From positions 67,993 to 131,992 of the forward strand of contig JAPLKL010000044.1 of NCBI GenBank assembly GCA_026388095.1: DNA of 64,000 bases, in the 5' to 3' direction. The DNA is from Elusimicrobiota bacterium. Lineage in GTDB: Bacteria; Elusimicrobiota; Elusimicrobia; UBA1565; UBA9628. The position numbers and the translations under genes were made by a program. Shown piece after piece: positions 1-64,000 of this stretch. Numbering within the stretch: the first letter of the stretch is position 1; each line of letters opens with the position of its first letter. The notes below the pieces were generated by a model that searched no databases, had not been told where the DNA came from, and saw only the letters and a list, made by a program, of their open reading frames with translations.

Positions 1-426
1 GCCGCCGTGGACCCGCAGTTCTTCCTGAAGGCGGTGGACTTCATCAGGAACTATGCCGACAAGTTCCACCACGCCAAGGAGGAGGACATCCTGTTCCCGG
101 CTTTGGATGAGCCCGGGGTCAGGATGCCTTGCGATCCGCGGCCGGTCATGCTCGAGAACCACGAGTTGGGGCGCCTGTACGTCCGCGGCCTGGAGGGGGC
201 GCTCCGGGAGGGCCGCAAGGCCGAGCTCCTGGAGAACACCAGAGGGTACTGCGGGCTCCTGGAGGAGCACATCTATAAGGAGGACAACATCCTCTACCCC
301 ATGGCCGATGAGGCTCTGGGCGCCGCGCGCGGCGCCGCGCTCAAGGAGCGCTTCGCGGCCGTGGATCGGGAGTTCGCCGCGGTCGTGAAGGCGCAGCTGG
401 CTTTCGCGGCTTCGGTCGGCGCTTGA
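1..426 (+). CDS. Hemerythrin HHE-domain protein (5' end missing)
   Basis: The frame is already open at base 1, so the gene begins upstream; a GTG at base 7 could be an internal start. The 139 visible residues are a hemerythrin-type four-helix bundle. Iron-ligand motifs are seen as FHHAKEEDILFPALDE, ENHELGRLY and EEHIYKEDNILYPMADE, that is, the His and Glu/Asp ligands of a non-heme di-iron site. Proteins of this family bind O2 or NO, or act in repair of damaged iron-sulfur clusters. It lies directly upstream of hcp in the same direction, which suits a shared role in nitrosative or oxidative stress. Its stop codon lies inside the palindromic operator for hcp. Confidence 0.85.
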   Translation, partial: AAVDPQFFLKAVDFIRNYADKFHHAKEEDILFPALDEPGVRMPCDPRPVMLENHELGRLYVRGLEGALREGRKAELLENTRGYCGLLEEHIYKEDNILYPMADEALGAARGAALKERFAAVDREFAAVVKAQLAFAASVGA

Positions 427-436
427 CTTAGGTCAA
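423..436 (+). promoter_or_regulatory. Perfect dyad operator upstream of hcp (HcpR/FNR-family-like)
   Basis: TTGAC-TTAG-GTCAA is a perfect inverted repeat of five-base arms around a four-base spacer. It resembles the sites assigned to CRP/FNR-superfamily nitrosative-stress regulators of the HcpR/DNR group. Its centre (429.5) is 41.5 bases upstream of the start predicted from the CATAAT -10 element, the classic class II activator position. No regulator gene is visible here, so its identity is inferred. Confidence 0.6.
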
Positions 437-455
437 GGCCAAGCCGGGACGTCCG

Positions 456-464
456 TGGCATAAT
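456..464 (+). promoter_or_regulatory. Extended -10 promoter of hcp
   Basis: TGg precedes CATAAT (459-464), giving an extended -10. Six bases later comes an ATG (471) in frame with hcp, so transcription is predicted to start at or next to 471. There is no -35 at normal spacing; the dyad at 423-436 may replace it by recruiting an activator. Confidence 0.55.
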
Positions 465-506
465 GTCATCATGACCGAGACGGATCTGAAGGGAGGAGAC
501 AAGAAA

Positions 507-2126
507 ATGGACATGTTCTGCTATCAATGCGAGCAAAACGCCGGCGGCAAGGGCTGCCAGAGAGTCGGGGTCTGCGGCAAGGACGCGGTCGCGGCCAACA
601 CCATGGACGAGCTGATCCAGGAGTGCCTGGGCATCTCCCGCTACGCGCACCGGGCGCAGGTCCTGGGAGCCGCGGACCGCGACATAGACCGCTTCGTGGT
701 CGAGGCCCTCTTCACTACCATCACCAACGTCAATTTCGACTCCGCGCGCCTCGCGGACTGGGTCAAGCGCGCCCAGTCCATGAAGGAGCGGGCCCGCAAG
801 CTCTATGAAGAAGCCGCGCGCAAGGCGGGCCGGCCCGTGGCGCAGGTCGCGGCCCCGGCCGGCGAGGCTTCCGTGGGCGGCAAGCTCTCCAAGCTGGGCG
901 GCGACGTCGGCGGCCTGCAGGAGCTCATCAAGTACGGCCTCAAGGGCATGGCGGCTTACGCGGACCATGCGCGCTTGCTCGGCGTGGAGGCTCCGGAGGT
1001 CTACGCGGCCTTCCACGAGGCCCTGGAATTCCTGGCCTCGAACCCCACGGACGTGGACCAGCTCGTGGGCATGGCGCTGAAGGTCGGCGAGGTCAACCTC
1101 AAGGTCATGGAACTGCTCGACCGCGCCAACACCGGGACCTACGGGCACCCGGAGCCCACCCAGGCGCGCGTCACCCCGGTCAAGGGCAAGTGCATCCTGG
1201 TCTCCGGCCACGACCTCAAGGACCTCGACACGCTCCTCCGGCAGACCGAGGGTAAGGGCGTCAACGTCTACACCCACGGCGAGATGCTGCCTTGCCTGGC
1301 TTATCCGGGCCTCAAGAAGCACAAGCACCTGGTCGGCAACTACGGCGGGGCCTGGCAGGACCAGCAGAAGGAGTTCGACGCTTTCCCGGGCGCGGTCCTG
1401 ATGACCACGAACTGCATCCAGAAGCCCAAGGAGACCTACAAGGCCCGCATCTTCACCACCGGCCTGGTGGGCTGGCCGGGGGTCACGCATGTCCAGAACG
1501 GCGACTTCACGGAAGTGATCAAGGCCGCGCTGGCCGCGCCCGGCTTCAACGAGGACGCGCCGGCCAAGTTCATCACCATCGGCTTCGCTCGCAACGCGGT
1601 GCTGGGAGTCGCGGGCAAGGTGGTGGAGGCGGTCAAGGCCGGCAAGCTGAAGCGCTTCTTCCTCATCGGGGGCTGCGACGGGGCCAAGCCGGGCCGCAAC
1701 TACTATACGGACTTCGCCCAGGCCGTGCCCCAGGACTGCGCCATCCTGACCTTGGCTTGCGGCAAGTACCGCTTCAACAAGCTGGAGTTCGGCGATATTG
1801 GGGGCATCCCGCGGCTGTTGGACGTGGGGCAGTGCAACGACGCCTACTCCGCCATCCAGATCGCGCTGGCCCTGTCCAAGGCCTTCGACTGCGGGGTCAA
1901 CGACCTGCCGCTCTCCATCATCCTGAGCTGGTACGAGCAGAAGGCGGTCTGCATATTGCTGACCTTGCTGCATCTGGGGCTCAAGAACATGAGGCTGGGG
2001 CCGACCTTGCCCGCCTTCGTGGGGCCCAATGTGCTCAAGGTCCTGGTGGAGAAGTTCGGGCTCAAGCCCACCACCACGGCGGCGCAGGACCTCGACGCCA
2101 TCATGGGAGCCAAGGCCTCGGCCTAG
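507..2126 (+). CDS. hcp: Hybrid cluster protein (class I Hcp)
   Basis: Cytoplasmic Fe-S protein of 539 residues, historically called hydroxylamine reductase and now linked to NO reduction and protein S-nitrosylation. The N-terminal Cys pattern (C-x2-C-x8-C-x5-C, residues about 5-22) is the class I type that holds a cubane cluster. Hybrid-cluster ligands are present as GHDLKDL, YTHGEMLPC, TTNCIQKP, GGCDGAKPG, LACGKYRF, VGQCNDAY and SWYEQKA. The start at 507 is preferred because GGGAGGAG (491-498) precedes it at good spacing and Hcp proteins normally begin just before the first Cys. An in-frame ATG at 471 coincides with the predicted transcription start and could add 12 residues. The hemerythrin gene and the dyad operator support a stress role. 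Confidence 0.95.
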   Translation: MDMFCYQCEQNAGGKGCQRVGVCGKDAVAANTMDELIQECLGISRYAHRAQVLGAADRDIDRFVVEALFTTITNVNFDSARLADWVKRAQSMKERARKLYEEAARKAGRPVAQVAAPAGEASVGGKLSKLGGDVGGLQELIKYGLKGMAAYADHARLLGVEAPEVYAAFHEALEFLASNPTDVDQLVGMALKVGEVNLKVMELLDRANTGTYGHPEPTQARVTPVKGKCILVSGHDLKDLDTLLRQTEGKGVNVYTHGEMLPCLAYPGLKKHKHLVGNYGGAWQDQQKEFDAFPGAVLMTTNCIQKPKETYKARIFTTGLVGWPGVTHVQNGDFTEVIKAALAAPGFNEDAPAKFITIGFARNAVLGVAGKVVEAVKAGKLKRFFLIGGCDGAKPGRNYYTDFAQAVPQDCAILTLACGKYRFNKLEFGDIGGIPRLLDVGQCNDAYSAIQIALALSKAFDCGVNDLPLSIILSWYEQKAVCILLTLLHLGLKNMRLGPTLPAFVGPNVLKVLVEKFGLKPTTTAAQDLDAIMGAKASA

Positions 2127-2154
2127 TCGGACTCTCGGGAAGGGCCGTAAGACG

Positions 2155-2191
2155 GACCGGCGCGGACAGGCTCAGCCTGTCCGCGCCGGTC
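2155..2191. terminator. Strong hairpin between convergent genes
   Basis: Arms of 16 bases (2155-2170 and 2176-2191) pair perfectly around a five-base loop, between the stop of hcp (2126) and the stop of the leftward gene (2211). It lacks an immediate T-run on either strand, so it may be a bidirectional terminator of the GC-only type or an mRNA-stabilising stem. Its core, ACAGGCT/AGCCTGT, recurs in the hairpin at 13255-13291. Confidence 0.55.
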
Positions 2192-2210
2192 GCGCCGAAG
2201 AGGGTTCTTT

Positions 2211-2957
2211 TCAGCCCGCTTTGCCGGGCAGCTTCTTGGCTGAGAGCATCTCTACGCTGCGCCTGCCCCGGGCCAGCTTGAGGCCCAGTTGCTCCTGAAG
2301 GGCTTTCAAGATCGAGGCTTCCTCCAGGCGGCCCTCGTATTTGAATTCGATGGCGAACTCGCCCTTGAGCCCGGTCTCATCCACTATGGGACGGTCCAGC
2401 GGGCCCTCCAGGGCGCTGAACAGCTTGCCGAGTTCCGCGTGAGTGCATTTGACCTTGATGCTGTTGTTGCTGCTGCTGATGTAGTCGACCTTCCTCCCGG
2501 CGGTCTGGGTCGACGGCTGGAGCCCGCTCTTCGCGTTCTTGGCGACGGACGCGATGAACACGTCCCTATCCAACCGCCCGCGATGGATATCCACATTGAA
2601 GACGGCCTTTATCCCCTGCTGGACCAAAGGCGCCAGCATCAAGTCCTGCCCGTTGGGGACCTTGGCGGTGAAGTCGTACCGGCGGCGGGTCAGCGCAGGG
2701 TCCATGATCGTCCGGCAAGAGGGCGTGCCGTAGGCCCAGAAAATAGCCTTTGCCGGGGTGATCCCGCGGCCGATGAAGCTGTTGTTGTACGAGCTGATCG
2801 CGGAGGCCGCGCTCGACGCGGATGATATGCGCAGCTCCAAGAGGGCCGATGTGGCCCAGCCGACGGCGGCGTCGTCGGCGTGCAGGGCCGACTGCGGGGG
2901 CGCCTGGCATGCTGCGAGCAGAAGCGAGGAGGCGAGGAACAGGAGCGATCTTCTCAT
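2211..2957 (-). CDS. TIGR03435-family exported lipoprotein
   Basis: Protein of 248 residues with a lipoprotein signal (SSLLLAAC, Cys at about 17). The C-terminal half matches the TIGR03435 pattern known mainly from Acidobacteria and Planctomycetes: a ...RPIVDETGLKGEFAIEF... stretch followed by ILKALQEQLGLKLARGRRSVE and a hydrophobic end. The family fold resembles the short secretin/TonB N-terminal domain, but its function is unknown. The start is supported by AAGGA seven bases upstream and a TATCATAAT-type promoter about 40 bases upstream. It is monocistronic and convergent with hcp. Confidence 0.75.
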   Translation of the reverse strand: MRRSLLFLASSLLLAACQAPPQSALHADDAAVGWATSALLELRISSASSAASAISSYNNSFIGRGITPAKAIFWAYGTPSCRTIMDPALTRRRYDFTAKVPNGQDLMLAPLVQQGIKAVFNVDIHRGRLDRDVFIASVAKNAKSGLQPSTQTAGRKVDYISSSNNSIKVKCTHAELGKLFSALEGPLDRPIVDETGLKGEFAIEFKYEGRLEEASILKALQEQLGLKLARGRRSVEMLSAKKLPGKAG

Positions 2958-3078
2958 GTCAGTATCCTTGTCTGAGATTTGGGCCGCGGTTTGGATTATG
3001 ATAACAGATTACACTTCCATTCGCACTCCTTGTGGGATCTTGCGCCGAGGGGCCTGCGCCATGCGTTCCGGGAGCAAA

Positions 3079-3087
3079 TGCTACAAT
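3079..3087 (+). promoter_or_regulatory. Extended -10 promoter, leaderless start of gene 3094
   Basis: TGc-TACAAT (hexamer 3082-3087) is followed by exactly six bases and the ATG at 3094. This predicts a transcript that begins at the start codon. No Shine-Dalgarno sequence is present. Confidence 0.6.
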
Positions 3088-3093
3088 CCCCCC

Positions 3094-3528
3094 ATGCGCG
3101 CTGGAGCCGGCTTGCGGGCGCTCTCCTTCTTGGCTCTCGTCGCGACGGCCGGGCTCAGCGGCTGCGCGGCGGCGGTCCCGGTCGCGGTCGCGGGAGCCGG
3201 CAGCGGGATCAGCTTCACCAGCACCACCGCCTATCGCTCCTTCACCTACCCCCAGGCTCAGGTCCACACGGCGGCCCTGCAGGCGCTCAGGCGCATGCAG
3301 ATCGCGAAGACCAAGGAGAAGAAGAGCGGCGAAGATATCGAGCTGAAGGGCAAGACCAAGCATCTGACCATCTACATCACTCTGGCTCCCATCACGCCTA
3401 CGGTCACGAAAGCGTCGATCAACGCGAAAAGGAATTGGCTGATGAAGGACCAGACCGTCGCGGCCGAGATCCTGATCCAGATGGATCAGATCCTGGGGGG
3501 CGCTGATGCGGCGCATCCGCCCCATTGA
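3094..3528 (+). CDS. Small lipoprotein, DUF3568-like
   Basis: A 144-residue protein with a clear lipoprotein signal peptide (LVATAGLSGC, Cys about 23) and then an AAAVPVAVAGAGSGISF segment typical of DUF3568-like lipoproteins. The mature part is a small alpha/beta domain with many Lys residues (KTKEKKSGEDIELKGKTK). The function is unknown; the protein should sit in the periplasmic leaflet or outer membrane. ATG 3094 is chosen over upstream in-frame starts because it gives a proper signal peptide and lies six bases after a TACAAT element. Confidence 0.65.
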   Translation: MRAGAGLRALSFLALVATAGLSGCAAAVPVAVAGAGSGISFTSTTAYRSFTYPQAQVHTAALQALRRMQIAKTKEKKSGEDIELKGKTKHLTIYITLAPITPTVTKASINAKRNWLMKDQTVAAEILIQMDQILGGADAAHPPH

Positions 3529-3552
3529 TCGTTGCTGCCGCTTGACTGCGAG

Positions 3553-3894
3553 CTAGCGCCTTTCCAGCCCGTGCAGGAAGGAGTTGACCACCCACAGCAC
3601 CGCCGCGAAAGCCAAAGCCCACCAGAAGCTGTCGACCACGAACCCCGGCACCAGCCAGGCCGCCAGCTCGACGCAGCCGCCGATGATCACCAGCGTGAAA
3701 AGCCCCAAGGTCAGCAGGTTGATGGGCAAGGTCACGATAAGCAGGATCGGCCGCACGAAGCCGTTGACCACGCCGAGGACCACGGCCGCCACGATCGCGG
3801 TCCCGAAGCCGGCCACGTGGACGCCCGGCAATAAGCGCGCGGTCGCATAGACCGCCACCCCGCTGACCAGGATGTGGAGGAGTATCTTGATCAT
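3553..3894 (-). CDS. Phage-holin-superfamily IV / YvlD-like membrane protein
   Basis: A 113-residue protein with about four hydrophobic segments (for example ILLHILVSGVAVYATARLL and IVAAVVLGVVNGFVRPILLI). The NGFVRPIL and LPINLLTLGLFTLVI motifs mark the YvlD/DUF360, mycobacterial four-TM holin superfamily. Despite the family name, chromosomal members are usually house-keeping membrane proteins of unknown role. It begins five bases after the stop of the 60-residue gene and is probably the last gene of the AOR operon. Confidence 0.75.
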   Translation of the reverse strand: MIKILLHILVSGVAVYATARLLPGVHVAGFGTAIVAAVVLGVVNGFVRPILLIVTLPINLLTLGLFTLVIIGGCVELAAWLVPGFVVDSFWWALAFAAVLWVVNSFLHGLERR

Positions 3895-3899
3895 GGCCG

Positions 3900-4082
3900 C
3901 TAGCGGACCTTGATCTTGAGCTCGATCTCCCGGGGCTTGCCGACGCCCTTGAGGTTGGAGACCATGGCCGCCACGGTCAGGCCCACGAAGTCCTGCACGA
4001 AGCCCTTCATGGGGATGGCCTTTCCGTCGACCTTCAAGCTCGCCGCCTTGATCGTCTTGTCCAGCCCGTGTCCTTTGGTCAT
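3900..4082 (-). CDS. 60-residue conserved-looking protein in AOR operon
   Basis: Small soluble protein with a beta/alpha composition: VDGKAIPMKGFVQDFVGLTV, then LKGVGKPREIELKIKV. The start overlaps the mobB stop as ATGA, so it is translationally coupled. I do not recognise a named family. Its place between mobB and the membrane protein suggests a function tied to tungsten or molybdenum cofactor delivery to AOR, but this is only context. Two neighbouring coupled genes and sensible composition argue that it is real. Confidence 0.6.
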   Translation of the reverse strand: MTKGHGLDKTIKAASLKVDGKAIPMKGFVQDFVGLTVAAMVSNLKGVGKPREIELKIKVR

Positions 4083-4576
4083 AAGAGCTCCTTTTCGATG
4101 AATCGCACGATCTTGCCGGCCTCGGAGAGCCGGAAGCGCGGCTGAGGGTAGCCGGCCACTTCGAAATCCGCCGCCAAGGCGATGAGCCCGCGGCCGCGCG
4201 CGGGGCAGACCGGCCTGCGGCTGACGGCCCGGCGCAGCACCTCGATCTTGGGCCCGGCTTCGCCCTTGAACCCCTCGGCCACCACCAGGTCCGCGTCCGG
4301 GAAGAACTCGGCGGCGATGCGCCGCAGGCTCAGGGGCCGGCGCAGGCGCTTGACCAAGGCCAGCTTGTCCTGGGAGGCGATCATGGAGGCGCTGGCTCCG
4401 GCGTGAAAATGGCGGTAGGAGTCCTTGCCCGGCCGGTCGGTCTCGAAGTCGTGGCGGAAGTGCTTGACCGTGCCCACCCGGCGGCCCTTGCGGGCCAGGC
4501 CGCGGACCACCTTGACCAGCAAGGTGGTCTTGCCCGAGCCGCTGCGGCCCACGAACGAGACGATGGGGACAGCCAA
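4079..4576 (-). CDS. mobB: Molybdopterin-guanine dinucleotide biosynthesis protein B
   Basis: GTP-binding accessory protein for pterin cofactor maturation, about 165 residues. The P-loop GRSGSGKTTL lies near the N-terminus, followed by GTVKHFRHDFETDRPGKDSYRH and the DADLVVAEGFK Walker B region, as in MobB. The start chosen is TTG at 4576, seven bases after GGAGG and just after the MoaD-like stop; an upstream in-frame ATG (4636) would add residues overlapping the previous gene and is less likely. No mobA is visible in the window. In an AOR operon the protein probably helps insert or hand over the W-pterin, because AOR uses a bis-pterin without nucleotide. Confidence 0.85.
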   Translation of the reverse strand: MAVPIVSFVGRSGSGKTTLLVKVVRGLARKGRRVGTVKHFRHDFETDRPGKDSYRHFHAGASASMIASQDKLALVKRLRRPLSLRRIAAEFFPDADLVVAEGFKGEAGPKIEVLRRAVSRRPVCPARGRGLIALAADFEVAGYPQPRFRLSEAGKIVRFIEKELL

Positions 4577-4577
4577 C

Positions 4578-4802
4578 CTAGCCTCCGGAGAACATGGCGG
4601 AGACGAGCAGGCGGTCCCCGTCCTTGATCTCATCATGGCCGTGCAGCCCCGCGCCGTCGCGGGAGACCAGCACGGGTATGCCCTTGAGCCCCAGCCGGGC
4701 CAGCAGCCCGTCGACGCTCAGCGCCGCGGGCAACTCCAGCTCCTTCTCCGCGAAGCCGAGCTTCTGGACGAAGCCTCCGATGAGCCGGACCGTGACCTTC
4801 AC
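4578..4802 (-). CDS. MoaD/ThiS-like sulfur carrier
   Basis: A 74-residue ubiquitin-fold protein that ends in the required GG (MFSGG). It begins with GTG, which overlaps the AOR stop as GTGA. MoaD-type carriers deliver sulfur as a C-terminal thiocarboxylate to molybdopterin synthase. It follows the AOR gene directly, an arrangement seen for AOR-associated MoaD-like proteins. No moaE is present in the window, so its partner must be encoded elsewhere or it serves AOR maturation in another way. Confidence 0.85.
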   Translation of the reverse strand: MKVTVRLIGGFVQKLGFAEKELELPAALSVDGLLARLGLKGIPVLVSRDGAGLHGHDEIKDGDRLLVSAMFSGG

Positions 4803-6667
4803 ACTCCCGCGATGCCCATGGGGACCACGTCTTCGGAGACGGTGGTGAGCTTGGAGAGCTGCTCGGCCTCGGCGCCGAGCCCGAGGCGCTCCATGGTCTT
4901 GCGCGTGGGCACGCCGCGCTTGTCCCAGCCGCGGATGTCGTAGTAGTGGTCCAGGAGCGTCTCGTACTTGTCCAGCTCCAGGACCTTGCCCGCGGTGGGG
5001 CCTTCCTTCTCCGCGTTGGCGGGGTCGAAGTAGACGCGCGGCGGGTAGTCCGAGCTGCGGTCGGTGTCCGGATGCTCCCGGACCCAGAAGGCCTTGAGCA
5101 GGTTGTAGATGCGGTCGCCCGTGGTGTTGAAGTCGTCCATGGTCCAGTGCGAGCCCGTGGCCAGGTTGAAGTACTCGGGGTAGTTCTTGATGTCCCAGCC
5201 CAGCTCGATCCAGGGGAAGCGGCACAGGGGCAGGGACTCGAAGATGCTGGAGCGGATGCGCTGCAGCTCGATGACCTTTTGGGCCTTGTCCCGGCCGTAG
5301 GCGCCGCGCTCGGAGAACTTGAGCTCGTAGGTGATGATCCAGGCTTCCTTGTGGTGCGCCCCGATGGCGCTGGTCCCGAAGGCCAGGGCCTGGCCGGGCA
5401 CGTACTTGCAGTTGTAGGCGGAGAGGTCGAGGCCTTTGCACTGGATGGCGTAGGCCTCGGAGTGGTGGCCGAACTTCCGGGCCATCTTGAGGCTGCCGTC
5501 GGCGATGAGGTCGCCGACTCCCTCGCGGTGCGCGGCCATGCGCAGGAGCTCCTTGGCGCGCTCCGCGTCTCCGAACTTGAAGTTCCCCTGGACGGCGCCG
5601 TGGTCGATGGCGTCGGCGTAGAAGGACAGGGCCGAGCCGGCGGAGATGGTGTCCACGCCGAAGTCGTCGCACATGTAGTTGAGCGAGGCCATCTGCTTGA
5701 GGTCGAAGATCTCCAGGTTGGGCCCGAGCATGCCCACGTTCTCGTAGTCGAGCTCGGACTCGTGGCCTTCGTGGTCGAGGACCGCGAGGCCGCAGCGCAT
5801 GGTGCAGTGGGGGCAGCCGTAGGTGGCGACGCGCGCCTGGCTGGTGCGCAGGCCGTCGAGCTTCCAGGCCTGGTCGGAGTGGGACTGGCGCATGTTGCGC
5901 ACGGGCAGGGCCCACATCTCGTTGCACCACTCCAGCACGGCGTTGGTCCCCTGCACGGACCATTTGGACTTCTTGTCCATGGCGCCCACGGCCTTGAGGT
6001 CGGCCAGGCCGCGCTCCTTCATGGCCTTGGGGTCGGCCAGGGGGATCTCCTTGGTGCCTTTGACCACGATGGCCTTGAGGTTCTTGGAGCCCATGACCGC
6101 GCCGATGCCGGGCCGGCCGCCGGCCCGGCCTTCCATGCTGCGGATGATGGCGTACAAGACCTTGTTCTCGCCGCCCTGGCCGATGCTGAGGATGCCGGCG
6201 GTCTTGCCGTACTTCTTCTCCAGCCAGGCTTGGGCCTCGTAGGTGCCCTTGCCCCAGAGGTGCCCGGCGGGGTGGAAGGCGACTGTGTCGTCCTCGATGT
6301 AGACGTAGGTGGGGGCCGGGGCCCGGCCTTCGAAGATGAGGACGTCGTAGCCGGCCTTGCGCATCTGGATGGTGATGTAGGAGCCGATGTTGCCGTCGCC
6401 GTAGGTGCCGGTGAGGGGGGAGAGGGCGGCGACGATGGTCTTGCCGGAGTTGGGCATGAGGACGCCGGAGGCGGGGCCTTGCGCCACGAGGAGCTTGTTG
6501 TCGGGGCCGAGGGGGTCGATGCCGGGCTTGAGCTCGTCCCAGAGGATCTTGGCCGCAAATCCCCGGCCGCCGATCCATTTGCGGGCGAACTCCTCGGTGA
6601 AGCGGTCTACCTTATAGCTGCTCTTGGTCAGATCGATGCGCAGGATATTGCCGGTCCATCCTTTCAT
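4799..6667 (-). CDS. aor: Tungsten-containing aldehyde:ferredoxin oxidoreductase
   Basis: A 622-residue cytoplasmic enzyme that oxidises aldehydes to acids with ferredoxin as acceptor. The N-terminal domain begins MKGWTGNILRIDLT and contains IGGRGFAAKIL and the pterin-contact region NSGKTIVAALSPLTGTYGDG. The cubane cluster ligands are CPHCTMRC (about residues 284-291) and a distal Cys in LCRFPW (about 482). The length is normal for the AOR/FOR family. The start is supported by GGAGGG six bases upstream. It leads an operon with a MoaD-like carrier and mobB, and is divergent from the wtpABC-moe/moa operon, so uptake of W/Mo, cofactor assembly and the user enzyme are encoded side by side. The aldehyde substrate cannot be read from the sequence. 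Confidence 0.93.
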   Translation of the reverse strand: MKGWTGNILRIDLTKSSYKVDRFTEEFARKWIGGRGFAAKILWDELKPGIDPLGPDNKLLVAQGPASGVLMPNSGKTIVAALSPLTGTYGDGNIGSYITIQMRKAGYDVLIFEGRAPAPTYVYIEDDTVAFHPAGHLWGKGTYEAQAWLEKKYGKTAGILSIGQGGENKVLYAIIRSMEGRAGGRPGIGAVMGSKNLKAIVVKGTKEIPLADPKAMKERGLADLKAVGAMDKKSKWSVQGTNAVLEWCNEMWALPVRNMRQSHSDQAWKLDGLRTSQARVATYGCPHCTMRCGLAVLDHEGHESELDYENVGMLGPNLEIFDLKQMASLNYMCDDFGVDTISAGSALSFYADAIDHGAVQGNFKFGDAERAKELLRMAAHREGVGDLIADGSLKMARKFGHHSEAYAIQCKGLDLSAYNCKYVPGQALAFGTSAIGAHHKEAWIITYELKFSERGAYGRDKAQKVIELQRIRSSIFESLPLCRFPWIELGWDIKNYPEYFNLATGSHWTMDDFNTTGDRIYNLLKAFWVREHPDTDRSSDYPPRVYFDPANAEKEGPTAGKVLELDKYETLLDHYYDIRGWDKRGVPTRKTMERLGLGAEAEQLSKLTTVSEDVVPMGIAGV

Positions 6668-6787
6668 GGCGAGCCCTCCGGGCCGGCGTCCTCGGCGGAG
6701 CCGGTATGACCATGAAAGCCAAACGGGACCGTAAAGTCAAGGCGCAGGATCGAAACCGACAGCGCGCCGGGGCTTCCCTACTTTTCA

Positions 6788-6793
6788 TACAAT
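6788..6793 (+). promoter_or_regulatory. -10 element, leaderless start of wtpA operon
   Basis: TACAAT is followed by six bases and the ATG at 6800, with no Shine-Dalgarno sequence. A leaderless mRNA for the whole wtpABC-moeA-moaA-moaC-MOSC operon is predicted. Confidence 0.55.
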
Positions 6794-6799
6794 CATCTC

Positions 6800-7777
6800 A
6801 TGACTCCTAACGCCCGGGGGCTCCCAGCGGCACTGCTCGCGCTGCTTTCGGTCGCGCTGCCGCTGTGCGCTCGGTCCCTGGCGGAGGGGGAGCGTCGCCT
6901 TGTCATCTTCCACGCCGGCAGCCTCACCGTGCCCTTCGACCGGATCATCGCGGACTTCAAAGCCGAGCACCCCGGAGTCGAAGTGATCCGGGAGGTCGCG
7001 GGCAGCCGCGAGTGCGCCCGCAAGATCTCCGAGCTGCACAAGCCCTGCGACGTGCTCGCCGTGGCCGACTACGAGGTCATAGACCAGCTCCTCATCCCCG
7101 AGCACGCGGCCTGGAGCCTCAAATTCGCGGGCAACGAGCTGGCCATAGTCTACACGGACAAGTCGCGCCGGGCCGCTGAGCTGACCTCCAAGAACTGGCT
7201 CGACATCCTCGCGGACCAGGACGTGGCCATCGGCCGCTCCGACCCGGAGGCCGACCCCTGCGGCTACCGCACGGTCATCGCCCTAAAGCTCGCGGAGCTC
7301 CATTACCGCCGGCCCGGCTTGGCGGATAAGCTCCTCGGCAAGAGCAATACCCATAGCCGTCCCAAGGAAGTGGACCTCCTCGCTTTGCTCCAAGCCGGCG
7401 AACTCGACTACCTCTTCCTCTATCGCTCCGTCGCCCAACAGCACGGACTGCGCTGGCTCGCCTTGCCCGACCAGATCAATCTCAAGAAGCCCGAGCGCGA
7501 GGGCTTCTACCGCAAAGCCTCCATCCAGCTCCACGGCAAGACCCCGGCCGAGCTCGTCACCCAGTACGGCTCAGCCATTGCCTACGGCGTCACCATACCC
7601 AAGAACGTCGCCAACCCCGAGCTGGCAAACGAGTTCATCCGTTTCTTGCTGGACAAAGATAAAGGCCTCAAGACCATGGAGCGGCTCGGCCAGCCCTCGC
7701 TGGTGCCTGCTCCCACCAGCACCTACGAGCAGTTGCCCAAGGACCTCAAGGTTTACGCTCGCAGGAGCCCCCGCTGA
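6800..7777 (+). CDS. wtpA: Tungstate/molybdate ABC transporter, substrate-binding protein
   Basis: Periplasmic binding protein of 325 residues with a Sec signal peptide (ALLALLSVALPLCARSLA). LVIFHAGSLTVPFDRIIADF is the characteristic start of the WtpA/ModA oxyanion-binding fold; AGSRECARKISELHKPCDVLAVADY and SDPEADPCGYRTVIALKL carry the oxyanion-contact regions of the WtpA group. It is the first gene of a seven-gene operon; its stop overlaps the permease start (TGATG). The adjacent tungsten enzyme makes tungstate the likely main substrate. Confidence 0.9.
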   Translation: MTPNARGLPAALLALLSVALPLCARSLAEGERRLVIFHAGSLTVPFDRIIADFKAEHPGVEVIREVAGSRECARKISELHKPCDVLAVADYEVIDQLLIPEHAAWSLKFAGNELAIVYTDKSRRAAELTSKNWLDILADQDVAIGRSDPEADPCGYRTVIALKLAELHYRRPGLADKLLGKSNTHSRPKEVDLLALLQAGELDYLFLYRSVAQQHGLRWLALPDQINLKKPEREGFYRKASIQLHGKTPAELVTQYGSAIAYGVTIPKNVANPELANEFIRFLLDKDKGLKTMERLGQPSLVPAPTSTYEQLPKDLKVYARRSPR

Positions 7778-8547
7778 TGGAGCGCTCCGGCCGCGACCTC
7801 GCCTTCGCCTTCCTCGGCGGCGCGGTCCTCCTTTTCATCGCCGCGCCCATAGCCGGGCTCTACCTGGCATCTTCTCCCCACGCCTTGGCCGGCGCCGCCG
7901 CCGACCCCGAGCTGCGCGCCAGCATCTGGCTGAGCCTCTGGGTCTCCATGGCAGGCACCGCGCTGTCCGCCCTGTTCGCCGTGCCCCTGGCCTATCTCCT
8001 GGCCCGAAACACCTTCCCGCTCAAAGGCTTGGTCAACGGCTTGATCGACCTTCCCGTCATCATCCCGCACTCCGCGGCCGGCATCGCTCTGCTCGGCATC
8101 GTGGCCCGCGAAGGCTGGCTGGGCCGGGCGGCTGGAGCGGCCGGGCTGAGCTTCGTGGACCACCCCGCCGGCATCATGCTGGCCATGGCCTTCGTGAGCG
8201 TCCCGTTCTTGATCAACGCGGCGCGCGACGGCTTCGCCGCGGTCCCCGTGCGCCTGGAGCGCATCGCTTTGACCTTGGGCGCCTCGCCGGCCCGGGTGTT
8301 CTTCACCGTGTCGGTGCCTCTGGCCTGGCGCTCCATCCTCTCCGGCTTCATCCTCATGTGGGCGCGCGGCATCAGCGAGTTCGGCGCCGTGGTCATCGTG
8401 GCCTACAACCCCAAGACCGCCCCGGTGCTCATCTTCGAGAAGTTCAACTCCTACGGACTGGGCCAGGCCGTGCCGGCCGCGGCCGTGCTGGTCGCGGTCA
8501 GCCTGCTGGTCTTCACGGCCCTGCGCCTGGTCAAGGACGAGGCGTAG
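7777..8547 (+). CDS. wtpB: Tungstate/molybdate ABC transporter permease
   Basis: Inner-membrane permease of 256 residues with about six membrane segments. The EAA-like loop (ERIALTLGASPARVFFTVSVPLAWRSI) that contacts the ATPase and the terminal RGISEFGAVVIVAYNPKTAPVLIFEKF segment are typical of ModB/WtpB/CysW permeases. AGGAG nine bases upstream supports the ATG at 7777, which overlaps the wtpA stop by one base. wtpC starts two bases after its stop. Confidence 0.9.
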   Translation: MERSGRDLAFAFLGGAVLLFIAAPIAGLYLASSPHALAGAAADPELRASIWLSLWVSMAGTALSALFAVPLAYLLARNTFPLKGLVNGLIDLPVIIPHSAAGIALLGIVAREGWLGRAAGAAGLSFVDHPAGIMLAMAFVSVPFLINAARDGFAAVPVRLERIALTLGASPARVFFTVSVPLAWRSILSGFILMWARGISEFGAVVIVAYNPKTAPVLIFEKFNSYGLGQAVPAAAVLVAVSLLVFTALRLVKDEA

Positions 8548-8548
8548 C

Positions 8549-9601
8549 ATGCTCAGCGTCGAGGGCCTGTCCTTGCGCGCCGGCTCCTTCGAGCTCAAGG
8601 AGATCGGCTTCAGCGTGGCGCCGGGCGGCTACCTGGTCATCCTGGGCCCGTCCGGCGCGGGCAAGAGCCTCCTGCTCGAAGCCATCGCCGGGCTCAGGCA
8701 GCCCCATGCGGGCCGCATCAGATTGCGCGGCCGGGACGTCACCCGCGAGCCCATCCAGCGCCGGGGGCTCAGCATCGTGTGCCAGGACGCGGACCTCTTC
8801 CCTCATCTTACGGTGCGGCAGAACATCGCCTATCCCCTGCGCAGCCGCGCGGCCGGCGCTGTCGAAGAGCAGGTCCGCCGCGCCGCGGAGCGGACCGGCA
8901 TCTCGGACCAGCTCGACCGCAAGCCCGGGACACTGTCCGGGGGGGAGTACCAGCGCGCGGCCTTGGCCCGGAGCCTGGCCGCCGGCTCCGACCTCTTCTT
9001 GCTCGACGAGCCGCTGGCCGCGCTCGACAAGGGCACCCAGGCCGAGCTGCGCGCCTTGCTGCGCGGCCTGCGCCGCAACGGCGCCGCCTTCGTGCATGTG
9101 ACCCACGATTTCGACGAGGCGCTCTCATTGGCCGACCGCATCGGGATCCTGGAGCAAGGCCGCCTGGCCGGCCTGGCGGAGCCGGAAGAGGTGTTCCGGC
9201 GTCCCGCCTCGGCCTTCGTGGCGAGCTTCGTGGGCGCGAAGAATTTCTTCAAGGGCTCCTTGCGCGGCCTGCCGGAGAGCGACCTCAAGGAGTTCTCCAC
9301 GCACGGCCTGCGCATCCTGTGCCTGACGGACGCGGCCGACGGCGAGGCCTTCCTCACGGTCCGGCCCGAGGACGTGGTGGTGTCCCGGCTGCGGGAGGAG
9401 ACCAGCAGCCGCAACCACTTCCCCGGCAAGGTGGTGGACCTGGCCCCTTCCCGGCTGGGAGTCCAGGTGGTGGTGGACGCGGGACTGCCCGTGACCGCGA
9501 CCATCTCCGCGGAGGCGCAAAGAGCGCTGGGCCTGCGGGTGGGAGAGCCGGCCTGGGTGAGCTTCAAGGCCGCCTCATGTCTGATCCATCAAGGAGGATG
9601 A
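8549..9601 (+). CDS. wtpC: Tungstate/molybdate ABC transporter ATPase
   Basis: ABC ATPase of 350 residues. Walker A is GPSGAGKSLL, the signature is LSGGEYQRAALARSL, Walker B is LFLLDEPLAALDK and the switch His is in HVTHDFDEA. A C-terminal regulatory extension (about 225-350) includes a TOBE-like barrel (FPGKVVDLAPSRLGVQVVV), which in ModC/WtpC can bind the oxyanion and inhibit transport. It powers import by WtpAB. The stop TGA overlaps an ATG that is in frame with moeA, so the two are coupled. Confidence 0.9.
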   Translation: MLSVEGLSLRAGSFELKEIGFSVAPGGYLVILGPSGAGKSLLLEAIAGLRQPHAGRIRLRGRDVTREPIQRRGLSIVCQDADLFPHLTVRQNIAYPLRSRAAGAVEEQVRRAAERTGISDQLDRKPGTLSGGEYQRAALARSLAAGSDLFLLDEPLAALDKGTQAELRALLRGLRRNGAAFVHVTHDFDEALSLADRIGILEQGRLAGLAEPEEVFRRPASAFVASFVGAKNFFKGSLRGLPESDLKEFSTHGLRILCLTDAADGEAFLTVRPEDVVVSRLREETSSRNHFPGKVVDLAPSRLGVQVVVDAGLPVTATISAEAQRALGLRVGEPAWVSFKAASCLIHQGG

Positions 9602-9606
9602 CAGCG

Positions 9607-10782
9607 ATGATATCCGCCGAGGAAGCGGTCGCGCTCATCAGGTCCAACGCCGTGCTCTTGGCCGCCGAGCAGGTCGGCCTGGACGAAAGCCTCGGCCGGG
9701 TGCTGCGCCAGGACGTGGTCTGCGACGTGGACATGCCGCCTTTCCATAAGTCCGCCATGGACGGCTACGCCTGCCGCAGGCAGGACCTGGCCTGCGAGCT
9801 CGAAGTGGTGGAGACCATCGCCGCGGGAAGCCGGCCGAGCCGCGCCGTGGGGCCGGGGCAGTGCTCGAAGATCATGACCGGCGCCATGCTGCCCGACGGC
9901 GCGGACTGCGTGGTCATCGTGGAGGAGGCCGAGGCCCTGGCCGACGGGCGCATACGCTGGACCGGCCAGCGCACCTCGGACAATATCTGCCGGCGAGGCG
10001 AGGACATCGCGACCGGCCAGAAGCTCGTGGAAGCCGGGACCCGGATCAGCGCGAAGGTCGTGGCGTCCTTGGCCTTGGCCGGCTGCGCCCGGCCTTTGGT
10101 GAGCCTCCGGCCCAAGGTGGGAGTCATCGCCACGGGCGACGAGGTGGTCGCGCCGGAAGCCGTTCCGGGTCCGGCCCAGATCCGGGATTCCAACTCAGCC
10201 CAGCTCATGGCGCAGGCCCTGGAGAGCGGCTGCGTCCCGACCCATTACGGTATCGCCCGCGACACCAAGGAGTCCATCGGCGCGGCTTTGGCGCGGGCCA
10301 AGGCCGGATGCGACGTCATCCTCATCGCCGGGGGGGTCTCCATGGGGGATTTCGACCTCGTTCCGGAGCAGCTGCGCGCGCAGGGCTTCAAGCTCCTCTT
10401 CGAGAAGGTCGCCGTGCAGCCGGGCAAGCCCACGGTGTTCGGCCGCTGCGGCGACACCGTGGTCTTTGGGGTGCCCGGCAATCCGGTCTCGGCCTTCATG
10501 GTCTTCGAGTTCTTCGTCAAGGAGCTGCTCTCTAAGATGACGGGCTGTCTGGAGCCGCCCCGGACGCTGAGGCTGCCCCTGGCCGCGGCGATCAAGAGGA
10601 AGAGGGCCGACCGGCTCTCGCGCGTGCCGGTGCGCATCCGGCCCGACGGCGCGGCCGAGGCGGTGGAGTTCCACGGCTCGGCGCACATCTCCTCGCTGGC
10701 CGCAGCCGACGGCGTCGTCTCCATCCCCGCCGGCGTCAGCGAGCTCCCCGGAGGCGCTCTTGTCGATGTACGACCGCTTTAA
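9607..10782 (+). CDS. moeA: Molybdopterin molybdenumtransferase
   Basis: Cytoplasmic enzyme of 391 residues that inserts the metal oxyanion into adenylylated molybdopterin. Family motifs are DVDMPPFHKSAMDGYA, GDEVV, the MoCF-binding-like block GGVSMGDFDLVPE, GVPGNPVSAFMVF, and a C-terminal beta domain (FHGSAHISSLAAADGVVSIP). The start at 9607 is favoured because AAGGAGG (9591-9597) lies nine bases upstream; an ATG at 9598 is too close to it. Co-transcription with wtpABC suggests it could load tungsten for the adjacent AOR as well as molybdenum. The moaA start lies within its 3' end. Confidence 0.92.
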   Translation: MISAEEAVALIRSNAVLLAAEQVGLDESLGRVLRQDVVCDVDMPPFHKSAMDGYACRRQDLACELEVVETIAAGSRPSRAVGPGQCSKIMTGAMLPDGADCVVIVEEAEALADGRIRWTGQRTSDNICRRGEDIATGQKLVEAGTRISAKVVASLALAGCARPLVSLRPKVGVIATGDEVVAPEAVPGPAQIRDSNSAQLMAQALESGCVPTHYGIARDTKESIGAALARAKAGCDVILIAGGVSMGDFDLVPEQLRAQGFKLLFEKVAVQPGKPTVFGRCGDTVVFGVPGNPVSAFMVFEFFVKELLSKMTGCLEPPRTLRLPLAAAIKRKRADRLSRVPVRIRPDGAAEAVEFHGSAHISSLAAADGVVSIPAGVSELPGGALVDVRPL

Positions 10783-11566
10783 GCGCCGCATCGACTACCT
10801 GCGCGTCAGCGTCACGGACCGCTGCAACCTGCGCTGCGCCTACTGCATGCCGCCCGGCGGGGGCCGGTTGGTGGACCGCAAGGACATCCTCAGCTTCGAG
10901 GAGATCGCGGCCTTCGCCGCGCGCGCCGCTGAGCTCGGCGTCGACAAGATCCGGCTGACCGGCGGCGAGCCGCTCATGCGCCGGGGCATCGCCCAGCTGG
11001 TCGCGCTGCTCGCGGCGATCCCCGGCATCCGGGATCTCTCCATGACCACCAACGCGATCCTCCTGCCCCGGCACGCGGCGGACCTGCGGCGCTCCGGCTT
11101 GCGGCGGGTCAACGTCAGCCTGGACACCTTGGACCCCGGGCGCTTCCGCGCGCTCACCCGGGGCGGCGAGCTCTCCGAGGTCCTGGCCGGCATAGCGGCC
11201 GCGCAGGAGGCGGGCTTTGCGCCCATCAAGGTCAACTGCGTGGTCAAGGCCGGGCCCGAGGAGCCCGACGCTCAAGAGGTGGCGCGCTTCTGCGCTGAGC
11301 GCGGCCTGCAGGCCCGGTTCATCCCGGAGATGGACATGGCGGCCGGACGCTTCGGGGTCGTGACAGGCGGCAGCGGCGGCGACTGCGGCCGCTGCAACCG
11401 CTTGCGCCTGACCAGCGACGGCTACCTCAAGCCCTGCCTTTTCAGCGACGTCGCTTTCCCCGTGCGGAGCGCGGACGCCGGGGAGGTCCTGCGCCAGGCC
11501 GTCGCGGCCAAGCCGGAATGCGGGACCGCCAGCAGGACGCACGGATTCTACAGCATAGGGGGGTAG
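10760..11566 (+). CDS. moaA: GTP 3',8-cyclase, compact form
   Basis: Radical SAM enzyme that starts molybdopterin synthesis from GTP. The N-terminal SAM cluster motif is CNLRCAYC (residues about 22-29); the C-terminal GTP-cluster motif is CGRCNRLRLTSDGYLKPC; the catalytic GG tail ends the protein (YSIGG). At 268 residues it is about 50-60 shorter than normal MoaA: the link between FIPEMDM and GRFGVVTGG lacks roughly 40 residues of the usual partial-barrel segment, while all cluster ligands remain. The start is either TTG 10760 (GGAGG five bases upstream) or ATG 10766 (eleven bases). It overlaps moeA and is followed by moaC after one base. Confidence 0.87.
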   Translation: MSMYDRFKRRIDYLRVSVTDRCNLRCAYCMPPGGGRLVDRKDILSFEEIAAFAARAAELGVDKIRLTGGEPLMRRGIAQLVALLAAIPGIRDLSMTTNAILLPRHAADLRRSGLRRVNVSLDTLDPGRFRALTRGGELSEVLAGIAAAQEAGFAPIKVNCVVKAGPEEPDAQEVARFCAERGLQARFIPEMDMAAGRFGVVTGGSGGDCGRCNRLRLTSDGYLKPCLFSDVAFPVRSADAGEVLRQAVAAKPECGTASRTHGFYSIGG

Positions 11567-11567
11567 T

Positions 11568-12026
11568 ATGCCGAAGCTGAGCCACGTAGACGAGCAGGGA
11601 CGCGCGCGCATGGTGGACGTCGGCGGCAAGAGGCCGCAGTACCGGACCGCGCGGGCCGAAGGCTTCATCCGCCTGCGGCCGGCCACGCTCAGGCTGATCC
11701 GGCAAGACCGCATGAAGAAGGGCGATGTCCTGGGAGTGGCTCAGATCGCGGGCATCCAGGCGGGAAAGCGCACCTCGGAGCTCATCCCGCTCTGCCATCC
11801 TTTGCAGCTTTCCCATGTAGAGGTCCAGGCGCGCATCGCGACCAAAGGGGTGCGCGTGGAGGCCTGTGCCAAATGCCTGGGGCCCACCGGGGTGGAGATG
11901 GAGGCCTTGACCGCCGCGGCTGTCGCCTTGCTCACGGTCTACGACATGTGCAAGGCGGCGGACCAGGACATGGTCATCTCGGACATAACGCTGCTCGAGA
12001 AGCGCAAGAGCGACGAGGGCTTCTGA
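11568..12026 (+). CDS. moaC: Cyclic pyranopterin monophosphate synthase
   Basis: Protein of 152 residues acting after MoaA to give cPMP. Family hallmarks are HVDEQGRARMVDVGGK, KKGDVLGVAQIAGIQAGKRTSELIPLCHPL and GVEMEALTAAAVALLTVYDMCKA, with the active-site Lys, His and Asp/Glu positions present. The stretch before GVEMEAL reads EACAKCLGPT instead of the common TGKT-type sequence, a minor variation. It is one base from the moaA stop and one from the next start, within the same operon. Confidence 0.93.
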   Translation: MPKLSHVDEQGRARMVDVGGKRPQYRTARAEGFIRLRPATLRLIRQDRMKKGDVLGVAQIAGIQAGKRTSELIPLCHPLQLSHVEVQARIATKGVRVEACAKCLGPTGVEMEALTAAAVALLTVYDMCKAADQDMVISDITLLEKRKSDEGF

Positions 12027-12027
12027 G

Positions 12028-12975
12028 ATGGCCAAACAGAGCGGCGCGGGCAAGGTCGTCTCCCTCAACGTCTCGGAAGGCAAGGGCACTCCGAAGTCCC
12101 CGCGCCAGCGTGTGGAACTCGGCGCGTCCGGCATCAAGGGCGACGCCCATGCCGGGCCCTGGCATCGGCAGGTGAGCCTGCTGGCCATCGAGGACGTGGA
12201 GCGCTTCTCCAAGTCCGCGCCTGGCCGGCGAAGGTTCCGGCCGGGGGAGTTCGCGGAGAACATCACCACCCGGGGCGTGGACTTGGGCCAGGTGGGCCTG
12301 CTCGACCGGCTCAGTGTGGGGCCAGCCGAACTCGAGATCTCCCAGATCGGCAAGGCCTGCCACGGCGAGGGCTGCGCCGTGTTCAAGGACGTGGGGCGCT
12401 GCGTCATGCCCAAGGCCGGGCTCTTCGCGCGGGTGCTCAGGGGCGGCGTGGTGCGCCCGGGAGACCCGATCGTCTGGCGGCCGCGGGCCCTGCGGATCGG
12501 GATACTGACTCTCAGCGACCGGGCCAGCGCCGGCATCTACGAGGACCGTAGCGGCTCCAAGATCCAGGAGCTTCTGGAAGACTTCTTTAAGGGCAAGAGG
12601 TGGCATCCGCGATTCCAGAGGGCCGTCATCCCCGATGAGCAGAAGGACCTTCTGGCGCGGCTGCGGGGCTTGTGCAGGGCCGGCTGCGACGTCATCATGA
12701 CCACGGGCGGCACCGGCATCGGGCCGCGGGACATCACGCCGGAAACGGTCGCGGGCTTCGCGGACCGGCTCATCCCCGGGATCATGGAGCAGGTCCGGCT
12801 CAAGCACGCGGACCGCCTACCCGCCGCGGTGCTCAGCCGCTCGCTGGCCGCGGTGAAGGGCCGCACCCTCATCTACTGCCTGCCCGGCAGTCCCAAGGCC
12901 GCGGCCGAGTACGTGGCGGAGATCGTTAAGTCCCTGGAGCACGCCTTGGCTATGCTCCACGGGCTCGGGCACTGA
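12028..12975 (+). CDS. MOSC domain - MogA/MoaB fusion protein
   Basis: A 315-residue two-domain protein. Residues about 1-150 are a MOSC domain: VELGASGIKGDAHAGPWHRQVSLL, GEFAENITTRGVDL and the conserved Cys region KACHGEGCAVFKDVGRCVMP. Residues about 153-315 are a MogA/MoaB-type MPT adenylyltransferase: RIGILTLSDRASAGIYEDRSG, TTGGTGIGPRDITPE and CLPGSPKAAAEYV. MogA adenylylates molybdopterin before metal insertion by MoeA; MOSC domains bind or transfer sulfur in cofactor handling. The fusion puts both steps on one chain at the end of the Mo/W operon. The long hairpin-rich region that follows probably ends the operon. Confidence 0.9.
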   Translation: MAKQSGAGKVVSLNVSEGKGTPKSPRQRVELGASGIKGDAHAGPWHRQVSLLAIEDVERFSKSAPGRRRFRPGEFAENITTRGVDLGQVGLLDRLSVGPAELEISQIGKACHGEGCAVFKDVGRCVMPKAGLFARVLRGGVVRPGDPIVWRPRALRIGILTLSDRASAGIYEDRSGSKIQELLEDFFKGKRWHPRFQRAVIPDEQKDLLARLRGLCRAGCDVIMTTGGTGIGPRDITPETVAGFADRLIPGIMEQVRLKHADRLPAAVLSRSLAAVKGRTLIYCLPGSPKAAAEYVAEIVKSLEHALAMLHGLGH

Positions 12976-13017
12976 TTTCCGGGTTGCCGCAGTCCGCCGG
13001 CCCCACGCCGTAAAAGA

Positions 13018-13076
13018 GCGCCCGGCGGCCGTGTGCCGGGCGCCACCGCCCAGCCCGGCTCCGCCGGGCTGGGCGG
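13018..13076. repeat. Two adjacent GC-rich hairpins
   Basis: Stem one pairs 13018-13026 with 13035-13043 (nine bases, eight-base loop). Stem two pairs 13046-13058 with 13064-13076 (13 bases, five-base loop). Both lie about 45-100 bases after the MOSC-MogA stop and could end the transcript, though neither has a T-run. Confidence 0.6.
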
Positions 13077-13115
13077 ATTCGTTCACCCATGCCGCCTGGC
13101 CCCTCAGTTATCCAC

Positions 13116-13137
13116 GAACTTGCCCCGGGGCAAGTTC
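13116..13137. repeat. 22-base perfect palindrome
   Basis: GAACTTGCCCC followed at once by its reverse complement. With no loop this is more like a protein-binding site or an extruded cruciform than an RNA terminator. An 8/9 match to a DnaA box lies just before it (13108-13116), probably by chance. Confidence 0.55.
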
Positions 13138-13215
13138 ATGTATGACTCTTCCGGCTGCGACTCGTCGCGCACCGAGTCGGTGGATGACTTCGGCGGCGAG
13201 CCTCTAGGGGTTCTG

Positions 13216-13253
13216 GCGCGCCCCTGCCCGCAAGGCCGGCAGGAGGGGCGCGC
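13216..13253. repeat. Imperfect hairpin
   Basis: GCGCGCCCCTGCC (13216-13228) pairs with 13238-13253 with a small bulge. It continues the series of stems in this intergenic region. Confidence 0.45.
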
Positions 13254-13254
13254 G

Positions 13255-13291
13255 ACTCCGGACAGACAGGCTGCGCCTGTCTGTCCGGAGT
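13255..13291. terminator. 17-base perfect hairpin
   Basis: Arms 13255-13271 and 13275-13291 pair perfectly around TGC. Its core ACAGGCT/GCCTGT matches the core of the hairpin after hcp (2155-2191), suggesting a shared hairpin type used at gene ends in this genome. There is no T-run. Confidence 0.5.
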
Positions 13292-13340
13292 GCAGGGACG
13301 GAACAACGGCTCCCCGGGGATGCCTCATCGGCCCCGCGTG

Positions 13341-13420
13341 TGGTATCATAATCATCGTTAAGCACATGACCGTCACGCATTTCCTGACGACGGTCAGTGC
13401 AAGCGCACTACCGTGCGCTT
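13341..13420 (+). promoter_or_regulatory. Promoter and structured leader of gene 13430
   Basis: TGgTATCAT (13341-13349) looks like an extended -10. The leader then forms two perfect hairpins: 13367-13374 with 13389-13396 (eight pairs), and 13401-13408 with 13413-13420 (eight pairs, four-base loop). The second stem abuts the GGAGG ribosome site at 13421-13425, so folding could tune access to it. This is unlike the leaderless genes nearby. Confidence 0.4.
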
Positions 13421-13429
13421 GGAGGCCTA

Positions 13430-13891
13430 ATGCGCCAGGACACCGACGTCCGCCTGAAGATCTCGAGCCTGACCATGACCCCGCAGGACATCGAGGCCAG
13501 CATCGGCCTCCAGCCTGACGAGTTTTGGAGGATCGGCGACCACCTGGGCGCCTTCGGGGCCCCGGCCCGGCAGCACGGCTTCGTCATCGAGTCCGGCGCG
13601 CAGGCCAGCCTCCCATTCCAGGAATACATCACCGCTCTCATCGGCAAGGTCGCGCCGGCCGCGCAGAAGATCGGGTCCCTGGCGCTGAGCGACAAATGCA
13701 TCGTCGAGTTCATCTGCACCTTGCACCGCAAGACCGCGCCCCTGCTGACCTTCCAGCGCGACGACCTGCGCTGGATCGCCGTGATGGGAGCGGTTTTGCG
13801 CATCGATACCTTCGTGGAATCCGCGGCGCGCGCCGCGGCCAGGGCCCCATCCGGTTCCGGCGAACCGGACGCCGGGACCCCCAAGTTCTAG
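13430..13891 (+). CDS. DUF4279-like protein
   Basis: A 153-residue soluble protein. DVRLKISSLTMTPQDIEASIGLQPDEFWRIGD is the opening beta-strand, helix and Trp-containing loop of DUF4279, and a conserved end (LRWIAVMGAVLRIDTFV) follows. The family is uncharacterised; some members sit near toxin systems, others are solitary. The start at 13430 is set by GGAGG four bases upstream; a longer in-frame start at 13397 has no ribosome site and lies inside the leader hairpins. It is five bases from the next gene, so it heads a three-gene operon. Confidence 0.65.
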   Translation: MRQDTDVRLKISSLTMTPQDIEASIGLQPDEFWRIGDHLGAFGAPARQHGFVIESGAQASLPFQEYITALIGKVAPAAQKIGSLALSDKCIVEFICTLHRKTAPLLTFQRDDLRWIAVMGAVLRIDTFVESAARAAARAPSGSGEPDAGTPKF

Positions 13892-13896
13892 CGCCG

Positions 13897-14703
13897 ATGC
13901 GCGCCGGGCTCCTTTCCGAGACCATCGCCCGGCTGCGCGTCCTGCACGGCCCGGCTTTGGCCGGCCTGCGCGTCGAGAAGGCCGTGGTCGGGGTCGTCTT
14001 TTCCGGAGTGAAGCTCTCGGACGGCCGCGGCGGCCTGGCCGGCACTCCCAGGACTGAAGAGCACCCCTCCGGCAAGGCCGTGCCTCATCCCCCCGGAGCT
14101 TTGGCCGGCCTGCCCGTCCTCTCTTTGCTCGAACCGTGGCCTGATGAGCCCTTCCGGCGCGCCTTGGCGGTGGCGGCCGTCAACGCCCTCTCCGCGCCCT
14201 GGCTGGAGGGCGGGCGCTACCGGGTCGTCTACGACCGCGACGCCCTCGACCTCCTGGAGCTGCGCCCGGGCATGAGCGTGGCCTTGGTGGGCGCTTTCTC
14301 ATCCTACATCGACCGGCTCAAGGCCGTCGCGGGTCTGCGCCTGACGGTCCTGGAGCTGCGCGAATCGGCGCTGCGAGAGCAGGACAGGGCGCTCTACGCG
14401 CCAGCCTCCAGAGCCGCGCAGGTGGTGCCGGCCTGCGACGCGCTGGTCATCACCGGCATGACCGTGGTCAACGGGACCTTGGAAGGCCTGCTGAGCTTGG
14501 CCTCGCCCAAGGCCGCGGTCATCGTGGTCGGGCCGTCCGGCAGCCTGCTGCCGGACGCGCTCTTCGCCAGGGGCGTGCGCTGGGCCGGAGGCTGCGTGGT
14601 CCATGACCCGGACGCGGCTTTGGAGCTCCTGTCCCAGGGCGCGCGCGCGCGGCACCTCTACGGGACCTGCGCCCGCCGCATCAATCTGGCTCCCCTCCCA
14701 TGA
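13897..14703 (+). CDS. DUF364/DUF4213 putative heavy-metal chelatase
   Basis: A 268-residue cytoplasmic protein. The N-terminal third is DUF4213-like (an enolase-N-terminal-like fold), with VVGVVFSGVKLSDGRGGLAGTPR. The rest is the Rossmann-like DUF364 domain, with GMSVALVGAFSSYIDRLKA and CDALVITGMTVVNGTLEGLL. Related proteins are encoded with Mo, Fe or corrinoid transport genes and are thought to bind a metal or metal chelate. Overlap with the next start as ATGA shows tight coupling to the membrane/NTPase fusion. Position beside the Mo/W island fits a metal-linked role, but the ligand is unknown. Confidence 0.75.
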   Translation: MRAGLLSETIARLRVLHGPALAGLRVEKAVVGVVFSGVKLSDGRGGLAGTPRTEEHPSGKAVPHPPGALAGLPVLSLLEPWPDEPFRRALAVAAVNALSAPWLEGGRYRVVYDRDALDLLELRPGMSVALVGAFSSYIDRLKAVAGLRLTVLELRESALREQDRALYAPASRAAQVVPACDALVITGMTVVNGTLEGLLSLASPKAAVIVVGPSGSLLPDALFARGVRWAGGCVVHDPDAALELLSQGARARHLYGTCARRINLAPLP

Positions 14704-16367
14704 GCCGACCCGGCAGCACCGGACTCTGGCGCAAGGCCGCGGTGCTGGGCAGCCTCTGGGCCGCTTCGGAGATCGTCCTGGGCAGCTTCCTGCACAACGC
14801 GCGCATCCCCCTGAGCGGGAACATCCTCACCGGCATCGGCATCGCCATCCTGGTAGCCGGGCACAGGCTCTGGCCCCAGCGCGGCCTGCTCTGGCGCGCC
14901 GGGCTCATCTGCGCGGCCATGAAGTCCGTCTCTCCCAGCGCGGTCATCCTCTCACCCATGATTGCCATCTCCGTGGAGGGCTTCCTGCTGGAGGCGGGAG
15001 TGCTCCTGGGCGGAGCCAATCCCGCGGGCTATCTCCTGGCCGGAGGCCTGGCCATGTCCTGGCCCCTGGGGCATAGGCTCGGGGGCACCTTCCTCTATTA
15101 CGGCCCGCAGACCTGGACCCTCTACGTCAAAGGCCTGGAGCAGGTCCGCGCCTGGCTCCACCTCGCTCCGGGCAGCCCTTGGTCGCCGCTCCTGCTGCTT
15201 TGGTCCGCGCATCTTCTGGGCGGGGGCGCGGCCGCGGTCGCGGGCATGCGCGTTGGGTGGGAGGACGCTGTGACCGTTTCGTCGGCCGGGGCGGCCGCCC
15301 CGGCGCCGCGGCCGGCGGTTCCGGAGCATGGTGGATACTCTTTGACGGCGCTGCTCCTGCACGCCGCCACGGTGGCCGCGGCCATGTCGCTGGGCAGCAG
15401 GCTCCCGGTCTGGCTCTTCGCCGCGGCCTCGGCCGCCTACGCGTGGCTCTGCGTCTGGAAGTATCCCCGCGCGGCCGGGATCATGAAGCGGTCCAGTCTC
15501 TGGTCCGGCCTGCTCCTGGCCGCTGTGCTGGCGGGCCTGGTCCTAGGGCGCTGGCAGGCGGGCGCTCAGATGGGGCTGCGCGCGCTGGTCCTGACCTTGG
15601 GCTTCTCCTGCATCGGCACGGAGCTGCGCAATCCGGTCCTGCGCACGTGGCTGGAGCGCCGAGGCGGACGCATGTTCTTCGCGGCCCTGGAGCAGGCATT
15701 CGAATCCCTGCCCGCGGTGTTCACCGGCCTGCCGTCCCCGGCGCAACTGCTGCGCAGACCCGTGGCCTCATTGCACGCCGCCATCGCCTGCGCCCCGGCC
15801 CTGCTCGAGGCCCTGGCCCCGGGCCGAGTGCTCATCATCACCGGGGAGCAGGGAGAAGGGAAATCGAGCCTGGTCAAGACATCGGCGCAGGCCTTGCGCG
15901 AGGCGGGCGCAAGCCTCGGCGGCATCCACGCGCCGGGCTTCTGGGAAGAGGGCCGGCGCAGCGGCTTCGACATCACGGACCTGGGCACCGGTGAGAGTCG
16001 GCCGCTGTGCCGGACCCAGGGACCGGCGGGCTGGCCGGCTCAGGGGCCGTTCCGTTTCTCTCCCGACGGGCTCGCCTTCGGGCTGCGGGCGCTGGCCGAG
16101 GCCATGCGCCGCGACGCGGACGTCATCTTCGTCGACGAGGTCGGCCCCATGGAGCTCCGGGGCCTCGGCTGGGCGCCCGGCCTCGACGCTTTGGCGCGCC
16201 AGCGCCGCAAGCCCATGGTCTGGGTGGTGCGCAGGGCCCTGATCGACGAGGTCCGCAGGCATTGGGGCCTGGCCCCGGAACGGGTCTGGGACGCCGGAGC
16301 CGGCGATACCGCGGCCCTGGCGGCCGCGCTCCAGGCGGAGCTAGCGTCTAGCCTTGCTGTCCGCTAA
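14700..16367 (+). CDS. Membrane (ECF-like) plus THEP1-type NTPase fusion
   Basis: A 555-residue protein in three blocks. Residues about 1-185 have five to six membrane helices resembling an ECF-transporter S component (SEIVLGSFLHNARIPLSGNILTGIG). Residues about 210-370 are a second membrane block with ALRALVLTLGF-like and FESLPAVFTGLPS segments reminiscent of EcfT/CbiQ. Residues about 373-550 are a THEP1/NTPase_1 domain: P-loop ITGEQGEGKSSLV, GGIHAPGFWEEGRRSGFDI, Walker B FVDEVGPMELRG. NTPases of this group hydrolyse NTPs and lack the ABC signature. The layout suggests a one-chain uptake device using a THEP1 motor in place of EcfA ATPases; this is my inference. It is coupled to the DUF364 gene and ends tail-to-tail with the giant gene, overlapping it by 27 bases. 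Confidence 0.75.
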   Translation: MSRPGSTGLWRKAAVLGSLWAASEIVLGSFLHNARIPLSGNILTGIGIAILVAGHRLWPQRGLLWRAGLICAAMKSVSPSAVILSPMIAISVEGFLLEAGVLLGGANPAGYLLAGGLAMSWPLGHRLGGTFLYYGPQTWTLYVKGLEQVRAWLHLAPGSPWSPLLLLWSAHLLGGGAAAVAGMRVGWEDAVTVSSAGAAAPAPRPAVPEHGGYSLTALLLHAATVAAAMSLGSRLPVWLFAAASAAYAWLCVWKYPRAAGIMKRSSLWSGLLLAAVLAGLVLGRWQAGAQMGLRALVLTLGFSCIGTELRNPVLRTWLERRGGRMFFAALEQAFESLPAVFTGLPSPAQLLRRPVASLHAAIACAPALLEALAPGRVLIITGEQGEGKSSLVKTSAQALREAGASLGGIHAPGFWEEGRRSGFDITDLGTGESRPLCRTQGPAGWPAQGPFRFSPDGLAFGLRALAEAMRRDADVIFVDEVGPMELRGLGWAPGLDALARQRRKPMVWVVRRALIDEVRRHWGLAPERVWDAGAGDTAALAAALQAELASSLAVR

Positions 16368-19300
16368 AGTCCGAGGGAACTTGCGCTTGAGCAAGGACGC
16401 GATCTCGCGGGCCAGCAGCGCGCGGAAGCCCTCTTCGCTGACATAGCTCTCGCCGTAGAGGGTCATGAGGCCCTTGAAGGCCCCGAAGGTGAACTTCCCG
16501 TCCAGGCGCAGGCCCTGCTCGGTGAAGGCCGAGACCAAGGCGATGAGCCGGTCCGACATGCTGCCCTCGCCCGCGAGGACCTTGCGCAGCTCCTCCCTGA
16601 GCGCGGAGAGGTCCCGCGAGCCTCCTCCTCCCGCCATCGCCGCGCCGTGGAACAGGACCAGGTCCGCGTCCCGCTCCGAGAAAGCCCGCAGGAACTGGGC
16701 CAGCTCGTAGCGGTCGTCGCTCTGCCAGAAGCCCTTCTTGGAATAGGCCGCGGCCTGCCCGAAATCGATCGGATAGATGATCTTCTTCTCCGGGTCGATG
16801 AGCTGGTTGCCCGTGTGGCGGTCTGCGTCGAACCAGCCTTGGCGGAACAGCAGCGAGAGCGCCGAGTCCGCGATGAGCGGGCCGGCCTGGGCGCGCATCT
16901 CGGGGGACAGCTTGTCGTAGGTGGTGCCGGCGGCCTTCTCCATGAAGAGGATGGAGTCGCGGACCTGGAAGCCCTCGACCAGGTCCGGCACCGCGAAGCG
17001 CCAGCCTCCGAGCTTCGCGCGCATGGATGAGTTCAAGCCCTCGAAGTGCTTCTTGGCCGTGCGGATGCTCTCCGCTTCCTTGGTGAACTTGAGCTCCTCG
17101 GCCAGCTGCTGGCGCACGGCGTCGAGGACCGCGTCGAACATGGCCGAGGCCTGGCTCATGCCGATGTGGTCGAGCTCGCGCAGGAACTCCTGGCCCAGGC
17201 GCAGGTTGGTCTCGATCTGCTCGGCCGCGTGCGGCCGGCGCAGCAGCATCACCACCTCGCGGCCGTCCGTCAGCTCGACGACCACCACGGTCTTGAGGCT
17301 GGCGCTGCCGATGACCTTCTTCAAGGTCTTGATGCGGGCCAGCTCCTCCGGTGTGAGCTCGCGCTGCATGGCCTCCAGGATCTCGGCCTTGGTCATGGGC
17401 CGGGCGTCGTTCTTGAGCGAGGCCGTCTCCCGCGCCACCTCGTCGCCGAAGAGCTTCCAGGTCGAGCTCAGCTGTCCGAACTTGACCCCCACGGTCTGGA
17501 ACACCTCGAAGATGTGCTTGACGCTGCTCTTGTTCTCCCCGGCCTGGCTGAGCAGGTAGGCCAGGCTCACCGTCCTCTCGTGCGCGGGCACCACCCGCAG
17601 GTACGCCTTGAGCATCTTCTCCTCTTTGGAGTCCGGCTGGTACTGCAGGAAGGCGCGGGTGACGTTTTCCGGGAAATCCTCGGCGTTTTGCAGGGCCTGA
17701 CCGCCGGCGCTCAGGAGCAGCTCGAAGAGCGGGATGCGCTCGAAGGGCGAGGCGTCGATGAGCGCGGCCTCGATCTCCAGCTTCATGAGGTAGGCCGCCC
17801 GGTCCGACTCCTTCTTGATCTCGGCCTTGGAGCTGTGGCTGTCCTTGGCCGCGTCGATGGCCAGGGCCGCCGAATAGGCGTTGCGCTGCAGCTCCTTGAG
17901 GATGGGGTCGGGCAGCTCCCGGCCCTCGGGCTCGATGAGGAAGGCGATGAACTCGGAGCGGGCCTTGGGGGAGAGCTTGGCGATCTCTCCGGACAGGGCC
18001 GAGCCGAAGCGCAGGAGCATGGGGTTGGCCTTGCGCCAGTTGTAGGACTTCTCGTCCTCCACGAAAGCGCCCAGCTCCTTGCCGGAGAGGTTCAGGCGCC
18101 AGGCCAGGCTCTCGAGGTACTCGTCTTTCTTGAGCGAGCCCTGCCGCACGTAGGCGTTGATGGTCTCGATGAGGCGGTTCAAGCCCTCCGGGTCCTGCGG
18201 CTGGGACCGCAGGCGCGCGACCTCGGGTTCCAGCAGGCGGCGGGTCAAGGAGAGCTGCAGGCCGGAGCCCGCGATTCGGCCCTGCTCCAGGATGGCGGAG
18301 AGGGGCAGAGCCGCGGCCGCGGCCGCCGCGTCGTCGAAGGCCGGCTCCAGGCGCTTCTGGAAGAAGGCGTCCGTGGCCGGAGTGGCGCCGGTCCCGGTCA
18401 GGAGCCGGAAGAGCTTGAGCCGGCCCCGGAAATCCACCTCCAAGCCGGAGGCGAGCGCGGCGGCGCGGGTCTTGATGTCGCGCAGTTCCGGCGTGTTGAG
18501 GGTCTCGGGCGCCGGATAGTCGCCGTCGGCGGGGTCGGCCACCGCCTCCAGGAAGAGGATGAGCTGGGCGGCCTTGCCTTGGTCGGTGGACTCACGGGCC
18601 AGGGCCTGGTCCAGGCCGGAGAGCAGATCGTCTTTGAAGCCGCTCACGGCCGAGACGTAGCTCGAGTAGCCGTTCCCTTTGGCGGACTTGCGGAAATCAT
18701 CCCGGGCCAGGAGCCTGGCGAAAAGGTCCCGGGCGTCCTGGGCCAGGCCGTTCTTGACGAGCACGCGCAGCACCGTTTTGGAGCCTTCTCCCTCGCGCGA
18801 CAGCCAGGCTCCGGCCCGGTCGTAGGTCAGGCCGCTGACGCGCAGGTTCTCTTCATAACCTTCCAGGAACACGGCCTGGAGGAGCTCCTTCCTGTTCTCC
18901 GCGGACAGGGGGGAGCGGGAGAGCGCCTCGGCCTGCAGTCCCGCGAGCTCGCCTGAGACTCGCGCGCCTCCCACCAGGTCGTCCATGACCGAGCCGTGGA
19001 GCGCGCCCAGCTCTGCCACGCTCATGGGCTTGCCCGCGGCCTTGGCCAAAGCCGCGGCCAAAGCCCGGCCGTATTCATTCTGGAAGACCTCGCGGCGCGA
19101 CTGGTAATAGGACCCGGCGAAGAGCTGCTTGGCCAGCTTGTGCAGTTCGGGCTCGGCTTTCAGGCTCTCGTTGGAATCGGCCCGCAGATGCGGGCCCAAA
19201 GTGTCGTCGAGCCAGGAGAGCTCGCCGATCTTGCCCATGGGGTGGCCCATCTTGAGCATGCGGAAGGCGTCGAGGCTGCTGGCCTGGACGGTCTTGACCA

Positions 19301-21542
19301 CGCCCGCGTAGGCCGGGGTCTCGGCGAACGCCTTGACCGCCTGGCGCAGCTGGCTGCGGCCGGCCTGGGGGGCTATGCCGAGCACGGCGAAGATGGAGTC
19401 CCAATCCGTCACGTTGAAGGCCAGGATGAGGTCCAGCGTGCCGTAATAGCCCCGGTTGTCCCAGATGGACTGCAGCGCCTCGCGGTAGTCCTGCGCCAGG
19501 CCCTTGAGGCGCGGGTCGCCCATGAGGCGCATGCGCTGCTTGAGTATGCCCAGGCTGTAGTTCTTGGCCGTGGAATCGCGGCCCTCCGGGAACACGTAGG
19601 AGTAGGTGTCGTGCGTGGACTCGATGAAGAAGGCGATGCGCTCCTCGTGCGAGAGCCGGGGCATGACCTTCTTGTGGAAGAGCACGGCCAGGCGGGCTTG
19701 GAATTCCGGGGACTTGCCCTTGGCCACGGACTGGTCGTAGATGTAGCGGCTGCTGGTGAAGGAGCGCATGTTCGCGAGGAGCTCTTCGGCGATGCGGTCT
19801 GAGAAGAGAGCGAAGATGGGTGCGGAAGGCAGGATCTTGGCCAGCGCGTTGAGGCCTCTCTCGGCGCTGCCGTAGCTGGGGTCCGTCTTGGTGAAGTAGT
19901 TGGCCTGGACCCAGTCCAGGTAGCGCTGGCTGTTGTAGGCCGGGACCTTCTTCATGAAGGTCTCGTGCGAGGGATAGGCGAGGAACTCCTGGGAGTGGGT
20001 CTCCTCGGTGAAGATGAGGTTCATCCTCGCGCGGTCCGCGAGGTCGAGGCCGCCGCCCGGCTTGGCCAGCAGGCGGTTGATATCGGTGAAGAGGCGGAAC
20101 TCCTCGTCGCCGAGGTCGGCGCCTCGCTTGGCGAGCAGCGCGTCCACGCTCAAGACCAGGCGGTTGAACTCGACCTCCTTGTAGGCCGCGCCGCGCTTGA
20201 GTTCGGAGAGCTTCTGCAGGCGGGCGAGCGCCTCCGCGAGGTCCTTCGGGGCGTGGAAACGGCCGGCGGCGGCGCCCTGGTCGATGCCGGCGAGCTCGGA
20301 CAGGACCGCCGGCGGGACGTCCTCCGGGTAGGAGGGGATCCGGGTCCCCTTCTCGTAGCGGTCCATGGTCAGCAGCATGCGCTGCATGGCCAGGCGCAGG
20401 TCGTTCTGCGGGTGGGTGCTGGACATGGAGGAGAGGATCCCGCCTCTGTCCGCCTCGCCCGCGAAGAGGCGCTTGAGGGATTCGTAGACGCTGTCGACCG
20501 GGTAGCCCGCCTCCTTGGCGATCATGGCGCCTTCGGAGTCGGCGCGGACTTCCCGGGCCTGGCCGCCGATCTCCTTGCCGTAATTGGTCAGGATGCCCTC
20601 GGCGTCGATGTTGTCCAGGGGATGGGCCAGCTCATGGGACAGGACGCCTACGACGCGGACCAGGCCTGCCCTGAGCTGGGCCGGGTCGTCGCCCAGCATC
20701 TTCCTGAGCAGGCCGGTGGTCACGAAGACCAGGTTGCTGGAGCGGCGCACGCCCGCCGCCTTCATGGGATAGACGAAGGCGTTGAGCACGGGGGTGTCGA
20801 TGACATGGATATGGTTGATGGAGACCGCGTCGGCCGGGAAGAGCTTCTGCTGGGCCGCGCTGAGCCGGGAGAAGATCGTCTCCAGGACGGAGTAGAGGCC
20901 GGGCGCCTCGGCCCGGGCGATGACGGGTCCGAGCTCATCGGCGATCTTGTCGAGGACCTTCTGCTCGGCCGGGGAGGTCTTGAGCGGCGCGGGCTGGAGT
21001 GCCGCCGCCGCAGAGACTTGCGCCGAGGCTTCGGGGAAGTCGGCGGAAACCGCGGACTCGGCCGGCGTCTCTGATCCCAGGCGCGCCGCGCTGTAGAAAT
21101 TGTCAGCCGTGCCTTCCTTGGCCGAGGACACGTCCTTCTTCGCCGCGGTCTCGGCCGCCTGAGGCGCGTTCTCCAGGAGGCCCTGCAGGGGGGAGGCGGG
21201 CTTCTCGGGCGCGGGCGTCTGCGGCGCCTTGAGCTCCGCTGCGGGCGGGGTGATCGCAACCGGCAGGTCCGTCGCCGGCGTCAGCGCCGAAGGGGCCAGC
21301 TTGGGGACCGGGGCGCCGGGGAGGCCCTGGAGGGCTCCGGAGAGGGGCTGCAGCGAGGCGGCCGATGGGCCGGGCGAGAGCTGGCCGGAGCCTATGGTTG
21401 GGACCCCGACCACGGGCGCGGGCTGGACAACGGCTTCCTGGCCCGCGGTCTTGGTCTGTCCGGCGAGAAGGACCGGCGGCCAAGCCGAAGCCAAAAGCGC
21501 CCAGAGCGCGCCCCAGCGCAAGATTTTTCGCGCGAGAATCAC
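16341..21542 (-). CDS. Giant exported protein: M48-like metallopeptidase plus ABC1/UbiB kinase-like domain
   Basis: A 1733-residue protein starting at GTG 21542 with a signal peptide (ILRWGALWALLASAWPPVLLAG) and an Ala/Pro-rich stretch to about residue 190. Residues about 195-400 are M48-like, with VVGVLSHELAHPLDNID (HELAH at about 303) and a downstream acidic zinc-ligand candidate in REVRADSEGAM. A long alpha-helical middle follows (about 450-1330). Residues about 1340-1640 match the ABC1/UbiB fold: VGVKFGQLSS, GSASLKTV, ELKFTKEAESI, FDADRHTGNQL and PIDFGQA. The usual VAVKVQRP is VVMLLRRP, so the ATP-anchoring Lys is missing. An ABC1-like fold on an exported chain is unexpected. Function is unknown. 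Confidence 0.8.
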   Translation of the reverse strand: MILARKILRWGALWALLASAWPPVLLAGQTKTAGQEAVVQPAPVVGVPTIGSGQLSPGPSAASLQPLSGALQGLPGAPVPKLAPSALTPATDLPVAITPPAAELKAPQTPAPEKPASPLQGLLENAPQAAETAAKKDVSSAKEGTADNFYSAARLGSETPAESAVSADFPEASAQVSAAAALQPAPLKTSPAEQKVLDKIADELGPVIARAEAPGLYSVLETIFSRLSAAQQKLFPADAVSINHIHVIDTPVLNAFVYPMKAAGVRRSSNLVFVTTGLLRKMLGDDPAQLRAGLVRVVGVLSHELAHPLDNIDAEGILTNYGKEIGGQAREVRADSEGAMIAKEAGYPVDSVYESLKRLFAGEADRGGILSSMSSTHPQNDLRLAMQRMLLTMDRYEKGTRIPSYPEDVPPAVLSELAGIDQGAAAGRFHAPKDLAEALARLQKLSELKRGAAYKEVEFNRLVLSVDALLAKRGADLGDEEFRLFTDINRLLAKPGGGLDLADRARMNLIFTEETHSQEFLAYPSHETFMKKVPAYNSQRYLDWVQANYFTKTDPSYGSAERGLNALAKILPSAPIFALFSDRIAEELLANMRSFTSSRYIYDQSVAKGKSPEFQARLAVLFHKKVMPRLSHEERIAFFIESTHDTYSYVFPEGRDSTAKNYSLGILKQRMRLMGDPRLKGLAQDYREALQSIWDNRGYYGTLDLILAFNVTDWDSIFAVLGIAPQAGRSQLRQAVKAFAETPAYAGVVKTVQASSLDAFRMLKMGHPMGKIGELSWLDDTLGPHLRADSNESLKAEPELHKLAKQLFAGSYYQSRREVFQNEYGRALAAALAKAAGKPMSVAELGALHGSVMDDLVGGARVSGELAGLQAEALSRSPLSAENRKELLQAVFLEGYEENLRVSGLTYDRAGAWLSREGEGSKTVLRVLVKNGLAQDARDLFARLLARDDFRKSAKGNGYSSYVSAVSGFKDDLLSGLDQALARESTDQGKAAQLILFLEAVADPADGDYPAPETLNTPELRDIKTRAAALASGLEVDFRGRLKLFRLLTGTGATPATDAFFQKRLEPAFDDAAAAAAALPLSAILEQGRIAGSGLQLSLTRRLLEPEVARLRSQPQDPEGLNRLIETINAYVRQGSLKKDEYLESLAWRLNLSGKELGAFVEDEKSYNWRKANPMLLRFGSALSGEIAKLSPKARSEFIAFLIEPEGRELPDPILKELQRNAYSAALAIDAAKDSHSSKAEIKKESDRAAYLMKLEIEAALIDASPFERIPLFELLLSAGGQALQNAEDFPENVTRAFLQYQPDSKEEKMLKAYLRVVPAHERTVSLAYLLSQAGENKSSVKHIFEVFQTVGVKFGQLSSTWKLFGDEVARETASLKNDARPMTKAEILEAMQRELTPEELARIKTLKKVIGSASLKTVVVVELTDGREVVMLLRRPHAAEQIETNLRLGQEFLRELDHIGMSQASAMFDAVLDAVRQQLAEELKFTKEAESIRTAKKHFEGLNSSMRAKLGGWRFAVPDLVEGFQVRDSILFMEKAAGTTYDKLSPEMRAQAGPLIADSALSLLFRQGWFDADRHTGNQLIDPEKKIIYPIDFGQAAAYSKKGFWQSDDRYELAQFLRAFSERDADLVLFHGAAMAGGGGSRDLSALREELRKVLAGEGSMSDRLIALVSAFTEQGLRLDGKFTFGAFKGLMTLYGESYVSEEGFRALLAREIASLLKRKFPRTLADSKARR

Positions 21543-21551
21543 GTTGGACTA

Positions 21552-21557
21552 AGTATA
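21552..21557 (-). promoter_or_regulatory. -10 element close to the GTG start of the giant gene
   Basis: On the minus strand TATACT is followed by nine bases and the GTG at 21542, giving a predicted leader of about three bases and no Shine-Dalgarno sequence. Confidence 0.45.
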
Positions 21558-21762
21558 GTCCTTGGACCTCTCTTCCGCCAGGGGCCGCTGGGGCAGTCAT
21601 CAGCCGGAAAAAGGACGGTTCGGCTTTAGGCCCTAGGACCCACCGGCACGGGACCTCGAAGATAAAATTTTGGTAACGAGGGTTTTCCCTATTGCGCGCC
21701 GGGACGGCAGGGGCTACACTTTTGTTAAGCGCGGCCCTCGCGCCCGGCGGATATCAAACCCT

Positions 21763-24075
21763 ATGCGCAAGTCGATGCCCCGCAGCACAGCATTCCTGGC
21801 GGCCGCGCTCTTGGCGCTGGCCAGCGTCTGCGCCGCACACGACCACGGGGGCGGTGGCGGCCAAGGGCGCGGCGGCGATCAGGGGGGCGGCCGCGGAGGC
21901 GGGCAAGGTCAGGATGGCGGGCGCGGGGGCGGCGGGTACGGGGGTGGTCGCGGGGGAGATCGCCACGATGGTGATCATGATGAAGGGCAGAAAAGGCCGC
22001 CGACCATTCTAGATAGCATCAAGTCCTTCCTCTTCCCGAGCCCTCCCGCGGCCGCAAGCGGGATCGCAACCACGCCGACTCCCGCAACCCCGGCAGCCAT
22101 CGCCCCGCCGGCCGCCGTGACACCGACCTCGCCGATCGCCACCGCCGCGCCCCAGTCCGCTCCGGCTCCGACTGTCCAGGCCCCGCGGCCGGACCGGCCG
22201 ACGCCCCAGGCGCCGTCGGCGCCGACCGCGGCCAGACCGGCGCCGTCCACCCCCCCGGGAGCTGCGCGGCCCATGGTCGGCCCGGCCGATATCAAGGCCG
22301 CGGTGAACGCGGGCAAGAGCGGGTTGGCCGCCATCCCCCAGTCGCCCCAGACCGTGGCGGCGGGCCAAGCGCTGGACCAGTTCGGGGGGCTGGCCGCCTA
22401 CCTGCTGGAATCCGCGGCCGCCCTCGTGTCCAGCGCTGAGGGGGCGCGCCAGGACCCCAAGGCGGGGCAGACCCAGGCCGCGCAGGCCAAATCCGGCTCA
22501 GCGCCTCTCTCCCAGGCTTCCGGCGGCGCTGTGGCCAGCGCGACGCCGCTGCAGAGCGGCGGGCTCAACACCCTCGAAGCCGGCTCCGGGATCCCCCGTA
22601 TCCCGACTGCGGAGGCTGCCGGCTCCAAGCCCCAAAGCTCCGGCGCCATCAGCCCGACGCCGGGGGCTTCGGGCTCCAGCATCCCAGAGGGGGGCGCGCC
22701 CATTCTGGGGTCGGAGGACCCCGAGGATGCGGCGGCGAAGAACGCCCGGGAGGTGCTCCTGGAGACCGCCAAGCTCCTGGACGCCAACCCCAACGACGCC
22801 AAGGCGCGCGCGGACCGGGCCGAGGCGCTGGCGCAGCTCGGCGACTACGACTCGGCCGTGGAGGAGGCCGGCAAGGCCCTGAAACTGGCCCCGGACTCCA
22901 TCAAGGCCCTCAACGCCCGCGCCTTCGCCTACAACAAGCGCGGCCATTACGACCTCGCTCTGCAGGACGCGGACGCGGTCATCAAGCTCGCGCCCGACAA
23001 CGCTCTGGGCCACCTCAACCGCGCCATGGCTTTGGAGGGGCTGGGCAACCCGGCCGAGGCCCTTCAGGAGTACGTCCTGGCCGCCCAGCTCGACCCGTCC
23101 CTGAAGACCTTCCTCGCCGACGCGCAGGCCAGGCGGGAGGCGCCGGCCGGGTCCGGGAAGGCGGGGGCGGGCCGCGCCGAGGTCTGGGCCTTGGGCGCGC
23201 TGCTGGCCGCCGGACTGCCGCTGGGGCTCTGGGCTCGGCGCCGGTCCAAGGCCGCGCGGGCTGCGAAGACCGCGAGAGTGGACGTGGGCACGGTCATCGG
23301 GTCCAATTACCGCATCGAGAGGCTCATCGGCGAGGGCGGCATGGGCAAGGTCTTCGAGGGCTTCGACACGGCCATCCGGCGCAAGGTCGCCATCAAGATG
23401 ATGCGCGCGGAGCTGCGCCGCGAGATCGGCGACGAGCAGATCCTCGAGGAGGCGCGCTTGGTGGCCTTGGTGCGGCATCCCAACGTCGTGGAGATCTACG
23501 CGGCCCTGCAGGAGGCGGGGGAGATATTCCTGGTCTTCGACTTCGTGGCGGGCCTCCCCCTATACGACCTGCTGCTTTCCAAGCGCCGGCTCTCCTTGCC
23601 CGAAGCCGCGCATATCCTGGGCCAGGTGGCGGCGGGGCTCGATGTCGCCCATGCCAAGCAGGTCATCCATCGCGACCTCAAGCCGGCCAACGTGGTGATA
23701 TCCAACGAGGGCGTGGCCAAGCTGATGGATTTCGGCATCGCCCACCGCTCCAGCAACGGGGGCTCACAGGAGACTTTGGACAAGACCTTGGGGACCATGC
23801 CCTACATGGCTCCGGAGCAGCACGACGGCACGGTGTCCAAGGAGAGCGACCTCTACGCTCTGGGCGTGATGGCCTACGAGCTGCTCACCGGCCGGCGCCC
23901 CTTCGAAGGGCCGGAGCAGCTGCGTCACAAGCGGGAGGGCCGCTTCATGCCGGCGAGCGCGGTCGCCCCGGACCTGCCGCCGAGCATCGACGCGGCGCTG
24001 GCCCGGGCCCTGTCGCCGCGGCCCGAGGACCGCTTCCACTCCGGCTCCGAGTTGGTCGCCGCGCTCCTAGGCTGA
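21763..24075 (+). CDS. Membrane Ser/Thr protein kinase with exported TPR region
   Basis: A 770-residue protein. It has a signal peptide or anchor (STAFLAAALLALASVCAA), a His/Gly-rich tract (about 24-70), a Pro/Ala-rich linker, and three TPR repeats (about 345-446: DANPNDAKARADRAEALAQ, GDYDSAVEEAGKALKLAPDS and so on). A membrane helix (about 474-492) precedes Arg/Lys residues and a C-terminal Hanks kinase (about 510-770). Kinase motifs are intact: GEGGMGKV, VAIKMM, HRDLKPANV, DFGIA and MAPEQ. The order is reversed from most bacterial kinases, with sensor N-terminal and outside and kinase C-terminal and inside. Start 21763 gives the signal peptide directly; no clear ribosome site is seen. Confidence 0.85.
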   Translation: MRKSMPRSTAFLAAALLALASVCAAHDHGGGGGQGRGGDQGGGRGGGQGQDGGRGGGGYGGGRGGDRHDGDHDEGQKRPPTILDSIKSFLFPSPPAAASGIATTPTPATPAAIAPPAAVTPTSPIATAAPQSAPAPTVQAPRPDRPTPQAPSAPTAARPAPSTPPGAARPMVGPADIKAAVNAGKSGLAAIPQSPQTVAAGQALDQFGGLAAYLLESAAALVSSAEGARQDPKAGQTQAAQAKSGSAPLSQASGGAVASATPLQSGGLNTLEAGSGIPRIPTAEAAGSKPQSSGAISPTPGASGSSIPEGGAPILGSEDPEDAAAKNAREVLLETAKLLDANPNDAKARADRAEALAQLGDYDSAVEEAGKALKLAPDSIKALNARAFAYNKRGHYDLALQDADAVIKLAPDNALGHLNRAMALEGLGNPAEALQEYVLAAQLDPSLKTFLADAQARREAPAGSGKAGAGRAEVWALGALLAAGLPLGLWARRRSKAARAAKTARVDVGTVIGSNYRIERLIGEGGMGKVFEGFDTAIRRKVAIKMMRAELRREIGDEQILEEARLVALVRHPNVVEIYAALQEAGEIFLVFDFVAGLPLYDLLLSKRRLSLPEAAHILGQVAAGLDVAHAKQVIHRDLKPANVVISNEGVAKLMDFGIAHRSSNGGSQETLDKTLGTMPYMAPEQHDGTVSKESDLYALGVMAYELLTGRRPFEGPEQLRHKREGRFMPASAVAPDLPPSIDAALARALSPRPEDRFHSGSELVAALLG

Positions 24076-24243
24076 GGCCGCGCCTTGGCGCGGCAGCGTC
24101 TGAGCCAAAGATGAGCCCCGGATAAAACGAGGCCGTGCCGTCGAAACAAGGGGGTCCCTTCGCCGGCCGGCCCTCCTCAATCTTACTTGGCGTCGGCATA
24201 TCGCGGGAAGAGGCGCCAATGGACTTCAAGCGAAGGCGAATAT

Positions 24244-24351
24244 CCCTCCGTTTTTGAAAAAATAAGGCCGAAAATATAGACAGAATTTACATCGCGCGCG
24301 CGATGCGGATTGCGCTGAAAAATAAATGGTAATTTTTTCAAAAACGGAGGG
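24244..24351. mobile_element. MITE-like element with 20-base perfect terminal inverted repeats
   Basis: The 20-base arm at 24244-24263 (CCCTCCGTTTTTGAAAAAAT) is repeated as its exact reverse complement at 24332-24351, enclosing 68 bases. The spacer contains a further 16-base perfect palindrome (CATCGCGC and its complement, 24290-24305). I see no target-site duplication and no coding potential. The layout and AT-rich composition fit a miniature inverted-repeat element; a structured RNA or a very long terminator are alternatives. Confidence 0.45.
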
Positions 24352-24458
24352 GAACGAAAACCGACCGAGAGAACTGATGGTCGCAAAGGCCGGCGGATCT
24401 GAGATTGGAATAGCCTTTTTGGACTCCCCTCGCATTGGCAAAGAGGGAGCCCTATCAA

Positions 24459-24486
24459 GACATCCGAAAACAGACGTCCGAAAACC
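24459..24486. repeat. 14-base imperfect tandem repeat
   Basis: Two copies of GACrTCCGAAAACm-like sequence (24459-24472 and 24473-24486) match at 12 of 14 positions. It lies about 100 bases before the promoter of the next gene and might be a paired protein site or a slippage product. Confidence 0.4.
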
Positions 24487-24585
24487 TGACCAAGGGTTGA
24501 GGTTGCCGCGCCGCGTCAAGCACCTCAAGAAAGTGACCATAGCCGTTGTTGGATGATTCCCGCGCTGGCAATGGCAGGGCCTCTC

Positions 24586-24594
24586 TGTTATAAT
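24586..24594 (+). promoter_or_regulatory. Extended -10 promoter, leaderless start of gene 24601
   Basis: TGt-TATAAT is a perfect extended -10; its last base is six bases before the ATG at 24601. It is the clearest example of the leaderless promoter pattern in the window. Confidence 0.7.
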
Positions 24595-24600
24595 CCGGGC

Positions 24601-26625
24601 ATGAATTGTCCGAAATGCGCGGAACAATCCCTGGAAGAGCGGCTCGGCCCGAGCGGCATACTCGTGGACCTGTGCTCCGCCTGCGGCGGGGTCTGGCTCG
24701 ACAAAGGCGAGATTTACAATTACGTCCGGTACCCGCAGACGCTCCATGACGATCTCGTCAAAGCCTATGGCGACACCGCCCCGGGGCTGCGGCCGTGCCC
24801 GCGCTGCCAGGTGAAGATGACGCAGGCCAGGTTCCCCGCTCCGGGCCCGGTCATCGACGCCTGTCCGCAATGCGGCGGCAATTGGTTCGACGCGGGAGAG
24901 GTGGCGGCGCTGCAGTCCATGCTCGACCTGGAGCTGCGGCCCGAGCCTGAAGCCAAGCCGGCCGCGCCGGCCCCGGCCCCTGCCGCGGTTCCGGGGCGGG
25001 CGGTGGTCATGGCCGCTTTGCCCAGCCTGGCCCTGCGCTCCGGGGGAGTGTTACTCGCTCTCTACGCCGTCCTCATGGGCTTCTGCGCCGCGGCCGTGGC
25101 GTATCTCAAGCTGCCCCTAGACTATATCTTCATCGGCTCGGCCGCGGCCTTGCTGCTGAGCTTCATCTTGGGGCCCTGGTTCACGGACCTGAGCCTGCGC
25201 TGGTTCCACGAGTTCCGCTGGGTCGACGCCGCGGACCTGCCCGAGCACTTGCGCGGCTTCATCAGCAAGGCCTGCCGCGACCGAGGCATCCCGTTCCCGA
25301 GGTGCGGGATCATAGACGACGGCAACCCCAACGCCTTCACCTACGGCCATTATCCGGGCGACGCGCGCCTGGTCCTGACCCGCGGCGTCATGGATATCCT
25401 GGAGCCCGGGGAGCTGGAGGCCGTGGCCGGCCACGAGCTCGGCCATATCGCGCACTGGGACATGCTGGTCATGACCGCCGCCGCCTTGGTGCCCATGGTC
25501 CTCTACACCATCTACAAGGTGTGCTGCCGCCGCAAGCCCTCCTCCTCGGGCAGCCGCAAAGGCCGGGGGCAGGTCTTCCTCATCGGCATGACGGCTCTGC
25601 TCCTCTACTACGTCACGGAGTACGTGGTGCTCTTCCTGTCGCGCGTGCGCGAGCTCTACGCGGACCGCTTCTCAGGGGAGCTCACGCGGCAGCCCAACAG
25701 CCTGGCCTCGGCCTTGGTCAAGATCGCCTACGGCCTGGCCGGGCGGCGTCCGGATCCGAAGGAGGAGGAGTCGGCGACCCACGAGACCGTGCGCGCGCTG
25801 GGCATATTCGACCCGGTCGGCGCCTTGGGCTTGGTGGCGGCTTCGCTCTCGCGCGCCGGAGCCCCGTCCAAGGAGAACATCCTGGGCGCCATGCAGTGGG
25901 ACCTCTGGAATCCCTGGGCCAAATACTATGAGCTGCAGTCCACGCATCCTCTTCCCGCGCGGCGTCTGGAGCAGCTGGGCCGCCAAGCCGCGGCCTACGG
26001 GCAGGAGCCTTACGTGGACTTCGACCTGCGCCAGCCGGAGAGCTACTGGGACGAGTTCCTCGTGGACCTGGGCTTCCTCTGGCTGCCCTGGCTCATGGCC
26101 GGTGCCGCGGTGCTCTCCAACTCTCTGGCCGGCATCCACGGGGCCCAGACTTGGTGGGGCGCGGCCGCGGGCTGGGGCGCGGGCAGCCTATGCCGGCTGT
26201 GGTTCAAGTACCGCGGCGGCTTCTGCCCGGATATGACGGTGAGCGCCGTGCTCAAGAAGGTGAAGGTCTCGGGAGTGCGCGGCGTGCCCGCGGCGCTGCA
26301 GGGCCGGGTCATCGGCCGCGGGGTCCCGGGCTTCATCGTCTCGGAGGACCTGGTCCTGCAGGATAAGACCGGCTTCATCCTGCTCGACTACCGCCAGCCT
26401 CTGGCCGTCTTCCAGTGGATCTTCGCCATCGGGCGGGTGCCCGGGCTCATCGGCCAGGAGCTCAGCGTGAAGGGCTGGTACCGGCGCGCTCCGGTGCCCT
26501 ATCTGGAACTGCGCTCTTTCGTCTGCGACGGCAAGGAGAGCACCTGCTACAGCCTCGAGGGGCAGTACGTGTTCGCGTTCCTGGCGCTGGCCGCCGGGGT
26601 GCTGGGGATGCTCGGGATGTTCTGA
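24601..26625 (+). CDS. Zinc-ribbon M48 family membrane metalloprotease
   Basis: A 674-residue membrane protein. Two zf-TFIIB-type zinc ribbons open it: CPKC...CSACGGVWLDKGE (residues 3-40) and CPRC...CPQCGGNWFDAGE (about 62-100). After an Ala/Pro linker come two membrane helices, then an M48 peptidase domain with VAGHELGHIAHWD (about 275-287), a further membrane helix and the zinc-ligand region ELYADRFSGEL. A C-terminal membrane-associated part (about 480-674) follows. HtpX-like enzymes degrade misfolded membrane proteins. The start is chosen by the promoter six bases away and by the first ribbon beginning at once (MNCPKC). The U32-like gene starts two bases after the stop. Confidence 0.88.
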   Translation: MNCPKCAEQSLEERLGPSGILVDLCSACGGVWLDKGEIYNYVRYPQTLHDDLVKAYGDTAPGLRPCPRCQVKMTQARFPAPGPVIDACPQCGGNWFDAGEVAALQSMLDLELRPEPEAKPAAPAPAPAAVPGRAVVMAALPSLALRSGGVLLALYAVLMGFCAAAVAYLKLPLDYIFIGSAAALLLSFILGPWFTDLSLRWFHEFRWVDAADLPEHLRGFISKACRDRGIPFPRCGIIDDGNPNAFTYGHYPGDARLVLTRGVMDILEPGELEAVAGHELGHIAHWDMLVMTAAALVPMVLYTIYKVCCRRKPSSSGSRKGRGQVFLIGMTALLLYYVTEYVVLFLSRVRELYADRFSGELTRQPNSLASALVKIAYGLAGRRPDPKEEESATHETVRALGIFDPVGALGLVAASLSRAGAPSKENILGAMQWDLWNPWAKYYELQSTHPLPARRLEQLGRQAAAYGQEPYVDFDLRQPESYWDEFLVDLGFLWLPWLMAGAAVLSNSLAGIHGAQTWWGAAAGWGAGSLCRLWFKYRGGFCPDMTVSAVLKKVKVSGVRGVPAALQGRVIGRGVPGFIVSEDLVLQDKTGFILLDYRQPLAVFQWIFAIGRVPGLIGQELSVKGWYRRAPVPYLELRSFVCDGKESTCYSLEGQYVFAFLALAAGVLGMLGMF

Positions 26626-26626
26626 C

Positions 26627-27832
26627 ATGAAAGCGGCCGTGTTCTCGCTGGCGGCGAACTACGATCCGGAACTGGTCCCGGCGCTCGCCGCCTACCCGGT
26701 CGACGAGGTCTACGGCAAGTTCCCCGCCGACGGCGTCAGCGGCGGCCGGCCCCGCTACCTGGCGACCCCGCTCTCGGAGGCGGAACTGCGGCGTTACATC
26801 GGCCTGCTCGACCGTCACGGCATCGCCTTCAATTATCTCCTCAACGGCGCTTGTTTCGGCAACCACGAATGGACGCGGCCCTGGCAGAAGCGGATGACGG
26901 CCCTGTTGACCAAGCTGGGCGACCTGGGTGTGCGCCGGGTCACCGTCTCCACCCCTTTTCTCCTGGAACTGGTCAAACGCCGCTTCCCGAAGTTCAAGGT
27001 CAGGGTCGGGATCTACGCCCAGGTGGACACGCCCCGGCGCGCCCGCTTCTGGGAAGAGCTCGGGGCGGACGCGCTCACGCTGGAGAGCTTCTCGATCAAC
27101 CGGGACTTCCGCCGGTTGGCGGCCATCCGCCAGGCGGTCCGCTGCGACCTGCAGCTCATAGCGAACCATGTCTGCCTGCTGAACTGCCCTCTGCAGACCT
27201 ATCATCAGAACGGCTTTGCGCACGCGTCCGACGGGACCGGCACGCTCTTCATCGACTACTGCTTCCTGCGCTGCTCGCGGACGCGCTTGACGGACCCGTC
27301 GCAGTTCATCAAGGCGGCATGGATCCGGCCGGAGGACATCGCCGCCTACGCAGCGATGGGCTACAAGACGTTCAAGCTCCTGGAACGGGGGCTCCCGTCG
27401 GCGGAGCTGCTGCGGCGCGTCAAAGCCTACAGCGAGGGGCGGTTCGCCGGCAACCTGGCCGAGCTGCTGCTGTCGCATGGCTTGAAGGAGCCGCTGCGCA
27501 AGGAATCGTTCTGGACCCTGCGTCACTTCTGGAAGCCGCGGCAGGCCAATCCCTTGCGGCTGAAACCGCTGCTCGATTTGGCGCGACTGCAAGGCATGCT
27601 CTCGCCGCTGCCGGAGTGTCCCATCCGGATCGACGCGCGGAAGATCCCGGAGGATTTCCTGGACGGTTTCCGCAACCGCGACTGCGCCTCCCTGGACTGT
27701 CAGGCCTGCGGCTATTGCGAGCGGATCGCCGCGCAGGCTGTTTCGATCTCGCCCGGGTACCGCGCCGAGGTGCTGGGGAAGTACGCGGAGATCGACGAGA
27801 CCATGGCCGCGGGAGGGCTCTGGGGTGTCTGA
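26627..27832 (+). CDS. U32 peptidase-like Fe-S protein (UbiU/UbiV relative)
   Basis: A 401-residue cytoplasmic protein of the U32/PF01136 superfamily, a TIM-barrel group that includes UbiU/UbiV (O2-independent hydroxylation) and RlhA/TrhP (RNA hydroxylation). ADALTLESFSINRDFRRL and GYKTFKLLERGLPS mark the barrel. Cys residues likely to hold a [4Fe-4S] cluster are in CLLNCP (about 183-187) and YCFLRC (about 212-216). An extra C-terminal motif, CASLDCQACGYC (about 354-365), could bind a second cluster. It is followed, with an eight-base overlap, by a type III PKS and then a methyltransferase, so a small-molecule role (hydroxylation of a polyketide) is more likely than proteolysis. It may be co-transcribed with the upstream protease. 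Confidence 0.75.
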   Translation: MKAAVFSLAANYDPELVPALAAYPVDEVYGKFPADGVSGGRPRYLATPLSEAELRRYIGLLDRHGIAFNYLLNGACFGNHEWTRPWQKRMTALLTKLGDLGVRRVTVSTPFLLELVKRRFPKFKVRVGIYAQVDTPRRARFWEELGADALTLESFSINRDFRRLAAIRQAVRCDLQLIANHVCLLNCPLQTYHQNGFAHASDGTGTLFIDYCFLRCSRTRLTDPSQFIKAAWIRPEDIAAYAAMGYKTFKLLERGLPSAELLRRVKAYSEGRFAGNLAELLLSHGLKEPLRKESFWTLRHFWKPRQANPLRLKPLLDLARLQGMLSPLPECPIRIDARKIPEDFLDGFRNRDCASLDCQACGYCERIAAQAVSISPGYRAEVLGKYAEIDETMAAGGLWGV

Positions 27833-28958
27833 TTCGCGCGCCGCGCCGCGCCGGGCCCGCCTCTACGGGCTGGGCACGGCCTTGCCCCCGCACCAAGCGG
27901 GCCAGCCGGTCGTCAAACGCTTCATGGCCTCTTTGGCCGCGGCCACGCTCAAGGGCCGCCGGCGCGCGGTCACCCTCGATTTCCTCGACAAGATCTACGC
28001 CTCTTCGGGGATCGCCAAGAGGCACAGCGTCCTGGCCGACTACACCAAGGACTCCCCCGAGGACTTCGAATTCTATCCGCCCAACTGGGCCTTGGAGCCC
28101 TTCCCGACCACGGCGGCGCGCATGAAGGTCTACGAAAAATGGAGCGTCGACTTGGCGGAGCAGGCTTGCCGCAAGGCTCTGCGCGAGTCGGGCGCCCAGC
28201 CCGCCGAGGTCACCCACTTGGTCTTCACGACCTGCACGGGGCTTTTCGCCCCGGGCCCCGACATCCTGCTCATCGGCCGTCTGGGGCTGGAGCCCCGGGT
28301 GCACCGGGCGGTGCTGGGCTTCATGGGCTGCTACGCGGGCTTCACCGGCATGAGGATGGCCGGGCAGATCCTGGGGGCCGAGCCCGAGGCCGTGGTCCTG
28401 CAGGTCTGCGTCGAGCTCTGCAGCCTGCATTTCCAGAAGCGGGCCCTGCCCGACTTCATCGTGGCCAACAGCCTCTTCGCCGACGGCGCGGCCGCCGCGG
28501 TCTACGCCCGGCCCGGCCGGTTCCAGAAGGGGCTGGCGGATTTGGCGGCCACCCACAGCCGAGTCGAAAAGGACAGCCTGGAGCATATGTCCTGGCGCAT
28601 CGGGTCCTCGGGCTTCGAGATGCGCCTGGACCGCGAGGTGCCCGCGCGCCTCAAGACCGCCGCGCCGGGCTTCGTCGCGGAGCTTCTGGGCCGCGCCGGG
28701 CTCAAGCCGGGAGGCAACGCCTGGGCCATCCACCCCGGGGGACGCAAGATCGTCGCGGAGGTCCAGTCCGCGCTGGGCCTGACCGGCTCGCAGGTGCGAT
28801 CCTCGCTCGAGGTCTTGAGCTCCTGCGGCAACATGTCGAGCGGGACCATCTTCTTCGTCTTGGACCGCGAGCTGCGGCGGGGCTCGCGAAGCCCCGTCGC
28901 GGCCCTGGGATTCGGGCCGGGGCTCACCATGGAGGGAGCCGTGCTCTTCAGGCCTTGA
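27825..28958 (+). CDS. Type III polyketide synthase (chalcone/stilbene synthase family)
   Basis: A 377-residue homodimeric-type ketosynthase using acyl-CoA starters and malonyl-CoA. The catalytic triad is visible: Cys in GFMGCYAGFTG (about 169), His in AIHPGGRK (about 303) and Asn in SSCGNMSSGT (about 335). Bacterial members make alkylresorcinols, alkylpyrones or tetrahydroxynaphthalene. GTG 27825 has GGGAGG eight bases upstream and overlaps the previous gene by eight bases; the next gene overlaps by four bases. A PKS plus methyltransferase pair is typical of methylated phenolic lipids or pyrones. The starter unit cannot be read from the sequence. Confidence 0.92.
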   Translation: MSDSRAAPRRARLYGLGTALPPHQAGQPVVKRFMASLAAATLKGRRRAVTLDFLDKIYASSGIAKRHSVLADYTKDSPEDFEFYPPNWALEPFPTTAARMKVYEKWSVDLAEQACRKALRESGAQPAEVTHLVFTTCTGLFAPGPDILLIGRLGLEPRVHRAVLGFMGCYAGFTGMRMAGQILGAEPEAVVLQVCVELCSLHFQKRALPDFIVANSLFADGAAAAVYARPGRFQKGLADLAATHSRVEKDSLEHMSWRIGSSGFEMRLDREVPARLKTAAPGFVAELLGRAGLKPGGNAWAIHPGGRKIVAEVQSALGLTGSQVRSSLEVLSSCGNMSSGTIFFVLDRELRRGSRSPVAALGFGPGLTMEGAVLFRP

Positions 28959-29707
28959 GCGCTCGCGCCTGGCCGGACTTCGCCGCGCGCAGCCAGGCCC
29001 TCGAGCTCATCGACGCCTCCGGCCTGGATTCGGCGGAGCTGGCCGAGACTCTAAGGGAGTTGGCCTTCATCAACTCGGCCTTGGGAGGCTACGGCACGAC
29101 CTTGGGCGCGCTGGAGCGCCTCATCCCGCCCGGCTGCCGGGAGTTCGACGTCCTGGACGTGGGCTCGGGGGGGGGCGACACGGCGCGGCGCATCGTGGAG
29201 TGGGCGCGCCGGCGGGGCCTGACCGCGCGCGTGCACGGCATCGACCGCGCGCCGGAGGCCGCGGCTTGCGCGCGCCGCGGCGCCGCCGGCCTGCCCGGCC
29301 TCGAATTCTCCGCCCAGGACCTCTTCGACCTGCCCCCCACGAGGAGATACGACATCGTGCACGCGGCCTTGCTCCTGCACCACCTGCCCGACGAGGCGGC
29401 GGTCAGGGCCTTGGCCAGGATGTACGAGCTCTGCCGCTGGGGGCTGGTGATCAACGACCTGCACCGGCACCCGGCCGCCTATTGCTCCATCAAGTGGCTG
29501 ACGGCCCTTCTTTCGAAGAACCGCCTCATCCGTCACGACGCCCCGCTCTCGGTGCTGCGCGCTTTCCGCAGGTCGGAACTCGAGGACCTGGCGCGCCGCG
29601 CCGGCTTGCCCGCCCCCGAGATATCCTGGCGCTGGGCCTTCCGCTGGCGCATGGTCGTCCGCAGATACATCCGCTCCCAGGGCGGACCCGGGATCCTACC
29701 ACCCTGA
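28955..29707 (+). CDS. SAM-dependent methyltransferase partner of type III PKS
   Basis: A 250-residue class I methyltransferase. Motif I is VLDVGSGGGDTARRIVE, followed by the acidic IDRAPEA and the DIVHAALLLHHL region. The reading frame begins with TTG 28955, which overlaps the PKS stop as TTGA; no in-frame ATG or GTG gives a full N-terminus. It probably O- or C-methylates the polyketide made by the preceding enzyme. Some related clusters also carry a flavin-dependent reductase; here the extra gene is the U32-like Fe-S protein instead. Confidence 0.85.
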   Translation: MSARAWPDFAARSQALELIDASGLDSAELAETLRELAFINSALGGYGTTLGALERLIPPGCREFDVLDVGSGGGDTARRIVEWARRRGLTARVHGIDRAPEAAACARRGAAGLPGLEFSAQDLFDLPPTRRYDIVHAALLLHHLPDEAAVRALARMYELCRWGLVINDLHRHPAAYCSIKWLTALLSKNRLIRHDAPLSVLRAFRRSELEDLARRAGLPAPEISWRWAFRWRMVVRRYIRSQGGPGILPP

Positions 29708-29775
29708 CCTCGTAAAACTCCGCATTGCGGTCCAGGGCGCGGGATGAGTAGAGTATCAGCTCGGAGGCTGGACCT

Positions 29776-30912
29776 ATGAAAGAATTGTGCGTGGGGATCC
29801 TGTTGACGTCCATCCTCGGGTGTTCATCGGCTCCGACGGGCGCAGGCCAAGCGCCGGCCGCTCGTGATGGATCATCCGGCGAGCAGATCGCGCCGGATGA
29901 GGGCGCGTTGGTCGCGGAGATAGCTGAGCTGAGCCAGGCCAGACTCAAAAAAGATGGAGCCCAGAATCAGGGGCTGATGACGCGCGACGTCCACGCCAAG
30001 CAGCATGGCTGCGTCCGCGCGACATTCACGGTGGACAAGGACGTCCCGGCGGACCTCCGCGCGGGGGTCTTCGCCGAGCCGGGGAAGGAATATGCGGCGT
30101 GGATCCGCTTTTCCAGCGGCGGTCCCAAGATCCAGGATGACAAAGCGGCCGATGCCCGCGGCATGGCCGTCAAGCTCATGGGAGTCGCCGGGGAGAAGCT
30201 CCTGGAGAGCGAAAAGGGCGCCAGGACCCAGGATTTCCTGATGCTCAACCACGACGCCTTCTTCATCAAGGACAGCAAGGACTATGTCGAGTTCTTCGAG
30301 CTGGTCGCCAAGGGCTCGAGCCCGGCCTGGTTCTTCTTCGGCCGGCTGCCTTGGCGCTGGACCGAGTTCTCCGCGGCTCTCCAGCTCGCGAGGAAGGGAA
30401 AGAAGATGGTGAGCCCGCTGTCTTCCCCTTATTTCAGCACGACCCCCTACTTGCTGGGCGAAAAGAACGTGATCAAGTTCTCCGCGCAGCCCTGCTCCGG
30501 GAGCCCGGACCCGCGGAACCACTTCGCCGGCTCGCCGGACTACCTGCGCCTGAACATGCAGAGGTCACTGGATGTCCGGGATGGGAAGCCCGCCTGCTTC
30601 CGATTCATGGTGCAGAAGCGCTCTGATCCGGAGACCATGCCGGTGGAAGACGCGCGCATCCCCTGGGACCAACGCAAGTCCGCGTTCATCCCCGTCGCGA
30701 CCGTCACCATCCCCGTCCAGGAATTCTTGGGCGCAAGCCAGATGCGCTTCTGCGAGAACCTCTCGTTCACTCCCTGGCACAGCCTGCCCGCGCACCGGCC
30801 TCTGGGCAACATCAACAGGGCCAGGAAAGTGGTTTACGAGGCGGTCTCGAAGTTCCGCCACGATTACAATCACGAAGTCCGACGGGAACCGGACGCCGGC
30901 GACAACCCTTAG
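29776..30912 (+). CDS. Catalase-superfamily lipoprotein
   Basis: A 378-residue protein with a lipoprotein signal (LLTSILGC, Cys about 16). The body resembles catalase-like heme proteins: RDVHAKQHGCVRATFTV (distal His region), KEYAAWIRFSSGGPKIQDD, DFLMLNHDAFFIKDSKDY and the C-terminal HRPLGNINRAR. The canonical proximal RxFxYxDTQ tyrosine motif of true catalases is not seen, so activity may differ (lipid peroxide or peroxidase-type chemistry). It would be anchored in the envelope. GGAGG (29763-29767) lies eight bases before the ATG. It is convergent with the aldehyde dehydrogenase gene, with a three-base gap. Confidence 0.8.
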   Translation: MKELCVGILLTSILGCSSAPTGAGQAPAARDGSSGEQIAPDEGALVAEIAELSQARLKKDGAQNQGLMTRDVHAKQHGCVRATFTVDKDVPADLRAGVFAEPGKEYAAWIRFSSGGPKIQDDKAADARGMAVKLMGVAGEKLLESEKGARTQDFLMLNHDAFFIKDSKDYVEFFELVAKGSSPAWFFFGRLPWRWTEFSAALQLARKGKKMVSPLSSPYFSTTPYLLGEKNVIKFSAQPCSGSPDPRNHFAGSPDYLRLNMQRSLDVRDGKPACFRFMVQKRSDPETMPVEDARIPWDQRKSAFIPVATVTIPVQEFLGASQMRFCENLSFTPWHSLPAHRPLGNINRARKVVYEAVSKFRHDYNHEVRREPDAGDNP

Positions 30913-30915
30913 CGG

Positions 30916-32499
30916 TCACTCCGTGACCACGGTCCGGCTCTGCTCGCGCATGAACTGGGCGACGTAGTAGGGCCCCAGGCCGCCCTTGCCGCCCGAGCCC
31001 GAGCCTTTCCAGCCGGTGAAGGGCTGGCAGCCGGGCCAGGCTCCGGTGGTGGCGCCGTTGCGGCGGTTCGCGTAGAGGACCCCGAACTCGGCCTCGTCGA
31101 AGAACCGCGCCACCTCTTCTTCCTTGGCGCTGAAGATTCCGGCCGTGAGGCCGTAGTCGGCTTTGTTGCTCTCCGCCAGCGCCTGGTCCAGGCTCTCCAC
31201 CTCGGCGACGGGGAGGATGGGGACGAAGTACTCGTCCAGGAATAGCCGGCTGGAGAGCGGCGCCTTGACGATGGTGGGCTGCACGAACCAGCCCTTGGCC
31301 AAAGCTCCGTCCTGGAGACGGCGGCCGCCGTGGAGGATCTCGCCGTCCCGCCTGGCCAGGTCCACGGCCCGCTCCCACGTCGTGACCGCCGCCTCGTTGA
31401 TGAGCGGCCCGTAGAACACGTCCCTCCGGGTCGGATCCCCGATCTTCATGGCCTTGGTCCGGGCGATGAGCTTGGCGAGGAAGGCCTCGGCGACCTTGCG
31501 GTGCACGTAGACCCGCGAGCAGGCGCTGCATTTCTGATTCTGCATCCCCCAAGCCGACTTATACACGCCGTCGGCGGCGCTGTCGAGGTCCGCGCTGTCC
31601 ATGACGATGGCCGGGCCCTTGCCGCCCAGCTCCATGAGGCAGGGCTTGACCCACTTCCGGCTGAAGCCGCGGAACATGCGCATCCCGGTCTCCTGTGAGC
31701 CCGTGAACACGATCCCGTCCACCTTGGGATGCTGCCAGAGGGCGTCGCCGATCACGGAGCCCTTGCCCGTGATGAAGTGGAACGCGTCGGCCGGCACGCC
31801 GGCCTCCCGGTAGACCTCGTAGAGGCAGAGGCCGGTCCAGGGGGTGTCGCCGGCGGGCTTGAAGACCACGGTGTTTCCCGCCGCCAAGGCGGCCGAGGTC
31901 ATGCCCGAGGCCAAGGCCATGGGGAAGTTGAAGGGCGCGATGCAGACGAAGACCCCGTAGGGCCGCAGGATATCCGTGGTCCGCTCGGTCGGGGTGAGCG
32001 AGCCCATCTTCCGGATGAAGCCGCCGGCCTCCTCCATCTGCGCGGCGTAGTACTCCATGAGGTCGGCCGCTTCCTCGGCGTCGCCCAGGGCCTCCAGGCG
32101 GTTCTTGCCCACCTCCAGGCTCATGATCGCGGCGAGCTCGAACTTGCGGCGGCGCACGATGGCCGCGGCCTTGCGCATGATGGCAACGCGCGCCTGCCAG
32201 GGCGTGCGCGTCCCCCAGGCCTGCTTGGCTCCGGCGGCCGCCTCTATGGCTTGGACCGCCTGCTCGACCGTGGCGGCCGTGAACCGGCCCAGGACCATCG
32301 AGGTGTCGATGGGCGAGAGGTCCAGCAGCGGGCTCTGGCCGTTGCGCATGGGCTTGCCGCCGATGTAGATGGGGTAGTCCCGCCCGAGCCGGCCGCGCAC
32401 TTCGGCGAGCGCCGAATCGAAGCGGGCATGGATGGCCTCCAGGTCCGCGGCGGACGTCGTGTAAGTCACCTTCAGGTCTTTTTCCATCACGGTGGGCAT
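30916..32499 (-). CDS. Aldehyde dehydrogenase, pyrroline-5-carboxylate dehydrogenase-like
   Basis: A 527-residue NAD(P)-dependent dehydrogenase. The catalytic Cys lies in NQKCSACSRVYVH, the general-base Glu in LMELGGKGPAIVMD, the cofactor site in FNFPMALASGM and FTGSQETGMRMF. The length and the extended N-terminus (YPIYIGGKPMRNG) place it near the P5C dehydrogenases of proline breakdown, but the aldehyde cannot be fixed from motifs. The start has GGAGGAGG just upstream and a TAGAAT element about 30 bases before that. It is divergent from a LysR regulator, which probably controls it. No proline dehydrogenase is in the window. Confidence 0.85.
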   Translation of the reverse strand: MPTVMEKDLKVTYTTSAADLEAIHARFDSALAEVRGRLGRDYPIYIGGKPMRNGQSPLLDLSPIDTSMVLGRFTAATVEQAVQAIEAAAGAKQAWGTRTPWQARVAIMRKAAAIVRRRKFELAAIMSLEVGKNRLEALGDAEEAADLMEYYAAQMEEAGGFIRKMGSLTPTERTTDILRPYGVFVCIAPFNFPMALASGMTSAALAAGNTVVFKPAGDTPWTGLCLYEVYREAGVPADAFHFITGKGSVIGDALWQHPKVDGIVFTGSQETGMRMFRGFSRKWVKPCLMELGGKGPAIVMDSADLDSAADGVYKSAWGMQNQKCSACSRVYVHRKVAEAFLAKLIARTKAMKIGDPTRRDVFYGPLINEAAVTTWERAVDLARRDGEILHGGRRLQDGALAKGWFVQPTIVKAPLSSRLFLDEYFVPILPVAEVESLDQALAESNKADYGLTAGIFSAKEEEVARFFDEAEFGVLYANRRNGATTGAWPGCQPFTGWKGSGSGGKGGLGPYYVAQFMREQSRTVVTE

Positions 32500-32551
32500 C
32501 GCCTCCTCCTGTGCTCCTTTATCTCCATTCTAGTCTAGCACCGCTCTTGAG

Positions 32552-32575
32552 ATGAACAAAACGATATGTTTTCAT
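32552..32575. promoter_or_regulatory. Overlapping dyads in the LysR/ALDH intergenic region
   Basis: AAAAC-gatat-GTTTT (32558-32572) lies within ATGAA...TTCAT (32552-32575) in an AT-rich stretch of the 83-base divergent region. It has the size and place expected for a LysR-type T-N11-A operator and overlaps likely -10 sequences of lysR. Confidence 0.45.
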
Positions 32576-32582
32576 ATACAGA

Positions 32583-33521
32583 ATGAATGGATTTCATCTT
32601 AACCTGAACAAGCTGGAGGTCCTGCGGGAGGCGGCGCGCAGCGGCAACTACACCGCGGCCGCCGAGCGCCTGCACCTCACCCCTTCGGCCGTGAGCCACG
32701 CCATCCGCAAGCTGGAAGCCGGCCTGGGCCGGTCTTTGGTCGAGTGGCGCGGCCGCCGGCTGGCGCTGACCGACGACGGCGAATACCTCTACCGCGTCTG
32801 CGAGCGCGTCTTCGGCGAGCTGGACGAGGCCGCAGAGCGGCTGGCGCGCTCGGAAGGCGGCATCGAGAAGGCCGTGGTGCTGGGCGCCAACGTGGAGTTC
32901 GGAAGCCACGTGCTCATCCGCAAGCTGAGGCCCCTGCTGGAGGCGCATCCCGAACTGCGCGTGGATTTCCTCTTCTCCCATGAGCTGACCCAGCCTCTGC
33001 TGCGCGATGAGATCGATCTGGCGGTGGATTGCCGTCCGCACCAGAACCCAGCGGTCGAGAGCATAAGCCTGTTCCGCGAGAAATACGCGGTGGTGGCCGC
33101 GCCGTCTTTTCTCAAGCGCAATCCGGTCTCCACGCCCCGCGACCTGGAGCGCCTGCCGGTGCTGTCGCTGGACAAGGAAGGGGCATGGTGGCGCAACATG
33201 CTGGAGGCGGTGCCGCAGGGCGGCCGGCCGGTGTTCCGCCGGGTCATCGCGGTCAACCACATCCGGGGCATGATCAACGCCGCGGCGGAGGGGCTGGGCG
33301 TGGCCTTGACGCCGAAGTACGCCGTGCTCGACGACCTGGCCCGGGGACGGCTGCGGGTCGTCTTCCCGGGGCTCAAGCTGCTGGAGGACCGCTTCTGCGT
33401 CTTTCAGAAGCGGGCCCGCGCCGGCCGCGAGAAGAACCGGCTGCTCACGCGCTTCCTGACCGGCATGACCGTGGGCGAGTTCGGCGACGCCATCGGGCGG
33501 GCCCCGCGCCGAGGTCCTTGA
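32583..33521 (+). CDS. LysR-family transcriptional regulator
   Basis: A 312-residue regulator. The N-terminal winged helix is EVLREAARSGNYTAAAERLHLTPSAVSHAIRKLEAGLGRSL; a LysR substrate-binding fold follows (about 90-295). It is transcribed away from the aldehyde dehydrogenase gene and probably activates it in response to a pathway metabolite, the usual LysR layout. The ATG at 32583 lies close behind AT-rich promoter-like sequence with no ribosome site. Its stop codon falls in the small palindrome at 33518-33535. Confidence 0.9.
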   Translation: MNGFHLNLNKLEVLREAARSGNYTAAAERLHLTPSAVSHAIRKLEAGLGRSLVEWRGRRLALTDDGEYLYRVCERVFGELDEAAERLARSEGGIEKAVVLGANVEFGSHVLIRKLRPLLEAHPELRVDFLFSHELTQPLLRDEIDLAVDCRPHQNPAVESISLFREKYAVVAAPSFLKRNPVSTPRDLERLPVLSLDKEGAWWRNMLEAVPQGGRPVFRRVIAVNHIRGMINAAAEGLGVALTPKYAVLDDLARGRLRVVFPGLKLLEDRFCVFQKRARAGREKNRLLTRFLTGMTVGEFGDAIGRAPRRGP

Positions 33522-33535
33522 AAAGCGGTTTTCAA
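33518..33535. promoter_or_regulatory. 18-base perfect inverted repeat before the CheB-CheR kinase gene
   Basis: TTGAAAA-gcgg-TTTTCAA overlaps the lysR stop codon and lies just before a TATGTT element (33541-33546). It could be an operator for the next gene or a weak terminator of lysR; it has no T-run beyond the stem. Confidence 0.45.
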
Positions 33536-33541
33536 AGTCGT

Positions 33542-36500
33542 ATGTTGGTGTCGAGCGTGAAACATCAGAGTCGGCAGGGCCATGGCCGGAGCTTCCCCAT
33601 CGTGGGCATCGGGGCTTCCGCCGGCGGCTTGAAAGCCTTCGGGCAGCTGCTGAGCTCCTTGCCGCTCGATACCGGCATGGGCTTCGTGCTGTTCCCGCAC
33701 CTGGCTCCCCAATACGAGAGCCATCTGGCCGAGATCCTGGCCCGGACCAGCAGGCTCCCCATCCGCACCGTGCGCGGCGGCGAGCTGGTCTTGCCCGACC
33801 AGGTCTACATCGTGCCTCCCAACCGGGAGATGTCCATAGAAGGCGGGGTCCTGCGCCTGCGCGCCAAGTCCGGACGCAGCAACCCCATCGACGGCTTTTT
33901 CGCCTCGTTGGCGAAGGATCAAGGGCCCAGGGCGATCGGGATACTCCTATCCGGGGAGGGGTCGGACGGCACGAAAGGGCTGCAAGCCATCAAGGCCGGC
34001 GGCGGAACCACTTTCGCGCAGGATGAGAAGACGGCGGCGCACCAGCGCATGCCGCAGACGGCGGCGCGCTCCGGCTGCGTGGATTTCGTGCTTCCCCCGG
34101 CGGAGATCGCCAGGAGGCTGGGGCACCGGCGGGTCAAGGCCGCGCATCCCCGTAGGGCGGGGTCTTTCCGGATGGTGTTGGCGCTCCTGCAGGCCGCCAA
34201 GGGAGTCGAGTTCGACCTCTACAAGCAGAGCATGCTGCGGCGGCGCATCCTGAGGCGCATGGCCCTGAGCCGGATCAGCCAGTTGGAGAGCTACGCCTGC
34301 GCGCTGGCAAAGGATCCCGTGGAGCTGGATGCGCTCTATCGCGACCTGCTCATCTCCGTGACCTCGTTCTTCCGCGAGCCGGACGCCTTCCGGGCCTTGA
34401 AGAGCCAGGTCTACCCCCGGCTCCTCAAGCGCGGCTCCGCCAAGCCCGTGCGCATATGGGTCCCCGGCTGCTCCACGGGCCAGGAGGCCTATTCCCATGC
34501 CATCAACCTGAGCGAGTTCCTGGACGCCAAGGCCGTGGGCCTGCCCTTCCAGATATTCGCCACGGACGTGAATGCCGCCGCGATCCGGCAAGCCCGCGCC
34601 GGTCTTTACCCCAAGGAACTCGCGGCGGAACTGGCTCCCGGACGGCTGCGGCGCTTCTTCATCGAGACGGAGGGCGGCTACCAGGTCGCGCCGGCCATCC
34701 GCGAGCGCTGCGTCTTCGCCCGGCAGAACCTGGCGCAAGACCCGTCGTTCTCCAACATGGACCTGATCAGCTGCCGCAACCTGCTGATCTACCTGGGGCC
34801 GCTCCTGCAGGAGAAGGCCCTGCGCATCTTCCATTACGCCCTCAAGCCCGGGGGCGTGCTCATGCTGGGCCGCTCGGAGACCGTGGGGGACATGTCGGAG
34901 CGGTTCTCGACCTTGGATGCCAAGCGCAAGCTTTATTCCAAGCGGGCCTCGCCGGCGCAGACGGACCTGGAGGCCGTGGTGCCGAGCCGTTTCCCGGGGA
35001 CGCAATCCGTGCCGGTCTCGGAGCACGGCCCTCTGGGGGAAGGCGACTGGAGCGCGGATCCTGCCGATCCGCAGGGAGGGCTGGCGGACATCCTGCCGGC
35101 CCGGTTCCGCCCCGACGGCGTCATCGTCAACGGCGAGCTGGAGATCCTCCGGTTCATCGGGGACACCACCTCGTATCTGCGGCCGCTGCCGGGCAAGCCG
35201 GGCCTGAACCTGCGCCGGATGGCTTCCGCAGAGCTCCTTCTTGAGCTGCGGGCGGCGCTCTACATGGCGAAGAAGTCGGGGGCCTCGGTGCGCAAGACCG
35301 TGGCGCCGCCTCGCCCGGCGGGCACGCGCCCGCGAGTCCAGGTCGAAGTGGCGCCCATCAAATCCTCCGGCGGCCTTAAGGACCGCTACCTGATCCTTTT
35401 CGAGGAGGCCGCCCCGGCGGCGCCCGAGACGAAGGGCGGCGGCCGGGCCCGGACCGCGGCCCACGCCTCCCGGGTCCTGCAGCTCAAAGAGGACCTGGCC
35501 GTCTCCGACGAGCATCTCAAGTCCATCATCGCGGAGCAGGAGGCCACCAACGCGCAGCTCAAGTCCGCCAATGAGGAGCTCCTCTCCGGCAACGAGGAGC
35601 TGCAAAGCATCAACGAGGAGTTCGAGACCGCCAAGGAGGAGCTCGAGTCCACCAATGAGGAGCTCATCACCTCCAATGATGAGGTGCGGCAAGGCAACGA
35701 GGCCCTGCGCCGCAGCAACAACGACCTGACCAACCTCCTGGCCAACATCAACATCCCCATCATCCTGCTGGGGCCGGACCTGAGCATCCGCCTGCTCACC
35801 CCGGCCGCGGAGAAGGAGCTCCACATCCCCCGCGCCGAGGTCGGGCGCTCCATCCTCCACAGCCGTTTCATGTCCCACGTCCCCCATCTGGAGCGGACGC
35901 TCAGGAAAGTGATCCGGACCGCCGACGGCGAAGGGCTGCAGGTCCGCCATGACGGCCGCTGGTACCAGCTCTGGATGCGGCCTTACCGGACCGAGGTCGG
36001 CGCGGCCGACGGCGCCGTGCTCGCCTGGCTCGACATCGACGCCGGCAAGCGGACCGAGAAGGAGCTCCGGTCGCTGCATGCGCGCGTCGTGTCGGCCCAG
36101 GAGCTGGAGCGCAAGCGCCTCTCCCGCGAGCTCCATGACGGGATCGGCCAGATGCTCTCCGGCGTGAAATTCCGTCTGCAATCCTTGCCCGGGGAGAGCG
36201 GCGTCCTGCCGGACACCGCGCGCCGAAGGATCACCAGCGCGACGCAGGTCCTGGACCGCGCTGTCGCGGAGATCCGCCGGGTCTCCCAGGACATGATGCC
36301 CTCGGAGCTGGAGGACCTCGGCCTGCAGCCGGCCCTGCGGGGCCTTTGCCGCGAGTTCAACAAGCGCCTGGGCGTCCCCGTGGCGTTCCGGGGCGCGGGC
36401 GCTCCCAAGCTCGTCGAGCCCGACCTGGCGCTGACGGTCTTCCGCATCGCGCAGGAGGCGCTCCATAACGTGGGGAAGCATTCCCGCGCGACGCGGGTGG

Positions 36501-36733
36501 CGGTGTCGCTGTCGCGGACGGGGCGCGCGCTCAAGCTGGTCGTCAGCGACAACGGACGCGGCTGCTCGGGCGCCCGGCTGCGCATGGAGGGCCGGCGGCG
36601 GGGGGGGCTGGTCAATATCCGGGAGCGGGCCGCCTCCATCGGGGGGACCGCGGACTTCGACTCCAAGGTGGGGCAGGGGACCAGGCTCGTGGTCCGGGCT
36701 CCCTTGGACGGCGCGGGCCGGGGCCGGAGATGA
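33542..36733 (+). CDS. CheB-CheR-PAS-histidine kinase hybrid
   Basis: A 1063-residue cytoplasmic signalling protein. The CheB methylesterase domain (about 18-190) keeps Ser in GASAGGLKA, His in PHLAPQ and Asp in GSDGTKGL. The CheR methyltransferase (about 205-465) shows SVTSFFREPDAF, PGCSTGQEAYSHA, ATDVNAAAI and SCRNLLIYL. A long coiled coil (about 660-730, repeated NEELxS units) leads to a PAS-like domain (about 735-845), a HisKA_3 dimerisation domain with RELHDGIGQ (about 860) and an HATPase (DNGRGCSG, GQGTRLVV). The start may be ATG 33542 or a nearby GTG (33548, 33557). It overlaps its response regulator by four bases. The CheB-CheR unit may modulate its own kinase rather than chemoreceptors. 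Confidence 0.9.
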   Translation: MLVSSVKHQSRQGHGRSFPIVGIGASAGGLKAFGQLLSSLPLDTGMGFVLFPHLAPQYESHLAEILARTSRLPIRTVRGGELVLPDQVYIVPPNREMSIEGGVLRLRAKSGRSNPIDGFFASLAKDQGPRAIGILLSGEGSDGTKGLQAIKAGGGTTFAQDEKTAAHQRMPQTAARSGCVDFVLPPAEIARRLGHRRVKAAHPRRAGSFRMVLALLQAAKGVEFDLYKQSMLRRRILRRMALSRISQLESYACALAKDPVELDALYRDLLISVTSFFREPDAFRALKSQVYPRLLKRGSAKPVRIWVPGCSTGQEAYSHAINLSEFLDAKAVGLPFQIFATDVNAAAIRQARAGLYPKELAAELAPGRLRRFFIETEGGYQVAPAIRERCVFARQNLAQDPSFSNMDLISCRNLLIYLGPLLQEKALRIFHYALKPGGVLMLGRSETVGDMSERFSTLDAKRKLYSKRASPAQTDLEAVVPSRFPGTQSVPVSEHGPLGEGDWSADPADPQGGLADILPARFRPDGVIVNGELEILRFIGDTTSYLRPLPGKPGLNLRRMASAELLLELRAALYMAKKSGASVRKTVAPPRPAGTRPRVQVEVAPIKSSGGLKDRYLILFEEAAPAAPETKGGGRARTAAHASRVLQLKEDLAVSDEHLKSIIAEQEATNAQLKSANEELLSGNEELQSINEEFETAKEELESTNEELITSNDEVRQGNEALRRSNNDLTNLLANINIPIILLGPDLSIRLLTPAAEKELHIPRAEVGRSILHSRFMSHVPHLERTLRKVIRTADGEGLQVRHDGRWYQLWMRPYRTEVGAADGAVLAWLDIDAGKRTEKELRSLHARVVSAQELERKRLSRELHDGIGQMLSGVKFRLQSLPGESGVLPDTARRRITSATQVLDRAVAEIRRVSQDMMPSELEDLGLQPALRGLCREFNKRLGVPVAFRGAGAPKLVEPDLALTVFRIAQEALHNVGKHSRATRVAVSLSRTGRALKLVVSDNGRGCSGARLRMEGRRRGGLVNIRERAASIGGTADFDSKVGQGTRLVVRAPLDGAGRGRR

Positions 36734-37389
36734 ACGGCCGGGCTCCGGCGCCGATCAAGGTCTTGCTGGTGGACGACCATCCCATCGTGAGGGAAGGAGT
36801 GCGCGCCTATCTGTCCCACCAGGATTCGATCGCGGTGGTCGGGGAGGCTTGCGACGGCCCGGAGGCCCTGCGCAAGGGCAAGAAGCTCTCGCCCGACGTC
36901 ATCGTCCTGGATGTCAGCCTGCCGTCTTTGGACGGCGGGGAGCTGGCCAAGCGCCTGCGCCAGCTCGTGCCCAAGGCCAAGCTCCTGGCCTTCAGCATCC
37001 ACGCCACCGAGGAGTATGTGGTGAGGATGGCCCGGTGCGGCGTGCACGGCTATGTGACGAAAGACGAGCCGACGCAGCATCTGCTCGACGCCATCAGGCA
37101 TGTCTTCAGGGGCGGCCTGCATTTCCCTCCCGACATGAGCGACGCGCTCCTGGTCCCCGGCACCAGGCCCGCCGCGGCCGAAGGCGCTGCCGCCCTGACC
37201 GATCGGGAACGGCAGGTGCTCTCGCTGCTGGCCGAGGGCTTGGCCAACAAGGAGGTCGCGCGCAAGCTGGGCATCAGCGTCCGGACGGCGGAAACGCATC
37301 GGGAGCATCTGTCGCGCAAGCTCAAGATCGCCACGATCGCCGGCCTCACCAAGTACGCCATCCAGAACGGGCTGACTTCGCTCACCTAG
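36730..37389 (+). CDS. NarL/FixJ-family response regulator
   Basis: A 219-residue two-domain regulator. The receiver has the acidic pair in LLVDDHP, the phospho-Asp in VIVLDVSLP and the Lys in GYVTKDEP. The LuxR-type helix-turn-helix is LTDRERQVLSLLAEGLANKEVARKLGISVRTAETHREHLSRKL, given here as its ends and not as one motif. It overlaps the CheB-CheR-kinase gene as ATGA, so it is the cognate partner of that HisKA_3 kinase. Targets are unknown; the fused ATPase gene about 100 bases downstream has its own promoter-like TAGAAT (37441-37446). Confidence 0.93.
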   Translation: MNGRAPAPIKVLLVDDHPIVREGVRAYLSHQDSIAVVGEACDGPEALRKGKKLSPDVIVLDVSLPSLDGGELAKRLRQLVPKAKLLAFSIHATEEYVVRMARCGVHGYVTKDEPTQHLLDAIRHVFRGGLHFPPDMSDALLVPGTRPAAAEGAAALTDRERQVLSLLAEGLANKEVARKLGISVRTAETHREHLSRKLKIATIAGLTKYAIQNGLTSLT

Positions 37390-37493
37390 CTCCCCGCGCC
37401 GGCGGCGCGCGCGGCCGATTGCGCCCAGGCCGTTAAAAGGTAGAATGACCATCGGGTCTCCCCGGACCGCCGCTGGCGGGCGGGGAAAACGCG

Positions 37494-39662
37494 ATGCCTC
37501 TGAAATATAGATTCTTGGATGAATGGCTGCTGCGCGCCGTCCTGGGCCTGAAGGGAGTGACCCCCGAGGCGGTGGAGAGGTTCCGCCAGAAGAATGAGCC
37601 CTACCTCGGGCAGGCTTTGATCCGCGCCGGGCTGGCCACCCAGGAGGAGGTCGCGGCCATCGTGCGCAAGGCCCACGGCGTCAGCTATTGCGACCTCCAG
37701 ATCGAGATGATCGACAAGATGGCGCAGAGTCTCGTGCCCGAGAGGCTCTGCCGGAAGCACCATCTGCTCCCGGTCACCTGCGACGACGAAACGATCACGG
37801 TGGCCATGGCGGATCCCACGGACCAGGCCGCCCTCGACGACGTCCAGGCCATCTCCAGCCGCCGGCCGGTCCCTTGCTACTGCCTGGCCGAACGGGTGGA
37901 CAAGCTGATCGAGTCGCTTTACAGCGCGGAGACGGTCATCTTCGACCTGCTGGAGCGCCTGGACGTCCACGAGCATGTCGAGGTCGTGGGGGGGAGCGCG
38001 CAGGAATCGAAGGTGGAGGAAAGAGTCCAGCTGCCCGTCATCAGGCTCGCCGATGCCATCATCGCGAAGGCGGTGGCCATGCGCTCTTCCGACATCCACA
38101 TCGAGCACGACGAGGCGGAGAGCCACGTGCGCTACCGCATCGACGGCATGCTCAAGCACGTCATGGTCCTGCCCCGGCACATCGCGGTCGGGGCGCTGGT
38201 CTCGCGCATCAAGATCATGGCGGACCTCGACATCTCGCAGCACCAGCGCCCGCAGGACGGGCGCGCCAAGCTCCGGGTCGGGGCGCACGAGGTGGGGCTG
38301 CGCGTCTCCATCCTGCCCACCAGTTTCGGCGAGAAGGTGGTCATGCGCATCATCGAGAACCGCGCGGCCGAGGTCCCTTTCCAGAAGCTCGGCTTCGAGC
38401 CGACGGTCGCCTCCCGGATGGAAACGGCCTTGAAGACGGCTCAGGGGATCTTCCTCGTCACGGGCCCGACCGGCTCGGGCAAGACCACGACGCTCTATGC
38501 CCTCATCAACAAGCTGAAATCCGAAGACACCAACATCGTCACCGTCGAGGACCCCATCGAATACCGGCTGGAAGGGATCAACCAGGTGCAGGTCCGGGAG
38601 AAGCAGGGGCTCGGCTTCGCCGCGGTCCTGCGCTCGGTGCTGCGCCAGGACCCCGACATCATCCTGGTCGGGGAGGTCCGCGACCGGGAGACCGCCGACA
38701 TCGCCCTGCAAGCGGCCCTGACCGGCCACCTGGTCCTTTCCACCCTGCACACCAACGACACCGTGAGCTCGATCGGCCGGCTGGCGGACATGGGCGTGGA
38801 GCGGTTCAAGATCGCTTCCGGCCTCATCGCCATCAGCGCCCAGAGGCTCGTGCGGCGGCTCTGCCCCGACTGCAAGGCTCCGGTCAAGGCCTCTGAGTCG
38901 GACCCGGCTCTCGTAAAAGCCTTCGCGCGGCAGGGCATGAAGACGGCGTACCATAAGCCCGTGGGCTGCCCGAAGTGCGACTTCAACGGCTTCAAGGGCC
39001 GGCTGGCCCTGCTGGAGTTCCTGGAGATCACTCCCGAGCTCAAGGAACGCATCAGCGCGGGAGACGGGGAGACGGCGCTGCGCGCCCACGCCTTGGAGCG
39101 CCGGCTGCTCCACACCATGCTGGCGGACGCCTTATGGCATCTCTCCCAGGGGGACACGACGCTCGAGGAGGTCCTGCCTTACGTCCGGTTGGATCCCGGC
39201 GCGGATGCCGCCGCGAGGAAGGAGGCTTCCGTACCGGCGCCGCCGGCGGCCCAGTCTCCCGCGCAACCCAAAGAAAAAGCGGCGGGCAACCGCGTCCTGG
39301 TCGCGGACGACGACAAGGTCAGCCGCAGCATCCTCCGGAAGGTCCTCCAGGACAAGGGCTACGCGGTCGAAGAAGCGGAAGACGGCATCCAGGCGCTCGC
39401 GAAGATCGCCCAGAACCCGCCGGACCTCCTGATCCTGGACTTGAACATGCCGAACATGGACGGCCATGGCGTGATCCGCGCCCTGCGGCAGTCGCTGGGG
39501 ATGCTGGGGCTCCCCATCATCATCCTGACCTGCATCGCCGACGAAGGCAGCCAGGCGGAATCCTTGAGCCTCGGCGCCGACGATTACATCGTGAAGCCCA
39601 TCAAGCCCCCCCTGGTCCTGGCCCGCATCGACGCCGCCTTCAGGCGGCTGAGACTGGCCTGA
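37494..39662 (+). CDS. GspE/PilB-type secretion ATPase fused to a receiver domain
   Basis: A 722-residue cytoplasmic protein. Residues about 1-150 are the N-terminal MshEN-type domain. Residues about 180-560 are the type II secretion/type IV pilus ATPase: Walker A GPTGSGKTTTL, Asp box VEDPIEYRLEGINQ, Walker B ILVGEVRDRETA, His box LSTLHTNDT, and the four-Cys zinc element CPDC...CPKC. After a Pro/Ala linker, residues about 600-720 are a CheY-like receiver with ADDDKVSR, LILDLNMPNMDG and YIVKPIKP. The fusion suggests that phosphorylation controls pilus or secretion motor activity. No pilus genes are next to it. A weak ribosome site precedes the ATG. Confidence 0.9.
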   Translation: MPLKYRFLDEWLLRAVLGLKGVTPEAVERFRQKNEPYLGQALIRAGLATQEEVAAIVRKAHGVSYCDLQIEMIDKMAQSLVPERLCRKHHLLPVTCDDETITVAMADPTDQAALDDVQAISSRRPVPCYCLAERVDKLIESLYSAETVIFDLLERLDVHEHVEVVGGSAQESKVEERVQLPVIRLADAIIAKAVAMRSSDIHIEHDEAESHVRYRIDGMLKHVMVLPRHIAVGALVSRIKIMADLDISQHQRPQDGRAKLRVGAHEVGLRVSILPTSFGEKVVMRIIENRAAEVPFQKLGFEPTVASRMETALKTAQGIFLVTGPTGSGKTTTLYALINKLKSEDTNIVTVEDPIEYRLEGINQVQVREKQGLGFAAVLRSVLRQDPDIILVGEVRDRETADIALQAALTGHLVLSTLHTNDTVSSIGRLADMGVERFKIASGLIAISAQRLVRRLCPDCKAPVKASESDPALVKAFARQGMKTAYHKPVGCPKCDFNGFKGRLALLEFLEITPELKERISAGDGETALRAHALERRLLHTMLADALWHLSQGDTTLEEVLPYVRLDPGADAAARKEASVPAPPAAQSPAQPKEKAAGNRVLVADDDKVSRSILRKVLQDKGYAVEEAEDGIQALAKIAQNPPDLLILDLNMPNMDGHGVIRALRQSLGMLGLPIIILTCIADEGSQAESLSLGADDYIVKPIKPPLVLARIDAAFRRLRLA

Positions 39663-39716
39663 AGAGCCGGCTCTGCGGCCCGTGGGGGATCCAGCGCGCC
39701 TAAGCCGTCCTGGCGC

Positions 39717-40724
39717 CTAGGGCGTCTTCTTCCGGGCTCCCAGCTCGTCGGACTTGGCTTCGGCCAAGGCCCGGCTCACGTCCCAGAGCCGCAGGGTCCC
39801 ATCGCTGCCCGCGGAAAGCGCGCGCCCGTTGTCCGGAGAGAAGGCCACGGCGCGGACGTAGCCCGTATGGCCGGTCCAGACCTTGAGGCTTCTGCCGGCG
39901 GCCGCGTCCCACAACCGGACCGTGAAGTCCTCTCCGCCCGAGACGACCAGGCGCCCGTCGGGGCTGAAGGCAAGGGCCCGGATGGGTTTCCCATGGCCTT
40001 TCCATACTCCGCGCGGTTCTCCGGTCCGGGTGTCCCAGACCCTGATGATATTCTCCCGGCCTCCGGTCACGCCGGTCCTGCCGTCGGGGGACAAGGCTGC
40101 CGCCAGGATGATGCCGGTGATGCCTTTCAATCGGGAGAGGACCTTGCCCTTGGCCACGTCCCAGACTTCGGAGTCTCCGCCGCCGGTCAGGGCCCGTCTG
40201 CCGTCGGAAGAGAAGGCCGCGGCCGCCACGTAATCGGAGCGTCCTCCCCAGTACTCGACCTCCTGGTCCCGGGCGAAATCCCACAGCCTCAGGGTGCGGT
40301 CGCTGCATCCGGAGATGACCTGGCCGCCGTCCGGCGAGAAGGCGGCGACGTAGATGAATACGCCGTGATCGTGATAGGCCAGGACCGGCTTGCCCGTGGC
40401 GATGTCCCAGCTCCGGAAGGAGAGTTCGTCGCTGACGGAGAGGGCGGTCGCGCCGTCCGTGGAGAAGGCCACGGCCGCCACGGGAGTCTCGTGGCCGGCG
40501 AAGACCTTCAAGGTCCGGCCCTTGCCCAGGTCCCAGAGCCGGACCGTCTTGTCCTGGCTGCCGGAAAGGGCCCGGGTCCCGTCCGGGGAGAAGGCCACGC
40601 AGGTCACGTCGTCGACGTGTCCGGCTCCGGTCCAGCCGGCCGTGAACTCGTTGTCAGCCGAGGCGGGGATCGCCCAGAGCGCCGTCAAGGCTGCCAGGAT
40701 GGTCCTGCGCAGGCGGGATGCCAT
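39717..40724 (-). CDS. Exported seven-bladed WD40 protein
   Basis: A 335-residue protein with a signal peptide (RRTILAALTALWAIPASA) and seven WD40 repeats, such as GHVDDVTCVAFSPDG...SQDKTVRLWDL, enough for one complete propeller. The fourth and fifth repeats are the most divergent. The propeller would act as a periplasmic protein-binding platform; a partner cannot be named. The start at 40724 is supported by GAAGGAGG nine bases upstream; an upstream in-frame start at 40754 is less likely. It is convergent with the ATPase-receiver gene. Confidence 0.88.
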   Translation of the reverse strand: MASRLRRTILAALTALWAIPASADNEFTAGWTGAGHVDDVTCVAFSPDGTRALSGSQDKTVRLWDLGKGRTLKVFAGHETPVAAVAFSTDGATALSVSDELSFRSWDIATGKPVLAYHDHGVFIYVAAFSPDGGQVISGCSDRTLRLWDFARDQEVEYWGGRSDYVAAAAFSSDGRRALTGGGDSEVWDVAKGKVLSRLKGITGIILAAALSPDGRTGVTGGRENIIRVWDTRTGEPRGVWKGHGKPIRALAFSPDGRLVVSGGEDFTVRLWDAAAGRSLKVWTGHTGYVRAVAFSPDNGRALSAGSDGTLRLWDVSRALAEAKSDELGARKKTP

Positions 40725-40770
40725 GGTATTGGTCCTCCTTCGGAGTCCGGTCAAACCACCATATGATAGC

Positions 40771-41913
40771 TCATCGCAGAACGGTGCGCGCGGGCGGCGC
40801 CGCGGGCGAATCGTCCTCGATCACCGTCAGATCGATGCGTCCTAGCTCCCTTCGGTCGGAGGTCTCCACGCGCACGCGCCAGCGGCCCGCCTGGTAGCGG
40901 CTCTTGATCGTGTCGGCGCGGAATCCGCCCGCGCGCCCGCCGATGATGTCGAGCGGCATGACGTCGGACTCCCGCCAGCCGGCCGCGGGGTCCAGGAAGA
41001 GCCAGCGCACCTGCAGTCTGTCCCGGAAGCGCGCGGGGGAGAACACGCTGACGAAGCAATGGACTTTGTCGCCCGGACGGGCGAGAAAGCTCTGGTCGCC
41101 GCGCTGCCAGAACTTCCAGCGCGGGCGGGTCGTGGTCAAGGCGAAGCGGTCGCCTACGCGGCGCACGTCGTGATAGATCCCGATCGCGGAGATCGAGAGG
41201 GGCACCGGCGGGATCAGCTTGGCGAAATAGAGCCCCGCGAAGCACGCCTGCACGGCGGCGAAGGGGATGAGCACGTGCCTGCGGAGCGCGTGGGGATGGC
41301 CGGACAGGCGGCGCTGCAGCAGCCCCGCCAGCGCCCCCATGACCAGGGCGGCCGCGGCCATGGAGCCCATGAAGGGCCAGGCGCCGATCGAGCCTGCCAG
41401 CATGGGCACGAGGTAGGTGAAATACGAGATCAGGCAGAGGCTGAAGATCCCCATGCGCAGCGTGGTGCCGGAGGTTTTGAAGGGCTTGAGTTCGTTCACG
41501 GCCAGGATGGCCGCCAGGACCAGCAGGAAGACCAAGGCAGCGCCCAGCGAGGCGCTCTTGAAGTAGAACACGGTATAGATGTTGAGCAAAGTGCCCAGCA
41601 TGAAATGGGTGGCGGCCTTATGATAGCGCCAAAAGGTCTGCAGCCGCAGAGGGGGAGAGAATTCGCCGTAGAGCTCCCGCAGTTCCAGGCCGGTGAAGAG
41701 CGCGCAGAGGAAGAGATATACCGCCTGGTGGATGATGTTGCGCAGGTGGTCGATGCGGCCCACGGCCAGAATGTCGAAAAGGTAGCCGGCGATGAAGAAG
41801 CCGGTCGTGCAGGCGGGCTCGTGTTCGAGGTAGAAGTCCTTGACGCGCGCCGCCAGCGGCACGGCCGCCTGCGGGGCAGGCGCAACGCTCGGCGCTTGGC
41901 CTGGATCAGCCAT
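40771..41913 (-). CDS. DUF2914 membrane protein
   Basis: A 380-residue protein. After a soluble N-terminus come about seven membrane helices (about 35-245) and a C-terminal soluble DUF2914-like domain of about 120 residues (YHDVRRVGDRFALTT, DKVHCFVSVFSPARFRD, VRWLFLDPAAGWRESDVMPLDI, RYQAGRWRVRVET). The domain recurs in membrane and exported proteins of unknown function. It follows the small membrane protein gene (41950-42168) by 36 bases in the same direction. Confidence 0.75.
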   Translation of the reverse strand: MADPGQAPSVAPAPQAAVPLAARVKDFYLEHEPACTTGFFIAGYLFDILAVGRIDHLRNIIHQAVYLFLCALFTGLELRELYGEFSPPLRLQTFWRYHKAATHFMLGTLLNIYTVFYFKSASLGAALVFLLVLAAILAVNELKPFKTSGTTLRMGIFSLCLISYFTYLVPMLAGSIGAWPFMGSMAAAALVMGALAGLLQRRLSGHPHALRRHVLIPFAAVQACFAGLYFAKLIPPVPLSISAIGIYHDVRRVGDRFALTTTRPRWKFWQRGDQSFLARPGDKVHCFVSVFSPARFRDRLQVRWLFLDPAAGWRESDVMPLDIIGGRAGGFRADTIKSRYQAGRWRVRVETSDRRELGRIDLTVIEDDSPAAPPARTVLR

Positions 41914-41949
41914 GCTCGATCACCACGGGAATCACGGAGGCTCCCCTCA

Positions 41950-42168
41950 TCAGGGCGCCTTGGGCCTGCGTCCGAGCAGGATGAGCAGGACGCCGCCGGC
42001 GACGCCGCACACCCCCACCAGCGGCTCGAGATACACATGCTTGGTGTGCCGCACGCTGGCCTGGAGCGGCCCCGCGTCGATCAACTGCGTCGTCTTGGTG
42101 TACGAGATCCCCTTATTGACCAGCACGACGAGTCCGGCGATCACCAACAGCAGGCCTATGGTTCTCAT
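41950..42168 (-). CDS. Small two-helix membrane protein, DUF3185-like
   Basis: A 72-residue protein with two membrane segments (IGLLLVIAGLVVLVNKGISY and LVGVCGVAGGVLLILLG), the plan of DUF3185. The function is unknown. GGAGGAG lies eight bases before the ATG. It starts 19 bases after the DUF3943 gene ends and may be part of the envelope-lipid operon. Confidence 0.7.
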   Translation of the reverse strand: MRTIGLLLVIAGLVVLVNKGISYTKTTQLIDAGPLQASVRHTKHVYLEPLVGVCGVAGGVLLILLGRRPKAP

Positions 42169-42187
42169 TATCTATCTCCTCCGAATC

Positions 42188-43687
42188 TCAGTTCCGATCC
42201 CAATCGACCGCTCCGAAATGGATGTCGCCGAGCAGGTTGTAGGCGATGCCGATGGTCTCCACCAGCTGGTGCCTGGCCGCCAGGCTCGCGCTGGAGTAGC
42301 GCGCCTCCCGGCTGGTCAGCATATAATTGACACCCAGGGCATGATGTCCGAAGATCCGGACCAGGAAGGAGGCATTCATGCGGCCGATGGACTCGCTGCC
42401 GGGAGCGCGGCTGGCGCCCGTGCCGGTGATGTAATAGCCGCGCGCGGTCGTGTCGAGCATGGCGCGCGTGCCGAAGATGCAGCGCAGGGAGAGCAGGCCC
42501 TGCGGCGCGGCGCCGTAATGGAAGTCCCTCTCGTCTCCTTGAGGCGCGATGGTCCCGGCATTGCCGTAGCCGATGCCGCCCAAGCCCGTGCCTTGGAGCG
42601 CGACCTTGCGCGAGAGCCACCATTGGAAGGTGGTCCCCAGAGATGCGGCCGTGGTCGAGAACCGGAAGACCTGCGGGGATAGGTAATCGAAAGACCCGTA
42701 GAGGCCCCAGACGCCTTGATAGGCGTCTCCCGCCTCGTATTTCTGTCCGAATAAAAGGCCGCGGGTCATGATATTGGCGAAGTCGGAGCGGTTCTCGCGC
42801 AGGCCGTTCAATTCGAAGGTGAAATAGTCGAACGGCCGCAGGTAGAGGTAGCCCGGCTGGCCGGGCAGGCCGTAGGCCATGGAGAAGCCCGCGGTGAGCA
42901 CGTTGCGGTTGATCGTCTCCGTGCTGTTGGGATTGCGGACCGTCGTGTTCACTCCGCCGCCGGCTTGCACCTGAGCGAAAGTCGCGGCATTGCGGCTTTT
43001 CAGGATCGGCGTGTAGCGCTCGCCGAAAAGGAGGCGGTTGAGGGCCGTGGGCGGCGAGATGAACCCGGCTCCCAGCTCGCGCCAGAACCCGGGCCGCCCG
43101 CCGCCCCCCTCGAGCACCAGATTGGCCATCCGGAAGAGGGGCTCTCCGATGAGAGGCCCGCCTGTGCCGCTGGCGACCTGGTCGTTGATGGAGGGATCGG
43201 TGGTCTCCCCGTAGGTCTCCCAGATGAAGCTGCCCGCATTGCTGTAGATCCAGCCTTCCCAGAAGTTGAGGCCGGAGGCGCGCGCGAAACCGTAGTACAG
43301 GGAACCCTGATAAGGATGCCCGAGCTGATTGACCGCGAAGTCATCCTGGTCGACCACCCAGGGGCCGTGGCGGAGATGCTGCCAGCCGGTATTCAGGGTC
43401 GAATCGTAGTCGTTCACTCCAGAAGCAAGCCGGTTATAGCCGTTCAGGGTCAATTGGAACAGCGGGATCTCCAGGGCTGGGATGAGGTAGTTCTTGCGCT
43501 TGGGCGGCTCACCCGGGAGCACGCGGTCGGGCGTGGTGGGGCCGACGTTCTTGGCGGTGTCGGTGGAGGCCTTGGTCACCGTCTCGCCGGCGGCCTTGGT
43601 GACCGAGGGCGGGATCAGGGGATCCAGGGCGGCAAGCCGCACGGGCAGGAGAAGCATGACCAGGATGGCCGGATATCTCATCATCAT
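42188..43687 (-). CDS. DUF3943 outer-membrane-type protein
   Basis: A 499-residue protein with a signal peptide (ILVMLLLPVRLAALD) and features of DUF3943: NYLIPALEIPLFQLTLNGYNR and DDFAVNQLGHPYQGSLYYGFARASG, given as separate motifs, then alternating aromatic strands toward the C-terminus as in beta-barrels. DUF3943 genes often occur with PAP2-type phosphatases. The start overlaps the PLA2-like stop as ATGA, one of several ATG codons in a row (43687, 43684, 43681). It is the fourth gene of the operon beginning at 45650. Confidence 0.75.
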   Translation of the reverse strand: MMMRYPAILVMLLLPVRLAALDPLIPPSVTKAAGETVTKASTDTAKNVGPTTPDRVLPGEPPKRKNYLIPALEIPLFQLTLNGYNRLASGVNDYDSTLNTGWQHLRHGPWVVDQDDFAVNQLGHPYQGSLYYGFARASGLNFWEGWIYSNAGSFIWETYGETTDPSINDQVASGTGGPLIGEPLFRMANLVLEGGGGRPGFWRELGAGFISPPTALNRLLFGERYTPILKSRNAATFAQVQAGGGVNTTVRNPNSTETINRNVLTAGFSMAYGLPGQPGYLYLRPFDYFTFELNGLRENRSDFANIMTRGLLFGQKYEAGDAYQGVWGLYGSFDYLSPQVFRFSTTAASLGTTFQWWLSRKVALQGTGLGGIGYGNAGTIAPQGDERDFHYGAAPQGLLSLRCIFGTRAMLDTTARGYYITGTGASRAPGSESIGRMNASFLVRIFGHHALGVNYMLTSREARYSSASLAARHQLVETIGIAYNLLGDIHFGAVDWDRN

Positions 43688-44073
43688 TTGGAATCCTCAA
43701 TGAGCTTCTTTTCCTTGTCCGTAAGCGGCTTATAGCCTCGGAAATAGCGCCAGCCGTAGCCCCAGCGAAAACGGGTCGGCAGATAGGGCGTTCCGCCCGC
43801 CCGGACGCCCTGCAACATCAACTCCGCGGTTCTGGGCTCTCCGACGCCAGCGACGCAATTGCGGAGCTCGATATCCGCTTGCAAGCGCTCCGCTTTGGTC
43901 CCGCCCATCCAGTACTTGTGGTCGTGCTTTTTGCAGCAATCGAGCCATAGGTCCTTGTGCTCCGATGTCCCGTCGGGAAACAGGCTGCACCCATCGGTCG
44001 TGAAAGGCCGCAGCCGCGGCTGGGAAGCGCAGCCGGCTAAAGTCAATAAAAGGAGCAACGAAAGGATTCTCAT
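43684..44073 (-). CDS. Phospholipase A2-like lipoprotein
   Basis: A 129-residue lipoprotein (LLLLLTLAGC, Cys about 15). The segment DGCSLFPDG...DCCKKHDHKYWMGG...ADIELRNC carries the phospholipase A2 active-site pattern C-C-x2-H-D and the matching later Cys and Asp residues. Such small prokaryotic PLA2s cleave the sn-2 acyl chain of phospholipids. It sits between a PAP2 phosphatase gene (adjacent) and the DUF3943 gene (overlap), so it probably acts on envelope lipids from the periplasmic face. The calcium-binding loop is less obvious than in animal enzymes. Confidence 0.75.
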   Translation of the reverse strand: MRILSLLLLLTLAGCASQPRLRPFTTDGCSLFPDGTSEHKDLWLDCCKKHDHKYWMGGTKAERLQADIELRNCVAGVGEPRTAELMLQGVRAGGTPYLPTRFRWGYGWRYFRGYKPLTDKEKKLIEDSK

Positions 44074-44907
44074 TTACCAGGCCTTGACATAGGTGAGGCC
44101 GCCGCCGGTAGGCCCGACACTGGGGATCAAGTAGCCGAGGTGGTGGCGGGACCTTTTGGACTTGAAGTGCAGGAGATTCGGCATCAGGTACCCGGTCGCG
44201 GCTCCGACCGCGGCGCCGACGATGACATCCGAGGCGTGATGATCGTTCGAAACGATCCTCAGGACGCCGACGGCTGAAGCCGCCGTCAGCGCAGTCCCGC
44301 AGGCGGCCGCATCGCCCTTGCCGCCGTACAGGTCCAACGCGCCATGCTCGGCGCAGACCAAAGAGGCGGCGGCGAACGCGTTGGCCGCGTGTCCGCTCCA
44401 GAAGCTCCTCACGCAATGCGGGTCGTACTTGGAGTTGGAAGGGCACGCGTCGCCCTCCGGGCGGCTTCTTGGGAGCAGGTTTGATATGGACAAATTAAGG
44501 ACTTCGGTGACGGCGAAGGTCTCCGCGTTGATCAGGGCCAATTGGACCGCGGTGTCCTTGTTGCCGCCGGCCCAGCCGGCGGTGACCGGGCCATCGAGCA
44601 TGGAGTAGCCTATCAGCGGATAGACCAAGAGGTCCGAAAGGGCGCCGGCCCTGTTCTGGCCCGCTCCGGAGCGCGCCATCAGAGTGTTCCTGGCGCCCTG
44701 GTCGAACAATATCTCGCCTTTCCAGGCGGCCGCTTTGGGAGGCGAGACGAGAAAATAATCCGCTGCGGACCCGGCCGCCGCCAGCCCGGTGATGAAATAC
44801 TCCGCTCTCCTGAATCTGGGCCAGCTCTCGTCCCACGCGAATCTCTGGCCCTCGGCGGCTTGCAGAGCCGGGGCCAGGCCCAACAGCAGAGCCAGGGCCG
44901 CCTGCAT
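44074..44907 (-). CDS. PAP2-superfamily phosphatase (first copy)
   Basis: A 277-residue exported or membrane protein with a signal peptide (ALALLLGLAPALQAAEG). The three PAP2 motifs are present in adapted form: RSRPEGDAC, SFWSGHAANAF and RIVSNDHHASDVIVGAAVG. Members dephosphorylate lipid phosphates such as phosphatidate or undecaprenyl pyrophosphate. The ATG overlaps the stop of the other PAP2 gene (TGATG), and PLA2 starts right after its stop, so all are translationally linked. Confidence 0.85.
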   Translation of the reverse strand: MQAALALLLGLAPALQAAEGQRFAWDESWPRFRRAEYFITGLAAAGSAADYFLVSPPKAAAWKGEILFDQGARNTLMARSGAGQNRAGALSDLLVYPLIGYSMLDGPVTAGWAGGNKDTAVQLALINAETFAVTEVLNLSISNLLPRSRPEGDACPSNSKYDPHCVRSFWSGHAANAFAAASLVCAEHGALDLYGGKGDAAACGTALTAASAVGVLRIVSNDHHASDVIVGAAVGAATGYLMPNLLHFKSKRSRHHLGYLIPSVGPTGGGLTYVKAW

Positions 44908-45650
44908 CAGAAGAACACCGTCACTCCGCCGCCGCCGGGGGAGACGAACGGCGCGAAGACGTATCTGTCGGGGTGCGCGCGCCGGCGGGTCTTATAGACC
45001 GCCCGCCCGGAGATGATCCCCACGCCGGCCCCGGCCAAGACGTCCGAAAGATAATGCTTGTTGCTCTCCATGCGCGTATAGCCCACGAAGCCCGCCAACA
45101 AGCAGGCGGGGACGCCGACTTCCCAGCCCCATTGCGATGCCGCCACCGTGGCCAGGGCGAACGACGCCGAGGTGTGGCCCGACGGGAACGCGGCGAGGTC
45201 GGAGTGGTCCGGGCGCACGCGGCGCACGCTGACTTTGAGGATCTCCGTCTCGAGCCCCGCCAATGCCAGCGCTTCGAAGCCTGATAACCCGAACTCCTGA
45301 GTCGAGCGCGCGTCCAAGGACCACCCCGCGAAGTAGGTGGCGCCCATGGCGGGGATGAGGTAGAGGGGATACCCGATGACGGCCCCGAAATCGGTGGCGC
45401 GGCTGCCCAGAGGAGCATGCCTCTGCAGGGTGCCGGCGATGCGGACATCATCGAAGGTCGTCGTGCCCCCGTACCTCGCGATGCTGGCGCCGGCCCCGGC
45501 CGCCAGCAGCGTCAGAAGGCCTTCCGGCCGGCCCTGCTCTTTGAAGCCGTTCCAGAAATCCTTGGGAACCTCCCGAAGCTCGCTGAGCTCCGCGGCCGCG
45601 GCCTGCGCTGGAAGCAGAAGGAAGAGGACGAGCAGAACCGCGGCCTTCAT
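44907..45650 (-). CDS. PAP2-superfamily phosphatase (second copy)
   Basis: A 247-residue protein with a signal peptide (MKAAVLLVLFLLLPAQAAAA). PAP2 motifs are KVSVRRVRPDHSD, AAFPSGHTSASFALA and GYTRMESNKHYLSDVLAGAGVG, more canonical than in its neighbour. It is the first gene of the envelope-lipid operon (45650 down to 42188). ATG 45650 gives the signal peptide directly; a GTG at 45680 would add ten hydrophilic residues and is less likely. The two PAP2 proteins are only distantly similar, so they probably have different substrates. Confidence 0.85.
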   Translation of the reverse strand: MKAAVLLVLFLLLPAQAAAAELSELREVPKDFWNGFKEQGRPEGLLTLLAAGAGASIARYGGTTTFDDVRIAGTLQRHAPLGSRATDFGAVIGYPLYLIPAMGATYFAGWSLDARSTQEFGLSGFEALALAGLETEILKVSVRRVRPDHSDLAAFPSGHTSASFALATVAASQWGWEVGVPACLLAGFVGYTRMESNKHYLSDVLAGAGVGIISGRAVYKTRRRAHPDRYVFAPFVSPGGGGVTVFF

Positions 45651-45692
45651 CGCGTCCCCATTGTCCTTGTGAACTCCCACAGACCCGGGCGG

Positions 45693-45938
45693 CTACGCTT
45701 TTTTGATCAGGCGCGTGATCCCAACCAGGACCACGGCTCCGACAAAAGCGACGAAGATCGCCCCGATGATCCCCCCGCCGGGCCAGATCCCCAGCATGCC
45801 GAAGATCCATCCGCCCGTGATGCCTCCCAGGATGCCCAGGATGATATCGGCAAGGACGCCGTATCCTCCTCCCTTCATCACCTGTCCTGCGAGCCAGCCC
45901 GCGATGAGCCCGACGATCAGAAAATAGAACAAACCCAT
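45693..45938 (-). CDS. GlsB/YeaQ/YmgE-family small membrane protein
   Basis: An 81-residue protein with three membrane helices. FYFLIVGLIAGWLAGQVMKG and ILGILGGITGGWIFGMLGI are family hallmarks (also called transglycosylase-associated protein). Members are often stress-induced; no biochemical function is established. AAGGAGG lies eight bases before the ATG. It lies just upstream of the envelope-lipid operon on the same strand. Confidence 0.88.
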   Translation of the reverse strand: MGLFYFLIVGLIAGWLAGQVMKGGGYGVLADIILGILGGITGGWIFGMLGIWPGGGIIGAIFVAFVGAVVLVGITRLIKKA

Positions 45939-46035
45939 GATCGCTGCCTCCTTGAATCACCGATCGACTGCGAGTGCGGCCCCGACGAGGGCTCCTGGGA
46001 GGGCCCTCGTCGAGGCCATAGTGGGGCCCTGAGCC

Positions 46036-46569
46036 TCAGTCCATCCGCGCCAGGGTCTCCGGCAGGCGGGCGGGGTCATAGGTCCCCAGCCGGCGGCCAT
46101 GGGGATCGCTGATGACGATATGGCCATCATCCAGGGTCTTGGCCTTGAGGATGATCTCTCCCCGCGCGTCGCGAGCCACCATGCCCTGCGCGCCGGGCTC
46201 AAGGATCACCGTGCCCTGGAGCCGGCCGTCGCGGAAGCTGTCGATGCGCAGGCGCTTGTCCTCGGGCGTGTAGCTCAGCACGGCCTGCTCGTCTCCGGCC
46301 TGGAGCGACTTGGTCGCCCTGGCCTGCACCGGGTTCTTTTCGCCCCAGAATTCGAGCGAATTGAAGATGATCGCGTCGCCGAGCGCGGCGACGCAGTATA
46401 CCGGCATGATGACCAGGCCGAGGAACACGCCCTCATTGACCCATTTGTCGCCGATGCTGCCATTCCAGCGATAGAGCTTCTTGGTGAGGTTGAACGGCCC
46501 ATAACAACCGGCCAGCCCCACGGTCAGAACCAATACGACAGGCAATGCCTTCTTCATCATCTTCATCAT
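46036..46569 (-). CDS. DUF3332-like lipoprotein
   Basis: A 177-residue lipoprotein (LVLTVGLAGC). YGPFNLTKKLYRWNGSIGDKW, VYCVAALGDAIIFNSLEFWG and NPVQA are the DUF3332 signature. A short beta-rich C-terminus follows. Function is unknown. TATGAT on the minus strand (46578-46583) lies eight bases before the ATG, so its mRNA is predicted to be nearly leaderless; a second ATG follows at 46566. Confidence 0.78.
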   Translation of the reverse strand: MMKMMKKALPVVLVLTVGLAGCYGPFNLTKKLYRWNGSIGDKWVNEGVFLGLVIMPVYCVAALGDAIIFNSLEFWGEKNPVQARATKSLQAGDEQAVLSYTPEDKRLRIDSFRDGRLQGTVILEPGAQGMVARDARGEIILKAKTLDDGHIVISDPHGRRLGTYDPARLPETLARMD

Positions 46570-46874
46570 TGGAACCCATCATACTGATACTCCCCAGTCG
46601 CCGTCTATTCGGAGTACTACCGAGGGGCCGGGGGGATGCGCTGATGTCACCACCAAAGGGGTCGGCCGGGGCACCGGCCTCGGGCTATCCACGGTGAGCC
46701 TTGCGCCGGGTGCTCGACGCCGCCCAGGCTTAGTCGGCCTACGCGATTCTACCGCCCGCCTTGAGTATAATTACGGATAGGCAGGGGGGCGGGGAGGCAG
46801 GTACAATAAATAAGGCGCCTTGGCGCATGTCCGCTAGCAGCCCGTAGGGAGGGCAGGCTCGGACAGGAGACAAA
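46570..46874. other. 305-base divergent intergenic region
   Basis: No gene is seen. It holds the -10 of the leftward lipoprotein (46578-46583), a small GGCCGG/CCGGCC hairpin (46663-46678), a perfect TATAAT (46766-46771) for rightward transcription, a G-rich run (about 46780-46800) that might form a quadruplex, and a second TACAAT (46803-46808 region) before the gene at 46875. Confidence 0.4.
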
Positions 46875-47183
46875 ATGAGCAGATCGCCGGAACAAAAGGG
46901 GCTGGCTGTCGCGGCGGACATCACCGTGGATTACCCTCAGGAGAGAGTGTGCGTCACCAGCCGAGACTACACGTTCCGCATCTGGGCCAGAGCGGCGGGC
47001 CGGGTGGAGATATCGATAGATGATAATGTCTGGCAGCCCTGCCGCCAGGCCGACGGCTTTTGGTGGTATGACTGGTCGGGCTATATGCCGGGCAGACACC
47101 AGGCCGTGGCCAGGATACAGCCGCAGAACGACGGCCAGAAATTCCTGTCCCGGACGATCCGCTTCCGGGTGGAGTTGTCATAA
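46875..47183 (+). CDS. Small Ig/E-set-like protein
   Basis: A 102-residue soluble protein without a signal peptide. The pattern of strands ERVCVTSRDYTFRIWARAAGRVEISIDDNVWQPCRQ (given as overall region), followed by DGFWWYDWSGYMPGRHQAVARIQ and a FRVELS end, suggests an E-set or CBM48-like beta sandwich, where aromatic residues often bind sugar. No catalytic domain is attached. AGGAG lies a few bases before the ATG. The NPD gene follows after 27 bases in the same direction. Specific function is unknown. Confidence 0.55.
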   Translation: MSRSPEQKGLAVAADITVDYPQERVCVTSRDYTFRIWARAAGRVEISIDDNVWQPCRQADGFWWYDWSGYMPGRHQAVARIQPQNDGQKFLSRTIRFRVELS

Positions 47184-47210
47184 GACCTCGCCCCGATTGA
47201 CGGCAGGATC

Positions 47211-48293
47211 ATGCCTGGAAGACTGCAGCCGTTGCGCATCGGAGACCTGAAGGTCCGACTGCCCATCGTGCAGGGCGGCATGGGCGTCATGGTGTCCACC
47301 GCCGCGCTGGCTTCGGCCGTGGCGGACTGCGGGGCCGCCGGCACCATCGCGGGGGTGGCCCTGGGCTACGGCACCCCGGAGAACGAGAGCGATTACCTCG
47401 CCGCCTCGCGCAACGCCCTGCGCGAGGAGATCCGCAAGGCCAAGGCCGCCACCGACGGCGTCGTCGGCGTCAACATCCTCGGGGCGCTGACCAACTACGA
47501 CGAGCTCGCGCGCACGGCGGCCCAAGCCGGGGCGGACTTCATCGCCTCCGGGGCCGGGCTGCCCCTCAGCCTGCCTCAACACGCGGAGGGGACCGAAACG
47601 CGCCTGATCCCGATCGTCTCCTCGGGCCGGGCCGCCTCCATCATCGCCCGGGGCTGGAAGAAGCGCTACGGCCGGGTCCCGGACGCCTTCATCGTGGAAG
47701 GCCCGATGGCCGGCGGGCATCTCGGCTTCCGCAAGGACGAGGTCCAAGCCCCGGTCCCGGGCGTCCTGGAAGCGCGGGTCCTGGAGGTGCTGGCCGTGGC
47801 GCGGGACTGCGCCGCTGCCCCCGTGCCCGTGATCGCGGCGGGCGGCATCTTCGACGGCAAGGACGCGGCCCGTTTCCTGGCGCTGGGGGCCTCCGGGGTG
47901 CAGATCGCCACCCGGCTGGTGGCCACTTACGAGTGCTCGGTCTCTCAGCCCTTCAAAGACTTGTATGTCTCGGCGCGGCCGGAGGATGTGGTCATCATCG
48001 ACAGCCCGGTGGGCATGCCGGGACGGGCCATACGCACGCCTTTCGTGGACCGCCTGCTGCGCGGAGAGGGCGAGCCCTTCCACTGCGGCTATCAGTGCCT
48101 CAAGACCTGCGATCCGCGCACGGCGCCCTACTGCATCGCCAAGGCCCTGTTCAACGCGGTGAAGGGCGACCTTGACCACGCGGTGGTCTTCGCGGGGCTC
48201 AATGTCTCCCGGGTGCATGAGATCGTCTCCACGCGCGAGCTGCTGTCAGGTTTTGTCGCCGAGGCCGAGGCCGAGCTCGCGCGCCTGAGTTAG
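47211..48293 (+). CDS. NPD/FabK-like FMN nitronate monooxygenase family protein
   Basis: A 360-residue TIM-barrel flavoprotein. PIVQGGMGVMVSTAALASAVA, the phosphate-binding VPVIAAGGIFDGKDAARFLALGASGVQ region and MAGGHLG match the nitronate monooxygenase/enoyl-ACP reductase II family. A Cys-rich C-terminal segment, CGYQCLKTCDPRTAPYC, marks a subgroup common in anaerobes and could hold a metal or disulfide. In such organisms it may act as an enoyl reductase or oxidoreductase rather than an O2-using enzyme. The 104-residue gene follows after 13 bases. Confidence 0.85.
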   Translation: MPGRLQPLRIGDLKVRLPIVQGGMGVMVSTAALASAVADCGAAGTIAGVALGYGTPENESDYLAASRNALREEIRKAKAATDGVVGVNILGALTNYDELARTAAQAGADFIASGAGLPLSLPQHAEGTETRLIPIVSSGRAASIIARGWKKRYGRVPDAFIVEGPMAGGHLGFRKDEVQAPVPGVLEARVLEVLAVARDCAAAPVPVIAAGGIFDGKDAARFLALGASGVQIATRLVATYECSVSQPFKDLYVSARPEDVVIIDSPVGMPGRAIRTPFVDRLLRGEGEPFHCGYQCLKTCDPRTAPYCIAKALFNAVKGDLDHAVVFAGLNVSRVHEIVSTRELLSGFVAEAEAELARLS

Positions 48294-48306
48294 GAGCAAG
48301 GAGAAC

Positions 48307-48621
48307 ATGAAAAAGCGGGATACTCTGATCGGAAGGGGTGTCGGGCTGGCCGCCGTCGCCGCGGCGGGGAGCTATTTCCTCTACGGCAAGCGGGGCCCCA
48401 GGATCTTCAGGCCGATCGCGGGCTGGTCCCTGAAGATGAAAGGCGAGGTGCTCGAACAGATCGAGGGCCGCAAAGAGATCGATGAGCAGGCCTACCGCAG
48501 GCTCGTGGATGACACCGCGCGGCGCTATGGGCGGTCGCGGCGGGTCCAAGCTTCGCAATTGCAGCGCCTGACCAAGGAGCTTCAGGGCGCCTGGACTCAT
48601 ATCAGCAAGCGGTTGATATAA
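48307..48621 (+). CDS. Small membrane-anchored protein, unknown
   Basis: A 104-residue protein with one N-terminal membrane segment (GVGLAAVAAAGSYFLYG) and a basic helical tail (YRRLVDDTARRYGRSRRVQASQLQRL region). I do not recognise the family; small anchored proteins of this kind occur in many Gram-negative genomes. AAGGAG precedes the ATG and the upstream gene is 13 bases away, so it is probably co-transcribed with the NPD gene. Confidence 0.6.
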   Translation: MKKRDTLIGRGVGLAAVAAAGSYFLYGKRGPRIFRPIAGWSLKMKGEVLEQIEGRKEIDEQAYRRLVDDTARRYGRSRRVQASQLQRLTKELQGAWTHISKRLI

Positions 48622-48707
48622 AGGGTCCCCGGAAGCCGTCCTGGTCATCGCCATGACCGCGAGGGCTGGCGCGAGACGGACGAACTGCATCTGGAATGGC
48701 GGCCGCA

Positions 48708-49976
48708 TCAGCGCAGGCGGAACCGGAGGCTGAGCCGTCCCAGCCAGCGGCGCGCGCAGTCCAGAAGGCTCGTCTCGCCCAGGCAGATGTCGCAGGCCCC
48801 GCAGCCCGCCGGCGCCGGAGGGTCGGCCGCGCCGAAATGCCTGGAAAGCAGCAGGTGCCGGCAGCTCGCGCCCAGCCCGTAGCCGCCCATCTGGCGGAGT
48901 TGGAGGAGGAGGGCGCGGCGGCGCTGCGAGGAGAGTCCCCCGTCCTTGCGCCGCAGCCGCAGGAGCGCGGCGAGGTCCCGGACCGAGAACAGCAGGACGC
49001 ACTCGGCCGGCCGGCCGTCGTGGCCCGCGCGGCCCGACTCCTGCTGGTAGCGGTCCAGCGAGCCCGGCGTGTCGGCATGGACGACGTAGCGGATGTCCGG
49101 CCGGTCTATGCCCATGCCGAAGGCGACCGTGGCGACGACGACGTCGAGCCTTCCGGCGACGAAAGCGCCGTGCACGCTCTGCCGCTCGTCGGCGGGCAGC
49201 CCCGCATGGTAGGCCGCGCAGGAGACTCCCGCCTCCTGGAGCTCTTCGGCCAGGCGCTCCACGTCTGCGCGGGTGCGCGCGTAGACGATGCCGCCCGCGC
49301 CCTCGTGGCGGCGCACGACCGCCAGGACCTGCCGGGGCCGGTCGCGCGACGGCCAGACCCGATAGACGAGGTTGGCGCGGTCGGGATGGCCGATGAGGCG
49401 CGCGGGGCCGCGCAAGGCGAGCTGGGCGCAGATGTCGTCCTGCACCGCGGGCGTCGCGGTCGCGGTCAAGGCCATGCGCGCCGCTCCGGGGCAGCGCTCC
49501 AGGACCGGAGCCAGGCGGCGGTACTCCGGCCTGAACTCGTGCCCCCAATGCGAGATGCAGTGCGCCTCATCCACCGCTATGAGGAACAGCCGGGATGAGA
49601 GGCGCGGGAGGAGGTCTCCTGCGAGGAGGCGCTCCGGGCTCAGGTAGAGGAGTTCGGTGCGCGCGCTGGCCAGGCGGCGAAGGGCCTCGCCGCGGCGCCC
49701 CTCCGGCAGGTCGGAGTGGAGCGCGTCGGCGGCCAGCCCGGCCTTGCGCGCGGCCGCCACCTGGTCGTCCATGAGGGCGATGAGCGGTGAGACCACCAGG
49801 ACGAGCCCCCGCCCCAGCGCCGCCGGGAGCTGGTAGCAGAGGCTCTTGCCGCCTCCGGTCGGGAGCACCACCATGCAGTCGCGCCCGGAGAGCGCCGTTG
49901 CCACGGCCTCCCGCTGGAGGGGACGGAACGAATCGTGTCCCCAGCGGCGGAACAGGACTTCCTCCCAGGCTCCCAT
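48708..49976 (-). CDS. recQ: RecQ-family DNA helicase, short form
   Basis: A 422-residue 3'-5' SF2 helicase. Motif I is LPTGGGKSLCYQLP, motif II VDEAHCISHWGHEFR, motif III ALTATATP, motif V VATVAFGMGIDRPD and motif VI QQESGRAGHDG. The zinc-binding part is present (CRHLLLSRHF...CGACDICLG), but the winged-helix RQC and HRDC domains of E. coli RecQ (610 residues) are missing, so substrate choice may differ. It is convergent with the 104-residue gene and divergent from the MFS gene. Confidence 0.92.
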   Translation of the reverse strand: MGAWEEVLFRRWGHDSFRPLQREAVATALSGRDCMVVLPTGGGKSLCYQLPAALGRGLVLVVSPLIALMDDQVAAARKAGLAADALHSDLPEGRRGEALRRLASARTELLYLSPERLLAGDLLPRLSSRLFLIAVDEAHCISHWGHEFRPEYRRLAPVLERCPGAARMALTATATPAVQDDICAQLALRGPARLIGHPDRANLVYRVWPSRDRPRQVLAVVRRHEGAGGIVYARTRADVERLAEELQEAGVSCAAYHAGLPADERQSVHGAFVAGRLDVVVATVAFGMGIDRPDIRYVVHADTPGSLDRYQQESGRAGHDGRPAECVLLFSVRDLAALLRLRRKDGGLSSQRRRALLLQLRQMGGYGLGASCRHLLLSRHFGAADPPAPAGCGACDICLGETSLLDCARRWLGRLSLRFRLR

Positions 49977-50032
49977 ACTAAGAGTACGAGCGAGGGCGCG
50001 AAAAGTTCCCTTACGGAATACGGTGAAAAAAG

Positions 50033-50038
50033 TAGAAT
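50033..50038 (+). promoter_or_regulatory. -10 element of the MFS gene
   Basis: TAGAAT lies ten bases before ATG 50049; a leader of about four bases is predicted. An ATG at 50037 overlaps the -10 itself and would not be transcribed in full. Confidence 0.4.
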
Positions 50039-50048
50039 GTCAGGCACC

Positions 50049-51263
50049 ATGCACAGGGTCAAGAGCGTCATCAACCTCACCGTGATCGTGGCTGCGCTGG
50101 GATATTTCGTGGACATGTTCGACCTTCTGCTGTTCCCCATAGTCCGCCAGCCGTCTTTGACCGCCTTGGGCGTGGTCGGGCAGGACCAGGTCCGGGTCGG
50201 GGCTTATCTGCTCAACTGGCAGATGTTCGGCATGCTGCTCGGCGGCATCCTTTGGGGAGTCCTGGGAGACAAGAAGGGCCGCCTCTCCACCTTGTTCGGG
50301 AGCATCACCCTGTACTCCCTGGCCAACCTGGCCAATGCCTTCGTGACGTCCATACCGCAATATGCCTTATGGCGGTTCCTGGCCGGTCTGGGCTTGGCCG
50401 GCGAGTTGGGCGCGGCCATCACCTTGGTCAGCGAGATCCTGCCCAAGGAACTGCGCGGCTACGGCACCGCGCTGGTGGCCGCGGTGGGCGTGTTCGGCAC
50501 CGTGACCGCGGCCCTGGTGGGCAAGTACCTGACCTGGCAGCAGGCTTTCCTCGTGGGCGGCGGGCTGGGATTGGCCCTGCTCTGCCTGCGCGCCGGCATC
50601 CGGGAAAGCTTCATGTTCCAGAACCTGTCCTATGCCCACGTCAAGAAAGGCAACTTCCTGAGCCTGTTCACGCACTGGGACCGCCTGGGCCGCTACCTGC
50701 GCTGCACCTTGATCGGACTGCCCATGTGGTTCGTGGTCGGGATTCTGGTCATATTCATCCCGGAGTTCGCTCCCAGCCTGGAGGTCTCCGGCCGGCTCGA
50801 CCCGGCCATCGCCGTGGCCTGCTGCTACAGCGGGATAACCATCGGCAGCCTGGCCTCCGGCTTCCTGAGCCAGATCTGGGGCACCCGCACCAAGGTGGTG
50901 GGCCTGTTCATGGGCATGGCCTTCCTGGGCACGGCCGCCTATCTGCTGGGGCGCGGGTTCACCCCGCTGACCATGTACGTCATCGTGTCCTGGCTGGGCC
51001 TGGCTTCGGGCTATTGGGCCGTGTTCGTGACCATGGCCGCGGAGCAGTTCGGCACCAACCTGCGCGCCACCGTGGCCACGACCGTGCCCAATTTCGTGCG
51101 GGGCTCGGTGGTCCTCATCACCAACGGCTTCCTCATCCTCAAGGCCCCGCTGGGCATGCTCGGCAGCGCCTGGGCCGTGGGCCTGACCTGCTTCGCTTTG
51201 GCTTCGGTCAGCCTGCTCGGGCTCAAGGATACCCACGGCCGCGACCTCAATTTCGTGGAATGA
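50049..51263 (+). CDS. MFS transporter, sugar/organic-acid porter type
   Basis: A 404-residue permease with about 12 membrane helices. The loop motif GDKKGRLSTLFGSI follows helix 2 and an RFLAGLGLAGELGAAITLVSE helix follows, as in the metabolite:H+ symporter and sugar porter branches (ProP, KgtP, NiaP). The substrate is unknown. It precedes the exported TPP-enzyme-like gene by nine bases, so the two are probably one unit and may share a substrate such as a 2-oxo acid. Confidence 0.87.
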   Translation: MHRVKSVINLTVIVAALGYFVDMFDLLLFPIVRQPSLTALGVVGQDQVRVGAYLLNWQMFGMLLGGILWGVLGDKKGRLSTLFGSITLYSLANLANAFVTSIPQYALWRFLAGLGLAGELGAAITLVSEILPKELRGYGTALVAAVGVFGTVTAALVGKYLTWQQAFLVGGGLGLALLCLRAGIRESFMFQNLSYAHVKKGNFLSLFTHWDRLGRYLRCTLIGLPMWFVVGILVIFIPEFAPSLEVSGRLDPAIAVACCYSGITIGSLASGFLSQIWGTRTKVVGLFMGMAFLGTAAYLLGRGFTPLTMYVIVSWLGLASGYWAVFVTMAAEQFGTNLRATVATTVPNFVRGSVVLITNGFLILKAPLGMLGSAWAVGLTCFALASVSLLGLKDTHGRDLNFVE

Positions 51264-51272
51264 GCGCCTCCT

Positions 51273-52514
51273 ATGAAAATGACCCCATCCGCGCTATTGA
51301 CTGTCAGCCTCCTCCTGTCCGGGAGCGCCGCCTCGGCATCCCCCAAGGCCGAGAAGACGGCCCTGACCCGAGCCATCGCCGCCGCTCTTGTCGACGCCGG
51401 CGCGCGGGTCGTCACCAATGTCCCGGCCACCGGCGTCACCGAGGTGTTCGACGCCTTCTGCGACCTATCGGGACAGCCGAAGACCTACTCCTACAACGAG
51501 GAAGTGGCCTATACCGTGGCGCATGGCGCGGCCATCGGCGGGGTGCGGTCGGCGGCGGTCCTCAAGTCGCACGGCTTCGCCAAGGCCGCCAACAGCGTCA
51601 TCGACTCCCTCACCGCGGGGAACACGGCCGGCTTCGTGGTGCTGGTGTTCAACGACGAGTCCGGCGAGCATTCCGACACCGACTTCGACACCTTGCCCTT
51701 CGTGCGCGGCACCAAGCTCCCTGTGGTCGTCCCCAAGCCCGGCGCGGCCTATGAGGACGTCCTGCAGGCTTTCCGGACCTCCGAGAGGCTCCGGGTCCCG
51801 GTCGCCGTGGTCCTGGACTCAAATGACCTCGCCAAGGAGGTGAGCGTGGCGCGCCGGCGGCTGCCCGCCCCGGCCGCCGCTTATCGGCGCGACGTGTACC
51901 AGTATCTCCTGTTTCCCTTGCTCGCGCCGTATCAGCAGAAGATGCTGGAGGCGCGGCTGGCCGGCAAGCCTTTAACGGGCGAGAAGCCCCGGCTTCCCAT
52001 CATCCCGGACCAGCTCTCACCGCAGTTCCAGGCCACCGCCAGGAGCTATGTGCCGGTCTTCGAGGCGTTCAAGAAGGTCAAAGGCGCCGACGCCGTGACC
52101 GCCGGGGACACCGGGACGTCCACCGCCTTCGCCTTCCCTCCTTTCGACTGCATCGATATGGCGACCTATTACGGCGGCAGTATACCCTTGGCGATCGGCC
52201 TCTACCTGTCGGGGAAGACCAACGCCTGGGCCGTCACCGGGGATTACGCTTTCGTGGCCGCGGGCCATATGGGGCTGATCGAAGCCGTGCAGCGCGGGAT
52301 CCCGCTGAAGGTCCTGATCCTCCATAACGGATTCGCGGCGGCCACCGGCGGCCAGCGCATCATGCCGGACGTGTTCGAGAGGCTGCTCAGCGGATATAAA
52401 GACCACATCCGCTACATCAAGCATGCCGAAGCGGACGCGGACGCGGCGCGCAAGGTCCTCGCCGAAGCCAAGGCCTCGGGCCGCCTTGAGATCATCGTCG
52501 CCGAAGTGCCCTGA
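51273..52514 (+). CDS. TPP-dependent 2-oxoacid decarboxylase-like protein with apparent signal peptide
   Basis: A 413-residue protein with fused PYR and PP halves. The PYR half (about 30-190) has the cofactor-activating Glu in YSYNEEVAYTVAHGAAIGG. The PP half (about 265-410) has GDYAFVAAGHMGLIEAVQRG and LILHNGFAAATGGQ, close to the TPP site of indolepyruvate oxidoreductase alpha and sulfo/phosphonopyruvate decarboxylases. The IorA ferredoxin domain is absent. The first 25 residues (MKMTPSALLTVSLLLSGSAA and SAS) read as a Sec signal peptide with an Ala-x-Ala site, which is very unusual for a TPP enzyme. It overlaps the end of the convergent giant gene by 23 bases. Activity and location need proof. 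Confidence 0.8.
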   Translation: MKMTPSALLTVSLLLSGSAASASPKAEKTALTRAIAAALVDAGARVVTNVPATGVTEVFDAFCDLSGQPKTYSYNEEVAYTVAHGAAIGGVRSAAVLKSHGFAKAANSVIDSLTAGNTAGFVVLVFNDESGEHSDTDFDTLPFVRGTKLPVVVPKPGAAYEDVLQAFRTSERLRVPVAVVLDSNDLAKEVSVARRRLPAPAAAYRRDVYQYLLFPLLAPYQQKMLEARLAGKPLTGEKPRLPIIPDQLSPQFQATARSYVPVFEAFKKVKGADAVTAGDTGTSTAFAFPPFDCIDMATYYGGSIPLAIGLYLSGKTNAWAVTGDYAFVAAGHMGLIEAVQRGIPLKVLILHNGFAAATGGQRIMPDVFERLLSGYKDHIRYIKHAEADADAARKVLAEAKASGRLEIIVAEVP

Positions 52515-55449
52515 CCGCGGCATCCGCCCTGGGCAGGAAGCCCGGGGACGTCATGGACAAGAGGGCCGCCGCCTCGGTCCGCAGGGGCCCAGGCGCGCCT
52601 GCCAGGGCCTCCAGGATGCGGCCCTCCAGGCCGACCAGATAGCCGGGGACTCCCGCGATGGCGAAGCGCGCGGCGACGCGGACCCTGTCTTGCGGGTGGC
52701 CGAGCAGGAGCCAAAGATTGTCCAGGGCTCCGTCGTAGAGCTCCCGCTCCTCCGGGGAGAGCTTCTGGAGCGTGGCGAGGGCTTCCTCCCGGCTGCGGGC
52801 GTCGAGGCGGGAGTCCGCCCACTTGCCCCAGGCGGTCCCGAGCAGGGCGGGGCCCAAGGTCTGGCGGTAGTATTCCGCGACGAACACCAGGGCCGCGTCC
52901 GCGGGGGCGTCGGCGCGGCGGACGGCCTCGGCCACGCTCCGCGGCCAGGCCAGGTGGTATTGCGCGGACTCGCCGCTCGGCAGCAGGGCTAGCAGCGCCA
53001 GGTAGCGGTCGTGCTGGCTGGCCTCGTCCTGGCCGCCCGCAGCGGCGGCTGCGAGCAGCCTGCGGTGCACCAGGGGAAGCTCCGACGGGTAGGTCCGGGC
53101 CTTGAGGAGGTTCATGAGCCCGAGACGGTGGACGCTCCGCCCGCCGTCGAAAAGACCCTCGCTGAGCAGGCGGTCCAGCGCGGGGCTGAAGAGGATGTGA
53201 TCCGGCCGGGGGGGGCGGTTGCGGATCTCCTCGAACCGCGCTTTCGCCCAGAAGGGCCTGGGCATGCCCTCCGCCCGGGAGCGGGCCATGCTGTTGATGG
53301 ACTCGAGCTTGCTCTCCGGGTAGATGGGATCGAGGCCCCAACGTTCGCAGAGCGACTCCAAGTCGGAGAGGGCCCTCTCCTGCCGGCCGGGGGTCAAGGG
53401 GTCGTTCTTGAGCAGGGCCTGCCGCACCAGCCCGGCTAGGCGCCGCTCGGCCTCGGCCCGGGGAGTCTTGGGGTCCGCGATCAAGGCGAAATCGTCGGTC
53501 TTGGGCGCCGGCGCCGGGCTTGGCGCAGGCGCGGGCGACGGCCCGCCCAAGAGCCCGGCCGCTTCCCACGCCACAGCCGCGTCCGGATGCCGGCGCAGGG
53601 CAGCGAGGGCCGCGGTCATGCCCGGCGGCAGGTCCGCGAAGTCATGGTAGCGGGTGGAGACGAGGCGCATGAAATCGTGGGCCTTGACCGGGTCGTCGTC
53701 CGCCAGGGCCTGCCGGCCAAGCTCCGCGAGTCCGGCTTCGTCGATCCGGTTGAAGGAGCGCACCGCGTCCATGACGAGCTTGGCCACGGAGCGGCCCGCC
53801 ACGGCCGGGGCGGGCCAGAGCCTGGCGAAGACCTGCACGTTCTGCCAGCCCTCCTGGAGGCCGTAGACCTCGAGCAAGGTCCGCAGGATTCCTTCGTCGC
53901 AGGCGGCTCCTTCCTCGGCGCGGCCGGAGTTGAGCTCGTTGAGCAGTCCCATGAAGGAGCCGAAAGATCCGTGCGATTGCGAGCGCGGCAAGCCCAGGAT
54001 GGCTTCGGGACGCTCGCGTCCGGGGCCGTCGATCCGGTAGGGCACGGCGTAGCCTTTCTTCTCGATCCATCGGCGCAGGGTGGCCTGGAAGCGCTCGAAG
54101 CGCGCGTGTTCTCCCTCATGGGTCAGCGCCCGGACGCCCACCAAGCCGGGCATCACGAAGCCCAACTGGTCGGCGCTCGGGTCGTAGTAGGCGATGGAGC
54201 CCTGAGCCTCGTCTGAGACGATGCCGATGCCCCGGCCCGCGAGGAAGCGCAGGACCCGCTGGAAGCGCTTGGCCAGAGCGGAATCCTTGAGGGTCCGGGC
54301 CGCCTCGACGATGCCGCGGGCGAGATGGAAGCCGAAGCCGTCTCCGACCAGGAGCGTGTCGCCGTCCCGGGCGACCCTCCGGCCGAGGCTCGCGGCCGTT
54401 TGCGTCACGAGGGCGAGCTCCCCGGCCGTGAGGCCCCGCGCGGAGAGGACCTGGGTGGTGTGGCGGCGCTCGGGAAGGAGATTGTCGTAGATCCTCCAGG
54501 CGCGGTCCTTCTGGGCGGCGCGGCCGGGGCTCCGGAGCATGACCAGGCCGGCCATGCGCTCCTCCGGCTGCTCCGAGCCGAGAAGGTCCTTCCAGAAGGC
54601 GAGGCCATCGGCGACCTCGTAGACGTCGAAGCCCTCATGCTTCTCCACGCGGTAGGAGTGCTTTTGCAGGTTCCCGAGGAAATGTCTCTTGAGGACCTCG
54701 GGCAAAGACGCGGCGAAGCCCGCCACCTCCGCCAGGGCGTCCGTCGTGCGCCGGCGCGCCTCCTCGCCGCCCGCGCCTTCCGGCAGCCAGAGGCCGGGGT
54801 GTTCGCCAGCGTAGATCCGGCTGATCCGGCTGAAGTCATTGGGCGTGAAGGCCGCGAGCATGAGCGAGCGTTCCTCTTGCGAGGCCAACTTCCCGAGCCT
54901 CTCCTCCAGCCGGTCCGCCGCGGCGCCGTCCAGGGCGCCCACCGCGAAGGTGCCGGGGCCCACCGCGATCCTGGCGGGAAGGACGGGAGCCTCTTCGGGG
55001 AGCACCGAGGATTTGTCGTAGGCGGCGTCGAGGCAGCGGCCGCCGTCCTCCCGGGTCCGGGCGGCCAGGCTCTCCAGGGACTCGACAGTGGACGCGCGCT
55101 CGCGCCCGGCCTCCGGCGTCCGGGGAACGGGGGCGACGGGCTCCGGCGCCAAGATCGCCGGCGGGGCCAGGACCGGGATCGGGACCGGGGTCGCGACCGG
55201 GATGGCAGAAGGTCGCAGGGAAGGCGCCAGGAGCGTGGGATCGAGCAATGGCGACCATGGGCCCGCATGGAGAGCACCGGTCAGACGCAGGGCCGGGACC
55301 GGCTGCGCGAAAGTCGCGGGCAGAAAAGCCCGTCGCAACGGGATCGAGACGCCGCGAGGAGAAGCCGCGGCAGGGCCGGTCAGCAGGAGCGCGAGAAGGA
55401 CGGCCCGCGAAGCAGGCCCCCCGTATCGGGGCGACGCCGTGGAGCGCAC
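52492..55449 (-). CDS. Large exported protein with HEGEH metallopeptidase-like motif
   Basis: A 985-residue protein from GTG 55449 with a signal peptide (VLLALLLTGPAAASP) and a Pro/Ala-rich stretch (about 60-115), the same style as the 1733-residue protein. The middle has RALTHEGEHARFERF (about 446), an HExxH zinc motif; an acidic third ligand may lie in NELNSGRAEEG about 60 residues later. The C-terminal third is alpha-helical with HEAT-like repeats (ALRRHPDAAVAWEAAGLLGG, LWLLLGHPQDRVRVAARFAIAG). No Pfam-level family is recognised by eye. It probably acts in the periplasm or is secreted. Confidence 0.7.
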   Translation of the reverse strand: MRSTASPRYGGPASRAVLLALLLTGPAAASPRGVSIPLRRAFLPATFAQPVPALRLTGALHAGPWSPLLDPTLLAPSLRPSAIPVATPVPIPVLAPPAILAPEPVAPVPRTPEAGRERASTVESLESLAARTREDGGRCLDAAYDKSSVLPEEAPVLPARIAVGPGTFAVGALDGAAADRLEERLGKLASQEERSLMLAAFTPNDFSRISRIYAGEHPGLWLPEGAGGEEARRRTTDALAEVAGFAASLPEVLKRHFLGNLQKHSYRVEKHEGFDVYEVADGLAFWKDLLGSEQPEERMAGLVMLRSPGRAAQKDRAWRIYDNLLPERRHTTQVLSARGLTAGELALVTQTAASLGRRVARDGDTLLVGDGFGFHLARGIVEAARTLKDSALAKRFQRVLRFLAGRGIGIVSDEAQGSIAYYDPSADQLGFVMPGLVGVRALTHEGEHARFERFQATLRRWIEKKGYAVPYRIDGPGRERPEAILGLPRSQSHGSFGSFMGLLNELNSGRAEEGAACDEGILRTLLEVYGLQEGWQNVQVFARLWPAPAVAGRSVAKLVMDAVRSFNRIDEAGLAELGRQALADDDPVKAHDFMRLVSTRYHDFADLPPGMTAALAALRRHPDAAVAWEAAGLLGGPSPAPAPSPAPAPKTDDFALIADPKTPRAEAERRLAGLVRQALLKNDPLTPGRQERALSDLESLCERWGLDPIYPESKLESINSMARSRAEGMPRPFWAKARFEEIRNRPPRPDHILFSPALDRLLSEGLFDGGRSVHRLGLMNLLKARTYPSELPLVHRRLLAAAAAGGQDEASQHDRYLALLALLPSGESAQYHLAWPRSVAEAVRRADAPADAALVFVAEYYRQTLGPALLGTAWGKWADSRLDARSREEALATLQKLSPEERELYDGALDNLWLLLGHPQDRVRVAARFAIAGVPGYLVGLEGRILEALAGAPGPLRTEAAALLSMTSPGFLPRADAAVRALRRR

Positions 55450-55546
55450 GTATATATTGAATCACGCGCCCGCGCCCGCGCCTAGAGACTTTGGTCCCAG
55501 CTTTCAGCCGCCAATCGGTCCCTGCGGGCGGGCCCGAGGGCTTTGC

Positions 55547-57124
55547 TCATCGCGGCGGGGCGTTGTAGTAATCGACGGTGAATATCTCGGCGAAGGAATC
55601 CGGCGGTCCGTCCGCTGACACCGTCAGGGTGAAGTCATGGTTGGCGGCGACCTCGCGCGCGAAAGGGTTGAGCCAGGGGCTCAAGTCGATTTGAATCGGA
55701 GCGGTCCCTGACGCCAGGATAGGGGAGAACTTCCGGTCGTTGACGGCGAAGCGCAGGCTGGTGATCCCCCGGGGATAGACGACGAGTTTGGTCTTGCCGG
55801 TGCGGCTGAAAAAGCGCAGAGAGAATCCGCGGTGATCGGGATCGATGATCGCGACGCGGTTCCACAGCGGTTCGCGTTCCTGATAGCGGGTGTCGCTCGC
55901 CGGCGGGAGGGCCAGCGCCCGCAGCCTGGCCAGGTACGATCGGGGGTCTTTCAAGTCGACATGGTCCAGGGAAAAGAGGGAGAACCCCTTGAGGTCCTGT
56001 TCCCTGGAAAAGAGAAGTTGTCGGGCGGCGGCCTCAGGGGACAGAAGAGGCATATACAAGCCTAGGACGATGCGGCGGCTATCGGCGGTCTCGCGCGCGT
56101 TGATGACGCTTTGCCAGTTCTGGGTCGGGTCCTTGAAATAAGACATCAGGACCGCGAAATCGAGCAGATTCGATTGCAGCCAGCCGCGATAGCCGGTGAA
56201 GTTCCGCCCATAACCGAGGTTCCAGGCCGCCAGGACGGCGGCGGACACCGCCGCGGCCGGACGTGCCCGCTTGATCTCCTCGCGACAGGATCCCAGCACG
56301 GCAGTGATCTGTTTGAGACGCCACTCGTCCCATTCCTGGGTATGCTCGGCCGGCTGGCGGCCGGTCTCCTCCTGGAATCGTCGGATGGAGACCGGATCGT
56401 AGCCCGCGCCCGGCGTGCGCGGCCCCATGTGGGCCGGGTAACGGGCGAAGTCGTAGTGGATGCCGTCGACCGCGTAGCGCCGCGAGAGCTCTGCGATGAC
56501 CTGGACCAGGTGTCGTTGGGCATCGGGATGATTCCAGTTGATCCAGTAGTTCTCCTCGACGTAGCCGGGCTGGGGGTCTTTCGGGTCCGGGAAAGAGGGC
56601 TTCCCTGCGGCGTCGCGCATGATCCAATCCGGATGGGCGTTGAAGATGTGCCGCGGATCGACCGGCAAGGTGGTGCTGCTGCGCCAGACGACTCCCAGGT
56701 TCACCCAGGCGTGGACCTGAAAGCCCTTTTTATGGCCTTTACGCAGAGCATAAGCCAAGGGATCGAAGTCGTCCGGTTGTCCGCTCAGAGTCTCGGCGCG
56801 GGGCACGAAGTCGGAGTGGTAGTAGGCGTCGCCGTTGACCCTCGCCTGCACGAATAACGTGTTGAGTCCGGCGGCCTGGGCCAGATCCATGGCGTCGTCG
56901 ATGGCTGCCGTGGAGACCATCTGGCGCCAGCCCACGATCCAGCCGGCGCGCATCTCGTTCTGTTCGTTGAACGTCGCCGGAGGGTCCGGGGCGACGGCGA
57001 TGGCGGCGAGGCCCGTGCCCAGAGGCGCGTCGGCCAGCGCGCGTTTTGCCGGCTGGGAGGCGCAGCCCGCGAGGGATAGCGCGGCCAATCCCGTCAGGCA
57101 GCAGCGGCTGTCGCGCCAGCGCAT
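55547..57124 (-). CDS. Family 10-like glycosyl hydrolase lipoprotein (GHL10/DUF187 type)
   Basis: A 525-residue lipoprotein (LAALSLAGC, Cys about 18). The TIM barrel shows NTLFVQARVNGDAYYHSDFV, DPLAYALRKGHKKGFQVHAWVN, DWIMRD, the conserved RYAVDGIHYDFARYP and a C-terminal beta domain, all typical of the GHL10/FenI-like group (putative glycoside hydrolases of cell-wall or envelope glycans). Asp in DGIHYDF is the likely active-site residue. The start at 57124 is set by a TACAAT element five bases away on the minus strand and gives the lipoprotein signal at once. It is divergent from the Cache protein gene. Confidence 0.83.
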   Translation of the reverse strand: MRWRDSRCCLTGLAALSLAGCASQPAKRALADAPLGTGLAAIAVAPDPPATFNEQNEMRAGWIVGWRQMVSTAAIDDAMDLAQAAGLNTLFVQARVNGDAYYHSDFVPRAETLSGQPDDFDPLAYALRKGHKKGFQVHAWVNLGVVWRSSTTLPVDPRHIFNAHPDWIMRDAAGKPSFPDPKDPQPGYVEENYWINWNHPDAQRHLVQVIAELSRRYAVDGIHYDFARYPAHMGPRTPGAGYDPVSIRRFQEETGRQPAEHTQEWDEWRLKQITAVLGSCREEIKRARPAAAVSAAVLAAWNLGYGRNFTGYRGWLQSNLLDFAVLMSYFKDPTQNWQSVINARETADSRRIVLGLYMPLLSPEAAARQLLFSREQDLKGFSLFSLDHVDLKDPRSYLARLRALALPPASDTRYQEREPLWNRVAIIDPDHRGFSLRFFSRTGKTKLVVYPRGITSLRFAVNDRKFSPILASGTAPIQIDLSPWLNPFAREVAANHDFTLTVSADGPPDSFAEIFTVDYYNAPPR

Positions 57125-57129
57125 AGCGC

Positions 57130-57135
57130 ATTGTA
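57130..57135 (-). promoter_or_regulatory. -10 element, leaderless start of the glycosidase gene
   Basis: On the minus strand TACAAT is followed by five bases and the ATG at 57124. No Shine-Dalgarno sequence is present, so a leaderless transcript is predicted. Confidence 0.55.
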
Positions 57136-57202
57136 TATCTTTCCCGGGCAGGCCTAAGGCCTGGGTGCGCTTCGTCCGGGATGACATGGCCTGTCGGAAC
57201 GT

Positions 57203-57211
57203 TGTTATAAT
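57203..57211 (+). promoter_or_regulatory. Extended -10 promoter of the Cache-NCS2 operon
   Basis: TGt-TATAAT is a perfect extended -10, eight bases before ATG 57220, with no ribosome site between. Transcription should begin within one or two bases of the start codon. Confidence 0.6.
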
Positions 57212-57219
57212 CTCCTCCG

Positions 57220-58161
57220 ATGCGCCGCCATCTCGTCAGAAGAGGGAAGTCCGTGCTGTGCCTTCTCTGCGCCATCGCATTCTCCCCGGGCCAGGCGGCG
57301 GCCCGAGCCGATCCCCGGCACTTGAACCGCTACATCTACGAGGATACCCGGCGCTTGGTGGCGCTGGTGGAGGACGCGGCGGACCTCCTGGAGCGCGAGG
57401 GCAGCGGAGCTTTCGCGGAGCTGGGCCGCAAGGGCTCGCGCTGGTTCGACGACGAGCGCTACTTCTTCGTGTACGACCGCGACGGCAACTGCGTCTTCCA
57501 TGCCCAGGAGCCCCACTTGGTCGGGGAGAACCTCATGGACCTCAAGGACATGGACGGCAAGCCCGTGATACGGATGATCACGGACGTGGCCAGGCAGCCC
57601 GGGGACCGCGCCAGCGGATGGGTCTTCTACCTCTGGGAGGACCGCGTCCAGATGAGCCCTTCCGCGAAGGGCGCCTATGTGCGCAAGGTGAACGGCCCGG
57701 ACGGCAAGGTCTACGCCATAGGCAGCGGTCTGTACAATCTGAAGATGGAAAAGGAGTTCGTGCGGGAGCGCGTGACGATGGCCGCGGAGCTGCTGCGGAC
57801 CAAGGGCAAAGACCGCGCTTTCGCGGAGTTCCGCGACCCCGGCGCGCCTTTCGCCTTCCTGGATACCTTCATCTTCGTCATGCGCATGGATGGCCGGTCG
57901 CTGCTGGATCCCGCGATCCTCGTCCACGCGGGGCGGGACCTCAGCGGCTTCCAGGATGCGATGGGCCGCTACGTGGTCCGGGAGATGCTGGAAAAACTGG
58001 CCCAGGGGGAGGAGGCCTGGGTCCAGTATCTGTGGCCCAAGCCCGGCGCGTCTTTGCCGTCGCGCAAGGTCGCCTACGTGCGCAAGGTCCGGGTCGGCGG
58101 CGAGGATCTCGTGGTGGGCGCCGATTTTTTCATGGCCACGCCCATCTGGATGAGGCTCTGA
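57220..58161 (+). CDS. Exported tandem Cache-domain protein
   Basis: A 313-residue periplasmic protein with a signal peptide (VLCLLCAIAFSPGQAAA). Two similar Cache-like units follow: one with RYFFVYDRDGNCVFHAQEPHLVGENLMDLKD and SGWVFYLWED (about 80-150), a second with DTFIFVMRMDGRSLLDPAILVHAGRDL and AWVQYLWPKPG (about 215-285), each ending in a KxAYVRKV strand. Cache domains bind small ligands, usually as the outer part of receptors; here no transducer domain is attached. The stop overlaps the start of an NCS2 permease, so it may be a ligand-binding partner for the transporter. Confidence 0.8.
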   Translation: MRRHLVRRGKSVLCLLCAIAFSPGQAAARADPRHLNRYIYEDTRRLVALVEDAADLLEREGSGAFAELGRKGSRWFDDERYFFVYDRDGNCVFHAQEPHLVGENLMDLKDMDGKPVIRMITDVARQPGDRASGWVFYLWEDRVQMSPSAKGAYVRKVNGPDGKVYAIGSGLYNLKMEKEFVRERVTMAAELLRTKGKDRAFAEFRDPGAPFAFLDTFIFVMRMDGRSLLDPAILVHAGRDLSGFQDAMGRYVVREMLEKLAQGEEAWVQYLWPKPGASLPSRKVAYVRKVRVGGEDLVVGADFFMATPIWMRL

Positions 58162-59516
58162 TGGCGAGGAAGCCGGCGAGCCTGATCTACGGCGTGGAGG
58201 AGAGGCCGCCTGGCTGGGAGCTTGGTCTCCTGGCGGTCCAGCACATCTTCCTCATGTCGAGCACCTTGGTCCTGCCCGTGGTCCTGGTCCGGGAGATCGG
58301 CGGCTCCTTCGGCCAGGTCCAGGCCGTGGTGGCCTTGACCATGATCGCCTGCGGCCTGGGCACCATCCTGCAGGCCCTGCGCTGGCGGGGCCTGGGCTCG
58401 GGTTTCCTGTGCCCCAATCTCTGCGGGCCGAATTTCTTCGCCGCCTCCATGTCGGCGGCGTGGCTGGGCGGCCTGCCCCTCATGCGCGGCATGACCATCG
58501 TCGCCGGCCTGATGGAAGCCGTGTTCGCGCGGCTGGTGCATCGCCTGAAGTTCCTGTTCCCGCCGGAGATCACGGGCCTGGTGGTGCTCATGGTGGCCGT
58601 GAGCCTCGTGCCCATCGGCACGTCCAAGTTCCTGGGCGTCAATTTCACGGGCGAGCCCATCCAGGGCGCCAACCTCCTCGTCGCGGCCCTCACTTTGGCC
58701 GTCATGGTCGGCGTCAACGTGTGGGGGAAAGGCAAGCTCAAGCTCTACAGCGTGCTCTTCGGCATGGCGACCGGCTACACGCTCTCCATCGCGGCCGGCC
58801 TGACCGGCGCCGAGCAGCTCCGCGAGGTGGCGGCGGCGCCCTGGCTGGCCCTGCCGCGCCTGGAAGGGATGACGGAGCTCTCTTTCCGCTGGTCGCTGGC
58901 GCCGACCTTCTGCATCGTCTCCATATGCGGCGCGCTCAAGTCCTTCGGCAACCTCATCATGTGCGAGATGGTCAACGACGAGGACTGGCGCGAGCCGGAT
59001 GTGCGCCGCATCGGCGACGGCCTGCTGGCGGACGCGGCCTGCGTCACGGTCTCGGGGCTCATCGGAGGGATGGCCTCGGACACCTCGGCCTCCAACGTGG
59101 CCCTGAGCCGGGCCTCCGGCGCCACGAGCCGATGGATCGGATTCGCGGCCGGCGCCCTTTTCATCGCCCTGGGCTTCTCGCCCAAGCTCAGCGCCGTGCT
59201 CTCCATCATGCCCATGCCGGTGATGGGCGCCATCCTGGTCTTCGTGACCAGTTTCATGATCCTCTCCGGCCTGCAGATCATCCTGTCTTCCGGGGCGGAC
59301 ACGCGCCGGACTTTCGTGATCGGAATCGCGATCATCGCGGGGTTGAGCCTCGACGCCATGCCCGAGCTTTACGCTGGCGTCCCGCGCTGGATCAAGCCGC
59401 TGTTCGATTCTCCCTTGACGCTGAGCACGGTCCTGGCCGTCTCCTTGAACCAGGTCCTGAGCCTGGGCGCGAAGAGCGAGGAGCCCGCGCGGGGCAGCGC
59501 GCAGCGCGAGGAATGA
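58161..59516 (+). CDS. NCS2-family xanthine/uracil permease
   Basis: A 451-residue membrane protein with about 14 helices. GLLAVQHIFLMSSTLVLPVV is the family N-terminal helix; the QHIF motif carries the conserved Gln-His pair, and the later region GGMASDTSASNVALSRASGATSR and PKLSAVLSIMPMPVMGAIL match the NCS2 substrate and gate segments in modified form. The substrate is probably a purine, pyrimidine or a related ring compound. It is translationally coupled (TGATG) to the Cache protein and convergent, by three bases, with a methyltransferase. Confidence 0.88.
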   Translation: MARKPASLIYGVEERPPGWELGLLAVQHIFLMSSTLVLPVVLVREIGGSFGQVQAVVALTMIACGLGTILQALRWRGLGSGFLCPNLCGPNFFAASMSAAWLGGLPLMRGMTIVAGLMEAVFARLVHRLKFLFPPEITGLVVLMVAVSLVPIGTSKFLGVNFTGEPIQGANLLVAALTLAVMVGVNVWGKGKLKLYSVLFGMATGYTLSIAAGLTGAEQLREVAAAPWLALPRLEGMTELSFRWSLAPTFCIVSICGALKSFGNLIMCEMVNDEDWREPDVRRIGDGLLADAACVTVSGLIGGMASDTSASNVALSRASGATSRWIGFAAGALFIALGFSPKLSAVLSIMPMPVMGAILVFVTSFMILSGLQIILSSGADTRRTFVIGIAIIAGLSLDAMPELYAGVPRWIKPLFDSPLTLSTVLAVSLNQVLSLGAKSEEPARGSAQREE

Positions 59517-59519
59517 ATC

Positions 59520-60185
59520 CTACTTCGCCCCGATCGGCGGCCGCTGCGGGGGCTTGACGGAGAACGGCAGGGAGCGCGCTGGCGCGACGCCGGCGGGCAT
59601 CCTCTCGTAGACGCTGATCTGGCAGGCCATCCACATGCAGGGCGGGCGCAGCGCGCGGAAGGCCGCCTCCAGGCGTCCGGTCCGGGGGCGGGAATAGGCA
59701 TAGCGCCGCTCGGCCAGCCTGCGCACCCAGTAGCGCTTGGGCTGCTCGTTGACGTGGTGGAGGCCGCCCTGCTTCGGGCGGGCCGCGGAGAGGAGGATGG
59801 TGCCGCTGAAACGGATCAGGTTGTCCAGGAACACGCCGCACAGCGGCTCGGGGATGTGTTCGGCCACCTCGAGGCAGAGGACGAGGTCGAATGCGCCCCA
59901 GATGTTCTCGAAGGGCTCGGTCAGGTCCTGCTTGTGGATCCGGGCCGGGAATGACTGGTCGGGGGGCGGGAGCACTCCATCGATGGAGAGGACATCCACG
60001 CCGCGCGAGGCGAACAGGTGGCTGAAGACGCCGCCCCCGCAGCCGAGGTCCGCGATCCGTCCGGGATGGAACTGACGGTCGATCTCATCCGTGATGATCT
60101 GCGCCGAGCGGACATAGTCCGAGTTCTCAGGGCCCCACTCCTTGAAGAAGGCCGCATCGTATATCCGAGCCAGATCGGGCATCAT
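59520..60185 (-). CDS. Class I SAM-dependent methyltransferase
   Basis: A 221-residue enzyme. Motif I is IADLGCGGGVFSHLFASRG, the acidic loop VLSIDGV, and motif II-like LVLCLEVAEHIPEP, as in the methyltransferase_11/23 families. The substrate is unknown; HHVNEQPKRYWVRRL is common in sugar- or cell-surface-glycan-linked members. A TATACT element (60194-60199, minus) lies eight bases before the ATG, so the mRNA is nearly leaderless. Two ATG codons (60185, 60182) are both possible. Confidence 0.83.
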   Translation of the reverse strand: MMPDLARIYDAAFFKEWGPENSDYVRSAQIITDEIDRQFHPGRIADLGCGGGVFSHLFASRGVDVLSIDGVLPPPDQSFPARIHKQDLTEPFENIWGAFDLVLCLEVAEHIPEPLCGVFLDNLIRFSGTILLSAARPKQGGLHHVNEQPKRYWVRRLAERRYAYSRPRTGRLEAAFRALRPPCMWMACQISVYERMPAGVAPARSLPFSVKPPQRPPIGAK

Positions 60186-60193
60186 ACGGGTAG

Positions 60194-60199
60194 AGTATA
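60194..60199 (-). promoter_or_regulatory. -10 element of the methyltransferase gene
   Basis: TATACT on the minus strand with an eight-base spacer to ATG 60185; predicted leader of about two bases. Confidence 0.45.
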
Positions 60200-60280
60200 G
60201 ACAAAGTCGGCGGCCAGGCGCTCGCCGGGGCGCCGGCCGAAAATCACGAAGCCCTCCGCGCGGGAAGGCTTCTCAGGGGA

Positions 60281-60340
60281 CTGGCGGCCCAGTCTGGGTA
60301 AAAGGTCGAACTCACCGGATGGCCTTCGCCTGGGTGGAAT
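60281..60340. repeat. 60-base repeat, copy A (left border)
   Basis: Ungapped alignment with 63294-63353 gives 51 identical bases of 60, including identical blocks CTGGCGGCCCAGTCTGG and GAACTCACCGG. It lies upstream of the caspase-like gene promoter. On the minus strand both copies encode a similar short peptide (FxPGEGxPVSSxF), with a stop in copy B, so it could be decayed coding sequence. Confidence 0.7.
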
Positions 60341-60456
60341 AAACGATATTTTGTGGTTCTTGCCGTGACTCCACGAACAAACCCGTTGGCTGCGATGGGG
60401 ATGAAGGGGAACCTCGGATTCCCGCCACTATCTCTAAGCGTCGTAGCTTGGGTCTA

Positions 60457-60465
60457 TGTTATGAT
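60457..60465 (+). promoter_or_regulatory. Extended -10 promoter, leaderless start of the caspase-like gene
   Basis: TGt-TATGAT (hexamer 60460-60465) is followed by six bases and ATG 60472. No ribosome site is present. Confidence 0.6.
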
Positions 60466-60471
60466 GGCTCG

Positions 60472-61788
60472 ATGGGATATATCCCCGGCCGACCAGGAGC
60501 TGCAGCGCAGGGAGGGGCGACGGGGAGGCTTCTCACGGTCTTCGCCGCGGCTCTTCTGGCCCTGCCAGGCTGCTCCGGACCGCCGCTCATGGTCGGACGG
60601 CCGGGCGCGCTTCTGCCCGAGCCCGCGCCCAACATGGCTTTCGCGGCGATCGAAGGTGACCCGAGCGAGCCCACCTTCTGCGTGGCCAGCGTCTCGGGCC
60701 CGATCGATCTGGAATTCTATCTAGTCGAGACAGGGAGGTTCCGGGACCTGCGGCTGCGGTCGCAGGATCGTTCCGGCTGCGCCGTGTTCCTCCACGTCGG
60801 GGTGGACGGAGGGAGCACCTTCGCGAACGGTTGGATCAAGGCGCACTCCGCCTTTACGGGCGAACAGTTTTGGGAAGCGCGGGGCAAAGGCGGCTTCGGC
60901 CGCTCTGTCTTTCCCGAGCTGATCAGGGCCCTGAGGCTGGCCTTCCAGCCCGGACGCCCGGCTTTTGAGCAACTGGCGCAGAGCAAGGCCAAAGGCCAAA
61001 GTCAGGTCGCCTCCGCTCCCGCCGCTGCGCCGGCCGCGGCGGAGATCGTATCGGACGTCGACCAGGCGCCGTCCACCGCGAGGGTCCGGATCAAGGGCCA
61101 CGCCGTCATCATCGGCGTCTCGCGGTACCGCCAGGCCCTGCCGCGCGCCGACTTCGCCGACCGGGACGCCCAGGCGATGGCTCGGTATGCCAAAGGTGTC
61201 CTCGGGTATCCGGACGCGAACGTGGCGGTGCTCGTCGACGACGGCGCCTCGAAGAGCGACTTCGAGAAGTACCTGGAGCGCTGGCTTCCCAACCGGGTCG
61301 AAGCGGACGACGAGGTGTTCGTCTATTTCTCCGGCCACGGCGCGCCCAAGCCCAGCACCGGCGACGCCTACCTCGTCCCGTTCGATGGGGACCCGACTTA
61401 TCTCGACGAGACGGGCTACTCGCTCAAGCGGCTCTATGCCGCGCTCGCCAAGCTCCCGGCGAAGCGGACGACCGTGGTCCTGGATTCATGCTTCAGCGGC
61501 GCCGGCGGCCGTTCGGTCATCGCGCAGGGGACGCGGCCGCTGGTCACCGTCAAATTGTCCTCGGTCCCGGAGCGGATCACCGTGATCTCCGCCGGCGCGG
61601 CGGAGCAGGTCAGCAATTCCTTCCGGCAGCAGGGCCACGGCCTGTTCACCTATTTCTTCCTGAAGGGCTTGCAGGAGAAGGGCGCCGACCTCAAGGAGGT
61701 CTTCGCGTACCTCAAGCCCGAGGTCACCAGGGTCGCGCGGCAGGAGTACAATGCCGACCAGGAGCCGCAGTGGCGGGAAGGCCGATAG
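60472..61788 (+). CDS. Caspase-like (peptidase C14) lipoprotein
   Basis: A 438-residue protein with a lipoprotein signal (FAAALLALPGC, Cys about 38). The N-terminal half (about 40-180) is an envelope domain without a recognised family. The caspase-fold protease occupies about 208-430: KGHAVIIGVSRYRQALPRAD (p20 start), catalytic His in FVYFSGHGAP (about 288) and catalytic Cys in VVLDSCFSGAGGR (about 338). Both are intact, so an active metacaspase/orthocaspase-type enzyme is likely, outside the cytoplasm. Start 60472 follows a -10 element by six bases. The GH26 gene follows after 56 bases; the pair is bracketed by the 60-base repeat. Confidence 0.88.
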   Translation: MGYIPGRPGAAAQGGATGRLLTVFAAALLALPGCSGPPLMVGRPGALLPEPAPNMAFAAIEGDPSEPTFCVASVSGPIDLEFYLVETGRFRDLRLRSQDRSGCAVFLHVGVDGGSTFANGWIKAHSAFTGEQFWEARGKGGFGRSVFPELIRALRLAFQPGRPAFEQLAQSKAKGQSQVASAPAAAPAAAEIVSDVDQAPSTARVRIKGHAVIIGVSRYRQALPRADFADRDAQAMARYAKGVLGYPDANVAVLVDDGASKSDFEKYLERWLPNRVEADDEVFVYFSGHGAPKPSTGDAYLVPFDGDPTYLDETGYSLKRLYAALAKLPAKRTTVVLDSCFSGAGGRSVIAQGTRPLVTVKLSSVPERITVISAGAAEQVSNSFRQQGHGLFTYFFLKGLQEKGADLKEVFAYLKPEVTRVARQEYNADQEPQWREGR

Positions 61789-61844
61789 CCGCGGCTTTCC
61801 TCCTGCCGTTGCAATCCGTGCATTTGATTGGATAAGCATTGAAA

Positions 61845-63230
61845 ATGCGCCCCAGACACGCTGGCAAACCTCGTACACGACGGCTCGCCGCTTGCACAAC
61901 TCTCGCCGCAGCTCTTCTTTCCGCAGCGCCCCGCGGCGCCGCGGCGCAGGCCTCCGATTGGTGGTCGGCCTGCACGGAGGAGCGGCAGAGGTTCTGCGGG
62001 AACGTGGAGCCGGGCGGAGGCCGGGTCATGATATGTCTCGACGGGCACGAATCCGAGCTCTCCGCCGCCTGCCGCAGCGCGAGGACAGTGCCCGGCGCAA
62101 GCCACATCCACCCGGCTCCCGCAGCCCCGCCCGCTGCGGAGCAGCCGCCGGCAGCACCCGCCGCCAAATCGGCCGCCGTCGTCTCCGGGCCGATGGCCGC
62201 TCGCCGCGCCCAGGTCCTGGCCTATATCGCCGGCCTGCCCAAGAGGGCGAATAAGAAGGTCCTCTCAGGACAGCATGCCGGGGATTCTCAGCCGGCTCAA
62301 AATCCATTCTGCGCGCAGTCCGGTTACGCGAAATTCATCGACGCCCTGGCGGCCTCCACGGGCAAGCGCGTCGCCATAGCGGGAGGAGCCTATGACGCGC
62401 TCATGCCTTCTCCGGCGCCGCTGCGCCGCCTGCTCGCGGTCAATGCGGTCATGAAGGCGCACTGGGACCGGGGCGGCTTGGTGGAGCTAGGCGTCGCCGC
62501 CCACAATCCCTGGACCGGGGGGCCGGCCAACGACCCCAAGTTGAACGGACATCGCCTCGTCGAGGCGGTCACACCCGGCACTGCCGCCAACAAGGCCTGG
62601 ATGCGGCAGCTCGACGACTTCGCGGCCGCTCTGGCCGATCTGCAGGACTCCGGCGTCGTCGTGCTTTGGCGTCCCTTCCCTGAGTTCAACGGCGACTGGT
62701 TCTGGTGGGGGGCCGCGCCGGACGGCGCAGATTACGTCGCCCTGTGGCGGCATATGCACGACTACCTCGTCGGAACCAAGAAGCTCGACAACCTGATCTG
62801 GGTCTGGGCCGCCACGCGCGAAGCGGGCCCCTGGGTCCAGCCGATCGACAAATATTATCCGGGCGACGCCTATGTCGACATCGTGGGCATCGACATCTAC
62901 AACGACACGCTCGACGGAGCCGCCGTCAAGGCCTACCGGGAGCTGTCGCGCCATGGCAAGCCCTTCGCCCTGGCCGAATACGGCCCCGACAACAAGACGA
63001 CGACCAAGACCGGCGCGCTGGACCTGACCACGCTGATAAGCCAGATCAAGGCGGTCATGCCGGATGTGGTCTACTTCAAGACCTGGGCCGACTATACAGG
63101 CCCCGCCGGGAACATGTACTGGTCGCTCCTATCGAACCAGAAGGCGGCAGAGTTGTTGTCGGATCCCTGGGTGGCCAACGCGGACGATCTGCCGAGATTC
63201 GGACGAGCTCTCCAGCGGCCCGGTCCCTGA
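61845..63230 (+). CDS. GH26 glycosidase with Cys-rich N-terminal repeat
   Basis: A 461-residue exported enzyme. After a signal peptide (TTLAAALLSAAPRGAAAQA) comes a cysteine-rich GLG1-type repeat (CTEERQRFCGNVEPGGGR, CLDGHESELSAAC, about 43-78), then a Pro/Ala linker and a GH26 domain (about 125-455). The acid/base Glu is in LWRPFPEFNGDWFWWG (about 277) and the nucleophile Glu in FALAEYGPD (about 377). GH26 enzymes cleave beta-mannans or related beta-glucans by a retaining mechanism. The GLG1-like unit on a glycosidase is uncommon. ATG 61845 is preferred to the in-frame TTG 61839. A strong terminator follows the stop. Confidence 0.88.
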   Translation: MRPRHAGKPRTRRLAACTTLAAALLSAAPRGAAAQASDWWSACTEERQRFCGNVEPGGGRVMICLDGHESELSAACRSARTVPGASHIHPAPAAPPAAEQPPAAPAAKSAAVVSGPMAARRAQVLAYIAGLPKRANKKVLSGQHAGDSQPAQNPFCAQSGYAKFIDALAASTGKRVAIAGGAYDALMPSPAPLRRLLAVNAVMKAHWDRGGLVELGVAAHNPWTGGPANDPKLNGHRLVEAVTPGTAANKAWMRQLDDFAAALADLQDSGVVVLWRPFPEFNGDWFWWGAAPDGADYVALWRHMHDYLVGTKKLDNLIWVWAATREAGPWVQPIDKYYPGDAYVDIVGIDIYNDTLDGAAVKAYRELSRHGKPFALAEYGPDNKTTTKTGALDLTTLISQIKAVMPDVVYFKTWADYTGPAGNMYWSLLSNQKAAELLSDPWVANADDLPRFGRALQRPGP

Positions 63231-63237
63231 AAGAAAG

Positions 63238-63270
63238 AACCGGAAGCGCGGGCGTCGCGATTCCGGTTTT
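63238..63270 (+). terminator. Intrinsic terminator of the GH26 gene
   Basis: AACCGGAA (63238-63245) pairs with TTCCGGTT (63261-63268), extended by four inner GC pairs after one mismatch, around a five-base loop. The stem ends in TTTT (63267-63270), eight bases after the stop codon. Confidence 0.75.
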
Positions 63271-63293
63271 GCTATGCGGTCTTGTCTTCGAAG

Positions 63294-63353
63294 CTGGCGG
63301 CCCAGTCTGGTCAAAAAATGGAACTCACCGGGCGGCCTTCACCTGGGCGGAAT
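63294..63353. repeat. 60-base repeat, copy B (right border)
   Basis: Second copy of the element at 60281-60340, same orientation, 51 of 60 bases identical without gaps. It lies just after the GH26 terminator; the two copies are 3013 bases apart and enclose exactly the caspase-like and GH26 genes with their promoter and terminator. Confidence 0.7.
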
Positions 63354-63381
63354 GAATTCCACAACGCGCTATTCCCAGCAG

Positions 63382-63403
63382 AAACGCAGCAAGTGCGTTT
63401 TTT
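63382..63403 (+). terminator. Terminator-like hairpin with T-run
   Basis: AAACGCA (63382-63388) pairs with TGCGTTT (63394-63400) around GCAAG and is followed by TTT, giving six T in a row. It lies just after repeat copy B and may belong to the repeated unit or to a lost gene. Confidence 0.5.
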
Positions 63404-63417
63404 GGAGGTGGAATATA

Positions 63418-63486
63418 ATGTCGTTGCAGATTCACATTCGGCATGATCCGGATTGCTTCAGATGCCACCTGGCGCCGCGGGCGTAG
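63418..63486 (+). CDS. Tiny ORF (22 residues) with strong ribosome site
   Basis: ATG at 63418 has GGAGG (63404-63408) nine bases upstream. The peptide is short and basic with HDPDCFRCH, a Cys/His cluster that could bind zinc. A TATAAT (63414-63419) overlaps the start, so expression would need a promoter further upstream. It may be a real micro-protein, a gene start left after deletion, or chance. Confidence 0.25.
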   Translation: MSLQIHIRHDPDCFRCHLAPRA

Positions 63487-63739
63487 CCTTGGCAGGCCAT
63501 TAGTCCGAGCCGGCGAAGGTGGTTAAGGTCATCTCTGAGGGCTCTTGCAGTGGCAGCCGATTCTAAGAGGGGTAGGAACGAGTATCTATTCGCAGACCGG
63601 GATTTGGCCGGCATTCTGCTCAGGAAGAATGGGCACAAGCGCGCTCTTGGAGTGAGGCCATGCCGACCCCGATCTGCCGGGCGCCTGGGAGGTCTCGCGG
63701 GTGCGACACCCAATGCCATCGCTCAGGCCTGATTACAAT

Positions 63740-63759
63740 TTGGTAGGACAGCCTACTAA
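63740..63759. promoter_or_regulatory. Dyad just upstream of the AAA ATPase promoter
   Basis: TTGGTAGG-acag-CCTACTAA pairs at seven of eight positions (one G-T). It lies four bases before the -35 element, a suitable place for an operator of the ATPase gene. Confidence 0.4.
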
Positions 63760-63763
63760 TCTG

Positions 63764-63792
63764 TTGAAAGGAATCGGTTTTTCTGTTAAACT
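63764..63792 (+). promoter_or_regulatory. Sigma70-type promoter of the AAA ATPase gene
   Basis: TTGAAA (63764-63769), 17-base spacer, TAAACT (63787-63792) with TGt extension. It is the best -35/-10 pair in the window. Predicted start about 63799, six bases before the ATG. Confidence 0.6.
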
Positions 63793-63804
63793 AACTGGAA
63801 CCCC

Positions 63805-64000
63805 ATGAAACTATTCCTGAGGCCGATGACCCAGCTGCTTTTGCACCGCCTGCGGGAGCCGCAGAAGCTCTTGCAGATCCTTATCGGTCCCCGCCAGGTA
63901 GGTAAGACGACAGCTATCGATCAAGTGACCAAGTCGCTGCGCCGCAAGGGCTTTGCAACGATTTCGGTCAATGCTGATGCGCTCGCCTCGCCGCCCAAGG
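63805..64000 (+). CDS. AAA_14-type ATPase (3' end beyond window)
   Basis: The frame opens with MKLFLRPMTQLLLHRLREP and reaches the window edge after 65 residues. ILIGPRQVGKTTAIDQV is the P-loop of the AAA_14/DUF4143 ATPase family, and TISVNADALASPP matches the next strand region. Such ATPases are often mobile or horizontally shared and of unclear function, with a C-terminal nuclease-like domain. Lower GC promoter sequence and a dyad upstream mark it as a separately regulated gene. Confidence 0.75.
   Translation, partial: MKLFLRPMTQLLLHRLREPQKLLQILIGPRQVGKTTAIDQVTKSLRRKGFATISVNADALASPPK

Follow-up and report, generated by a model that had tools for sequence, protein, structure and literature searches.

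What does a protein of the U32 superfamily do in an operon that also encodes a type III polyketide synthase (PKS) and a methyltransferase (MT)? The question is raised by the window analysed here, by which we mean the whole stretch of 64,000 nucleotides from an Elusimicrobiota bacterium. The known route to polyketide quinones uses a flavin hydroxylase from an O2-dependent class, although in mycobacteria and Streptomyces these quinones are reported to serve as electron carriers in oxygen-poor niches. For the U32 proteins UbiU and UbiV, which work as a pair together with UbiT, and for TrhP and RlhA, a mechanism has been proposed in which a [4Fe-4S] cluster works with an organic compound, such as prephenate, that donates the oxygen. 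The initial annotation of this DNA had suggested an anaerobic route in which the U32 protein hydroxylates the polyketide ring, and it is this suggestion that we follow here.

The two systems have been described separately. In srsABC of Streptomyces and pkqABC of mycobacteria, an MT and a flavin hydroxylase convert the resorcinol made by the PKS, through methylation and hydroxylation/oxidation, into a benzoquinone, and these polyketide quinones are used under oxygen-poor conditions (PMC9927152, PMC5916927). Fe-S clusters are found in U32 proteins, which catalyze O2-independent hydroxylation; in the synthesis of ubiquinone, prephenate supplies the oxygen (PMC6747719, PMC11574389).

Organization of the operon

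The operon comprises three genes, in the order U32, PKS, MT:

26627..27832, + strand: U32-superfamily protein, 401 aa; PF01136 above the cut-off
27825..28958, + strand: type III PKS, 377 aa; GTG start at 27825, stop at 28956-28958; PF00195/PF02797
28955..29707, + strand: SAM-dependent MT, 250 aa; TTG start at 28955, stop at 29705-29707; Methyltransf_25

The open reading frames and the DNA bear out the overlaps read earlier, eight bases between U32 and PKS and four between PKS and MT. The PKS matches the Pfam models Chal_sti_synt_N/C with 101/71 bits and has the intact triad that had been noted, namely Cys169 in GCY, His303 in IHPGG and Asn336 in CGN; the thiolase-fold match together with the Cys-His-Asn triad assigns it to the type III PKSs, and its closest solved structures are Steely1, PKS III and PKS18. 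The MT scores 53.9 bits with Methyltransf_25, which like the PKS scores is above the Pfam cut-off, and is closest to PRK06202 (NF004851), where its 173 bits lie below the equivalog cut-off of 243. The stop codon of an upstream M48/zinc-ribbon gene lies one base 5' of the U32 start; this gene was rejected as a member of the system, as it is missing beside other U32 loci.

The U32 protein belongs to a separate clade

The U32 protein belongs to the Peptidase U32 superfamily by the curated cut-off of PF01136 (25.5 bits, cut-off 22.4), with an alignment that covers residues 89-149 only, which weighs against a hydroxylase. It has 11 Cys in total. The eight that had been reported in cluster-like motifs, including a C-terminal extra, are indeed arranged as two sets of four:

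27173..27274, + strand: core Cys set C183-X3-C187-X24-C212-X3-C216, candidate [4Fe-4S] ligands, invariant in alignment A3
27683..27718, + strand: C-terminal Cys set C353-X4-C358-X2-C361-X2-C364, candidate second cluster, invariant in alignment A3

Alignment A3 contains 17 homologues with identities down to 38%, and C76 and C173, upstream of the core set, are likewise invariant in it. The C-terminal set is absent from the alignment of E. coli U32 proteins. The published Cys pattern of Fe-S U32 hydroxylases is CX6CX15CX3/4C (PMC6747719); the protein of the window has four invariant core Cys, but with the spacing C-X3-C-X24-C-X3-C, and this deviation from the characterized hydroxylases also weighs against such an activity.

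None of the NCBIfam models, including those of UbiU and UbiV (NF047963 / NF047965), matched the U32 protein, while the UbiU and UbiV controls matched their own models; the TrhP equivalog model NF011996 gave no match either, and its E. coli TrhP control did. In the phylogenetic tree, a check that the initial annotation had proposed, the protein does not group with the RNA-modifying TrhP and RlhA, an outcome that favors its suggestion. It falls in a clade of its own (support 100/100), with UbiU, TrhP and RlhA on the far side of a long branch. UbiV has no placeable position in this tree (branch length 5.7), and a profile comparison of the U32 protein with UbiV gave no credible match. On these comparisons, the U32 protein is neither UbiU nor UbiV. 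The nearest clade to the U32 proteins of the trio is a Thermodesulfobacteriota group (41-44% identity), with a PKS nearby in four of its six loci. Relatives associated with radical SAM proteins (~38% identical, often in pairs) belong to a different branch and were set aside.

The nearest solved sequence is MK0906 (PDB 5d88), with E 2e-16 for the family profile over a match limited to ~155 residues. An AlphaFold2 model built from the 17-member alignment reached a mean pLDDT of 55; Foldseek ranked 5d88 first with this low-confidence model, and we draw no structural reading from it.

The three genes recur together in several phyla

When 84,980 species genomes were scanned for homologues of the U32 protein, 28 loci emerged, most of them 70-90% identical. 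Proteins in this range of identity are present in at least five phyla besides that of the window; the close homologues come from MAGs of Verrucomicrobiota, Lentisphaerota, Acidobacteriota, Thermodesulfobacteriota and Ignavibacteriota and from one “Proteobacteria” MAG, with labels such as Opitutae, Limisphaerales, Lentisphaerae, Acidobacteriaceae, Desulfobacteraceae and Ignavibacteriae, among others. Many of these loci have the order U32-MT-PKS (L011, L015, L016, L018, L021, L022, L035, L094, L095, L158 and others), with a short start-stop overlap after the U32 gene. Since the trio with a matching start-stop overlap recurs in Lentisphaerota, Verrucomicrobiota, Thermodesulfobacteriota and other MAGs, the arrangement is not due to chance. 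The search for the gene trio elsewhere that had been called for earlier, with PKS-MT pairs accompanied by U32 in several phyla, likewise favors the initial suggestion. All 19 genomes with a close U32 that were tested have a type III PKS match, one of them below the cut-off; for comparison, a type III PKS above the cut-off is found in 26 of 57 relatives of the window genome and in 93 of 338 Verrucomicrobiota.

A flavin monooxygenase occupies the same position in related operons

The orthologous PKS-MT pairs in the clade of the window have no U32 gene and carry an FAD_binding_3 flavoprotein instead. The FAD gene lies directly upstream of the PKS, in the exact position of U32, in L074 and L075 (same genus), L077 and L079, and downstream of the MT in L076, L078, L080, L081 and L082. 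In this operon the horizontally acquired U32 gene, whose origin is described below, takes the place that the relatives give to an O2-dependent flavin monooxygenase.

This exchange was surveyed in 32 genomes, scored with a profile of PKS-linked flavoproteins at a threshold of E<=1e-15. In the operon group (n=14, window included), U32 lies in the PKS operon, mostly as U32-MT-PKS; one member, G355, has just a weak MT match, farther off. In the coexistence group (n=9), U32 stands alone or beside a second PKS without an MT. No genome of the operon group, that of the window included, matched the FAD profile at this threshold (0/14), whereas all nine of the coexistence group did (Fisher p 1e-6, nominal, as the genomes are related and mostly MAGs). 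In eight of these nine (G342, G344, G345, G346, G349, G351, G354, G358) the FAD enzyme lies within a PKS-MT operon elsewhere in the genome, and in G341 the match is to a fragment of 57 residues where a contig ends. In the PKS tree, the PKS of the window is nested among those of FAD operons (100/97), and the partner must have changed between FAD and U32 four times or more. That the two partners have been exchanged independently around a single PKS-MT core is our chief ground for thinking that they have equivalent jobs.

The presence of a flavin monooxygenase in the U32 slot of sister operons makes hydroxylation of the ring without oxygen the simplest reading, and it strengthens the corresponding proposal of the initial annotation. 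We consider it probable that the U32 protein hydroxylates the polyketide ring without O2, and most likely it would replace or back up the flavin monooxygenase. It could, however, be an O2-independent oxidoreductase for a different step of this pathway, such as reduction, dehydroxylation, side-chain desaturation or quinol regeneration. The flavoprotein of the downstream type, which U32 also replaces, is nearer to geranylgeranyl reductases and QhpG than to phenol hydroxylases, a resemblance that favors this alternative and weighs against hydroxylation, and the mechanism of U32 proteins is not understood (PMC11574389). Against it, the flavoprotein in the same slot as U32 (L074, L075, L077, L079) is aromatic-hydroxylase-like where tested, in L074, with best scores for HpxO, 3-hydroxybenzoate 6-monooxygenase and the UbiH family, and the characterized Fe-S U32 proteins are all hydroxylases (PMC11574389). 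A different oxidoreductase step is therefore unlikely in our estimation.

A hydroxylase could also act on RNA, in the manner of TrhP or RlhA, with the PKS neighborhood being incidental. RNA modification is frequent among U32 functions, and among the E. coli U32 proteins the best profile match is to TrhP, to whose barrel region the U32 protein can be aligned (probability 95%, E 1.5e-8). Nevertheless, the protein differs from TrhP and RlhA in operon context, Cys arrangement and clade; its adjacency with start-stop overlap is repeated in several phyla, a PKS co-occurs in 19/19 genomes, the FAD enzyme and the operon-borne U32 are mutually exclusive, and the window genome holds four other U32 genes above the Pfam cut-off. 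RNA as the substrate is very improbable on this evidence, and we retain the polyketide ring.

The U32 gene is foreign and its junction retains a remnant of the donor

Among the 341 genomes of the phylum of the window that were searched, only five others have matches, all of them on the ~36-39% branch, and none of the same-genus genomes has one. Other close copies match the window at 59-78% of four-fold sites, compared with ~45-50% for those that have diverged most; much of the similarity among the U32 genes therefore reflects recent descent and not slow evolution alone. To judge from this distribution, the U32 gene is foreign, having been acquired horizontally from another phylum.

The neighboring genes have a different history. 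The PKS and MT of the window are 82-90% and 75-81% identical, respectively, to those of the sister lineage, and only ~30% identical to the PKS and MT that stand beside most foreign U32 genes; U32 and PKS-MT therefore differ in origin, and import of all three together was rejected. The similarity of the DNA to foreign U32 loci runs from 26641 to ~27846 and then ends, while that to the sister PKS-MT runs from 27851 to 29660, which puts the join of the foreign segment to the native PKS at ~27847-27851. The following feature lies immediately before this join:

27825..27846, + strand: recombination scar; the initial six codons (VSDSRA, with GTG as start) correspond to a donor MT start

In a codon comparison, VSDSRA fits the donor MT starts V/M-S/F-D-x-R-A, unlike the N-termini of sister PKSs; the MTs that follow U32 in donor-type operons begin with VSDTRAT, VFDSRAT or MFDSRAT. 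The similarity break and VSDSRA together indicate that the transferred piece consisted of U32 plus six donor MT codons, and that the donor MT start codon now serves as the PKS start. The operon of the window is thus a chimera in which a foreign U32 gene and six donor MT codons are fused to a native PKS-MT pair.

The remnant also bears on the possibility that U32 is a mobile hitchhiker, which spreads for unrelated reasons (e.g. low-oxygen stress) and stands beside the PKS by chance or as shared cargo. The horizontal spread is very wide, the stand-alone copies adjoin unrelated genes (for example, those for a phosphoketolase, an aldolase and a cation ATPase), and the copies in L030, L032 and L034 look broken. 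However, the stand-alone genes L009, L013, L017 and L024 keep the same MT-start remnant, which makes a U32-MT operon their apparent ancestor as well, and stand-alone copies always occur with a type III PKS, mostly with a complete PKS-MT-FAD operon. We regard a hitchhiker as highly unlikely and prefer a U32 gene that works with the PKS and MT. A plasmid search with the U32 protein gave no match and hence no candidate for a carrier element.

Proposed pathway and comparison with known systems

The operon would be an oxygen-independent version of the operon of PKS, MT and flavin hydroxylase. From the operon type, the PKS is expected to convert a fatty acyl starter into an alkylresorcinol or related ring; the MT, by its family, would methylate the PKS product; and the U32 protein, given the slot that it takes over, would hydroxylate the ring without O2, probably by means of a [4Fe-4S] cluster and with oxygen from an organic donor, e.g. 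prephenate, as has been proposed for UbiU/UbiV, TrhP and RlhA. The product may be an alkyl-phenol or alkyl-benzoquinone bearing methyl and hydroxyl groups, which could serve as a redox carrier in the membrane, and the chance that the end product is a quinone we put at about even. The operon suggests that quinone-like polyketide lipids carrying methyl groups may be formed by bacteria in the absence of oxygen. For a broader proposal the case is evenly balanced: that the members of this new U32 subfamily hydroxylate polyketide phenols independently of O2, each as a single protein with two clusters, and are part of an anaerobic polyketide-quinone pathway that was spread across phyla by horizontal transfer and has repeatedly displaced the flavin monooxygenase.

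Like the Srs and Pkq systems, the window combines a PKS and an MT with a third, oxidative enzyme in a compact operon of three genes. The FAD-enzyme architecture of Srs/Pkq is exactly that of the window's relatives, whereas the operon of the window has no FAD hydroxylase and U32 instead. The Planctomycetota and cyanobacterial (hidABC) operons share three enzyme classes with the relatives of the window and, unlike the window, have no reported U32. In these operons, composed of MT, FAD oxidoreductase and type III PKS, alkylresorcinols have been shown as products of the PKS itself; the role of the FAD gene in the Planctomycetota operon could not be shown, which counts against our reading (PMC10896814).

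With UbiU and UbiV, the U32 protein shares the superfamily and the logic of standing in place of flavin monooxygenases without O2, but it differs in its clade, its extra C-terminal Cys set and its core Cys spacing. It is also a single gene in a polyketide pathway, while UbiU and UbiV form a pair, with UbiT, in a prenyl-benzoate pathway, and the lack of a partner weighs against its being a hydroxylase.

No paper linking U32 proteins to type III PKS operons was found in full-text searches, which covered openly accessible journal papers. What the operon represents is a known three-gene pathway in which the O2-dependent enzyme is swapped for one from a new branch of an established superfamily. If U32 performs its step without O2, the tension of an O2-dependent route in oxygen-poor niches would be resolved, quinone-like polyketides would be extended to anaerobes, and the exchange would mirror the pairing of UbiI/H/F with UbiU/V in ubiquinone synthesis. 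Such an enzyme would also allow a C-H hydroxylation chemistry that is so far unexplained to be studied in a single U32 protein acting on a small soluble-ring substrate.

Relation to oxygen

Outside the operon group, U32 coexists with the FAD enzyme in aerobes as a separate gene. The correlation with oxygen has exceptions: both haem-copper and bd oxidases occur in the window genome, G003 and G004 of the same genus use the FAD enzyme with bd only, without a haem-copper oxidase, and several Verrucomicrobiota without a detected COX1 have FAD-like genes near the PKS. A haem-copper oxidase is present in 3/14 genomes of the operon group and in 9/9 of the coexistence group (nominal p 3e-4), and eight of the 14 have neither a haem-copper nor a bd oxidase. 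Within the Verrucomicrobiota sample, whose oxidase and PKS lists were matched by hand, haem-copper oxidases occur in 0/8 genomes with a U32 operon versus 30/41 other genomes with a strong PKS match (p 1.7e-4, nominal like the preceding value, because the genomes, mostly MAGs, are related to one another, so that the counts lack independence).

Genes flanking the operon

Two further genes adjoin the trio of U32, type III PKS and methyltransferase genes in the window:

24553-26625 (+), M48 peptidase carrying a pair of zinc ribbons at its N-terminus
29776-30912 (+), catalase-family protein, directly 3' of the trio

The M48/zinc-ribbon gene may be co-transcribed with the U32 gene because it stops one base before the U32 start; when the neighbourhoods of the other U32 loci were compared, no such gene was found adjoining the U32 genes there. 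On the other side of the trio, the catalase-family protein has a homologue (39% identical) in L021, a U32-methyltransferase-PKS operon of another genome, where it is encoded upstream of the trio (2423-3427). Its presence near the trio in both places may be a coincidence.

Two other proteins are encoded nearby:

16341-21542 (-), 1733-aa protein, M48 peptidase domain fused to a C-terminal ABC1/UbiB-type atypical kinase domain
21670-24075 (+), one protein in which a serine/threonine protein kinase domain is combined with TPR repeats

The former fusion is unusual, and its gene is about 5 kb from the operon.

U32 genes outside the trio

The sister U32 branch (L067, L068, L070, L071 and L165-L168) is about 38% identical and has the same core and C-terminal Cys sets. 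Its genes often occur in pairs, side by side, and those of L067, L068 and L071 are located inside clusters that encode multiple radical SAM proteins, B12-binding ones among them.

Stand-alone U32 copies with frame breaks or internal deletions, differing in size, are present in peat MAGs (L023, L030, L032, L034), reflecting either assembly error or decay. At L014, L017 and L024, the stand-alone U32 gene adjoins genes for phosphoketolase, class I aldolase, a cation ATPase, an AI-2E transporter or an alpha/beta hydrolase, some of them common to more than one locus; together with U32, these neighbours look like a transferable low-oxygen gene set.
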